Source: Schoenoplectus triqueter | Lineage: Eukaryota; Streptophyta; Magnoliopsida; Poales; Cyperaceae | Reading direction: 5' to 3' | DNA: 53,997 nt | Assembly: GCA_964058805.1 (NCBI GenBank) | Contig: CAXKVV010000468.1 | Span: forward strand, 1 to 53,997 | Shown here: positions 1 through 53,997 of the stretch, piece by piece | Layout: the number at the start of each line of letters is the position of its first letter | Position numbering within the stretch: the stretch's first letter is position 1 | Program-made: the position numbers and the translations under genes | Notes under the pieces: generated by a model | What the model was told of the DNA's origin: nothing | What the model saw: the letters and a program-made list of their open reading frames with translations, nothing else | The model's database searches: none

Positions 1-1898
1 TGGTCCTCCTGTCGCTAATAATTTTTATATTTTGCATTCGACTAATTATTCTTTGGAAGAGAAAAATTATGACAAAAGGCAAACGTGATTCCGGCTGTGA
101 TGAAAAGTTACAACAAGAAAGGGTACATCAGGAGAGCCAGAAAGGAGAGACGTTTTTTTATTATTATTATTATTTGGTGGAGAACTGGAGATCTACCTAC
201 GGGCTACGGCCTATGCACTTATTTGCGTACTGAAAAGTATCCATAGGCCGAAGCTTAAGCTCGCGGGTCCCCAAATTTCTTGTACGTCACACCAAAAGTT
301 TTTTTTTTTTTCAAATTGCACAATCACCGGTTCACACTTCACAGCAAATCCGATCTTTATGAAAGTGATTTTTCCTGCATTTTCTTTCATTTTTTTTAAA
401 AGAATAAAGTAGCATCATGACGCGATTGTATGAATTCTACAAGTCTAGCTTGTAGCGTGTCATGTGTCTATCAGTTCAGAACTTATTATTATATAAATAA
501 CATAAGTACATAACATTATGTTATTATAATCAGAGGACGGTTTTTTTGAAGGGCAACATAATCCAAAGAGTAATTCTGTTTCTCATCCTGTTTCTAAATG
601 AGTATGAAAAAAACTCAAGCTGTCAGTATCTCATTCGAATCTAATCTAGTTTTTTTTAAAAAAAAATCAAATTGATGATATTCAATTCAAATGCGATGTG
701 ATATGTTATCAAATGATCTCTAATTTAATCAAAATTAATCTAAGATATGAAAAAAATCAACATATAAATTGATTTGCCCTCAATCTAACTTGATCGATAT
801 TTTTCTAAAAAATCAAACTGATTTGACTCGTCCCATCTGAACCCGAATTAATCCAACCCTCCTAGTCGCCACCTCTACCGGAGACTTTTAGGTTATGAAT
901 TGGTTTTGTTTAGAATAGCATGACGAGTTTAATATATATTATGTCTGAATGAAACTGTAAATATCTCTTTTTTCTTGATTAATAAAATTCCCCAAGTAGA
1001 CTATTTGCCTACTTACATAAAAAAATAAGAATCATATGATCATTAAATATTTTCATTATTTCATATAGAAACTTTAGTTAGATATTAGATTTTCACTATT
1101 TTCATATTGAAAGTTTAATTATATATTAGATATTGGCGACATGCACAAACAGGGAAGAAAAAAGAGACCGTACAACGCTCATAACTGTACTGAAATAGAA
1201 AAAAATTATATAAAAAGTTGGACGTACAACGCTCATGACTGAGAAGTCGGTGCTTATAAAAAAATATTCCTAATTATTTTTATTTATGTTAGAAATTTTA
1301 ATCAACATTAAAATTTTAAGCGCTGCAATAATTAATAACTTTATTTAATAATATTAATTGACTTGGTGCAATGACGAACATAATGTTCAGTCGCGAATCG
1401 TGATGTTAATATCATTCCTTCGATTTCCTCGATTCGTAATCATCAGTTCATTACATTAATATATTTAACCTTTTTGTGTCCATGGGAGCAGAGGGGATTC
1501 GACGTTTATCGGACCGAAGTGATTCGATGGATTGTTTGAATCATTAGATCTCTAAATCTTCTGATTTACACAACTTTTAAAGCAGCTGATTAAAATTTAA
1601 GTATAAATTTCGACGCGATTAAATAATAGATATGGTTATCAAACAAATTTTTTAATCCGATGGATATCAAAAGTACTCAGCCCTTGTGTACTTAACTTTT
1701 CCGTTGGTTATAAACCAGAGAACTTAGTAAGAGAGGACCTACTACCGTTGCTAACCCTCATGTTATCAATTCATAGACGGTCTCTTAATTTATTTCTTAA
1801 TTACGCCAGATCCAATGTATCCTTTGGCCTATATAAACTATCCGATTTCTATTTGGTATATGTACAATTTTTTAACAAACAAACTATATAATATTATT
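1..1898. other. AT-rich host sequence, no gene recognised
   Basis: I find no coding region here that I can support. The stretch is AT-rich with homopolymer runs. A 14-base word, cgtacaacgctcat, occurs at 1169 and again at 1223, which suggests a small local duplication. It is the left flank of the copia element. Confidence 0.6.
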
Positions 1899-2252
1899 TG
1901 TTGAATTTTGTAAAAGAATTGAGAAAGAAAAATAACACCGACTCCCAAAAGCTCCCTTCCCTCCCAATTTTATTTCTCTTCAAATTAGTTGTTACAGGGA
2001 ATAGTACATCATGTTTTTTTCTTTTTTTTTTTCATAAAAAACTCACGCACTTAATCAGCCTTATATCAACAGCTGATTCAATTACTTGCCATACTTACAA
2101 TTGTATAAAAATAGAAACACTTAATGCATAAAGAAAACAATACAGCAAGTAATCAACAGAAGATAATTGAGAAATTTCTTGCACAACACTCGCCACCAGT
2201 AAATAAGGAAGTTGCTGGAGGCCTAAACTTGATCTTCTGTGACTTTTGCAAT
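1899..2252 (-). repeat. Putative copia 3' LTR
   Basis: This stretch follows the purine-rich tract in the element's direction. It holds an aataaaatt signal on the minus strand near 1970 and its outer end reads ttcaaca on that strand, a common copia LTR end. I could not find a matching copy to the right of 35020, so both boundaries are guesses. Confidence 0.4.
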
Positions 2253-2253
2253 A

Positions 2254-2264
2254 CTCCCCCTCAA
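2254..2264 (-). promoter_or_regulatory. Copia polypurine tract
   Basis: On the minus strand this reads ttgagggggag and overlaps the polyprotein stop codon. Copia elements carry this type of tract just upstream of the 3' LTR, where it primes plus-strand DNA synthesis. Confidence 0.75.
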
Positions 2265-2353
2265 GTTGAACCGAAGATGATATTCGAGGTCAACTTGCCT
2301 ACCAATTCGCAGAACACACCCTTCGGTAGAGGTTTAGTAAAAATGTCTGCTAG
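2261..2353 (-). pseudogene. C-terminal end of copia polyprotein, detached
   Basis: Read on the minus strand this encodes about 30 residues beginning LADIFTKPLPKG and a TGA stop. That motif is the hallmark end of the copia RNase H domain. It has been cut from the rest of the polyprotein by the 28.6-kb gypsy insertion, so it can no longer be translated from the copia gag start. Confidence 0.9.
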
Positions 2354-2358
2354 CTGGT
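2354..2358. repeat. Target site duplication, left copy
   Basis: The sequence ctggt directly precedes the TG of the left LTR and recurs at 30923-30927 directly after the CA of the right LTR. Five bases is the usual duplication made by Ty3/gypsy integrases. Confidence 0.95.
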
Positions 2359-2674
2359 TGTGCGACCCTTTTTCGCGCGCCGCCGCACCGCCGCCGGGCG
2401 ATGGGTTCTGCGGAAGAAGGACACGGAGATCCCTCCCGAGCGTGCATCTGCGTGGGTGTCGGCCGATTCTGCCGATTAGAGATATTTGGATGCATATTCA
2501 GGGGGTTTTTAGTGATTGTGAGTTCTTGTAGATTCCGGTGGGCGCAAGCCCCCACCGTTAATTACCCTGGGCTACGAACCTCGAGGCACCTCTGGATCTT
2601 TGAAAGAGAGAAGCAAATAGTATAGTTAAGAGATGGGCAAGTGGTCGTCTAAGTTTATAAAATGGATCTACGGA

Positions 2675-3271
2675 AGATGAACCTACCAACAGACCGGTTC
2701 AATCTAGGGAAGACAAAACCTACAAACAGATCGGTTTTATCCTGTGGTGGACGAACCTACAAACAGACCGGTTCAGTCCATGCCTCCTCGAGATGTAACC
2801 TTACCAACAGACCAGGTTAATCTCTTCATAGGGGGCTTGAGGTGAGTCTATATACAGACCGACTCGACCTCCGTTGATCTAGAAGATAAACCTACAAACA
2901 GACCGGTTCAATCTTAACTAGTCAACAACCAATCACACAAAATACAACTCGAAGCGCTGAGCCGGTTGATCTTGAGGTTGGTGAATCAGGAGAAGGGTGG
3001 ATATGGCCCACGTATTTCTTCTCACCGATCTTCTAGATCATGAATTCGTAGCACTAAGCCGATTCATAAACCTAGGAAACACAATTGCACACAATGTCAA
3101 ACATGAAGCGCTGGGCCAGTTCAACATTGAGGCATGTGTAAGTGAAGGAACCTACCTACAGACCGGTTCACATTCACTGTTTTGTGGATGAATCTACCAA
3201 CAGACCGATTCAATCTCACATTCTCGGGGAATGAGTCGGGAGACAAACTCGTCGACGGACGAATTCAGTCT
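2675..3271 (-). repeat. LTR hairpin array 1 (loop tac..acagacc), 3' LTR copy
   Basis: At least eight short inverted repeats share a loop close to tacaaacagacc while their stems differ. They lie at 2675-2705, 2712-2741, 2748-2780, 2790-2824, 2839-2871, 2883-2915, 3142-3177 and 3187-3215, with a decayed one at 3241-3271. Example arms are gaggtgagtc with gactcgacctc, and tggacgaacc with ggttcagtcca. Both arms change together between units. No protein reading explains this. Confidence 0.85.
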
Positions 3272-3286
3272 TGCCAGCTCAAACGG

Positions 3287-3935
3287 TCATGAATTACTTG
3301 TTCATGACACCGAGTCATTAAGATGTCACTTCGCTCGGACATCGTAATGTTCTTCATCTTCAAAGTCGACATATCTCTCCATGCTGATGTCGTAGCTTTG
3401 GTCAATCTTCAACGAACGTCAAGATGTTCTTGTCTCGACTAATCATTCTACATGTTGCATTACTTGTGCAAAATTACTATGTAGCCCTACACCCCTTGTG
3501 TGAGCGTATTCAATCATGAGTTACTTGCTCATAGCAACGAGTCATTAAGATGTCACCTCTCTAGGACATCGTAATGTTCTTCTTCTTCAGAGTCGACGTA
3601 TATCTTCATGTTAGTATCGTAGCTCTGGTTATTCTTCATCAAACATCAAGATGTTCCTGTCTCGATGTATCTTCTCAGGTTGCTATCGAAGCCTTAATCT
3701 TCTCACGTCAAGTTGTTCTTGTCTCAACGTATTTTATTATTATTCATCAAATGTCAAGATGTTCTTGTCTTGACATATCTTTTCATATTGCTATTAAGTC
3801 CTTAATCATCCTACGTCAAAATGTTCTTGTTTCAACGTATTTTTATTATTATTCATCAAATGTCAAGATGTTCTTGTCTTGACATATCTTCTCATATTGC
3901 TATTAAATCCTACGTCAAGATGTTCTTGTCTTGAC
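3287..3935 (-). repeat. LTR hairpin array 2 (loops ttacttg and atgttcttgt), 3' LTR copy
   Basis: Two hairpin types are interspersed. Three hairpins have loop ttacttg with different stems: tcatgaa/ttcatga at 3287-3307, ttgca/tgcaa at 3455-3471, and atgag/ctcat at 3516-3532. Seven have a ten-base loop atgttcttgt or a one-base variant, at 3418-3439, 3644-3667, 3705-3730, 3752-3775, 3813-3838, 3861-3884 and 3914-3935. Two larger ones, at 3317-3348 and 3544-3575, share an 11-bp stem but differ in the loop. Confidence 0.85.
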
Positions 3936-4019
3936 TAATCGTTCTAAATGTTGTGTGAATATTCTCATGTGACTCTACACTCCTTGTGTGAGCATTTTTT
4001 ATTCATTTCAAAAATATGT

Positions 4020-4057
4020 AAAGCCTATATAATACTTTCTATTATTATGCATTTATC

Positions 4058-4088
<31 letters not shown>

Positions 4089-5110
4089 TTGTTTATTCTA
4101 TTTATCTATGTAGAAAATTATTTACAAAAATAATAAGAAAAGGGGGTAGCTATTAACTTAGAACTTTATTTATATTTTTGGGATTTTTATAATAGCTAAA
4201 ATAGTAGAATTTTATTTTTATTATTTCTAAACTCTATTTATTCTATAGAAAATCACTTACAAAAATAAAATGGCTATGATTTTTTTATTTGTATTTTAAA
4301 ATGTTTATAATAGCTAAGGTAATAGGATTTTATTATTATATTCTATTATATTGAAATACTATTCATTATGTAAGAATCATTTACAAAATTAAAAGGTGAT
4401 TAGCTATACTATTTTACTATTATTATTTTTATTATTTATTTCTTTTATTTTTAATATCTATAATAGCTAAAAGAAATCATTACTAATATTCTATCTTACT
4501 TATTATACTATTCATTATATCTATTTTTTTATTATTTCTATTTATTATCTATAGAAAGGTATAAGATTTTTTATTACTAATTGAAAATAGTCATAAGAGA
4601 TGAAATTCATTATGTTTTTTTTTATTACAACTATTATTTTTATTACATTTTATTCATCAAAAGTATATATTTTTATATTTGTAAAGAAATACAAAAGAAA
4701 TACAATTCATATTACAAAACTATATTATTATTCTTTATTGTAAAAGAAAATGTATTTATTACCATAGTAGTATATTTTGTATATTTTGTGCTATTTATTT
4801 TTATTATTCTTTTTACAGAAAATATCAATATAATATCTATTATTATTATATATTTTTTTATTTATCAAAGAATATAGCTAATCTCATTATTTATTATAGC
4901 ATATTATTATCATCATTATTATTTCATGGAAAATCACTTGAAAAATCACTAAAATATATCTAGTTATTATTTATGATTTTTATTTGTATTTTTGGGATTT
5001 TTATAGTATTTAAAATGACAAGTCAAATCTAGGTCAACTATATCAATATATGTAATGCATTTTGCTTTTAAAATGTTTTATTATGATTATATCTCTAAAA
5101 CTGGAATATT
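4020..5110. repeat. Very AT-rich tract inside LTR
   Basis: About 1.1 kb is built almost only of A and T, with tta microsatellite runs and a recurring block containing tataatagctaa plus aaaatcactta. The blocks recur at roughly 120-200 bp and look like a decayed tandem repeat. Many tttatt words give aataaa on the minus strand, so it could hold the poly(A) site of the genomic RNA. The equal copy in the 5' LTR is at about 25593-26683. Confidence 0.6.
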
Positions 5111-7366
5111 ATCATATAGGAAAATAGTATGAAAAATAAGAAAATTTTAGAAACAAATTTGAGTTAATTTGGGGTTTAGGAACATTTTCAAATCATTTAT
5201 TTACTCTATATTATTACTATTCTGTTATTATTTAATTAATGGGCCTAATCTGGGCCGCCAGATCTGTATCAAGATCAGCGCCTATCTTTTATTTAACTAT
5301 ATTCTTATTTGGGCCGCTGGATTCGCTTCAAGATTGATTCATATTAGATGAACGGCCCAGATCTATATCTATATTTCCATTTAATGTGACACTTTACTTC
5401 ACTCGTCCGATCTCTTCAAGATTTACACACGTGCGCCAATATCCGTGCTGCCGCGATTCTTTGACTCCCCAGTCAATGGCGTCTTCAAGATTCACGCTAA
5501 CGGTGTCGCCGGCGACTGAGGCCACCCTACTCCGATCAGGCAACTACCCGAGCATCGCCTTATTGCAGGAAATCATTCTATAATCTCTGATTAGTGATCC
5601 ATACGGTGAATCCCTCTGTACATTAGTGCCAGCTAGAACAAATTGGTACCATTCGGTACCGAATCACAAATCTCACAAATTCCATGAAATTAATCGTTAT
5701 TTCTGACAATTGAGCACCTAATCCATATCGTATATGCATACCAATGTGTTATAACATGATCAAGATCATTCAAATTGATTCTTATTCTTTTTATTCAGAA
5801 TGCATAGTAATCTCTCTCGGTACCGGTTACAACACATACCAAATTCCTGTAATTCATATGTGTATACTATCATTAATGCACTCTATAAGCTTTATAATGT
5901 CTGCCTTAGTTGAAACAAACTCAATTATACCTTCAATTACCATTGATTCTTGGACTGATACCCGATTTCCATAACAGAAAGCGACGACAGTGTTCAAACT
6001 TCAAATTAGTCGAGTTCTCAAGATTATATCTGAGATCAATCGACTTTAAATGACTCCATAGACTCTAATGCATATGATATTAACAGGGATCAAGATAATT
6101 CTCACTCAAAAATCAAGAATTGATCAATGAATCTTGACTGTTACCGAGTTCTCAAGTTGAACTGAGATCAATCGATTTAACAGCCTTATTCATCAATCTC
6201 TAAGTAAAATTCATCAACAGAAATGAAAGATTTATATTATATAAACTTGCAATGCATGAAATGAAGAAGAAAATCATGAAAAAAAGGTTGAAATTCAAAG
6301 AAATTTAGAGACAGCACAGTAAAATGCTGATATCCAGTGGCAATTACATCTTTAAAGCTCCAATCTTCAAGAATTAAATCTACTAATCCTTAATTGGCAG
6401 ATAATAGAGTATATAGCTTACCTCTAAACAAGCAATTGAAGCAAAGGAATTGAGTTCTCAAGTTAAAACTGAGATCAATCAATTCTATCAAATCTCCCTC
6501 GGTTCTTGCCTCTTCTTTGCTTTCTCTCTCTCTCTAGACTTTATATGTAATCTCTAAAATGCTTCTTCTCTGTCTCTTGACTTCTGTATGCGTGTCTTTT
6601 TTAATTTCCATGGATTAGGGGTTTATATAGCAATAAAAGGGTGTACCAAAGGGGTTAGAGCTATACACCATCCATACACCAGTAATTGAGTTAGATTGGC
6701 TCATGAACATGGTTCTCCAATTCTGTTATCCATTCTGTTGCGATGTGGGTCCCATTCAAGGAATCCAAAGCTTACTCCTTTCACTGTTGACTAAGTTTGA
6801 CTCACATCTCATATGCTGCTAGAACCTTCTAGAACATCTAAACATACTATATATACTCACTCTAATGCATCTAGAGCATTCATTCATCCTCTGCCATTAT
6901 TATCTTCTTCCAAAGCTCAAAGCTTTATTACCCGATTCTATCTCTTGGCCAAAAACATAGCTCCTCCATTCAATTGCCAAACTTCACCATTTCAATATCA
7001 TCGTGTGAGTGCATAGAGGCCATAAATGCTGCCAATTCGAGTTTATAGCGCCAGGTTCTAACTTTCCTCAATTCACCCGATCTTGTCGTCTCATCTCAAT
7101 TGTTCTTATTCAATGTTTAATTGTTGCTTTTTCTTTCATTTACAGCATCGCCTAGGTGATTAAGGTCTGCTTGTATCATCAATTTCAAGTTTAGACCTAC
7201 GGATCAAAGTTCTTCATTAATCACCCGAGGTGATCATCCTCTCTCACTGCTCTATTCAGTTGTTCTTTTTCAATTTCAAGCATTAACCCTTTCTCTTCTA
7301 TGCATGGATTACCTCTGGCTATAAGGAATTCAAAGCTTTAAGCTCTAGAGAACTCAATTGGAGTTA

Positions 7367-7505
7367 ATGGCGCCATCGGCCTCGGCAAGAAGAAGGAGAA
7401 AGAGAGGGAGGGGTGAAGGAGAAGAAAGAGAAAGAACTGCGCTCGGCGCAGAGAGCCTGCCACACATTGGGACCCACCGTCAGAGGTGCAGCGCAAATGA
7501 TCCAG
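7367..7505 (+). CDS. Candidate LTR-encoded first exon of antisense PMD gene
   Basis: An ATG at 7367 opens 46 codons that end in a phase-1 donor, cag|gtacac, at 7505/7506. The peptide begins MAPSASARRRRKRGRG and is strongly basic, like a nuclear localisation signal. The main PMD exon lacks an ATG for its first ~135 codons, so an upstream exon is needed. A plausible acceptor, attgtag at 9458-9464, is also phase 1, giving a 1,959-bp intron. All five downstream introns are phase 1 too, which supports the pairing. It remains a prediction: the start context is weak at -3, and another upstream exon could be used. The identical copy in the 5' LTR (28940-29078) has no PMD exon after it. Confidence 0.45.
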
Positions 7506-7787
7506 GTACACGCTTGCTTCACTCTCTTCGATTTAAATCTTCTGTTTAATACTACATAGGCATGGTGTATGGATGAATAAATGAACTGCCTGCTTAAATC
7601 TCTGACATATGGGCCCTAGATGTAAGTGTTATGACTCTAGGTCCACAGATCCAATCACCAATCGATTAGTCTATTGCTTAGTGTTAATGAAGCTGATCTG
7701 GCACACTCTGATAGGGCCACTTGCTTAATCATCCCATTAATTATCTGCCATAGTATTCAATCCATGCTGAGGTGGCTCTGTAATGTA

Positions 7788-8140
7788 GTGCCATGTGGCT
7801 TAGTCCCCTGTGATGTGGCACCAATGGTTAGCTGCCATATGGCACTGAGGTGTTGAGGTGTGATGCCATGGTGTTGCCATGTGGCACTGGAAGGGTGAAG
7901 TGGCCCTATGGTGTAGAGCCATGTGGCACTGGGGTAGTGAGATGGCCTCCTCTGGCTGTGCCATGTGGCACAGGGTTGGGTTAAGTGGACCTCTGGTGTG
8001 GTGCCATGTGGCACTAGGGTGATGAGGTGGCCCACTGGCTGTCTGCCACGTGGCACTAAGGTGGGGCCCACCTGTCAGTGACTCATACCTGGGTGGGGCC
8101 CACTTGCTGACATGGCCCAATGAGAGGCTGCCACGTGGCA
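7788..8140. repeat. Palindrome array tgccaNNtggca in LTR
   Basis: Eight short palindromes occur in 350 bp, spaced about 40-85 bp: 7788, 7833, 7875, 7918, 7958, 8001, 8044 and 8129. Most read gtgccatgtggcac or a close form. The last two are tgccacgtggca and contain a perfect CACGTG G-box core, a bZIP/bHLH binding site in plants. The sequence between them is a decayed tandem repeat rich in aggtggc. The other LTR has the same array at 29361-29713. Confidence 0.75.
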
Positions 8141-8574
8141 CACCCTCTCTCTTCGATTATTTTATACTTCCTGTGTTTCTTGTACCCAGTTTGTACCCAG
8201 AGCTGCTGTTATCCCCAACTTGCACCCAGGATTGCTCTGATCAAATCTCAGCCTTTGATTAATCTATTTAATCTGCCTTTATTTTCTCTGAATTTATTCT
8301 GATAGCTCCACTCATCCAAAAATTATGAAATTTTCACCAAAAATCCCTAAATTCATGATGATCATCCCTGTAATTTTTAATTCCATTTTTACCCCTCCTT
8401 CTCTGAATTAAAAATTCTTTTATTCATAAAACCCTATTATTCTCTCTGAATTAATCCCTAATCTCAGTTATAGCTCTGTGTCTCTGCCAATTATCTCCCT
8501 CTTGCAGAAACCACCCTAACTAAATACCAATTAGACTTATATTGATATTCATTAGGGCTTGATTTGATCAAATG

Positions 8575-8785
8575 CTGACTACTTATCAGCAATTAATACA
8601 AATCTAGACTTGATCAGATGGTTGCTCCCAGCTTTGGCACCTGATCAGTCTTGTGAAATTGACTTTCAATCCCTTAACATGAGGGTGACTTGGTCAAAGA
8701 ACTGACTACTTATCAGTAATTGACACAAATCAAAGCATGGTTAGGTGGTTGCTCGCAGCTTTGGCACCAGGTCAGCCTTGAAAGC
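8575..8785. repeat. Imperfect direct repeat in LTR, period 127
   Basis: Two units of about 83 bp start with ctgactacttatcag at 8575 and 8702 and share ggttgctc and cagctttggcacc further on. They are copied in the 5' LTR at 30148-30358. No function is evident. Confidence 0.75.
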
Positions 8786-9360
8786 AAAATCACATTTGGA
8801 ATTTCTCATGACTAGTTGCATCAAAATGCTAGCTTGGCATTGACATCATTTCATGTAGTATAGGGATTATACTGCTTCAGCTCCTTTCTAGGGTTAGCTT
8901 CAAAGGCAGATTTCTAGGGTTCAATTCTGACCCTCTTCAATAGGTCACTGAGGTGTGGGGTCCACCTGTCAGTGAAAATGGTCACATGGGTGACTCATCA
9001 GATAGGCTATGCTGTTAGATTCATCTGCAAGGGACTGCCATGTGGGTCCCACTTGTCAGAAAAGGTATAATCACATGGTGACACCCAAGAGGTCTCCTCT
9101 CTCCCTCGATCTTCTTGGGTGTCACACATGCTGAGTAGATAGAGAATAGCGGGGTATTTATACTCTTCACTTTGCGCTCAGCATTCCATTGTGGGACTAA
9201 TGGATTTGTTCCGGGGTTATGCAGCGACTTTTCCTGATCAGTGGGCCACCTTTCCACTGCTCTCTCTCTTCTCCCCCTTTCTTATGATTTATCATCAATT
9301 TATTTCATTTATTCATCTATTCATCCTTGAAATTTTTCAAGGGTAAACAAAGAGCCACCC

Positions 9361-9400
9361 ACCAAGACGAGCCTTGAACGCTCGAAAGGCTTGTCTTGGT
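9361..9400. other. 15-bp stem hairpin beside the 3' LTR, where a PPT is expected
   Basis: The arms accaagacgagcctt (9361-9375) and aaggcttgtcttggt (9386-9400) pair over 15 bp with one mismatch on the minus strand, which is a G-U wobble on the plus strand. The loop is 10 nt. It starts 12 bp from the inner LTR edge. The usual all-purine tract is not evident between it and the LTR; the minus strand there reads ggtgggtggctctt. Confidence 0.75.
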
Positions 9401-9464
9401 GTATTATTCCTTATTATTCATCGCTTCATTTCTCATGACGTCTTATTCTCTTCGGGTATTGTAG

Positions 9465-11252
9465 TTTCATCTCATGACGCCATTCCGCGTCGCCCCTTGA
9501 GTCATTATCATTCTTTCTACGAGGATCCTAGCGATTGGACTCCTCTCATCTCAGCCATCCGAGCGACTCCTGTCTACCCGCGAGGCGGCGGTTTATTCTT
9601 CAGGGATGATCAGCCTCATGACATCATACCCCTTCAGCCCTTAGGCGTTGCTTCTACAGCTCCTTTGACACATCTCCTGGGCAAGGAGATTATCGACGGG
9701 GAGGCTCACAGGTGGACTACTGCTCCCTTCATCACTCCCTTAGAGTGCCATGGATATCAGCTAGAGTGGACCCGGTATGTGCTCATGCGGGAGGGGACTC
9801 TGCTCAGGCGAGCCGGGATATATGACTCGGTTTTCTTGTCGATGTTTCATTATCATATCGACACACCCTGGCTACGGGCCTTTTGTGAGCGGTGGAACTA
9901 TTCCACCAACACTCTATTCATCGACGATCGGGAGTTGACTCCGACCCTCCTGGAGATACAGCAGTTGACCGGGCTGCCGATTTTCGGTCATTTCTATGAC
10001 GAGTTCATGGTCTCACCCGCTGACTCGGGAGACCTCACTCGATTCCCGCCTTCTTTGCATATGATTTATGAGATTTATCATCATTTACGGAGGGGGCATC
10101 CCGGAGTTCCGTTCAGATGTTGGATCGCCTATTTCACCGATCGGGTCCACACTCGCCCTACGGGTCTGGCTTCCACCAGAGATCCATTTGGTACAGGTCG
10201 GCTCGAGATTCATTATGACGGCCCTATCCCATCTCAGGATACCCTGTGTTCTCATGACGTGGATCGGGAGACTTATTTGACCGCCTTCATCTCTTGGTGG
10301 ATTTGCTATTTCTTATTGCCTAGCTCCCCCGCATACACCATTCGACCTTCGGTGTTTATTATGGCGAGCCTGATCGCGCGTGGCGACAGGATTTCTTTGG
10401 CCGTGCCTGTTCTGGCCAACATTTATAGATGCCTCCGCGGTTTGACTTCATCTCGTAGTCCTTCACAGTGCCAGGAGCTGATCCCGTGGCATCTGATTAG
10501 CGGATGGCTCCATTTGCATTGGTCTGGCTCATATGATCCCGGCATGGCGGTCACGCTACGAGATCGCCTATCCATATTGAGTGACTTAGCTGGGGTGCAG
10601 CCAGCTTCATTGACTCCGGAGACTGCCCGGTATAGATTCTTCAGGAGCCGAGACCATCTACGCTTCTCCCGAGACAGATCAATGGCCCGTGGGACATCTA
10701 GGGTTGCTGACAGGATGGTGATTGACAGCAGGGTTCCCTCTTCTGACTCTTCTAGCATTCGAGCCAGGCCTATTGACTTGGAGTACCTGATCAGTATTCG
10801 TCAGGGCTTTCTTCCTCTCAGATTGGGCGATCATATGTTCATCGAGCCCTATTCGCCACATCGATGCGCACATCAGTTTGGCTTGGATCAGGATATTCCA
10901 GCACCTCTTCTCCGCCCTATATCATTGGCAGCCGATTTGGAGGGTATCGGATGGTGCTACACTCACCTCTTCCGACTAGGCACGGGCACTCGCTATCAGA
11001 TGGTATCCACCTCTAGGACTTCCACCTTCACGAGGCGTTATCAGCAGTGGTATTATGAGTCCATCCGCTCCTACCAGTCGTATACTCCTCCGGTGGTCGT
11101 CCGGAGTACATGTCCGCGAGATGGCCAGCCTCTATTAGATGGCACCGTTTCGCGTGATCGCAGCCCTTTCCCGGCTATTGCTGCAGAGCCTGTCGACTTC
11201 CAGGGTTTAGACAGCCGGTTTTCTCATGCTCCTGTTAGGACCATTCTCACAG
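9465..11252 (+). CDS. PMD (MAIN-like) protein, main exon
   Basis: This long exon carries a plant mobile domain, seen from about 9800 (LRRAGIYDSVFLSM) to about 10610. Typical PMD blocks are the tryptophan-rich start FCERWN, the LTPTLLEIQQLTGLP segment and a late hydrophobic block, SLAVPVLANIYRCLRGL. Cellular PMD proteins (MAIN, MAIL1) are nuclear and act in gene silencing and genome stability. PMD genes are also known as cargo of plant transposons. The open frame extends back to 9347 but has no ATG before about codon 135, so I place the exon start at the acceptor 9464/9465, which is uncertain. The end is the donor cacag|gtatgc at 11252/11253, phase 1. It lies opposite to gag-pol. Confidence 0.85.
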
Positions 11253-11328
11253 GTATGCTTCATCACCCTTTAGGTTATTTCCTTTTAATAAGCCTCATCT
11301 CATTTCGACCAATTCTCTTTTGATTCAG

Positions 11329-11502
11329 AGCTGGCTTATGAGTATGATCACGCGGAGCCCGGGTTCTCGGTCCCTCGTCCACGAGTAGTTGGCATTCATT
11401 CTCAGCCACATGTCGAGCCACCGGCTCCAGCTGCTATGGGGAGGGATCGAGACGGCGCCTCTCAGCCGTCTTCTCCACCTTCTCTTCCTTCTCCCACTCC
11501 GG
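11329..11502 (+). CDS. PMD gene exon B
   Basis: The acceptor is gattcag at 11322-11328 and the donor is ccgg|gtgatt at 11502/11503. The intron before it is 76 bp. Joined in phase 1, its 58 codons stay open. They encode a proline- and serine-rich linker ending in a PSSPPSLPSPTP-type run, likely disordered. Confidence 0.8.
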
Positions 11503-11579
11503 GTGATTTTCTTTACTAACTCGCCTATCTTTACTTGGGCGCATTTCATTTACATCTCTGACTAGGGTTTATTTTTCAG

Positions 11580-11687
11580 CCCGTGGGATATCTCCTGTAG
11601 AGGTAGCTCAGGATGACATCGTAGCAGATCCATCAGCGTCTGCAAGTGCTGCCATTTCAGGGTTTTGCACCGACCTTGTCGTCGCAG
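11580..11687 (+). CDS. PMD gene exon C
   Basis: The acceptor atttttcag ends at 11579 and the donor gcag|gttcgt is at 11687/11688. The preceding intron is 77 bp. The 36 codons are open in phase 1 and encode an alanine/serine/aspartate-rich linker. Confidence 0.75.
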
Positions 11688-11760
11688 GTTCGTGTGCTTC
11701 ATTTAATACCTAGTTGCCAGCATGCACTAGTATTTTCATTCTTACATGTATATTTTACAG

Positions 11761-12177
11761 ACCCTGAGGCTGATGACATGGCATCTCCTCATCGCTCGGA
11801 GTCTTTCTTTTACGACGGTCCTGCCTCACCGTCGATCTTATTGGTGCCTACCGGGGACGGTGACTCATTTGATGTGGTTCTGGGGCCAGTGCTCACTCTT
11901 GCACTACCAGAGGAGGCTTCTTTAGAGCAGGGGAGTCCATTGGCTGTCGAGCCCGCAGGCGACGAGCCATTACTGATCGAGGGAGGGCCATCTCATACTT
12001 CTTCATCTCCCGACGGGCAGCCTCTCATGGTCACAGATAGCAGAGTCTCGACTGAGCGGGTTGCAGTCGATTATGACTCAGAGTTGGATGAGAGTTGGCT
12101 GGCGGAGCAGCTATTCCACAGCCCAGAGATAGAGGTTCCGATTAGCGAGGGTCTCGCCGAGCCTCATGCTTCTTCCG
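11761..12177 (+). CDS. PMD gene exon D
   Basis: The acceptor tattttacag ends at 11760 and the donor ttccg|gtacct follows 12177. The preceding intron is 73 bp. The 139 codons encode an acidic, low-complexity region with many D, E, S and P (for example VDYDSELDESWLAEQLF), probably disordered. No domain is recognised. Confidence 0.8.
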
Positions 12178-12252
12178 GTACCTTATATTTCCTTTATCAT
12201 TTACCCGTATTTTACTTTTCATGTACTTATGCTTCTTCATTTTATTTTGTAG

Positions 12253-12342
12253 CCGGGTCTGGTACACCTATGGGTCCTCCTGAGGCGACCGATATCCCTA
12301 TCCCTGACTCAGTCCCGCCTGTCTCAGGCGACGAGGCGATAG
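12253..12342 (+). CDS. PMD gene exon E
   Basis: The acceptor ttttgtag ends at 12252 and the donor gatag|gttaga follows 12342. The preceding intron is 75 bp and T-rich. The 30 codons are proline- and aspartate-rich. An unspliced transcript would stop at the TAG that overlaps the donor. Confidence 0.75.
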   Translation, partial: PGLVHLWVLLRRPISLSLTQSRLSQATRR

Positions 12343-12414
12343 GTTAGATCTTCTCTTCCTTCTATTTCTTCTTTGGTTATAACAATTTGTCTAACCCATT
12401 TATTTTACTTGCAG

Positions 12415-13025
12415 ATGTTTCATCGAGGGATGTGCAGCTCGCCTTGGTCGCGCTGGCGGATGCACTCCGGGATACCTTCTTCGGAGGCTATCCGCTCGAT
12501 TTCGAGATCCTGGACTCTCTGCCCAGCGGCTTCTCTTTCGATTGGTATAGGCTGATGCGGGATACCATCGCGCCGGCTCTACTCATTGCACCTCGTCTCG
12601 AGAGCACTTTTATTTCTAGGAGGTGTGAGGAGCTGCTCAGGGCTTACCAGGATGCGAGCTCTCTCGTATACCAGCATGAGTTGGAGATTCATGAGCTACG
12701 CAGGCATTTGGAGGCCGCTCGACTCCACTATCTTCAGCGGCTCTCTTCTTGTGCCACTCTCCGCTCCATGGGAGTCAGTGGTGGGCCCGCTCGACTGCTC
12801 GTGCAGGAGCTAGAGGACCACAGATTATCAGTGGAGGGCTTCTCTCGACATCTAGCGGGACGTCTCCCGGAGTTGCAGATTCATTCGAGCGCCCGGGATA
12901 GTGCTTTCTCTCAGTTCCTGGACTTCGAGGCAGCTTCGGAGGAGGATAGGCACTCCCTCCATACTTATTTAGAGACTATTAGCACAGTGCTTTTAGAGTT
13001 GGAGTCCCGCTTTTTGGGCCCATAG
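12415..13025 (+). CDS. PMD gene last exon, coiled coil
   Basis: The acceptor ttacttgcag ends at 12414 after a 72-bp intron. About 203 codons run to a TAG at 13023-13025. The product is leucine- and arginine-rich with heptad-like spacing (ELEIHELRRHLEAARLHYLQ and onward), so it probably forms coiled-coil helices for dimerisation. With the LTR exon the whole spliced frame would be 1,108 residues: basic N-terminus, PMD, disordered acidic linker, coiled coil. Confidence 0.8.
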
Positions 13026-13260
13026 ACTGCACTTTCATTTTTTCTTTTCTCCCTTTTCTTTGCTATACTTGATATAGGATGCATTGACATTTATCATTTT
13101 GATCTCTTGTTGTGGATGATGCTTGCTTTTATTATTATCCCTTCATCGCTTCCTCTGCAGCGTGAGGAAATATTTCATTCATTTCATGCTATGCACCTCC
13201 AATCTTATTTGCAAAAGCGCCCTATTACAACTGCTTCATTCTTTCGCAGCGTCTAAACAT

Positions 13261-13266
13261 AATAAA
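13261..13266 (+). terminator. Possible poly(A) signal of the PMD gene
   Basis: An aataaa hexamer lies 236 bp past the stop codon on the same strand, in T-rich sequence. Plant poly(A) signals are loose, so this is only a candidate. Confidence 0.3.
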
Positions 13267-13616
13267 GAAAAATCTTACAACATCCTATTACATTCATTCT
13301 ATGTATGTTCATCTTTATTTATTGCAATACAAACTCAAGTAACCGTGGTATTTTACGGATACCGAACCTGTCTGTATTGACCACTAGGCCGGGTACAGAA
13401 TAAACCCGTTTATCCCTTTATTACTGATGGATAAACTTACCAGTACCAATTGGATTATGGATGCAATTGATAACACCATTTTGTGGATGCTCCTTGTATA
13501 TTTAATTGACATTTATTTGTGGAAGCTCACCCACTCTCCCCTCATTTGTGCACCGTTGCGTGCTAAAGTGGAAACTCACGTTCTCTCATCTCCACTCAAT
13601 TTGTTTTGTGGGGGTA

Positions 13617-14090
13617 CTACCCTCAAACATCCATCACGCATCCCTGCGAGACAGGCTTTCATCGGGTAGGTTCGCTCTCCATGACCCGAGTCACTTCTTT
13701 AAGCGAATTACTTTATTTGACACTGAATGTCGGGCAAAAGCGTAAACCCTTAGTCTGACCCCTCCATGATCTATTTTGGGATTAGAAACAGACCACTTCC
13801 TTGGGCGTGTGGTACTTTTGCGGACGAATGTACCCAACCCGTTTTTTATATTTTAGCTACCCTCAAACATCCATCACGCATCCCTGCGAGACAGGCTTTC
13901 ATCGGGTAGGTCCGCTCTCCATGACCTGAGTCACTTCTTTAAGCGAGCCGCTTTGTTTAACATGAAATGTCGGGTACAAGCGTAAACCCTTAATCTGACC
14001 CCTCCATGATATGTCGTGGGATTATGACACACCATTTCTTCGGGCGTGTGGTGCTTTTACGGATGAATGCACCCAACCTGGCTTTGTATA
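13617..14090. repeat. Two-copy 240-bp tandem repeat between PMD gene and gag-pol
   Basis: Two units begin with ctaccctcaaacatcc at 13617 and 13857, exactly 240 bp apart, and stay alignable almost to 14090. They share gcatccctgcgagacagg and cgtaaacccttaNtctgacc. They sit between the convergent ends of gag-pol and the antisense gene. The rest of 13026-14767 shows no gene. Confidence 0.9.
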
Positions 14091-14767
14091 ACACTCATGG
14101 TGTCGGGGACAAAGGTGGCAACCCCTTATTGAAAAGGTTTTATTATTTATTATTTTTTTATTATCATTCATTTTTTTTTTATGAGTAGGAAAATAGGTTT
14201 TTATTGTTTTACATATATATCCTTTTATTTTATTAGAAGAGGGCAAATTTTTGTTATTAGTGATACATGTTACTAATAGTACGAGAGTTATTTATTTATA
14301 TGCCCTCGGAAGCGACTATTTACTAGCCACCAATTTGCTCGACCTATCCCTTGGCTTGCGCCGCGGGCGACCAATATGAGCAACTTTCGTCATTGGGCAA
14401 CAGATAGTTTGAGGGACAAACTGCAAACCCTGCCCATTTTTGTGTTTATTCTGTATCAAATGGACAAACCCAGTGGTATTTGTATTGTGAGCCCAAACAC
14501 CAAAGCTCTCGCCTTACATTCTCGCGTGGTTTTGGCGTTGTATTCCCTTATTCTATATTTTTTTATTTTATAGGGCTAAATGTGTTTGTGTGGTTTTGGA
14601 TTTTTGGATGCATTCTATTTACAGATGCAAAAGTAGGGTTTTTGGGATTTTTATGCAAAAGTGGAGGTTAGACATGGGTTTGTGTTTCGTGCACGTGTGT
14701 GTAAGCGAACACTTATTCCCTCCTTATTTATTTAAAATAGATACTACTCGATCGGCCCCGCTCCGGG

Positions 14768-17700
14768 CTATGTGTAGTACTTCTTCAGATATCGCCCATT
14801 AATCGGTGGCATGGGCCTCTCACCTTCATGGTCTATGAGTTGGTATGCGCCGCCTTCGTATACCTTCTCAATTACATATGGCCCTTCCCAATTCGGGGAG
14901 AATTTTGGGCCGATGTGCCGGCCAATGATCGGCCTTTTAAGGACAAGAACAAGCTCCCCTTGTTGAAATGCCCTAACTCGCGCCATTTTATCATATGCCC
15001 TTGCCATTTTTGCCTGATATATTTCAAGGTTCTGCTGGGCTATCAGTCTCTTCTCGTCCATGGCATCCAACTCGTCTAATCTGAGTTGTTGGCATTCGTC
15101 CATGGTCATATCATTTTGCATAGCCACCCGCAATGACGGTAGTTCCACCTCAAGAGGGAGGACGGCTTCAACCCCAAAAGCCAACGAATACGGGGTAGCT
15201 TGCGTAGGCGTTCGGTACGTGGTCCGATAAGCCCATAATGCCTCCTGTAGACGATTATCCCAGTCTCGTTGGTTGCCGTCCACGGTCTTCTTCATAATAT
15301 TTATTAGTGTTTTATTAAAGGCTTCGGCCAGGCCGTTGGCTCTCGGGTTGTAAATGGACGAGAATCTCCAATCAATGTTAAATTGCTCCGCCAGGGCATA
15401 GACTTTGGAGCTCTTAAAGGCCGTTCCATTATCGGATATTATCCGTTGTGGTGTACCAAATCGGTAAAGGATGTGCGTCTTGAAGAATTTAACCACATCG
15501 GATGCTTTGACTTCTTTGAGCGGGATGGCTTCGGCCCATTTTGTAAAGTAATCTGTCGCCGCCAGGATGAACCGGTGACCTCTCGACGTCGGAGGGTCTA
15601 TGGGCCCCACTATATCTGTGCCCCACATATTAAATGGCCAGGATGCTACTGTGGGGTGCAATGGGCTTGGCGCTTGATGTATAAAAGGGCCATGTATCTG
15701 GCACATGCGGCATTTCCTTGCGTGCTCTTCACAATCAGCCACCATCGTGGGCCAATAATACCCCATTCGCTTGATTTTTAACTTCATTTTTGGCCCAGAC
15801 TGATGTGCTCCGCATAGCCCGGAATGAACTTCTTTCATAACCTGCTCGGCTTCATGCCCTGATACACATCTTAACCATAACTGATCATAAGACCTACGAT
15901 ATAGCGTATTGCCCACATACGCATACCGTAGTACCCGTTTTCTTAGTTGATCAGCGATTCTTTTATCTTTGGGGAGGGTGCCATGCCGGAAATATTTGAT
16001 GAACGGCTGTCTCCAATCATCGTCTTCAGTTATCATTGTTTCTTGGCATTCTATCCTTCCTAGCCCGGCATTTTCATTACTCGCATCATCTGTTATTTGA
16101 CACAATGATAATGGTCTCCTATTGCGGACGATGATGTGGATTTCCGGCTCTGTTGGTTCACCCAGCTCTTTGGCGAGTTTGGCCAACGCATCTGCTTCAC
16201 CATTCACGGCCCTCGTGACCTTCTCGATGGACACGTACGGGATTTTCTTCATTAATTCCATGGCCTTTTGGTGATATTGTATTAGTTCCGGCTTCAAGAC
16301 CTTGTATTCGCCAATTATTTGATTTATTATCAGCTGTGAATCCCCAAAGATGCGTACAGCCTTGATTCCCAGCTCCAGTGATAACTCTAGTCCGGCGATG
16401 AGTGCCTCATACTCTGCTTCATTATTTGTACATGGTTCGGTTAAAGCCAGAGAATGTCGTATTATCCCGCCTTCCGGGGTTACGAAGACTAGTCCTGCGC
16501 CAGCTCGCACAGTTGGGACTCCCGGGCCCGCGATCGGCTTGATTGAAGAAGCACCATCAAAGTACAACTCCCATATAGGGTCTCCTTCTTCGACATGTAG
16601 AGTTTCCTCATCGGGAAAGTCACATTTTAATGGGGAGTCATCTTGAATCGGGTGTGCAGCCAGGAAATCTGCTAGCGCCTGCCCCTTTATCGCCTTTTGC
16701 GGTGTATAGGTGATGTCGAACTCGGTAAGAATGATAGCCCACTTGGCCAGCCTCCCCGTCAACATTGACCGAGTCATCAGATATTTGAGAGGGTCCACCT
16801 TGGATATTAATATGATTTTGTGGGCTAACATGTAATGCCTCAATTTCTTCACCGCGAAGATTAGGGCTAGGCAATGCTTCTCGATTGGTGAATACCCGTG
16901 TTCTGCCCCTACCATCATGCGGCTTAGATAATATAGCGCATTTTGATTACCATCCTGGTTTTCTTGTGCTAATAGGGCTCCCAAAGATCCGTCCAGGGCG
17001 GTTGTATATAGGATAAGCTCCTTTCCGGGTATGGGCGCCGCCAATACTGGAGGGTTGAGTAGATATGCCTTGATTTCTTCAAAGGCTCGCTGACACTCAC
17101 CGTCCCACTTAAACGGGATATTCTTCTTAGTTAGCCGGGTGAAGGGTTGGATTTTACCCGATAGGTTGGCTATGAACCGCCTGATGTACGCCAATTGCCC
17201 TTGCAAAGATCGCAATTGTTTTAAATTCTTTGGCGGGGATAATTCAGTTATTGCTTTGATCTTGCCCGGGTCTATCTCAATGCCCCTGTGGCGTACCACA
17301 AATCCCAGAAATTTGCCAGATGATACCATGAATGCGCATTTCAACGGGTTTAATTTGAGCGCATGTTCCCTTAGGCGGTTGAAAACGACCTCGAGATATT
17401 GGAGGTGTTCTTCATATGACATGGCTTTGATGACTAGGTCGTCCACATAGCATTCTACTATCTTGTGGATCAGATCGTCGAATATCTTCGTCATTGCCCG
17501 TTGGTAGGTGGCTCCCGCATTTTTGAGCCCAAACGGCATGACTTTGTAGCAATATATGCCAATTGGCGTGCGGAATGCCGTATGCCTCTCATCTTCTGGC
17601 GCCATTTTAATTTGATTATAGCCCGCATAACCGTCCATGAAGGAGAAGACTTCATAGGAGGATGTATGGTCAATTATGATTTCAGTTACTGGGAGCGGGA

Positions 17701-20700
17701 AATCATCTTTAGGGCACGCCTTGTTTAAGTCCCGAAAGTCCACGCAAATGCGGATTTGCCCATTTTTCTTTTTAACCGGGACAATGCTAGCCACCCATTC
17801 TGGCGTCTCTTCTTCCCGTATGAAGCCGGCGTCGATGAGTTTCTTTGTCTCCTCCACGACCTTTTCTTCGAGTTCTATTCTCATTCGCCTCGGCGCTTGT
17901 TTAATCGGCTTAAAGGTTGGATCGATTTTTAAGTAATGGACCGCCACGTTGGGATCTAATCCAGGCATTTCCTTATAACTCCAAGCGAAGCAGTCCATGT
18001 AGCTTCTAAGGAATGTCTTCAACCTGTCAGCTACCTCTTCCGGCAATGACGCGCTTATGAAAGTTGGTCGTGGGTCTTCTTTTGTCCCCAAATTAATTTC
18101 AGCTAACTCATCGACCGTGTTAGGCTCCTTTTCTAGCTGTTTCAAAGCATTTTTCAGGACCGGGGTATTGTCCTCTTCTGTTTCATTATCCAGCATCTCA
18201 ACAGAAGTCATGCAACAGCCTAACCCCCGGGTATATTTTATTTTGCCATCCAGGCCCAGGACTTTATTCTGGCCGCCATTCCAGAGTTCATCGAAGCGCT
18301 TGGCCTCGGCCTTGGATATGTCTCTCAGACATTTCGCCCTTTTTGCCAGTTTATACAGCTCCTTTCCAAAGGGATGAAATGCAGCGTCACCGCTCGTTGC
18401 ATTCTCCGATTCTTGTTCTATCACCCACTTCTTCCAAGTGTTGTGATCAGGGTTCTTCAGAGACTGGGTTGAATCGCTCTGATAGAAAATTATAGCCTTG
18501 TGGATGATAGTTTTCCCTTTGATGCGCTCTACCTTTGCCGGCACAACAAAGGTCTTCAGGGTTTGGATGTGGTTCACTTCCCTTGGTATGAGGTCTTTAA
18601 AATGCCTTTCAGGAACCACAGTAATTTCTAGCGCTGCCATCTCTTCTTCTATCTCAATATTCATGACTGAGTTGGAGCGGTAGATTTCTTTGATAGGCTT
18701 ACGTCTCGCAACCTTAGGCTTGCTAGGTACGGGAGTGTGCGAGATCGTATAAGCAACCCCTTTGCCTTTGCTATTCGAGTTGTGCGGAGCTGGGTCTTGT
18801 TGAAAGCTCTTCGGGAGTTGGATCGTCCCGTTTCTATGCCCTTCTTCTATAAGGTCTTTGAATACCCAGCATTCTTCAATAGTATGACCCAATATGCGAT
18901 GATAAGGGCAGAATTCGCCTTCACTGGCTCTCTCTATGTCTGCGGGTCTTTTGCAAACGGGAAGTGTTAATCCGCTCTTTAAGGCCTGCTCAAATATCCG
19001 AGCTGTTTTATTTTTCAGGAAAGAGTATGGTTTACTCTTCTTGACCTTGAGAGTTTGCATGACGGTCGGTTGCTTAGCTTTCGTTTCTTCCCCCTTTGAT
19101 TCATCTACTATGACAATTACCCGTTTGCTGCTATCGGGTGCTTGTCTTTCGGGGGTCCCGGAACGGGGTTCGCTCGTCATTTCTTTGAGTAGCTCGGAGT
19201 TATAGATCGCGGTTTGCAGGTTTTCAATCATTATCATGATTTCATTGTGTTGCGTCTTGATATCCTGCATCACTTCCCATTGTTCAGACACCTCTCTTCT
19301 ATTATTTTCAACCTGGTGCCTTATTTCGTCAATCGCATTCCAGACACGACCTTCAAAATTTTCCCGCCATGAGCGTTCTTCATTTATAGGCCTCGGCCTA
19401 ACCGGGTTATCCCTTCCGCTACCGGGTCCCGTGTTGATCATATATGACTCCTCGCTTTCATTATCTGTTTCAGGCCCTTTATATGGCTTCTTGAGGATGT
19501 GATAAATGATCTCTTCGTCAGACTCCTCTTCCCAGGGTTGACGATCATGGCCAGATTCCTCTCCCGAGGTGGTATCGCTCGAGTTGTTAGAATCTTCGGA
19601 GTCTTCTCCCGAAGTTGCCTCTATGATCTGAATTTGAGGGGTGTTGGCAGGCTTAAAATTGAAAATGACCTCCTCTTCAGAATCACTTGCATTAATTTCG
19701 CTCGGTTTTATTTGGGCTTTATACGCAGCCACCTGTTCGAAGCGGAAGATTGCTTCTTCACCCGACTTTCTTCCGGGTCTTTGGGCTCGAACACCTCGGG
19801 GTTTAATATTAAATTTGACCTCTTCTTCTTCTCCAGATGAGGTATCAAATTTAGGGCCTTTGTTGAAGGATTTCTGACCTGCTTTTGCCATTGGCCGGCT
19901 CGGCGCCACAGCGGATTTAGGCAGAAAGTACTGGGCGTCATTGAACTTAATCTCATGCACCCCGAATGGTTTGACATCTCCGTCAATTCTCTTTTGCTTA
20001 CCATTCTCGATATATTTCAGGCATTGGTGCAGAGTAGAGGGTATGACCTGATTGCTGTGAAGCCACGGGCGACCCAGCAACGCCCGATAAGAGGTTTCAG
20101 CGTCAATGACATAGAATTTAGTAGGCGCTCTTAGGCTTCCGCATTGCAGGTTCAGAGTTATAGCTCCCAGGGCCTTTTGGGAGTTTTGATTAAAGCCATG
20201 AATAATCACCTTTTCATCAGATAGGTTCTTCACATCTAAGGTGATGGTCTTTAGAGTTTTAAGCGGCATAATATTGATCGAAGACCCTGCGTCGACCAGG
20301 ATGCGGCCAATCTTTTGCCCTCCACAATTTCCTGTGATGTACAGTGGGCGATTGTGGTCGACAGTGCCTATTAGGAGGTCGTCGTCTGTGAAATTTATAC
20401 AGGCGGCCCGTTTGGCGGTGAATAGGGCTTCTTGCATATTTTGCTCTACGAAGTATGACTTGTACTTCTCAGGATCTTGCAAGGCCTGGATTAGTACCTC
20501 CCTTAGGTCTTGTGACATCATCAATGCATCAAATATGCTTAATAGCGCTGGAATCTTACGCAGATGTGCCAACACGTTATATTCTTCGCCCGTCGACCGG
20601 GTCTTTTCTGGGTTCTTGCTTGGATTCTCGACTTCTTTGCCTTTATTCAGGGTCTTATCCTTTCCTTTATCAGAATCCTTGGGAGCCTGTCTCTCGGGTA

Positions 20701-23700
20701 TATAAGTCCCGGATCGGAGCACGGCTTTGCATTCTTCGTTCTTGGTCCCCGAGGTGCTTGCTTCCCCTTCATCATTTGGGAAGAACATCTCCTCTAATGT
20801 TGGCATATCTTCATCGTGAGAAGAATATACCATATTGCACGAAGCACCCCAGATCTCTTCGCTTTCTTCTTTATTTATTTCTTCATTCACATCTTCCTTC
20901 TTTTGACCTAGGGTTAGCTTCTCCCAGTCTTCTTTGGAGATGAAATGTTGAAGGGTGATCACCTCAGGACTGCCCTGCTCGTACTCTTCAATCTTGTTCT
21001 TTTTGGACTTGTTGTTTCTATGCTTCTTTTTCTTCTTAAGAACCTGGTTTTGGCTCTGGTCCACCTTATAATATACCCTGGGTTTTGGTGGGACCACTGG
21101 CGTGATGTCGTCCTTCCATTTCATGCCAGGTTCTTTCTTAAGGGCTTTAAGCATTTTAATTGATTTCTTCGATAAGTGCGTAGTCCATTGTTCTTCCTGA
21201 TCTTCGCATGACTGGCCCGGGACTTTCTCTTCCTCATGAGAGATCGTGTTGGCCTGCTCATGGGCTGATGGGCTTTGCAAGAACCCCTTAGGTAAAGTAA
21301 TTTCACCGTTTTTATACGCTTTCTCGACCCAATCTTTGAAGACCCAGCAATCTTCAATTGAGTGCCCTATTATTCTGTGGTATGGGCAAAAGTTGGGTTC
21401 GTCTGATTTATCGGCATCTTCCGGACGTTTACTGGCCGGCAGGGTTAGGCCGTTCTTCAGTGCCCCTCTGAAGATTTGGGCAACTTTATCTTTTCTGAAG
21501 GAGTACGGTTTGGATTTCTTTTGTTTAAGGGATTCAAAACTCCGTGAACTCCCTCCTGGATTGGGCCTGGGTCCCTTATTATAATTGTTGCCATTTGTGC
21601 TACTGCTGCCGCCTTGGGTGTCTGCGTTGGCAACCATCTTATCTTTCAACGAGGTGAATGCCACTTTGGTTTCAGCTCGGGCCCCTCGTTGCGGCCTATT
21701 ATTCATAAAGCTTGGCACGGTATGCGGTGACATCCTTTCCATGTTGGATACCGATCTGAGCAAGTCTTTAAATGTGTTGACCTTTGTCACACCAAGAAGC
21801 ATGCCCATCCACCCGTCAATGTTCTTCATGATTAGGTTGACGGCCTCATCTTCAGTTAATGTGCGGTCGCATTTAATGCTGAGGTTCCGCCATCTATTGA
21901 TAAAATCTGTCATTGACTCCCCTTTCTTGGGTTTAGTGCTTGCCAGATCAGCTATATTTATTTTGTCAGACACCATGACAAATCGTGCCCTGAACGAGTC
22001 TGCCATCTCGTCCCAGGTCCTGATGCTGTTGTTTTCCAGTGAATAATACCATTGAAAGGCGGTTCCCACCAAGCTCTGAGGGAATTGTCTTAACAACAGT
22101 GCATCATTGCCGCCCGTGTTGCCGCACGAGGCTACAAAGTGGGCCAGGTGTTGTTCGGGGTTTAGGTCTTTATTGCCTTCCCCGGAGAAGGTCCTGAAGC
22201 GGGGGATCACATACCCTTTAGGATATTCTTCCAAGTCATATATGGCAGGGTATGGATGTCCACAGTTTTTAACGGGAGGGATAGCGTATCCACCTCCAGC
22301 TATTTGCATTTGCTGTGCAATCATGGCTTGAATCTCTTTCCGGGATATTCCCGTTGGTTCAGCCTCCACTTCTATGGTTCTGTGTGGATGGGGTTTAGAA
22401 TCGACCGGTTGTTTTCCCTTATGATTGCTTTTGGTACTGTGGACCCCTTCTTGACGGGAGCTACCAGCTTTGAAGTTGGCGTCTTGTGATTCTTGTAAGG
22501 ATTTGACCGCCTTAATCAGTTCTTCATTTTGCTTTAGCATGGTAGCGATTAGCTCCCGTTGCCTAATCAGCTCTTCATCCCGTGCCTCGATGTGGCCTTT
22601 TAATATTTCAATTTCATCGATAGGCATTTCGGGACGTGCTTCAACGTCATCTTCGTTGTCGAAAAGATCAGGGTTTTCATTATGGTCTTCCCCTTCCCTG
22701 CTATTGCCTTCGGGGTTGACTCTCTTTGGGGGTCTCCCTTTTCTACCATTATTCTTATTGGTATTGGTGACGTGAGCTTGATTAGGCGGGGACTGGTCGT
22801 CCTGGACCATATTCACCTCACCATCAGTATCTGGATCGGTATCGTAGCTTATACTGATGGTGTTAACTGAGAAGTGCTCTTCATAGCGAGCGGTTCTTCT
22901 CTTCTTCTTTGCTTGGTCAGGGGCAGTTATTTTTAAACTATTGAGTGGTATTCTCGAGCCTAATCGGCTGAATACACTCTTCTGGCCTAAGCGGTTGAAC
23001 ACGCTCTCGGGCGGAGCGTTGGACCTGCCGGCCTTACTGGGCTGGGTTTGAGACTGGGGTTTCGTTGGCTGGGAACCCTTTGGGACCCACACCTGCTGGG
23101 TGCTAGGTGTTGCCTTTGGTATAGACCTCCTTGGGTTCGGAGTGGAGGCAATGGCTTGCGGCTGAGCCATGCCTTGAGATTGGTTAGGGCGGGAGACGTA
23201 TCGTCTCGACCTAGCGTTCTTAACGCTCTTCCTCTGCTTGAGGGCCCTGTGAGCCTTGTAGATGGCTTCTGCAGGGGTTTGAGACTTATCTTGGCGGCGC
23301 TGAGGCCTTTGAGTTGGGCGAGGTGTGGGCTTAGGCACCTCCCATGCCTGGCGGAGCTGGCCTGTGGCTGAGTTTTTGGCCACTATTCGGAGAGCTGTGA
23401 ATTTATTGGAGACTGGGACAGCTGGCCTAGCCACCAGCTGATTTTGGTATGCGTCCAGGGCCCTCTTCCTGGATGCTTGGGAGTCGCGGGCAGTCTGGGC
23501 TGCTGCCTTTGAGGCCATCTTCTTAGACGGGCGCCTTCTCCTCTTTGGGGAGGCAGTAGGAGAGGCCATAATGTTGTTCGAGATCCCCTTGGGAGTCAGG
23601 GTGATCGATTCTTCCTCCTCGTCCTGAATAGAGATCTGGACGGTCGCGGGAGTGAGGGCGGCCACTGGAGCTGGGCCATAGATAGTAAGTTCTTGCGGGA

Positions 23701-23830
23701 TGGTCCCGAAGAACATGAATAGTTTGCCCTCTGGGCTCTGTGCAGGCATGACGGTGTAGGGAGCAAGGTTGAAGTTTCCAAAGTATGCCATTTCCTGCAA
23801 AAACAAAAATACTTGAAAATCATTAGTCAT
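14768..23830 (-). CDS. Gag-pol polyprotein of Tat-lineage Ty3/gypsy element
   Basis: This is an intact 3,020-aa ORF. In order: a basic disordered N-terminus (to ~400), coiled coil (~405-455), gag core (~540-690), zinc knuckle-like CPYHRIIGHSIEDC (~815), aspartic protease with VDAGSS (D ~1180) and LLGRPW, an acidic repeat region with coiled coil, a second knuckle CPYHRILGHTIEEC (~1641), and RT with YVDD (~2128). Next is a Ty3 RNase H whose first acidic residue is lost (LYTTALDGS), then a second RNase H with YFDGAS (D ~2425), NNEAEYEAL, FGDSQL and EADALA. Integrase follows with a zinc finger and D,D-35-E (D ~2739, D ~2800, E ~2836). It makes virus-like particles, copies the RNA and inserts the DNA. 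The start may be M1 or M14: a splice-acceptor-like tttttgcag lies just before M14. Confidence 0.95.
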   Translation of the reverse strand: MTNDFQVFLFLQEMAYFGNFNLAPYTVMPAQSPEGKLFMFFGTIPQELTIYGPAPVAALTPATVQISIQDEEEESITLTPKGISNNIMASPTASPKRRRRPSKKMASKAAAQTARDSQASRKRALDAYQNQLVARPAVPVSNKFTALRIVAKNSATGQLRQAWEVPKPTPRPTQRPQRRQDKSQTPAEAIYKAHRALKQRKSVKNARSRRYVSRPNQSQGMAQPQAIASTPNPRRSIPKATPSTQQVWVPKGSQPTKPQSQTQPSKAGRSNAPPESVFNRLGQKSVFSRLGSRIPLNSLKITAPDQAKKKRRTARYEEHFSVNTISISYDTDPDTDGEVNMVQDDQSPPNQAHVTNTNKNNGRKGRPPKRVNPEGNSREGEDHNENPDLFDNEDDVEARPEMPIDEIEILKGHIEARDEELIRQRELIATMLKQNEELIKAVKSLQESQDANFKAGSSRQEGVHSTKSNHKGKQPVDSKPHPHRTIEVEAEPTGISRKEIQAMIAQQMQIAGGGYAIPPVKNCGHPYPAIYDLEEYPKGYVIPRFRTFSGEGNKDLNPEQHLAHFVASCGNTGGNDALLLRQFPQSLVGTAFQWYYSLENNSIRTWDEMADSFRARFVMVSDKINIADLASTKPKKGESMTDFINRWRNLSIKCDRTLTEDEAVNLIMKNIDGWMGMLLGVTKVNTFKDLLRSVSNMERMSPHTVPSFMNNRPQRGARAETKVAFTSLKDKMVANADTQGGSSSTNGNNYNKGPRPNPGGSSRSFESLKQKKSKPYSFRKDKVAQIFRGALKNGLTLPASKRPEDADKSDEPNFCPYHRIIGHSIEDCWVFKDWVEKAYKNGEITLPKGFLQSPSAHEQANTISHEEEKVPGQSCEDQEEQWTTHLSKKSIKMLKALKKEPGMKWKDDITPVVPPKPRVYYKVDQSQNQVLKKKKKHRNNKSKKNKIEEYEQGSPEVITLQHFISKEDWEKLTLGQKKEDVNEEINKEESEEIWGASCNMVYSSHDEDMPTLEEMFFPNDEGEASTSGTKNEECKAVLRSGTYIPERQAPKDSDKGKDKTLNKGKEVENPSKNPEKTRSTGEEYNVLAHLRKIPALLSIFDALMMSQDLREVLIQALQDPEKYKSYFVEQNMQEALFTAKRAACINFTDDDLLIGTVDHNRPLYITGNCGGQKIGRILVDAGSSINIMPLKTLKTITLDVKNLSDEKVIIHGFNQNSQKALGAITLNLQCGSLRAPTKFYVIDAETSYRALLGRPWLHSNQVIPSTLHQCLKYIENGKQKRIDGDVKPFGVHEIKFNDAQYFLPKSAVAPSRPMAKAGQKSFNKGPKFDTSSGEEEEVKFNIKPRGVRAQRPGRKSGEEAIFRFEQVAAYKAQIKPSEINASDSEEEVIFNFKPANTPQIQIIEATSGEDSEDSNNSSDTTSGEESGHDRQPWEEESDEEIIYHILKKPYKGPETDNESEESYMINTGPGSGRDNPVRPRPINEERSWRENFEGRVWNAIDEIRHQVENNRREVSEQWEVMQDIKTQHNEIMIMIENLQTAIYNSELLKEMTSEPRSGTPERQAPDSSKRVIVIVDESKGEETKAKQPTVMQTLKVKKSKPYSFLKNKTARIFEQALKSGLTLPVCKRPADIERASEGEFCPYHRILGHTIEECWVFKDLIEEGHRNGTIQLPKSFQQDPAPHNSNSKGKGVAYTISHTPVPSKPKVARRKPIKEIYRSNSVMNIEIEEEMAALEITVVPERHFKDLIPREVNHIQTLKTFVVPAKVERIKGKTIIHKAIIFYQSDSTQSLKNPDHNTWKKWVIEQESENATSGDAAFHPFGKELYKLAKRAKCLRDISKAEAKRFDELWNGGQNKVLGLDGKIKYTRGLGCCMTSVEMLDNETEEDNTPVLKNALKQLEKEPNTVDELAEINLGTKEDPRPTFISASLPEEVADRLKTFLRSYMDCFAWSYKEMPGLDPNVAVHYLKIDPTFKPIKQAPRRMRIELEEKVVEETKKLIDAGFIREEETPEWVASIVPVKKKNGQIRICVDFRDLNKACPKDDFPLPVTEIIIDHTSSYEVFSFMDGYAGYNQIKMAPEDERHTAFRTPIGIYCYKVMPFGLKNAGATYQRAMTKIFDDLIHKIVECYVDDLVIKAMSYEEHLQYLEVVFNRLREHALKLNPLKCAFMVSSGKFLGFVVRHRGIEIDPGKIKAITELSPPKNLKQLRSLQGQLAYIRRFIANLSGKIQPFTRLTKKNIPFKWDGECQRAFEEIKAYLLNPPVLAAPIPGKELILYTTALDGSLGALLAQENQDGNQNALYYLSRMMVGAEHGYSPIEKHCLALIFAVKKLRHYMLAHKIILISKVDPLKYLMTRSMLTGRLAKWAIILTEFDITYTPQKAIKGQALADFLAAHPIQDDSPLKCDFPDEETLHVEEGDPIWELYFDGASSIKPIAGPGVPTVRAGAGLVFVTPEGGIIRHSLALTEPCTNNEAEYEALIAGLELSLELGIKAVRIFGDSQLIINQIIGEYKVLKPELIQYHQKAMELMKKIPYVSIEKVTRAVNGEADALAKLAKELGEPTEPEIHIIVRNRRPLSLCQITDDASNENAGLGRIECQETMITEDDDWRQPFIKYFRHGTLPKDKRIADQLRKRVLRYAYVGNTLYRRSYDQLWLRCVSGHEAEQVMKEVHSGLCGAHQSGPKMKLKIKRMGYYWPTMVADCEEHARKCRMCQIHGPFIHQAPSPLHPTVASWPFNMWGTDIVGPIDPPTSRGHRFILAATDYFTKWAEAIPLKEVKASDVVKFFKTHILYRFGTPQRIISDNGTAFKSSKVYALAEQFNIDWRFSSIYNPRANGLAEAFNKTLINIMKKTVDGNQRDWDNRLQEALWAYRTTYRTPTQATPYSLAFGVEAVLPLEVELPSLRVAMQNDMTMDECQQLRLDELDAMDEKRLIAQQNLEIYQAKMARAYDKMARVRAFQQGELVLVLKRPIIGRHIGPKFSPNWEGPYVIEKVYEGGAYQLIDHEGERPMPPINGRYLKKYYT

Positions 23831-23893
23831 TTTAGCACATAGAAGACCACTTGTATCTCTTAAGTATTCTATTTGCCTCTCTCTTTCAGAGAT
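23826..23893 (-). repeat. Leader arm of inverted repeat around the PBS
   Basis: Read on the minus strand, this segment (gaaagagaga...cttaagagat...caagtggtc...taaaatg) matches the plus strand of the LTR at 24168-24239 at roughly 80-85% by eye. It includes the gag ATG. The two arms enclose about 274 nt with the primer-binding site. Confidence 0.85.
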
Positions 23894-23908
23894 AAGAGGA
23901 GAATCTAG

Positions 23909-23926
23909 GTCCCACCGGGCGTGCCA
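23909..23926 (-). promoter_or_regulatory. tRNA primer-binding site
   Basis: Five bases after the LTR end the minus strand reads tggcacgcccggtgggac, beginning with the TGG expected to pair with a tRNA CCA end. It is not the initiator-Met type (tggtatcagagc). I could not assign the tRNA with confidence. Confidence 0.75.
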
Positions 23927-24167
23927 GATCCTGTGCGACCCTTTTTCGCGCGCCGCCGCACCGCCGCCGGGCGATGGGTTCTGCGGAAGAAGGACACGGA
24001 GATCCCTCCCGAGCGTGCATCTGCGTGGGTGTCGGCCGATTCTGCCGATTAGAGATATTTGGATGCATATTCAGGGGGTTTTTAGTGATTGTGAGTTCTT
24101 GTAGATTCCGGTGGGCGCAAGCCCCCACCGTTAATTACCCTGGGCTACGAACCTCGAGGCACCTCTG

Positions 24168-24239
24168 GATCTTTGAAAGAGAGAAGCAAATAGTATAGTT
24201 AAGAGATGGGCAAGTGGTCGTCTAAGTTTATAAAATGGA
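24168..24239 (+). repeat. LTR arm of inverted repeat around the PBS
   Basis: This is the partner of 23826-23893, in inverted orientation and within the last 310 bp of the 5' LTR. The same arm in the 3' LTR (2595-2666) has no partner nearby, so the large fold would form only in RNA or DNA spanning the 5' LTR and gag start. Confidence 0.85.
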
Positions 24240-24247
24240 TCTACGGA

Positions 24248-24844
24248 AGATGAACCTACCAACAGACCGGTTCAATCTAGGGAAGACAAAACCTACAAAC
24301 AGATCGGTTTTATCCTGTGGTGGACGAACCTACAAACAGACCGGTTCAGTCCATGCCTCCTCGAGATGTAACCTTACCAACAGACCAGGTTAATCTCTTC
24401 ATAGGGGGCTTGAGGTGAGTCTATATACAGACCGACTCGACCTCCGTTGATCTAGAAGATAAACCTACAAACAGACCGGTTCAATCTTAACTAGTCAACA
24501 ACCAATCACACAAAATACAACTCGAAGCGCTGAGCCGGTTGATCTTGAGGTTGGTGAATCAGGAGAAGGGTGGATATAGCCCACGTATTTCTTCTCACCG
24601 ATCTTCTAGATCATGAATTCGTAGCACTAAGCCGATTCATAAACCTAGGAAACACAATTGCACACAATGTCAAACATGAAGCGCTGGGCCAGTTCAACAT
24701 TGAGGCATGTGTAAGTGAAGGAACCTACCTACAGACCGGTTCACATTCACTGTTTTGTGGATGAATCTACCAACAGACCGATTCAATCTCACATTCTCGG
24801 GGAATGAGTCGGGAGACAAACTCGTCGACGGACGAATTCAGTCT
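24248..24844 (-). repeat. LTR hairpin array 1, 5' LTR copy
   Basis: This is the same array in the 5' LTR, about 320-920 nt upstream of the LTR/PBS junction. It would lie in the untranslated leader of the genomic RNA. The g/a difference between the LTRs falls inside this interval but not in a recognised stem. Confidence 0.85.
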
Positions 24845-24859
24845 TGCCAGCTCAAACGG

Positions 24860-25508
24860 TCATGAATTACTTGTTCATGACACCGAGTCATTAAGATGTC
24901 ACTTCGCTCGGACATCGTAATGTTCTTCATCTTCAAAGTCGACATATCTCTCCATGCTGATGTCGTAGCTTTGGTCAATCTTCAACGAACGTCAAGATGT
25001 TCTTGTCTCGACTAATCATTCTACATGTTGCATTACTTGTGCAAAATTACTATGTAGCCCTACACCCCTTGTGTGAGCGTATTCAATCATGAGTTACTTG
25101 CTCATAGCAACGAGTCATTAAGATGTCACCTCTCTAGGACATCGTAATGTTCTTCTTCTTCAGAGTCGACGTATATCTTCATGTTAGTATCGTAGCTCTG
25201 GTTATTCTTCATCAAACATCAAGATGTTCCTGTCTCGATGTATCTTCTCAGGTTGCTATCGAAGCCTTAATCTTCTCACGTCAAGTTGTTCTTGTCTCAA
25301 CGTATTTTATTATTATTCATCAAATGTCAAGATGTTCTTGTCTTGACATATCTTTTCATATTGCTATTAAGTCCTTAATCATCCTACGTCAAAATGTTCT
25401 TGTTTCAACGTATTTTTATTATTATTCATCAAATGTCAAGATGTTCTTGTCTTGACATATCTTCTCATATTGCTATTAAATCCTACGTCAAGATGTTCTT
25501 GTCTTGAC
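24860..25508 (-). repeat. LTR hairpin array 2, 5' LTR copy
   Basis: This is the second array as it occurs in the 5' LTR, with the same spacing as in the 3' LTR. On the minus strand the ten-base loop reads acaagaacat and the seven-base loop caagtaa. Confidence 0.85.
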
Positions 25509-25630
25509 TAATCGTTCTAAATGTTGTGTGAATATTCTCATGTGACTCTACACTCCTTGTGTGAGCATTTTTTATTCATTTCAAAAATATGTAAAGCCTA
25601 TATAATACTTTCTATTATTATGCATTTATC

Positions 25631-25661
<31 letters not shown>

Positions 25662-28194
25662 TTGTTTATTCTATTTATCTATGTAGAAAATTATTTACAA
25701 AAATAATAAGAAAAGGGGGTAGCTATTAACTTAGAACTTTATTTATATTTTTGGGATTTTTATAATAGCTAAAATAGTAGAATTTTATTTTTATTATTTC
25801 TAAACTCTATTTATTCTATAGAAAATCACTTACAAAAATAAAATGGCTATGATTTTTTTATTTGTATTTTAAAATGTTTATAATAGCTAAGGTAATAGGA
25901 TTTTATTATTATATTCTATTATATTGAAATACTATTCATTATGTAAGAATCATTTACAAAATTAAAAGGTGATTAGCTATACTATTTTACTATTATTATT
26001 TTTATTATTTATTTCTTTTATTTTTAATATCTATAATAGCTAAAAGAAATCATTACTAATATTCTATCTTACTTATTATACTATTCATTATATCTATTTT
26101 TTTATTATTTCTATTTATTATCTATAGAAAGGTATAAGATTTTTTATTACTAATTGAAAATAGTCATAAGAGATGAAATTCATTATGTTTTTTTTTATTA
26201 CAACTATTATTTTTATTACATTTTATTCATCAAAAGTATATATTTTTATATTTGTAAAGAAATACAAAAGAAATACAATTCATATTACAAAACTATATTA
26301 TTATTCTTTATTGTAAAAGAAAATGTATTTATTACCATAGTAGTATATTTTGTATATTTTGTGCTATTTATTTTTATTATTCTTTTTACAGAAAATATCA
26401 ATATAATATCTATTATTATTATATATTTTTTTATTTATCAAAGAATATAGCTAATCTCATTATTTATTATAGCATATTATTATCATCATTATTATTTCAT
26501 GGAAAATCACTTGAAAAATCACTAAAATATATCTAGTTATTATTTATGATTTTTATTTGTATTTTTGGGATTTTTATAGTATTTAAAATGACAAGTCAAA
26601 TCTAGGTCAACTATATCAATATATGTAATGCATTTTGCTTTTAAAATGTTTTATTATGATTATATCTCTAAAACTGGAATATTATCATATAGGAAAATAG
26701 TATGAAAAATAAGAAAATTTTAGAAACAAATTTGAGTTAATTTGGGGTTTAGGAACATTTTCAAATCATTTATTTACTCTATATTATTACTATTCTGTTA
26801 TTATTTAATTAATGGGCCTAATCTGGGCCGCCAGATCTGTATCAAGATCAGCGCCTATCTTTTATTTAACTATATTCTTATTTGGGCCGCTGGATTCGCT
26901 TCAAGATTGATTCATATTAGATGAACGGCCCAGATCTATATCTATATTTCCATTTAATGTGACACTTTACTTCACTCGTCCGATCTCTTCAAGATTTACA
27001 CACGTGCGCCAATATCCGTGCTGCCGCGATTCTTTGACTCCCCAGTCAATGGCGTCTTCAAGATTCACGCTAACGGTGTCGCCGGCGACTGAGGCCACCC
27101 TACTCCGATCAGGCAACTACCCGAGCATCGCCTTATTGCAGGAAATCATTCTATAATCTCTGATTAGTGATCCATACGGTGAATCCCTCTGTACATTAGT
27201 GCCAGCTAGAACAAATTGGTACCATTCGGTACCGAATCACAAATCTCACAAATTCCATGAAATTAATCGTTATTTCTGACAATTGAGCACCTAATCCATA
27301 TCGTATATGCATACCAATGTGTTATAACATGATCAAGATCATTCAAATTGATTCTTATTCTTTTTATTCAGAATGCATAGTAATCTCTCTCGGTACCGGT
27401 TACAACACATACCAAATTCCTGTAATTCATATGTGTATACTATCATTAATGCACTCTATAAGCTTTATAATGTCTGCCTTAGTTGAAACAAACTCAATTA
27501 TACCTTCAATTACCATTGATTCTTGGACTGATACCCGATTTCCATAACAGAAAGCGACGACAGTGTTCAAACTTCAAATTAGTCGAGTTCTCAAGATTAT
27601 ATCTGAGATCAATCGACTTTAAATGACTCCATAGACTCTAATGCATATGATATTAACAGGGATCAAGATAATTCTCACTCAAAAATCAAGAATTGATCAA
27701 TGAATCTTGACTGTTACCGAGTTCTCAAGTTGAACTGAGATCAATCGATTTAACAGCCTTATTCATCAATCTCTAAGTAAAATTCATCAACAGAAATGAA
27801 AGATTTATATTATATAAACTTGCAATGCATGAAATGAAGAAGAAAATCATGAAAAAAAGGTTGAAATTCAAAGAAATTTAGAGACAGCACAGTAAAATGC
27901 TGATATCCAGTGGCAATTACATCTTTAAAGCTCCAATCTTCAAGAATTAAATCTACTAATCCTTAATTGGCAGATAATAGAGTATATAGCTTACCTCTAA
28001 ACAAGCAATTGAAGCAAAGGAATTGAGTTCTCAAGTTAAAACTGAGATCAATCAATTCTATCAAATCTCCCTCGGTTCTTGCCTCTTCTTTGCTTTCTCT
28101 CTCTCTCTAGACTTTATATGTAATCTCTAAAATGCTTCTTCTCTGTCTCTTGACTTCTGTATGCGTGTCTTTTTTAATTTCCATGGATTAGGGG

Positions 28195-28202
28195 TTTATA
28201 TA
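28195..28202 (-). promoter_or_regulatory. TATA-box candidate for the genomic RNA
   Basis: On the minus strand the site reads tatataaa followed by cccc, a strong plant TATA consensus. A start about 30 bp on, near 28165, would be followed by a purine-rich leader. Its twin in the 3' LTR is at 6622-6629. Confidence 0.4.
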
Positions 28203-30727
28203 GCAATAAAAGGGTGTACCAAAGGGGTTAGAGCTATACACCATCCATACACCAGTAATTGAGTTAGATTGGCTCATGAACATGGTTCTCCAATTCTGTT
28301 ATCCATTCTGTTGCGATGTGGGTCCCATTCAAGGAATCCAAAGCTTACTCCTTTCACTGTTGACTAAGTTTGACTCACATCTCATATGCTGCTAGAACCT
28401 TCTAGAACATCTAAACATACTATATATACTCACTCTAATGCATCTAGAGCATTCATTCATCCTCTGCCATTATTATCTTCTTCCAAAGCTCAAAGCTTTA
28501 TTACCCGATTCTATCTCTTGGCCAAAAACATAGCTCCTCCATTCAATTGCCAAACTTCACCATTTCAATATCATCGTGTGAGTGCATAGAGGCCATAAAT
28601 GCTGCCAATTCGAGTTTATAGCGCCAGGTTCTAACTTTCCTCAATTCACCCGATCTTGTCGTCTCATCTCAATTGTTCTTATTCAATGTTTAATTGTTGC
28701 TTTTTCTTTCATTTACAGCATCGCCTAGGTGATTAAGGTCTGCTTGTATCATCAATTTCAAGTTTAGACCTACGGATCAAAGTTCTTCATTAATCACCCG
28801 AGGTGATCATCCTCTCTCACTGCTCTATTCAGTTGTTCTTTTTCAATTTCAAGCATTAACCCTTTCTCTTCTATGCATGGATTACCTCTGGCTATAAGGA
28901 ATTCAAAGCTTTAAGCTCTAGAGAACTCAATTGGAGTTAATGGCGCCATCGGCCTCGGCAAGAAGAAGGAGAAAGAGAGGGAGGGGTGAAGGAGAAGAAA
29001 GAGAAAGAACTGCGCTCGGCGCAGAGAGCCTGCCACACATTGGGACCCACCGTCAGAGGTGCAGCGCAAATGATCCAGGTACACGCTTGCTTCACTCTCT
29101 TCGATTTAAATCTTCTGTTTAATACTACATAGGCATGGTGTATGGATGAATAAATGAACTGCCTGCTTAAATCTCTGACATATGGGCCCTAGATGTAAGT
29201 GTTATGACTCTAGGTCCACAGATCCAATCACCAATCGATTAGTCTATTGCTTAGTGTTAATGAAGCTGATCTGGCACACTCTGATAGGGCCACTTGCTTA
29301 ATCATCCCATTAATTATCTGCCATAGTATTCAATCCATGCTGAGGTGGCTCTGTAATGTAGTGCCATGTGGCTTAGTCCCCTGTGATGTGGCACCAATGG
29401 TTAGCTGCCATATGGCACTGAGGTGTTGAGGTGTGATGCCATGGTGTTGCCATGTGGCACTGGAAGGGTGAAGTGGCCCTATGGTGTAGAGCCATGTGGC
29501 ACTGGGGTAGTGAGATGGCCTCCTCTGGCTGTGCCATGTGGCACAGGGTTGGGTTAAGTGGACCTCTGGTGTGGTGCCATGTGGCACTAGGGTGATGAGG
29601 TGGCCCACTGGCTGTCTGCCACGTGGCACTAAGGTGGGGCCCACCTGTCAGTGACTCATACCTGGGTGGGGCCCACTTGCTGACATGGCCCAATGAGAGG
29701 CTGCCACGTGGCACACCCTCTCTCTTCGATTATTTTATACTTCCTGTGTTTCTTGTACCCAGTTTGTACCCAGAGCTGCTGTTATCCCCAACTTGCACCC
29801 AGGATTGCTCTGATCAAATCTCAGCCTTTGATTAATCTATTTAATCTGCCTTTATTTTCTCTGAATTTATTCTGATAGCTCCACTCATCCAAAAATTATG
29901 AAATTTTCACCAAAAATCCCTAAATTCATGATGATCATCCCTGTAATTTTTAATTCCATTTTTACCCCTCCTTCTCTGAATTAAAAATTCTTTTATTCAT
30001 AAAACCCTATTATTCTCTCTGAATTAATCCCTAATCTCAGTTATAGCTCTGTGTCTCTGCCAATTATCTCCCTCTTGCAGAAACCACCCTAACTAAATAC
30101 CAATTAGACTTATATTGATATTCATTAGGGCTTGATTTGATCAAATGCTGACTACTTATCAGCAATTAATACAAATCTAGACTTGATCAGATGGTTGCTC
30201 CCAGCTTTGGCACCTGATCAGTCTTGTGAAATTGACTTTCAATCCCTTAACATGAGGGTGACTTGGTCAAAGAACTGACTACTTATCAGTAATTGACACA
30301 AATCAAAGCATGGTTAGGTGGTTGCTCGCAGCTTTGGCACCAGGTCAGCCTTGAAAGCAAAATCACATTTGGAATTTCTCATGACTAGTTGCATCAAAAT
30401 GCTAGCTTGGCATTGACATCATTTCATGTAGTATAGGGATTATACTGCTTCAGCTCCTTTCTAGGGTTAGCTTCAAAGGCAGATTTCTAGGGTTCAATTC
30501 TGACCCTCTTCAATAGGTCACTGAGGTGTGGGGTCCACCTGTCAGTGAAAATGGTCACATGGGTGACTCATCAGATAGGCTATGCTGTTAGATTCATCTG
30601 CAAGGGACTGCCATGTGGGTCCCACTTGTCAGAAAAGGTATAATCACATGGTGACACCCAAGAGGTCTCCTCTCTCCCTCGATCTTCTTGGGTGTCACAC
30701 ATGCTGAGTAGATAGAGAATAGCGGGG

Positions 30728-30735
30728 TATTTATA
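30728..30735 (-). promoter_or_regulatory. Alternative TATA-box candidate in LTR
   Basis: The minus strand reads gagtataaatacccc here. If used, U3 would be only about 200 bp. The plus strand of the same site reads tatttata, so in the 3' LTR (9155-9162) it could also serve transcription toward the antisense gene. Confidence 0.35.
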
Positions 30736-30922
30736 CTCTTCACTTTGCGCTCAGCATTCCATTGTGGGACTAATGGATTTGTTCCGGGGTTATGCAGCGA
30801 CTTTTCCTGATCAGTGGGCCACCTTTCCACTGCTCTCTCTCTTCTCCCCCTTTCTTATGATTTATCATCAATTTATTTCATTTATTCATCTATTCATCCT
30901 TGAAATTTTTCAAGGGTAAACA

Positions 30923-30927
30923 CTGGT
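30923..30927. repeat. Target site duplication, right copy
   Basis: The second copy of ctggt follows the CA end of the right LTR. It restores the copia reading frame with the left copy. Confidence 0.95.
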
Positions 30928-33900
30928 CTTTACTGCGAATGAAAGGAGTCTCAATGGTTTTGTCAAGAACCTTCTCCCGAACAAAATGGCAAGCAACTTC
31001 GATATGCTTAGTTCTCTCATGAAAGACGGGATTTGAAGCAATGTGAATAGCAGCTTGATTATCGCAAAAAAGTTTGGTTGGCTTACTGTTCATGTCATAA
31101 CCCAACTCTCGAAGAAGCAACCGCAACCACACAATCTCGCTAGTTGCATTTGCCATTGCGCGATATTCTGCTTCTGCACTAGACCGTGCCACAACTGACT
31201 GCTTTTTGCTCTTCCACGTCACCAAGTTTCCTCCCACGAATGTGCAGAAACCATTAGTTGACCTTCTGTCAATCGGGTTACCTGCCCAATCAGCATCACA
31301 GTATCCCGTTATGTCGACGTTACCATTGTTCTTCATTAGAATTCCTCTTCCTGGTGCACTCTTCAAATACTTCAGAATTTGATTTATTAGCTCCATGTGT
31401 TCTTTCGTTGGTTTCTGCATAAATTGACTTACAAAACTCACAGAATAAGCAATGTCAGGTCGAGTAATAGTCAGATAAATTAACTTACCAACTAGTCGCT
31501 GGAACTGTCTAACATTTTCAAGTACTTCCCCATTAGTAACAAGTTTTCTATTGCAGTCCATTGGAACATTGGATGGTTTAACCCCTAACTTCCCGGTTTC
31601 TTTCAACAGATCCAATACGTACTTTCTCTGAGATAAGAACAAACCTTTATGAGAACGGGCTATTTCAATTCCAAGAAAATACCTCAAATAACCAAGATCT
31701 TTTATATCAAATTCTGTTCTTAAATGAGTTTTGAGAGCATCTATCCCAAGTTGATTACTTCCTGTAATCACAAGATCATCTACATAGATTAAGATGATGA
31801 CAATTCCTTTATTAGAGACAAAAGTAAACATCGATGAATCGGCTTCACTCTTTTTGTATCCAATTTTGGTCAAGGCGGAACTTAACTTACCGTACCATGC
31901 ACGAGGTGACTGTTTCAATCCATAAATAGCCTTTCTTAAACGACACACTACTTCTTTCTTTGGCACAAACAAACCCGGAGGTACATCCATGTAGACTTCT
32001 TCCTCAAGTTCTCCATGAAGAAAAGCATTTTTTACATCCATTTGAAACAAAGGCCAATCATGATTAACAGCTACAGACATTACAGTCCGAACAGTATTCA
32101 TCTTGGTTACTGGTGCAAAAGTTTCTTTATAATCTACCCCATAGGTTTGAGTGAATCCTCTTGCAACTAATCTGGCTTTATGTCTCTCAATTGACCCATC
32201 ACTATTGAATTTTGTTTTATATATCCATCGACAACCTACAGGTTTCTTACCCTCCGGTAACTGAACAATTTCCCATGTCTGATTTTTTTCAAGTGCTACT
32301 AACTCTTCTTTCATAGCCCTTTTCCAAATAACACTTTTATTTGCTTCCTCAAAATTTACTGGTTCATTTTTATCTTCAATGATGGTCAAAAAATTCCATA
32401 AATTTTCAGAAACTTTATCATACCTCACATGCTTGTCAATTGGATGATGGGTTGTGGAATAAGTGACAAAATCTCTCAACCGAGTAGATGTATGTACGGG
32501 TCGGTTCGACCTTCTGATATGGCCTGGTTCAGGTTCTGGTAACTCATCACCTTCTTCCAATGCTGCATCATGTTCATTTCTTGTGTTAATTTCATCTCCA
32601 GCTTCTTCTGGTAATTGATTAATCTGAACAGCCTCTGGTACTTGGCAATTTAGATCATCTCCATTACTGCCCATCGGAACTGGGGCCATTTCAGCAGTGA
32701 ACTCATTCAACTCTAGTTGCTCCCCCTGACTCTTGACTATATCTGAAAAGTACTGGTGTTTTTCATCAAATTCAATATCACGTGAAATATAAGTTTTCTT
32801 GGTATTTGGGTCAAAGCATTTATATCCCTTCTTGCTAGATGAATATCCAATAAAAACACATTTGCGTGATCTAGGATCTAATTTTCCTCCATCCTGTGAA
32901 TGAACATAACAGACACAGCCAAATATTCTCAAGTGGGAAAGACCAATTTTACGGTTGTATAAAACCTCTAGAGGACTTTTAAAATTCAAAACCCGACTAG
33001 GTAGCCTGTTTATCAAATAACATCCGGTAAGAACCGCATCAGCCCAATAATTCTTTGGTAAATTACCAGAAAACAAAAGTGCCCGGGTAACTTCTAATAA
33101 ATGTTTGTTCTTTCGTTCTGCAATCCCGTTCTGTTGAGGTGTACCGACACACGAAGTTTGGTGTGAAATGCCCATTTTTCTTAAAAAATCCTGAAAATCA
33201 TGATTTGTGTATTCTGTGCCATTGTCTGTTCTAAGGACTTTAACAGTTTTATTGAACTGGTTTCTAACCATACTGCAAAATTCTTGAAAAATCGTGTAAA
33301 CTTCACGTTTTGACTTAAGTAAATATAACCAAGTAGCACGACTTTTATCATAAATAAAAGTAACAAAGTATTTGAATCCTTCCTTTGAATCTACAGGAGC
33401 ATTCCCCCAAACATCCGAATGTACTAATTCAAACAATTCATTACTCTTATTGAAACGTTCAGGAAAGGGCAATTTATGTTGTTTAGCAAAATGACAGCAA
33501 TCACAACAACTAGAGTCATAATCTAAAGACATATTCAAAGAATGTAACACACGATCAGAGGGGTGTCCCAAACGATGATGCCACACTTGAGAAGATATAG
33601 ATTTCGGCCTTGTCACTGCACAGGCTGAAGAATTCAAGTTCACCACGTATAGACCATCTCTTAAGTAACCTTCACCAATCTTCTTCCCACAAACTCGATC
33701 CTGGAACATTACTTTCTGAGGAGTGAAAATCACATTATAATTCCAGAGATTAGTACATTTACTAACAGATAGTAAATTTGTCTTTAAATCCGGGACAATA
33801 ACGGCATCAATTTCTCTTTCAAACAGTTCAATTTTACCAGTTCCAGTAGTAGGTACAGCTGTCCCGTTGGCTACTATTACATGGGAATAAGGGGATTTTG

Positions 33901-35020
33901 TGCTAGTATGAAACAACAGATTTTCAGAACTGAAAAGATTGTCAGTTGCACCAGTATCTATAACCACTTGAGATGAAGGAGTAGATAAGAGAGAAAAGCA
34001 ATTACCAAATTGTTTCACTGAGTTACCAACAATGCCAGCGGCAACAGTAGTGTTAGCAGCACTAGTTGTTGCTGCAGTTCCAGCCCCCTTTGTGTGTATC
34101 TCCATCAATTGTTTCAGCTGGTTGTTCAGTTGATTCAGCTGGTTCTGAAAACTAGGTCCAGTTTCTTCTCCTTGAACAACCATTTTTGCCTCTTGACTCT
34201 TGAATTTTGCTGGCTTTAGATGAGGATGAAGAATCCAGCATCGTTCTTTAGAGTGCCCCTCGCGATTACAATGGTCGCAGTAGAACTTTGATTTTCTCTC
34301 TTTAGTTTTGTTCCACCTGTTACCATCTCCAGAACGAGTAGGATTAGAGAAATGTGCATAAGTTTCAGAATTAGAAGTATTTACCTTAGCACCTCTTCCC
34401 ATTACTCTCTTTCGAGTTTCTTCACTCTGAATGATGGCACACACAGTATTTAAGGGTGGCAATTCAAGACGCATGAGGATTTCCCGTCTAGTTTCTTCAA
34501 ATTCAGGAGAGAGGCTTGCCAATAGGTGAAGAATACGATCTTGTTCTTCTCTCTTCACATATTCATCAACTGTCTTCGCAGGAGGTCGATACTGGCGAAG
34601 TTCTTCCCAATATTTCTTCACCTTGCCGAAATGATCGATGAAGGGCTGATCGGGGATTTGTTTGAGAGAAAACATCTCCTGTTGAATTTCAAAGATCCTG
34701 GAGGAATTGTTAGCAAACCCATACATTTCATAAAGAGAATCCCAAAGTTCTTTGGCTGAGTTGGAATAGGCAAAGATTTCATAAATGTTCTGTTCCATGG
34801 AATTAAAGATCCATGACATAACTAACAAATCGTTGGCACGCCATTCTCCCCTTTTTTTGTCATCTGTTGCATCTGGTTTTGATGTACCAGTAATGTGGCC
34901 CTCCTTCGAGCGACCTCCTAAAGCAACAGTTACAGCTCGGGCCCATGAGAGATAATTGGCCCCATTTAACAGAATGTTGGTTAATGGTTGGTTGGAGGAT
35001 TTCTGTGAATTTTCTGCCAT
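30928..35020 (-). pseudogene. Ty1/copia gag-pol polyprotein, interrupted
   Basis: From the gag start (MAENSQKS, ATG at 35020) about 1,365 codons run without a stop until the gypsy LTR. Visible parts are a zinc knuckle CDHCNREGHSKERC (~248), protease VIDTGATD (D ~355), integrase D,D-35-E (D ~536, D ~599, E ~635), RT with YVDD (~1079) and RNase H with CDADWAG and SSAEAEYRA. The order PR-INT-RT-RH is the copia order. In-frame sequence continues upstream to 35194, but the family start and a pyrimidine-rich leader favour 35020. The frame now runs into the gypsy LTR, adds nine foreign codons and stops at 30890, removing the last ~30 residues of RNase H. The protein is otherwise well preserved. Confidence 0.92.
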
Positions 35021-35400
35021 TGAGAAGGAGAAACAGATGGGTGCGCTGATAAAAAAATATCCTTTTTTTTTGAATGGTAAATTCAAAACTGATAGAGGAG
35101 AAAGGTCTTTTTGGCAGGTTTCAGAAAATTTTCTCGAGATTAAAGTAAAATAGTAATTTTCAGAGAGAGAAGGGGAGAAGTGTAAAAAATACACCTGACA
35201 GGAAGAGAAGTGATTCTATTTCTCCCAAAAACAGAAAAAAGTGCGCTGCAAAGAGAAAGAGACTAGATAGATATTGAACCAGCCTTGGGTGTGCAGCGCC
35301 TCCACAGATGGCGAGAAGATCAGAGAGTCCGGTACAGAACTGGTACAAAATAACAGAAACAACACAGGGTGGACCAACGCAGATGAAGAGGAGTACTTAA
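35021..35400 (-). other. Copia untranslated leader; 5' LTR not recognised
   Basis: On the minus strand this is pyrimidine-rich and leads to the gag ATG. It holds a long-range inverted repeat, gcgctgca at 35253 with tgcagcgc near 35291. I see no tggtatcagagc-type primer site and no match to 1899-2252, so the 5' LTR is either lost, very divergent or further away. Confidence 0.45.
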
Positions 35401-36189
35401 GAAAATATTATTACTCTTAAGAAAATAAAGAGACAATTTTAAATTCAATTAACTTAATTTATTATTACAATAAAGAACACTTGTTGTCTTAATCTCTAAA
35501 GATGAAAGAAAGATGTATAATTCATATTTCAAATTTTCAGCCATGTCAACAATAATAATTAAAAAATATTTATAAAAATAAAATTAACGCTATAAGTATG
35601 TTAGAAGTAGGGTAACAATAAAATTCCACGCAATTTTAATTTTATATTTTATCTGATAATAAAATGAAGCATCATTAATTTTGAAATGTTGAATATCGAA
35701 TATACTTGGACTTTGCTTTTTTCCATCTCTATCGCTGACGCTGAGATTGCTTCAACTTTATAAAGATCAACATTAAAAAATATAATATAATATAGAAAAA
35801 TAGATACACAGTAAATTGTCTACAAAATATAATATAGAGGAGTAACGTTAGATTATTCTTTCTAAATTCCAAATAAGGATTGTTTAAATCTTTTAGATTC
35901 GAGTACGAGGAAATATTATATTATATTACTAATATTCGGTTGTGATCTCTCTTTCTAATCGTATAACAATAAATTCCTTTACCAAGAAGCTTCATTGGAT
36001 GACAGAGTGGATCAAAGATTTCTTTGTGAAATATTCGATTTGTTCTCTTCTCGGTGGTCTTCACTCTCTCTCACCTGCGCCGCCAACTCAGATGCTAGGG
36101 TTTTTGGTTTTTGTCTCTTTCGAGGAGGGTTCTAATTTCTGAGAGAGCGAGGGGAGGAGACGGACGGAGAGAGACAGAGAGACGTGGTT
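35401..36189. other. AT-rich host sequence, no gene seen
   Basis: This stretch is noncoding. Near 35850-35930 a motif around tctttctaaattc and gtttaaatctttta recurs in diverged form at 44705 and 47125, marking the upstream part of a three-copy repeat. Confidence 0.5.
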
Positions 36190-36433
36190 TTCTCTCAAAT
36201 GCGTCGCCGCTGATCTCGTCTCCGAGGAACTCCTCCAAGTCAAAACTGTGTCTGCTCCACTGCTCAAGCCTCGTCACCTCAAATTACTTCATCCCGAGAA
36301 GAAATGACGCCATTCATCTCAAGGCCGTCGACTTTCACGCATCTCTCGACGACGAACCGCACGCTCGTGTTGATCTGAAGGATGTACCGCATCACGGGTT
36401 CATTCCTACTGCACCCTACATGCGCAACATGAG
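36190..36433 (+). pseudogene. Duplicated exon-like block, copy 1
   Basis: GC-richer sequence with coding character shares gagaagaaatg and ctcaaggcc, and a conserved end next to a donor (cgcaacatgag|gtagta), with 47780-48001. One frame reads LKAVDFHASLDDEP and on to the donor, while the upstream part is open in another frame, which implies a frameshift. The 25 kb between the first GC-rich stretch and any matching exons is not resolvable by eye. I do not recognise the protein family. Confidence 0.5.
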
Positions 36434-39400
36434 GTAGTACCTAAACGCCATTTGATAATTTCTATCATAGTGTTTAATTTCAGGTCTAGATGTCATTTCA
36501 AGCAAATTTCACCTGTTTCTAATTATCTGATTTTTACTCATATAATAATTAAGTTAGTGATTTATGTCTTATAAGGTTAAGGAAAAAAGCAAATTTCTTA
36601 CCAGATATATTAGTCCTTTTATTAATTCAATTTATTAATCTATGTTTTGTTTTTGCTACGTTTTCTAGGACTAGCTGCTTTCTGAATGTTTGCTTTTCCC
36701 CTTTTTAAATAATTTGTTCATTTAAGATTAGTCAGCTCTGCAGAGTTCATGAACCTAGATAAGTCAAATTGTTTCTTGTTCAAGGCAAGATGAGGTTACT
36801 AGGAATGTGAAGAAGCTTTATAAATGAATTATTTTTAAGTTCGATTTGGTTTGTAATATGTGCTGCGAACCTCAGTTACATTTCAAGTTTTATAAATTAA
36901 TCTTTATGTTTGGTCCAATCAACATTTTCCACAAATTTCTCTTTCAAAGGTTGAATTCATTATTGAATTAAAAAATGTAAACCCTCAGTGGTCCAGATAC
37001 ATCAAAGCACATGCAAACAACTGAAATGGGCAACACTTTTTTTTTTGTTCAATCCTGTTTTGGCCTGTGTAATTGGAGTTTAGACAGACTAATATAACAT
37101 ACCAAAAACTGAGGTTTTTTCGCACATCATTAGAAAGAGTTATGTTTTATTATTATTGTCAGAATAGTTTATCTAATAAATTTGTGTTCGCAGGTAGCAT
37201 AGGGTGGCGACTATAGGCTACTGGGACTCTTGGGCAGGTTGACCCAAAAGTTCAATTATAATAAATAGGTGATGGTCAAACTTGAAGAGAAGATTTCTTG
37301 TTTCTCTTTCCTTGTTGCCATGTGACATTTTGATAGTACGATAATCTATTGCTTTACCTGTGTTAATATTTAAACTGGGTACTACTGGGTAACTGGGGGT
37401 TGTGCCAATGAATAGTGAGAGCATAACTTGTACCAAGATCAGAGGACCTGACAGAAATATGTCTCATTTCTTTCATATAAACTGAAACTTTTCCCTTTTC
37501 TATCCTAGGAAGCCTCAAAAACTTTCAATTTTTTTTTAATTTTTGTTAACAATATATATCTTTCTTGTTTTCATTAGAAATGAAACGCGGTGATTGGGGC
37601 TTCTGGTGCTGAAAGATCAGTCCAATTGTGATGGCAAAGCAAGCTAGTACTGAATGATAGGAGGTTGACATTCTAAACTATTAGCATTATTTTTTTCTCT
37701 ACTTGTGCTTGCTGCTTAGCACCACCATGGTTGCAAGTATCAGAAATAAAAACCAGGCTCTTTATAGGAAATTCTCGCTCTATAGGTTGCCAACAAGGAG
37801 TTTTTTTTTTTTTTAAAAAAAAGACCATCTGACTACTGTATTGATCCAAATGTCTGATTATTACAGGTTACAGGGTGTTAGTTAGTTGATCTATTTTTTC
37901 AATTATTTTTCTTCCTTGAACATGAATGAACTTTGCAAGAAAAAGTGTATGATCCTAGAAGGGAACATTTCAACAGTAGTCAAAATATTATATTGAGTTA
38001 ATATGGTCTGCATTTGCTTATGTTCTATTCTAATTGTCCTTTTTTGGGTTGAATTTAATGTTGCAGCAGTGTACTTTTGTAGGAGCTGGCTATAAGATTT
38101 CGATTAGTGGAATCTGTCTACACACTTGCATTACTTATTGATATGCTTTGATGGTAAGAAAATATAGGTTCATTATTTCTAGAAAGTTTCCATGTTTTAC
38201 TTTGTTTAAAGTTGATGCCTGAAAAAAGAACAAGGTCAAGGACTTTAGAAAGGAAATCTTCATGTTTATTTTTGTGCTTAGCTATAGAACAATACTCAAA
38301 TACTCCTGCATATTACATCATATGACTTTTCTTGTCATCTGTGATGGCTTGGATGATATTAATTTTTGCTTCCATATGTATAGATTTGACTTTTTGGTTG
38401 TTGGAAGAAAATTGACAGGGATTTTGTAGTTCTTTTATTTTCAGTCAGGAATTGAAATAAAAAGGTCAAATTTTTAACTTCCTTTTTTTCAAACTTGAAG
38501 TTCTTTGTAGGTGTTCCTTTTTGATTGAAGTGGGGGGGGGGGTGTCCCTGAATTTGGTTGCTTGTTTGGCTTGGAGTAATTAGTGTGGTTCTACAGTTTA
38601 ACAATTGAATATAAATACTACACGGTATAAAGTACTGCATGGTCTAGCATCTTTTAATCTTCTATAGAAATTTGTTGTATAATTAGGAATGGTCTGTGTC
38701 TTGACTTATTTTTCTTCCTTTTTTTGTTGGTTGGCATTTCACTAACCAACTTTCAAAACTTGTTTTGTCTTTTTAGATCTGCTTTCTGAATTGTCCTTCC
38801 TATAGAAATTAGATTAATTCCTCTTACTTGTCAGGTCTATCAATTCTTCCCGCTGATTGTGTAAAGGATGACGTACAATGCATGGACTGATCAGGCTTTT
38901 GCATGTGCTTGTAGCAGGGACACCTCCCATAGGGCCATGCTACTGCAAAATAAATTTCATGAGGAAAAACATTGTTGATGGAGGTAGGATCAATCTTTTC
39001 TTTTATCTTATTTTTGACAATGGCCAGTTGTTGGTGGGAAGTGGGAACTGAGTTGATAGTCAGGTTAAGTGGGAGGTGTTATTGCTGTTAGGATGTTTTG
39101 ATGGTGGCATGATGTGGTTCTATCGCTTGTGCTACAAACAAAATTCTTTTTCTTTTTTCTTGGTTGCTCTGTGTAAGTGTGTTTGGAGTTGGGGGTAGTG
39201 AAATTATGTCTGATTTTTTTTCTGGTGATGGATGTACTTTCTTATGAAGCAAGAAGCTAATATTATCAGTTTTTTTTTTCAATTACTGTGCCTTAGGATC
39301 TTTCTATGACTCTCTGTATGGTTGCAGAACTTGCAGGTATGGTTCATGATTCATCTCTTATTATGTTGTCATCTCCCATTCACCACTTATGCATACTCGT

Positions 39401-41156
39401 GTGTGGCTAAATATTGAAAGATAATCTGTAAAATATTGTAAGGCAGTCTAGTATATTTTATTGTGTATGATATTTTTGCATTTTATTTGCAGGATTTTCA
39501 TCAATAATTGGTCAAATGTCAAGAAAAATAAAAATGATTAGAAATGTTGAAATTTAATCAAATTTGACTTCCCCAAATTTGCAAACTTTTAGATAAATAA
39601 TAAAGAGATTAGTTCTGCTAAAGAACTTCACTCTTACTGAGTAGCCAAGTACTCTGTGAAACTAGAACTTCACTATTACTGAGTAGCCAAGTACTCTGTA
39701 ATAGTTTCACTGATGAGGAGAATGGGTCGGAGATCACTCGGCCCCTCTAATTTCACTGATGAGGCGTGATGAGGCAGTGAGGCTCTGATAAAAATGAGAA
39801 CGGTTTGAAGCGGGATTTAGGCTTTTGGGGGTTGGGAGAGGGGCACGCATTCGAGAGTTATTTGTGTGAATAGTTTTCAAAGGTTAATCAAAATGACTTA
39901 TTTTAGTCACAACGGTTGTAGAGAAGTTTAAACATAAATTTTAATACACGGAAGATCTATTATTGTTAAATCAGAACTGTTGATCTCTGATCGAACGGAT
40001 CAGATAAAAAATACTCCACTTGGAGAACAAAGAGGATGCCGTTTCGGGAGAGGGCCAAAAAGATCATGCCTATCACTCATCATCAATGAAAAGACTCCGT
40101 ATCATTCTTCAATCTTCAGTAATGACAAAGATTTTTTCCCGATTTTATTATTAAATTAATTAATTAGCTGATTTTGTTTTTATTTTGTTCCAGAGAAATG
40201 TTCTATATTGTTGGATTTCATCACTCTGACTAAAAGACAATAGAGAGATTTTATTATCGTTGAATTAATTAACTGTTTAATCCAATTGTTTTTCTTTTCT
40301 ATAAGAGAGACTAGCAATTTATATCAATTATAAGTGCATTCGCTTTTTCCGTTCTTACTACTTCCATCGATTTTTTTTTAGAGAAACTCGTAAGTAATAA
40401 ATAACAATAAAAATTCCCATGTCTTATTTTTTATTCATTTTTTCAATACTATTAAATAAAATGTAATAAATAATTATAAATAAAATAATGATCATTAGTA
40501 ATAAATAAAATAATAATCATTAGTAATAAATAAAAGGTTAATTAATAATCATATAAAATAATAAGTGTTATTGAACAAAATACTAATAAGTAATAAAAAA
40601 ATCTTTATGCATGGTAATCTTGGTGTCAGATAAAATAAGAAATAATAATACAACAAAACGTGGGTCTTTATATATTTACTGGATATAATATCACCATGGG
40701 AATTTTCATTGGCATTATTCTTAATTAACCAGTAAATTACAATAAAAATTATTCAGTACAAAATGAGAAAATTTACAAACTACAACTGGTCAATCCATAA
40801 TTAATTCATGTGCGAACTCAAGATAGTTTATAGATATTTGATTTTTTTTATCGAAAATAGATATTTGATTTTAAATTTGACCTATCCAAAATGACATAAA
40901 TTTTACCTATCGTTTGTTGATTGGCCAGTCTTCACGGTGGGTTGGAATTTGCTTATCATAGGTGGACGGCAGATTCGATTCCAATAAAAGTAGAAAAGCT
41001 GGCTCGGATCGAGAATACAATTGCGCACTGATGAATTGTCGTTGGACTTCAAGTCTTCAACTAAGCGCCGTGAGTCTTAATCAGGAATGCTAGTGAAGAA
41101 GACCAAATTTTCTTTGCAAATATGTTATGGTCATTTTGGAAAGCCCGCAATAAAAG
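36434..41156. other. Low-density host sequence without a supported gene
   Basis: The sequence is T-rich and intron-like from 36.4 to 39.5 kb and AT-rich after that. It contains an 11-G homopolymer (38532-38542), a 42-bp tandem repeat (39622-39705) and a short open stretch at 38884-38985 that I cannot assign. No domain is seen. Confidence 0.5.
39622..39705. repeat. 42-bp tandem duplication
   Basis: Two units starting agaacttcact at 39622 and 39664 share gagtagccaagtactctgt and differ at a few bases. Confidence 0.9.
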
Positions 41157-41208
41157 TCATGGAGGGCGTTCATGGAGGGCGTGAAAACCAATCCAAGAAA
41201 GATTTGGA

Positions 41209-41803
41209 TACGGCTGCAAGAAAGTTCGGCTCGTGGTTCAATTCGGGTTCGAGCTAATCTGACTCGAGCTAATCTAGCTCGATAGTTAAATGAGTCGAGT
41301 TTGAGTTGGGGTTAGTTCGGTTCGTAGCTCGATTCGGCTCGAATAATGATAATTTATATTTTTTTATTTGCTAAACTCTAATCCAATAATTCATTTTTCA
41401 TTATCTCTCATGATCTCATCATCTTAGCGGCTTAATATTTTTTTATACTTACTCGTGATTCGGCTTATATATTTGACTAGTTTTTTTGCTGATCCATCAA
41501 TTCAAATTAATGCAGTAAAGATTTTATTGAAAATATAGATTGTTGATATATCAATTTTGTACTAACTTATGTAATATTTTTATAGATACATCAAATTTAT
41601 AATTTATAAATATACTAAATAATAATGTTCAACCGAGTCAACATACATGTATTGGCTCGTGAGCCAGTTCGAATAGTAACGAGCCGAGTTTAAGCTAGAA
41701 TTTTCAGCTCGAAACGTTTCACGAGCTCGACTCGACTCGAATTTTCATGAACCGAATTTAAGCTAAGCCTGACTTGCTCGAACTCGACTCGTTTGCAGCC
41801 CTA
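41209..41803. mobile_element. MITE-like element with ggctgcaa terminal repeats
   Basis: The left end ta-c-ggctgcaa and the right end ttgcagcc-c-ta are inverted, suggesting terminal inverted repeats and a TA duplication. Both ends carry GAGCTCGA/GACTCGA-rich sequence in inverted orientation around an AT-rich middle. It has no coding capacity. The superfamily cannot be fixed from these ends. Confidence 0.5.
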
Positions 41804-41856
41804 AATTTGAATGCAGGCAGAGGCACTGAGATCCTACAAGCACATCAAGCTTTCTA

Positions 41857-42063
41857 AGATCTACCAATGGAGCGGTGAATTTCGTACAACAAGGAAACGA
41901 GGTGCTACTAATAGATGCATCTTGCGACGCGACAAAGCAGGCGGGAGTAGGCATTCTATGGTACAACCGTGATCGTTACATTAAAGAAATTCAACTGGTG
42001 CTACAGTTCAGGTGATGCCTTTCATTCTTGAGGCAATGACGCTACTCATGGCTAACAAAATAA
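41857..42063 (+). pseudogene. RNase H fragment of a LINE-type reverse transcriptase protein
   Basis: One frame encodes VLLIDASCDATKQAGVGILW and continues to a TGA at 42013. A shifted frame then gives PFILEAMTLLMANK up to 42063. DAS...GVGI and the later EAM.LLMA block match the first catalytic Asp and the Glu region of RNase H domains in plant non-LTR elements. The frameshift and truncation mark it as a remnant. Confidence 0.65.
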
Positions 42064-43185
42064 AAAACTGGTAGCTCCTGACTAGTTCGGATCGATTCCT
42101 TATTGGTTCGTTTAATAGTGAATCAAGTCATATAACAAGATGGTCTGTTAAGCTTGTTAAGTTAATGAGCCGAGTTTGAGTTTTGATTGACTCGGTTTAT
42201 TAGACTCGTTTTTTATTTTACATTTTTTATTACAATATTCTAGATGTTTCAGCACAGTGATTTTTATATTTAATTATCTAACTTATCCTAATTACTTTAA
42301 TAAGTGATAAATTTAAAATATATAAATGACAACGTACCATTGACAATAGTGCGTTATCATTCATATTTTTAAAATTTTGATTTTATGGCTCTTATCATTG
42401 TAGTAGAACTTAGTTTACTTTAGTTTACTTGATGATGTATTAAGATGTAAGACTCTTTTTAATTAAGTAATTGCCTACGGGCTTTTCCTTCAAAAAAAAA
42501 TGTGCTTTTTGTGACCGTATCAGAATTACTGCTGAACAATTTAATTACTCTGTGCGGACTAGGAAGAAAAATAATTGTCCCGCTCACAATCGAGAATTGG
42601 ATATCAATGGTGCCGTGGTGTAGGCAATCCCAAGATGTATACATGATTCGAGAGTCAAGAGTCAGACTGCCGATGCTAAGCATTAGAATACTCCGTAATG
42701 TTGATGTCAATATGAAATGTGAATTACCTGAAAAAGTATAATCCCTTGACCTTGATCGATGTTTATATTTGCCTATTTGGTGTAGAGCCTGTAGCGTAGG
42801 CGTAGTGTAGTCACATGGCACGCGTAATTATTGCCCTCGATTGTTGCAGCGAGCAGGCTCCAATAAAGAAATCTTGATTGGCAAAGAGGGGAAAAAAGAT
42901 CGATCAATGAAATACAAAAAGAAAACCTAGGTCTTAAACGTACATGTACATATATAGTTATATACATACCTACATATATACTGACAAGTGACAAAATAGA
43001 ATAATTATTCTTCAAAAAAAAGTTTAATCTACTATTTCCGAAAAAAATATTTGGACAGAGTTTGGCAACACAATTTTCTTCAGCTTTGTTTGACACTCAA
43101 TGGAATAGTAAAAATTTAGAATAGAATTATTATTCCGACGAATTAATTTATCAAACGAATTTTAAACTAAGTAGAAGAGTACAAA
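42064..43185. other. Intergenic sequence, only small unassigned ORFs
   Basis: A second GAGTCGAGTTTG-like patch near 42160-42210 resembles the neighbouring MITE. An open frame at 42502-42741 (79 codons, alternative start) and its reverse show no recognisable domain and I do not call a gene. Confidence 0.4.
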
Positions 43186-43236
43186 AGAGTGTTAATCCGG
43201 TATACCAAATTATAGGTGGTAAACCGGATTAACTCT
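43186..43236. other. Imperfect hairpin around ttaatccggt
   Basis: The arms agagtgttaatccggtatacc and its inverted partner ending aaccggattaactct flank a short loop. It may be the centre of a foldback MITE, but I cannot fix outer ends. Confidence 0.6.
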
Positions 43237-43289
43237 CGTCGAAATAGCGATTATTGTTTAATTATGTTGTATTATATTATGATTATGAT

Positions 43290-43350
43290 TTATTATTATT
43301 ATTATATTATTATATTATTATATTATTATATTATATAATGATGATGATGA
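43290..43350. repeat. tta/tatta microsatellite
   Basis: Repeated tattatta units pass into a short gatgat run. Simple sequence, no further signal. Confidence 0.9.
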
Positions 43351-43975
43351 TAGTATCTTATATAAATCCAACAAAACATATATTCATTTTTTATAATATC
43401 ACAAAAATTAATTCATGTGATCATTCAAAATAAAAGGTTTTGTACTTTTTTTCATTTTAAATATATTTTTTATGTACAGTCAATAATCCATATCGTTCAT
43501 AATAATTCTTGCATTATTTTGTGATAACAATCTAAAGCAAGGTCTTCGGCGAATAATGAAAGGCCTTTGATTCCGATGAATTTTAAATCACAGTTCATTA
43601 ATGCGAGGTTGTGCACACGGGAATCGTTTATTGGGTTCAAATTCATTAATTAATCGGAAATTAAATAAAATTATTAAAATAATATTTTTTATATATTAAA
43701 AATAATGAAAAATAAAAATAACCATATCGATAAAGAAAATTTTCCTCTACAGAACTTTATATTTTAATTTTTTTTGTATAATTCTTTTATTATCCACGAT
43801 ATTAAATATTTTTTCTCAATGAAAAATAATCAGATAATCTAGAAAGGTCAGAAATTTAATCCAAAAAAGTTCAAATTAATAAAATTTAAGCCTAAAAATA
43901 TTTTTTTTAATCCAAAAGAGAGTCAATTGACCCCTGATATACTTTAGATCTGTCCCTACCTGTGCAAACTACAAC

Positions 43976-44880
43976 CATGATAAACGTATTAATGTGCGTA
44001 GTTATCTTTGCATATTTTTCTTGTGACATTCTTATGTAAATACTTGCATAATTAAAGTTTTTTTTGCGCATATTTATTTTGTAAGGCATTTCATGTATGT
44101 AAATGCTTAAGCATGCATAAATCATTTTGCGCAGATGAAGTTAAATAGAATAGTTATGTCAGTTTTGATGAATCATTAATGAGACGTATGAACAACCTAT
44201 TTATTAAGTATTATTGTGGATTATTTTACTTAATATTTTAATATTCTTTTTTTTATCAGATTGGTAACTGGAATGTGATCGATGTGTGCAACAGCCTCCA
44301 TGGTGGGTTCATGGCAATCACCTCAGGTTGCTCTATAATTGACCATGGGTTGCTGTTGTTTGTGGTTTTGTCTCAGCTTGGGCTTAGGGAGCCCGAATTA
44401 TATGTTTATGCGGCGACGAACAAAATACTGCATTCACGATTGGTTTTTATATTATAAAGGGAACATTAACTTAGAATATTTAGTATTTTTTTTGTTTTAT
44501 CAATTCATGACCTAAAAATGTCAATAAGGGAAGTTTTATTTCATTTATTTTTATGCACGTTGAAGATTTTAAAAACGTATAAGAAAAAGTTTCTTTCATA
44601 ATATCAATTAACCATATTATTCGATATTTTTTTACTTAAAGAAATAGACGTAAATGATAAATTATTTACTTAGTATCGGGATTTAGGTGGCAGCGTTATA
44701 AGATCTTTCTAAATTCTAAATTAAGATGGTTTAAATCTTTAAAAGATTGTATCATATGAAATGATTCGGAAATATATATTCTTTAAAAAGATTGGTGGAA
44801 TGAAACATGCGCATGACCTGAATGCTCTCGTCTTGGCTGTCCAAGTGTGTTATAGAAGCCAAGCCACGTATCCGTTATGC
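43976..44880. repeat. Segmental duplication, copy A
   Basis: Shared with 46372-47290 are acttgcataatt, gcgcatatttattttgtaagg, atgaagttaaatag, gatgtatgaacaacc-like words and later tctttctaaattctaaatta and gtgttatagaagcca. Copy A differs by carrying the AMT1 fragment where copy B has other AT-rich sequence. Copy B leads into the exon-like block at 47.8 kb and copy A does not. Confidence 0.8.
44266..44387 (+). pseudogene. Ammonium transporter (AMT1-type) gene fragment
   Basis: The frame from 44266 reads [20 protein letters not shown], matching the AMT1 block WNVTDVCNGLLGGFAAIT. The match continues in a shifted frame as [13 protein letters not shown], the next AMT1 membrane helix, ending in a TAG at 44385. 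A one-base deletion near 44345 and the stop show it is dead. Only about 40 residues of a ~500-residue channel protein are present, with no intron, so it is a captured or relic fragment. Confidence 0.8.
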
Positions 44881-45860
44881 CTTTATTTTTTAATAAATAA
44901 TAAATAATAATAAGAAATGTTCAAATGCCTCTACTTTTTGTGCGTCCACGATGCCTTTATTTTTTTTATAACAACTGTTATTATTAAAATGTCAAAATAA
45001 AATTATTGAATTCGGTTGATACTCTTTTCCTGCATACAAAAAATATATTCATTTTTTCTCTTTCATTTTTTATGAATCAACAAATTAAAATAAACATCTA
45101 GAAATTATTCACATCAGTACATTTCTTGTAAGCTTTTGATGTCAGATAACGTTCAATTTTCATATTTTTTTAATACATAAGCAATGTGATATAGACCAAA
45201 AGTAATGATTTTATTTTTTAATTATGAATTATAAAAAAATAAAAAATTAGGGTATGATGGAGACACCATGAGCGGAGGTACTTAAACTCTTCCTCATTTA
45301 TAATTAACAAATATAATTACAAATTAACCAAGAATAAATAATAATGTGGTCAGCAAATAAAAAATAATGTACAATTGTTATTATTTTAACGAATATAAAA
45401 ATGTAGTTAAACTATACATTATTATTTGTTAATTTTACAATTCTATATGTTAATTATAAATTATTATTTTTAAAAGTAGAGTCCATCTTCTGTCATTTCG
45501 GTGTCAGGTCAATTGGAGCATACTCCCGATCGAAAACATGTGTGTTAGATAATTGCATACAATAAATACTGTATGTACAATGTAATGGGTGATGTATTTA
45601 AAAATACAAAAATTTAGATTTTCATGAGAAGACAAAGGAAATAAGATATGAAGATAATTTAACGATGTGGACGTATTCAAATATTATGCTTAATCGACTT
45701 AATTAAATATATCTGCCGTGCAATAATATTTCACATCAAGAATACATTTTTGTCACATAATGTTCTTTTCAATTGTAGAATTGATGGCGTGTGATTGCGA
45801 TTTTTAAATTTAGTAAGAGATTTGCATATAGATATGTGGTTTGGTGAAAATCAATTAAAA
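44881..45860. other. AT-rich sequence without a supported gene
   Basis: There are long A/T runs and taataaataat repeats. A short copy of the segmental repeat (gataaacgtattaatgt) starts at 45866, matching 43978. No domain is seen. Confidence 0.5.
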
Positions 45861-45925
45861 AACATGATAAACGTATTAATGTATGTAGTTCTCTTTGCAT
45901 ATTTTTCTTGTGACATTCTTATGTA

Positions 45926-45962
45926 AATTATGCAAGAGATTTTCTCTGACTCTTGCATAATT
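45926..45962. other. Perfect 13-bp stem hairpin
   Basis: The arms aattatgcaagag (45926-45938) and ctcttgcataatt (45950-45962) are exact inverted repeats around an 11-nt loop. It sits where the duplicated segment is broken by about 430 bp of unrelated sequence. Confidence 0.9.
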
Positions 45963-46371
45963 TTGAAGGATTTGACACTTTGATGCAGAGAGAAGCGTTG
46001 GTTAATTGGAGCATGAAGTACCTTCGCGTGTAAGACCAAACCAGTGAGAACATGTGATCAAGATATTCTTTACACGAAGATGGTGCGGAGTTGGGTGAGT
46101 TTGCATTTACCATGCTGCATTAGATTTGTTAGATATCGGATCACTAAATAATAACGAACCTTCGTTCGTTACAAGCGCACTAAAATGAGTTTCAATCGTT
46201 TGTTTCCACTTTAGTCTTTAGTTGACTTGCGTCAGCTGCCAAAATCGGTGCCTGCTAGCTTGTTGTTTAGCGGTGTGAATGGATTAGATGAAAATTTTCT
46301 TTATATTCGTATTTATTTGAAAGTAATTTTATTCATATTTTATATTCTTGTTATTAATTACAAAATTGTAG

Positions 46372-47290
46372 TTCTCTTTGCATATAGCTATGAATTTATG
46401 TAAATACTTGCATAATTAATTTTTTTTGCGCATATTTATTTTGTAAGGTATTTGATGTATGTAAATGCTTAAGTATACATAAATCATTTTATGCGCAAAT
46501 GAAGTTAAATAGAGTAGTTATGTCAGTTTTGATGAATCGTTAATGAGATGTATGAACAACCTATTTATGTATTATTGTGGATTCTTTTACTTAACATTTT
46601 AATATTCTTTTTTGATCTAGCACTGATAAATTTGTTCTACTCTTATATAATATTATTTGGAGTATGTACGTTGATTATAGTGAATTTTTTTACTTGAATT
46701 ACGTCATATAATTGAACAAAATATGAACATGCTTGCACGCCGTACTATATAAATACGAACAAAATACTACACTTTCAAAATTGGTTTCAATATTATAAAA
46801 GCAAAAGAAAAAAAATAGAAAGTGAATTCTTCAACTCCATTTATCGATTTTATGATCTAAAAATGTTCATCAACCTAGTGAGAAAAAGTGTAAATTTGAT
46901 TTTTTTAAAGGGAACATTAATTTAGAATATTTAGTATTTTTTTGTGTTTATCAATGCATGATCTAAAAATGTCAATAAGAGAAGTTTTATTTCATTTATT
47001 TTTGTGCACGTTGAAGATTTTACAGATGTATAAGAAAAACGTTTCCATATTATTCGATATATTTTTTTTTTACTTAAATGATAAATTATTTACTGAGTAT
47101 TAGGATTTGGGAGGGAGCGTTACAATATCTTTCTAAATTCTAAATTAAAATGGTTTTAATCTTTAAAAGATTCTATTGGAAAATGATTCCGAAATAATCT
47201 TTTAAAAGATCTGTGGAAAGAATGCTCCGCGTGACCAGAAAACTCTCCCCTTCGCTGTCCAAGCGTGTTATAGAAGCCACGTATCCGTAC
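46372..47290. repeat. Segmental duplication, copy B
   Basis: This is the counterpart of 43976-44880. Its right end passes into a GA-rich tract and then the exon-like block at 47780, so it may be the original promoter-side copy. Confidence 0.8.
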
Positions 47291-47309
47291 AAAGATTTTG
47301 TTTCCGTCT

Positions 47310-47349
47310 GAGAGGAGAGAGGAGAGAGGAGAGAGGAGAGAGGAGAGAG
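47310..47349. repeat. GA-rich microsatellite (gagaggagag)n
   Basis: Repeated gagaggag units lie just upstream of the exon-like block. Such GA/CT tracts are common in plant 5' regions. Confidence 0.9.
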
Positions 47350-47791
47350 CGTATCTATACAGATCTTGTTTGCGTGACTTGCGTCTGTGAGAGAGAGGGA
47401 CGAGGGTGAGTACAACAGTTCGGGAAGCACGCTCCTTCCCTTCTCAGTCCCTTTGTTAAAATCTTCTCCTAAGTCCCAACTCCGCCGTAACCTTTGTCCC
47501 CCATCCCCAATTCCTCATCCCTGATTCCCCATCGCTCCATAGCTCGATCGGCGGCTCCTTCAAACCTCGTCACTCTCCTTCAATGGCTATCCCATCTTCA
47601 ATTTCTATCCTCCTCCATCCTTCTCTGATCCATACTTTGCACCTTCGTTTCCTATTTTGAGCTCCGACGAGCGCCTCGCCCCATCGCCTCTATCTTTCGA
47701 CGGGTGGACCACTCAATCAGTACCTATCTAGAGTCCAAACACAAACTCTATTCCCATTACTTATAAAACCTATTTTTAGTACATTGTAGTC

Positions 47792-48001
47792 ACGATGCTG
47801 AGTTCCGACGAGCTCCGCCACTGCTGTGAGGAGTGTTCTCTTTTTTCTCAAATTCTCCGCCTCCAAGAATCTAATGCGGAGAAGAAATGGCATGTTCCTC
47901 TCAAGGCCATCAACTTCAAGCAACTCTTGTTGACCCCCTACATTCTTGTGCATTTCTGAAGGATTTCCTCGCTTCTATGCGCTCTCGGTGTGCGACAAGA
48001 G
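47792..48001 (+). pseudogene. Duplicated exon-like block, copy 2
   Basis: An ATG at 47792 starts a frame with SSDELRHCCEEC and later AEKKWHVPLKAINFKQL, stopping at about 47957. A shifted frame then reads KDFLASMRSRCATR to a donor (cgacaagag|gttgta) that matches the donor of copy 1. The internal frameshift suggests a pseudogene or a sequence error. A pyrimidine-rich possible 5' region covers 47400-47700. The family is not recognised. Confidence 0.5.
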
Positions 48002-48650
48002 GTTGTAACCGCCTGTTATTTGTTAATCTTTAGGGTTTACTAAATTCTAGTTCCAGATGCTTGTCACAGCAATTTCACCTTTCTTTTTTTCATTAATCTT
48101 CTATTCATTATTCTGCAGCAGTACTCTTATCTCCCTTGTCCAATCGGAGTATCTAGAGGTACTCTTTGCACCGATTAATGCTGAGCTCAGCGGATCTTAA
48201 TTCCTTTTACTCCTTTTTTATCTGGCTGGAGAGGATGCCACATCTCTCCCAAATCCATCGCTAGTTACTCTTTCTTGCCTCATGTAATGGTAGCTCTATA
48301 GTCTCATTCTCACCTCACCAAGGCAATCCTGCATCTTGCTTTTGATTGACAGAAACCTTTGTTTATGCCGTTTTCTGCTGATTGCTGGTACGATTTACAC
48401 TTGACAATTCTGTCTATGTCAGTGTTCTCAATTTAACTCTTCGAAGCTATCTATACTGATATGGAATCAACAGCATTGTTTCTTGCTTCATCTTTATAGC
48501 TAACAATATACTGTTTCCAATTTTATAAAGCAACACTCCTTTCATAAAAGATGTTTGATTTCAGCTGTTTCTCTTTTTTCACCAGAGCTGCTAGTTATTT
48601 GGGTTGGTTTGGAAAAAAGACATATAAAGGTCTTAGTTCATGAAAACACC
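48002..48650. other. Intron-like sequence after the exon-like block
   Basis: The first ~100 bp align loosely with 36434-36530 (agcaatttcacctttc against agcaaatttcacctg), so the duplication extends into this intron. No other exon is supported. Confidence 0.45.
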
Positions 48651-48654
48651 AAAT

Positions 48655-48770
48655 GACAACAACAACAACAACAACAACAAAGCCTTTAATCCCAAATAAA
48701 TTGGGGTAGGCTAGAAATGAAACCCAATCGGAAAACATAAGATCAAAGATCTCAAATGTAAAACATAGTA
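48655..48770 (-). mobile_element. SINE or RTE-type LINE 3' end
   Basis: A caa microsatellite is followed by aaagcctttaatcccaaat and ttggggtaggctagaaatga. This is the typical 3' end of plant Au-like SINEs and RTE LINEs, here on the minus strand with its (ttg)n tail at the left. The 5' part is not recognised. Confidence 0.7.
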
Positions 48771-50686
48771 ATAGGAGGCAGGAAAAATAGAAAACACATA
48801 ACCTAGCAATTTGGGAAGAGGTTACTGGCAATAGATGAAGTCAATCATTAATTATCTGAAAATCCATCAGATGAATGCAATTTCTCTTTTAGTACATAAA
48901 CTTCTTTTCTATATTGTTTTTATTTCTTTCATTCTTTCTTTTATGTTTTCCTTGAATTAATTTTTACTGACAATATTTTTTGAAGGTCATTGAATTACTT
49001 GTTTAATGTACTTATGTACAACCATGAGTTCAAATTCAAATTCTTAGTTTGTCATTTAATTCTGGAGAAGGAAATTGCAGAGTTAAATACTAAGTTGAAG
49101 ATCTTCCTGCTAATATGAACTTTTCAGAAGCTGGCGGAGCCAAACACCAAGCAGGGAATGTTTCAGTGTCCTGTGAATACATGTTGGTAACATTTGCCAA
49201 AAACTATAAAAGTCTGAACTTATTTTGTCCAATAGCACCATGGTGATAGTACTCTTGTGTTTGTGCTGAGTGAGTCAAATTCAAGAACAAGTACACGATA
49301 CACAAATACAAACACGTGTACCTATTCATGGGAGTTCTCCAACCATGCTGGGCAGAAATAGAGTTCTTCGAGTAAATTAATCTTTGTTTAGTATTCTTAG
49401 ACTTGGCTGCCCATTTGGCCATTTCTAGTTTCATACATTCTAGAAGCCAACTTTTAGATCATTACAGATGGACTAGACATCTGAACTTTCATGTTCCATA
49501 AATAATCATAGCTAATATTTATTTTCACATATTAATTTTGGGATATCATTTCTACAGAGAGATTGAATTTGTTATGTGACAGGTCTGACTAGATTGGAAA
49601 GCATTAAAAGTCCTAGCTATCAACATATTGGTGCTGTTGGAACAGTACCAAAAGATTGAATTCATGTAATTCTACATGGCTTGTGTAAGTTCTATTGCTA
49701 CATATCTTGCTTGCTTTCTCTTACTTCCTGCACATAAGATTAGGAATTGTAATCCTACCTCAGCTTCTGTCATATGATTGGAATTTTTTACGATTCTAGC
49801 CATGGGACCCCCCCTGGAATTTTATTTTGTGACTTTTTACAATTCTGAGTCTACCTATTAGAATCAGAGTACGAGTTGAGATATGTTAGAATTGAATTAG
49901 ATTACAACTGGCATGCCTAGGTTGGAGTCTGTGGGTCTTACTGCACATTTCTGACCTTTATATTCCATCTTGGAATGGATGTTTTTTTTGCAATAAGGAT
50001 GACTATTTCACTAGTTATATCTAGTAATTCTGATAAAGTATTTCAGGGTGCATTTGGTTTTGTGCTTTTGTAGGAAGGATAATGATTTGGCTGCCACTGT
50101 TGAAATGAGTTCCATTTCTCAGTGAAGGAACATTGCTTATTCATAACCACAGAGTTGACTGCAAAAGGCTTAGTCAAATTTAATGCTTTCTTCTTCTTTT
50201 TGTTATTGCTTTTTTTGTGTATTATATTTTAGATCTGGCTGAACTTATGATGATAGATGTGGAAATCTCTTTTGGATCTTTTAGTTTCTTTTTTTCAGAC
50301 TTGTTTTCTTCAACCAAAAAAATCATTCAAGGCAATCGCTCCCTCTCTCTGAAAAAAATATGTTCAACTTTTGGCTACAAAAATTACTTGGTCAAATGAT
50401 CTTTAGAAGAGCAGTTGGAACTGATCTCAATTTAGCTCAAATCAAAACTATACCTAAATTGTGCAAAAAAATGTCTATGCCTCAAGAAAAGACGTGGATT
50501 TATGCTATGTTGGTAGCCAATTAGTCATCATTCTTGAACCCCTAATTGGTCCTTGAGCCTTGAAGTGTCAGATAGTGGCAAAAAGAAAATGCTGGGCATG
50601 GTTAAACCAACCTATGCTTCACTTCAATAAATATGATTAAGCAGTGCAAGGTCTGATGTAATAAAATATGTCTCCTTTAATCTTAG
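48771..50686. other. Host sequence without a supported exon
   Basis: The sequence is T-rich and intron-like. I looked for the N-terminal glycine loop region of anthranilate phosphoribosyltransferase here, because its later exon follows, and did not see it. Confidence 0.45.
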
Positions 50687-51043
50687 AAGCATTTGGAGTG
50701 AACATTAACCTAGGTCCTGAAGAGGTCAAGGCTTGCGTGGAAGAGGCATCCATTGGGTTCATGATGGCTCCAAATTACCACCCAACCATGAAAATACTTA
50801 ACCCTGTCAGAAAGGAACTTAAAAAGTAAAGATTTTTTTAATATATTGGGTCAAATTTTTATGCTTAATTCTGCCGGGGTTCCTTTTGCTGTTGTTGGAG
50901 TTTACAACAAAGACATTTAAGTTTGTTTTTCATTTTTTTTCATTCTTCCTTGTTACTTGATATACAAATGACATATAATTACAATGCTGGAAAATGAAGT
51001 GCAGGTCATGAAGATGGCCAAGGCACTACAAAGGTCTGGGATT
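50687..51043 (+). pseudogene. PAT1: Anthranilate phosphoribosyltransferase fragment
   Basis: After an acceptor tttaatcttag, the frame encodes LGPEEVKACVEEASIGFMM and then APNYHPTMKILNPVRKELK, a diagnostic block of this tryptophan-pathway enzyme. About two extra bases near 50825 shift the frame, after which NILG and GVPFAVVGVYNKD are readable. A TAA follows where a donor would be expected (ttaagt instead of gtaagt). A further piece, VMKMAKALQRSG, follows a gtgcag acceptor at 51005 and then decays. The enzyme joins anthranilate and PRPP in plastids. Only the middle third is present and it is broken. The PAT1 symbol is by homology only. Confidence 0.85.
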
Positions 51044-52106
51044 ATTTCCGCAGTTTGATTTTCTATCTAGAAACTTGTACCCGAGGCAATCTAATTTTGC
51101 ACCTGAGTGGATCAATTGGTTCTATTAAATTCTTTCACTTGCCCACGTGCATATTCTTTTTGCTCGTTATATTTCTCTTAATCGCCGATCTACGGAAGTA
51201 TGCAGGTCTTCTAAATTTCAGCAATGATTCTCACTTTTGTAAAATAGGCTATTTCAGACAAAGTGGAAATTTCATTATAATTACCATTTTGTGTGTAAGT
51301 CCTCTATTTTGGTACAATAATGGTCAAGCTGATTTTGTTCCTTTGGTTCTTTTCTCTTTTTATATATTAATAAGAAAATTTGGAAATTTAGTTGCAGGCC
51401 TTTATTTCATTTTCCTTTATTTTATTAAGTCATATATTTTTGCCTATTTCGATCCATGTATGTACTAAGAAGGAATTAAAATCAGAGAATAATACTTAAA
51501 CGGAAATAGGAATTAAAATTTTGCAGGAATATAACTTTCTGATTTGTGTATATCTCTCCTGTTTTGAGTAACATTGTTATCTCTTCTTCAAGCTTGTCTC
51601 TGATAAATTTCTTCAATCTCAGTATATTTTTTATTATCATTTAGAATAGGATTTCATGGCGCCAATTCTTCATAGACCGATTATCTGTGTACAAGCAATC
51701 GGAGAGATTCAAGATATAAAATGCATGCACCAAAGGGGGAAGAAAAAATTAAATTAGCGGAAAATTTTAGAGGTACTTTTTCTACTTTGTAAGCTAAACA
51801 GCCTAATAACTAGTTTCAAGAGATTTAGTGGATTGTATAATTTTGCTTGTAACTGGGTTATGAATTGAATTTTGCTGTGAAATAACTACTTAAGATATAG
51901 TATAAATGTATGTTTTCAATGCTATCTGGTGAAAAATAAATTGAATGCTACATGATCTTTTTTGGTTAATATTATTTGGTGAAAAATAAATTGTGTGACA
52001 TTAAATATTTATTTTCAATGGTCATATATCCATTATTATTGGTATGGAATCTGATATGATAGTCCCTGGTTATCTACCTAGGATTCTCTCTAATTACGAT
52101 GGAATT
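51044..52106. other. AT-rich sequence, unassigned hydrophobic ORF
   Basis: A 137-codon open frame (51055-51468) is rich in F, I and L, as expected of AT-rich DNA. It lacks a strong start and domain, and I do not call it a gene. Confidence 0.4.
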
Positions 52107-52199
52107 AATTTTCTCTTTTTTGTGTTGTTCGGTGTTGACTTTTGGTGCATCCAATTTTCTCTTTCTTGTGTTGTTTGGTGTTGACTTTTGGTGCATCCA
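52107..52199. repeat. 46-bp tandem duplication
   Basis: Two units contain aattttctctttNttgtg and gtgttgacttttggtgcatc. They differ at only a few bases. Confidence 0.85.
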
Positions 52200-52446
52200 A
52201 CGTCAGCCACACAAATTATATGGAATCAAAGAAAGATAGAACTGCAATTTTGTTGCTTATATTTCAGGGTCTCCTCAACTTTGCCTATGATACTAGTTTC
52301 TGGATAGCCTTTTCCAAGCCAGGAAAAAAAAAGAGGATTGCAATGGGTGTGGCGAGCCAACAATAAAACAACCAATCTTTATGGAAATGAAACCCAGTCA
52401 AACTTCGTTGTTGTTGTGTATTTCAGGGTCTTCTTCTGTATATGCT

Positions 52447-52605
52447 GAAACAAGAACCTGAAGTGTGCTTAGCTGTAAGTTTGCCTTAAAACATAAATTA
52501 TGTATTTTTTTTGTGCGCAATAATGTTTTATAAATTTTATGCTTGTGCTTATATGTTTCATTTCATATGCATTGGATTCTGAAACAAGATTAGTTGTAGC
52601 TGTCT
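52447..52605. repeat. Dispersed duplication, copy 1 (exon-like)
   Basis: This pairs with 53535-53695. It starts with gaaacaagaacctgaagtgtg, preceded by an acceptor-like gtatttcag|ggtcttcttctg. One frame there reads GLLLYMLKQEPEVCLA before gtaagt, which looks like a small exon with a donor. The family is not recognised. Confidence 0.65.
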
Positions 52606-53165
52606 CGGTGATTCGTAAATTCGTAATGGTGTGTAGCTGAAGTACTCTGCAAGCAAGAGATCATTTCCATCATCACTGATCCACACATTGAGACTTCTAA
52701 ACTTGGTTTGTCTTATTTATTTTTCAACTCTAGATGTCTTTCATACTGTAATTTAATGTTAGCAGGAAATTACAGTTTTTGGCAGTCCCTGTCAACCATT
52801 TCAAAAAAAGAAAAGAAAAAGAGAAGAAATTACAGTTTAAAAGCATTAACCTAATTGGACCTGCATTGCCTGAGATGTTGAGAAAGGAACCAATAATTTG
52901 CTGTTTTTACACTACAAGTAGTACTTCTGACAAGATGGTTATGAAAGACAGAAGATTGATTTATAATATAACAAATGATCTATATAGGGATCCATTAATG
53001 CAATATTGCGATGTTAAGTAGTAATGATTCACTTGAATTCAACACCTTGGTGTTAAATAATAAATACGACTGTGTAATAACAACAGTACAATCTCAATTC
53101 TATGTTTAAAATATTAGAGGCATTTATTTTCCAAACAACAAAAGGTTGCTATTTTGTTACCTCTT

Positions 53166-53226
53166 GATATTCTGTGAACTATTTGGGACTAAAGGCATTG
53201 TTGTTGTTGTTGATAATCTGTGAACT
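53166..53226 (+). mobile_element. 31-bp retroposed SINE/LINE tail with target duplication
   Basis: The insert atttgggactaaaggcattg followed by (ttg)n covers 53181-53211. It is flanked by gatattctgtgaact and gataatctgtgaact, a 15-bp duplication with one mismatch. It is an extreme 5' truncation of the same tail type as at 48655. Confidence 0.75.
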
Positions 53227-53267
53227 CTGAAGCTTTGGCAAATACCACAACCTCCCATTATTCATAT

Positions 53268-53486
53268 ATCAAATATGACACTAAGCGGAGAGATCCAGGT
53301 TTGGAGCACAGTGTACTAAAAAGTACATACTGGCACTAGCTTGGTGATGTAATAAATTCAGAGAAAACATAAATCAAATAGCTTGGTGAGGTAATAAATT
53401 CAGAGAAAACATAAATCAAATATGACACTAAGCGGAGAGATCCAGGTTTGGAGCACAGTGTACTAAAAAGTACATACTGGCACTAA
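53268..53486. repeat. 147-bp duplication with inner 42-bp repeat
   Basis: A block starting aaatatgacactaagcgg recurs 147 bp later (53271 and 53418). Between them agcttggtgaNgtaataaat occurs twice, at 53338 and 53380. Confidence 0.9.
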
Positions 53487-53534
53487 CCAGAAGCAATATA
53501 AGTACCAGTTTATAAGGATATCATAGTCTATAAT

Positions 53535-53695
53535 GAAACAAGAACCTGAAGTGTGGTTAGCTGTAAGTTTCCCTTAAAACATAAATTATGTATATTTTCG
53601 TACGCAATAATATTTTCTAAATTCTATGCTTGTGCTTATATATGTTTCATTTCATTTGCATTGGATTCTGAAACAAGGTTAGTTATAGCTGTCTT
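53535..53695. repeat. Dispersed duplication, copy 2
   Basis: This is the diverged copy of 52447-52605. The exon-like start is kept (agaacctgaagtgtgg) but its acceptor is not. The window ends in another tatttcagggtcttcttctg, so a third copy probably begins just beyond 53997. Confidence 0.75.
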
Positions 53696-53780
53696 GTGTT
53701 TGCAACTCTGTGCATCTGGATCCATTATATGAATATCATTTGTCTGTTAGTTATTTACTGATTTATTGCATTACATACAG

Positions 53781-53877
53781 GGATGGATGCACGCATGACT
53801 GTTGTGTAGCAGTAAACAGGGCTTTATCAGCTTCTAGCTTGCTCCATGACGCATCTGCTTCTGGTGTTGCTAGAAAG
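53781..53877 (+). other. Exon-like segment of unknown gene
   Basis: It is bounded by an acceptor ttacatacag and a donor agaaag|gtaaat. One frame is open throughout (VAVNRALSASSLLHDAS in the middle). I do not recognise the family and cannot show that it is expressed. Confidence 0.35.
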
Positions 53878-53997
53878 GTAAATACAACATGTAGTGAACC
53901 CTTAATTGTGTGATTAAGGCTATTGGGTTGAGTTCAAAATCAAACTCCAGAATGAAGGTGAATACAATATTGTTGTATATTTCAGGGTCTTCTTCTG

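Follow-up and report, generated by a model that had tools for sequence, protein, structure and literature searches.

The window, the whole 53,997-nt stretch of DNA analysed here, contains a complete LTR retrotransposon of 28,564 bp (28.6 kb; 2359–30922) that carries a spliced gene for a plant mobile domain (PMD) protein on the + strand, opposite to gag-pol (−). The gene model has seven exons and six introns, all of the introns in phase 1, and predicts a product of 1108 amino acids. That this antisense spliced gene is real and selected is near certain from its sequence. We give about an even chance to the fuller reading, in which an Ogre-like Tat retrotransposon would use it as a functional antisense accessory gene, and its nuclear, DNA-binding PMD protein would keep silencing off. 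Ogre elements were already known to carry PMD ORFs in antisense, but introns in such genes, a start exon coded in the LTR and a relation between PMD and VANC are unreported in the open-access literature searched.

The PMD exon matches PF10536 with an E value of 1e-26 and 94.3 bits, against a curated cut-off of 34.9. A sequence-only reading of the locus had proposed an antisense PMD gene with five introns and six exons inside a retrotransposon, and the profile match on the strand opposite to gag-pol bears out this identification. The introns that it had placed (introns 2–6; 72–77 nt, all GT-AG) were reproduced at the same positions, and their six exons form a single open frame with its stop at 13025. 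What it had missed is exon 1. Position 9465, which it took as the start of the gene, is a splice acceptor (TTGTAG), and the next in-frame ATG lies 107 codons downstream (9785). The uniform phase 1 that it had noted extends to the sixth intron. An exon-chaining script, with splice matrices derived from the window's own introns, recovered all five short introns and added two false introns in exon 7 (phases 2 and 0).

Coordinates of the retrotransposon and of its antisense gene in the window
Feature	Position	Strand	Remarks
target-site duplication, left	2354..2358	.	CTGGT, 5 bp
LTR, 3' in element orientation	2359..9349	-	6,991 bp; starts TG, ends CA; includes exon 1 of the antisense gene and the greater part of intron 1
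conserved block TATATATA	6848..6855	.	TATTTATA in 2/16 rows (window and 15 LTR copies); nearly palindromic
exon 1	7367..7505	+	in LTR; ATG, MAPSAS.RRRRKRGRGEGE; 139 nt
intron 1	7506..9464	+	1,959 nt, phase 1, spans LTR end; donor in 37/37 copies, acceptor AG in window and 18/18 other copies
palindromic array	7790..8139	+	8 GCCAYRTGGC motifs, mostly at 42-44-nt spacing, within intron 1
exon 2	9465..11252	+	entire plant mobile domain
intron 2	11253..11328	+	phase 1; Gly compatible with donor in homologues P0002-P0011
exon 3	11329..11502	+	
intron 3	11503..11579	+	phase 1
exon 4	11580..11687	+	
intron 4	11688..11760	+	phase 1
exon 5	11761..12177	+	part of Pro/Ser/Ala-rich linker
intron 5	12178..12252	+	phase 1; AG missing in 1/30 rows
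exon 6	12253..12342	+	
intron 6	12343..12414	+	phase 1
exon 7	12415..13025	+	tentatively long helical hairpin; stop 13023-13025
gag-pol, single open frame	14768..24070	-	first ATG 23830; Gag, RT, RNase H, additional RNase H, integrase
PBS	23908..23926	-	18 nt matching CCA-tailed 3' end of tRNA-Arg(TCT), genes from same assembly
LTR, 5' in element orientation	23932..30922	-	6,991 bp; own antisense exon copy 28940-29078 faces flank
target-site duplication, right	30923..30927	.	CTGGT, 5 bp

Conservation was examined in 30 rows, the window's own included; they are the best of 40 that were scored out of 166 candidate copies, a choice that favours intact copies. One copy, L023, is truncated at a contig end. 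The five short introns are present in 30/30 rows; the donor GT is kept in every row at all five, and the acceptor AG in every row at four and in 29/30 at 12252. Relative to the window there is no exon indel in the 28 complete copies, over about 2.95 kb of exon. By contrast, the five short introns have accumulated 40 indel events, and 1.5 kb of 3' flank, counted without locus ends, 308.

Across the exons of the 29 further copies the mean dN/dS is 0.142. The PMD exon (0.087) and the last exon (0.086) are the most constrained, followed by exon 5 (0.20), and exons 3, 4 and 6 are looser (0.40–0.50). Out-of-frame controls on the same exons give 1.10 and 1.75, and reverse-strand controls 1.08, 2.21 and 0.25; the reading at 0.25 contains about 53 stops and is low because codon positions are shared. 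Internal stops are found in 4/29 copies. The exons show a synonymous divergence of 0.18, higher than the diversity of the introns (0.03–0.10) and of the 3' flank (0.02–0.05). The sequence-only reading would have given way before unconserved splice sites or a dN/dS near 1; the donors hold throughout with a single acceptor loss, and the measured value is 0.14. The predicted protein product is under purifying selection, and a spliced, selected gene is highly probable. An effect of the antisense RNA itself, as double-stranded RNA with the sense RNA or through promoter interference, has been proposed for such genes (PMC7264820), and the exons are antisense to the genomic RNA. However, the codon-level selection, the absence of exon indels and the low dN/dS indicate a protein, which makes it very unlikely that the RNA is what matters and the protein is secondary.

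From the ATG at 7367 an open frame runs to 7505, where a phase-1 GT donor follows; this phase matches that of the acceptor at 9465. The ATG, the exact length of 139 nt and the GT donor are kept in 37/37 other LTR copies fetched (37 of the 38 other matches listed, from 40/55 candidates scored; identity 73–100%), three of which have stops inside the exon. No row has an indel in exon 1, whereas 27 events occur in the 80 columns before it and 30 in the 45 columns after it. The acceptor AG of intron 1 is present in the window and in all 18 copies fetched for it, and also in L005, L006 and L008. Exon 1 encodes 46 residues with a basic, NLS-like tract, RRRRKR, of which R8, R9, R10 and K12 are invariant in 38/38 LTR rows. 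Variation in codons 1–20 (MAPSAS.RRRRKRGRGEGE) is mostly at the third position (0.20, versus 0.076 and 0.070 at the others), and codons 21–46 are without residue constraint (0.22, 0.25 and 0.23 by codon position). Exon 1 probably encodes a nuclear-targeting tag. A second copy of it (28940–29078) lies in the other LTR and is oriented outward from the element.

The invariant basic residues would also suit a helper of the replication cycle, which might for example bring the pre-integration complex into the nucleus or to its target by means of the NLS-like exon, and purifying selection on the tentatively helical exon 7 is compatible with such a role, which has been discussed for antisense ORFs (PMC7264820). 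The product would nevertheless come from an antisense transcript, apart from Gag-Pol, and no link to Gag or integrase was noticed; we consider a helper function distinctly unlikely.

Other features of the LTR were also inspected. The palindrome GCCAYRTGGC is seen eight times in the array within intron 1, versus 0.06 occurrences expected across the whole window, and other LTR copies contain one to eight (14/15) or none (one copy). The conserved block TATATATA was considered as an antisense TATA box, but it is a near-palindrome and the variant TATTTATA in two copies fits the sense strand equally, so that it may read in either direction. A leader intron at about 7054–7146, in the antisense 5' region, was dropped, its GT being lost in L104 and its AG in L105 and L112.

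Within the gag-pol frame, the domains RVT_1 (residues 2099–2258), RT_RNaseH (2348–2451), RVT_3 (2521–2633) and rve (2812–2909) were identified. An additional RNase H thus lies between RNase H and integrase, the Tat-clade order that is described for angiosperm Ogre/Retand elements (PMC6317226). The PBS matches tRNA-Arg over 18 nt, as in the Ogre lineage (PMC9289625), and the PF10536 match (E 1e-26) supplies the PMD extra ORF associated with Ogre. The two Ogre ORFs, gag-pro and pol, with a spliced region between them were not found in this element, which has a single frame of 3,100 residues; an orchid element that is sister to Ogre likewise has one frame (PMC9289625). Because gag-pol is a single frame and not two ORFs, we label the class Ogre-like Tat and not Ogre. 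By domain order, PBS and frame structure, the sequence places the carrier among the Ogre-like members of the Tat clade of Ty3-gypsy.

The two LTRs (2359–9349 and 23932–30922) differ at position 3005 alone over 6,991 bp. Taking 1.3e-8 substitutions per site per year for plants, this one difference means that the insertion is some thousands of years old. When the flanks are rejoined across the target-site duplication, a Copia-like frame, with a motif that we take to be Copia-like, continues next to a Copia polyprotein; the element therefore sits inside a Copia element.

The orientation of the gene bears on the survival of its introns. The sense genomic RNA would hold them as inert reverse complements with unread splice sites, and each round of reverse transcription would renew them. 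If the antisense mRNA were itself reverse transcribed, it would integrate without introns, so that spliced junctions would occur in the genome. Allowing up to three mismatches, two spliced junctions gave 0 matches in the 82-Mb assembly; in the same search 29 nt of unspliced exon 3 gave 113 matches, and the reversed pattern gave 0. Phytochrome PHY and matK had no match in this assembly, which may not be complete; the matK search did not pick up its control either. The absence of these two spliced junctions supports antisense orientation as the cause of intron survival, as the sequence-only reading had argued. The introns might instead have been retained by chance of youth, since the window's element is very young (one mismatch in 6,991 bp). 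But divergence is 4–8% for copies in the family and as much as 27% for LTR copies, and at 39% PMD identity the introns still show the same pattern. This implies many cycles of reverse transcription, and retention through youth is highly improbable.

The architecture was followed into more distant relatives. In one subfamily (L114, L115 and L119; three examined of six fetched) the PMD exon is 82–84% identical and the later exons form separate blocks. In L120, where the PMD exon is 39% identical, a donor follows the PMD at the corresponding position, with six introns downstream, all in phase 1 in a search that allowed any phase. The exon-chaining script also cut two introns (phases 1 and 2) inside the L120 PMD exon, where tblastn homology is continuous, and these were discounted. 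An LTR exon in L120 is doubtful, as the obvious acceptor would bring a stop in frame. Ten JGI and ENA proteins (P0002–P0011; 37–66% identical) have, at the homologous point or close to it, a Gly compatible with G|GT, and their open frame, known here from the proteins alone, ends soon after that Gly. High-ranking PMD loci of another type (L001–L004, L076 and L077) were set aside. L001 adjoins a reverse-oriented LTR of the family of the 28.6-kb element and may not be a plain host gene; L001 and L003, host type by assumption, match the element PMDs at the profile level and are remote in sequence.

In L007, a PMD exon that is 63% identical at the protein level lies between an LTR stretch and a downstream stretch that are 97 and 91% identical at the DNA level. 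L078 is similar (PMD 64%, downstream 89%). A differing PMD exon beside closely similar downstream parts shows that this exon is exchanged between families, probably by template switching. Base-by-base comparison places the L007 breakpoints just within the LTR end and in exon 3, and not in introns, so exon swapping at intron borders was rejected for this locus. Whole-exon gain or loss, which the shared phase had been thought to allow, is likewise not seen among the 30 copies.

The sequence-only reading had called the gene cargo, which could be taken to mean a host gene picked up recently. Capture of a MAIN-like host gene in reverse, introns included, would explain a multi-exon structure like that of a host gene. 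Against this, the gene is present across the family, other loci with high Pfam scores for PMD are remote, the intron-rich form extends to 39% PMD identity, and PMD extra ORFs are a standing feature of Ogre, reported in 57% of its elements (PMC6317226). We find recent capture scarcely credible and drop cargo in that sense; the gene, its introns, their phase and its orientation all stand.

Among solved structures, only VANC21, a protein with which plant DNA transposons counter silencing and which binds DNA, clearly matches the predicted PMD fold in a structure comparison, at 6% identity. At E up to 10 the PMD exon matches PF10536 only, with no match to PF09331 (DUF1985), and DUF1985 is connected to it solely through bridge proteins. 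The predicted product is a PMD protein and not a VANC by sequence, though its modelled structure has the VANC21 fold. A PDB sequence search gave 51 matches at E up to 1, all at profile positions 628–805, in C-terminal parts of homologues, many of which are coiled coils. Exon 7 is tentatively modelled as a long helical hairpin; the mean pLDDT of the single-sequence model is 64.6 for the best of five models and 34–41 for the others.

In the mechanism that we propose, the LTR would drive the antisense gene on the strand opposite to gag-pol. The start codon and basic peptide in the LTR would be spliced across the LTR end onto the PMD exon, and the protein would enter the nucleus. The VANC21-like PMD would then bind DNA of its own element family, a candidate binding site being the array of palindromes in the LTR part of intron 1, and the bound protein would keep silencing off. 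We hold it reasonably probable that the product is a nuclear DNA-binding regulator; anti-silencing specifically, our leading mechanism, seems to us somewhat short of an even chance. The sequence-only reading had suggested that the protein could counter host control, and the VANC21-like predicted fold adds a structural lead to this suggestion. A counter-silencing role of element PMDs has already been suggested in print (PMC8616336).

The same nuclear protein could instead repress sense transcription and limit copy number, either in the manner of HBZ and APH of HTLV or by competing with, or mimicking, host MAIN/MAIL. The predicted anatomy is HBZ-like (antisense, 3' LTR promoter, spliced, nuclear), APH-3 and APH-4 are reported to suppress 5' LTR-driven transcription (PMC10186651), and in Arabidopsis the host PMD proteins MAIN and MAIL1 function in silencing (PMC5418596). 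Yet the predicted fold resembles that of an anti-silencing protein, and near-identical LTRs together with at least 113 places with the exon 3 start hardly suggest tight repression. A self-limiting regulator is unlikely.

Extended beyond this locus, the anti-silencing reading leads to a wider proposal, which is doubtful as a whole. In it, the intron-rich antisense gene of Ogre-like elements would encode a sequence-specific anti-silencing factor of the VANC type. PMD and DUF1985 would share an element-borne DNA-binding ancestor, and because the two would share one such fold, MAIN/MAIL would be domesticated relatives of the anti-silencing protein. Since the LTR contains the start exon and its nuclear tag, outward-facing 5' LTRs and solo LTRs could tag flanking sequences and so act as mobile start-exon traps. 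No open-access paper was found on DUF1985 together with the plant mobile domain, or on VANC together with the plant mobile domain and structure. If the relation between PMD and VANC is true, plant silencing and anti-silencing factors would have a single origin.

Antisense accessory genes of plant retrotransposons have so far had no function assigned, and this locus supplies an exact gene model. Selection on the protein is strong, and the VANC21 match suggests a specific, testable activity. Antisense-intron markers are used in the laboratory to follow retrotransposition, and the present gene is their natural counterpart. Its LTR start exon is of a kind that single-ORF surveys would miss; the Ogre PMD survey counted single ORFs of at least 250 codons (PMC6317226).

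Among known systems, the gene resembles the antisense PMD ORF of Ogre/Tat elements (PMD-A) in its domain, its site between pol and the 3' LTR, the Tat domain order and the tRNA-Arg PBS. It differs in its six introns, its start in the LTR and a gag-pol of one frame rather than two ORFs and an intron. The likeness to PMD-A is here by gypsy association, and PMD-A clades are reported as gypsy-only (PMC5418596). Antisense ORFs are also known in Retand and Grande (PMC11963269; PMC7264820). Gene23 of maize Grande and the TRP28 ORFs of Retand are likewise antisense accessory genes in a long 3' region, but the domain differs (TRP28 in Retand). A nuclear protein and an antisense promoter of its own are reported for the Grande gene in a review that asks for a search for spliced antisense transcripts (PMC7264820).

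The host proteins MAIN/MAIL belong to the same Pfam family and are remote in sequence. HBZ of HTLV-1 has its first coding exon in the LTR and a single intron. It too is antisense, with a 3' LTR promoter, a spliced form and a nuclear product (PMC10186651), features that are here predicted from sequence, but HBZ is a bZIP protein. VANC21 (DUF1985) belongs to VANDAL21 of Arabidopsis, a DNA transposon, and is 6% identical to the PMD; anti-silencing has been shown there and is inferred here.

Among the 28 complete family copies compared with the window, synonymous divergence in the exons of the antisense plant mobile domain (PMD) gene is 0.18, which exceeds the diversity of 0.02–0.10 in the introns and 3' flank (window 9700–14500). 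In two loci of the same assembly, L007 and L078, the PMD exon differs (63–64% protein identity), while the adjoining downstream exons are closely similar. These two elements are inter-family recombinants.

The 5' LTR holds its own copy of the start exon with a GT donor, pointing outward from the element, and flanking sequence could be a splice partner for this donor. Within gag-pol, an 80-residue module containing the pattern CPYHR..GH...C occurs twice, with 49 of the 80 residues identical between copies; one lies past the Gag match and the other past a protease-like DAGSS motif (20293).

Repeats and duplicated features of the element
Feature	Window positions	Strand	Description
GTCAAGATGTTCTTGTCTYGAC repeat	3418–3935; 24991–25508		seven imperfect copies per LTR; partly palindromic
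AACCTAC.AACAGA.CGGTT array	2680–2945		separate from the GTCAAGATGTTCTTGTCTYGAC repeat
168-nt duplication	13617–13784; 13857–14024		89%; between pol and the PMD gene, which converge
gag-pol module	18794–19033; 21272–21511	−	80 residues
5' LTR start-exon copy	28940–29078	+	GT donor

Neither phytochrome PHY nor matK had a match in the whole 82-Mb assembly (G000), and for matK the controls likewise gave no match; the assembly may be incomplete.

The Pfam models for DUF1985 (the VANC domain) and PMD both match, over the same residues, in loci L125 and L126 and in the proteins P0027–P0030 and P0032, with most of these matches scoring under the cut-off. The overlap, mostly below cut-off, suggests that DUF1985 and PMD form a single superfamily.
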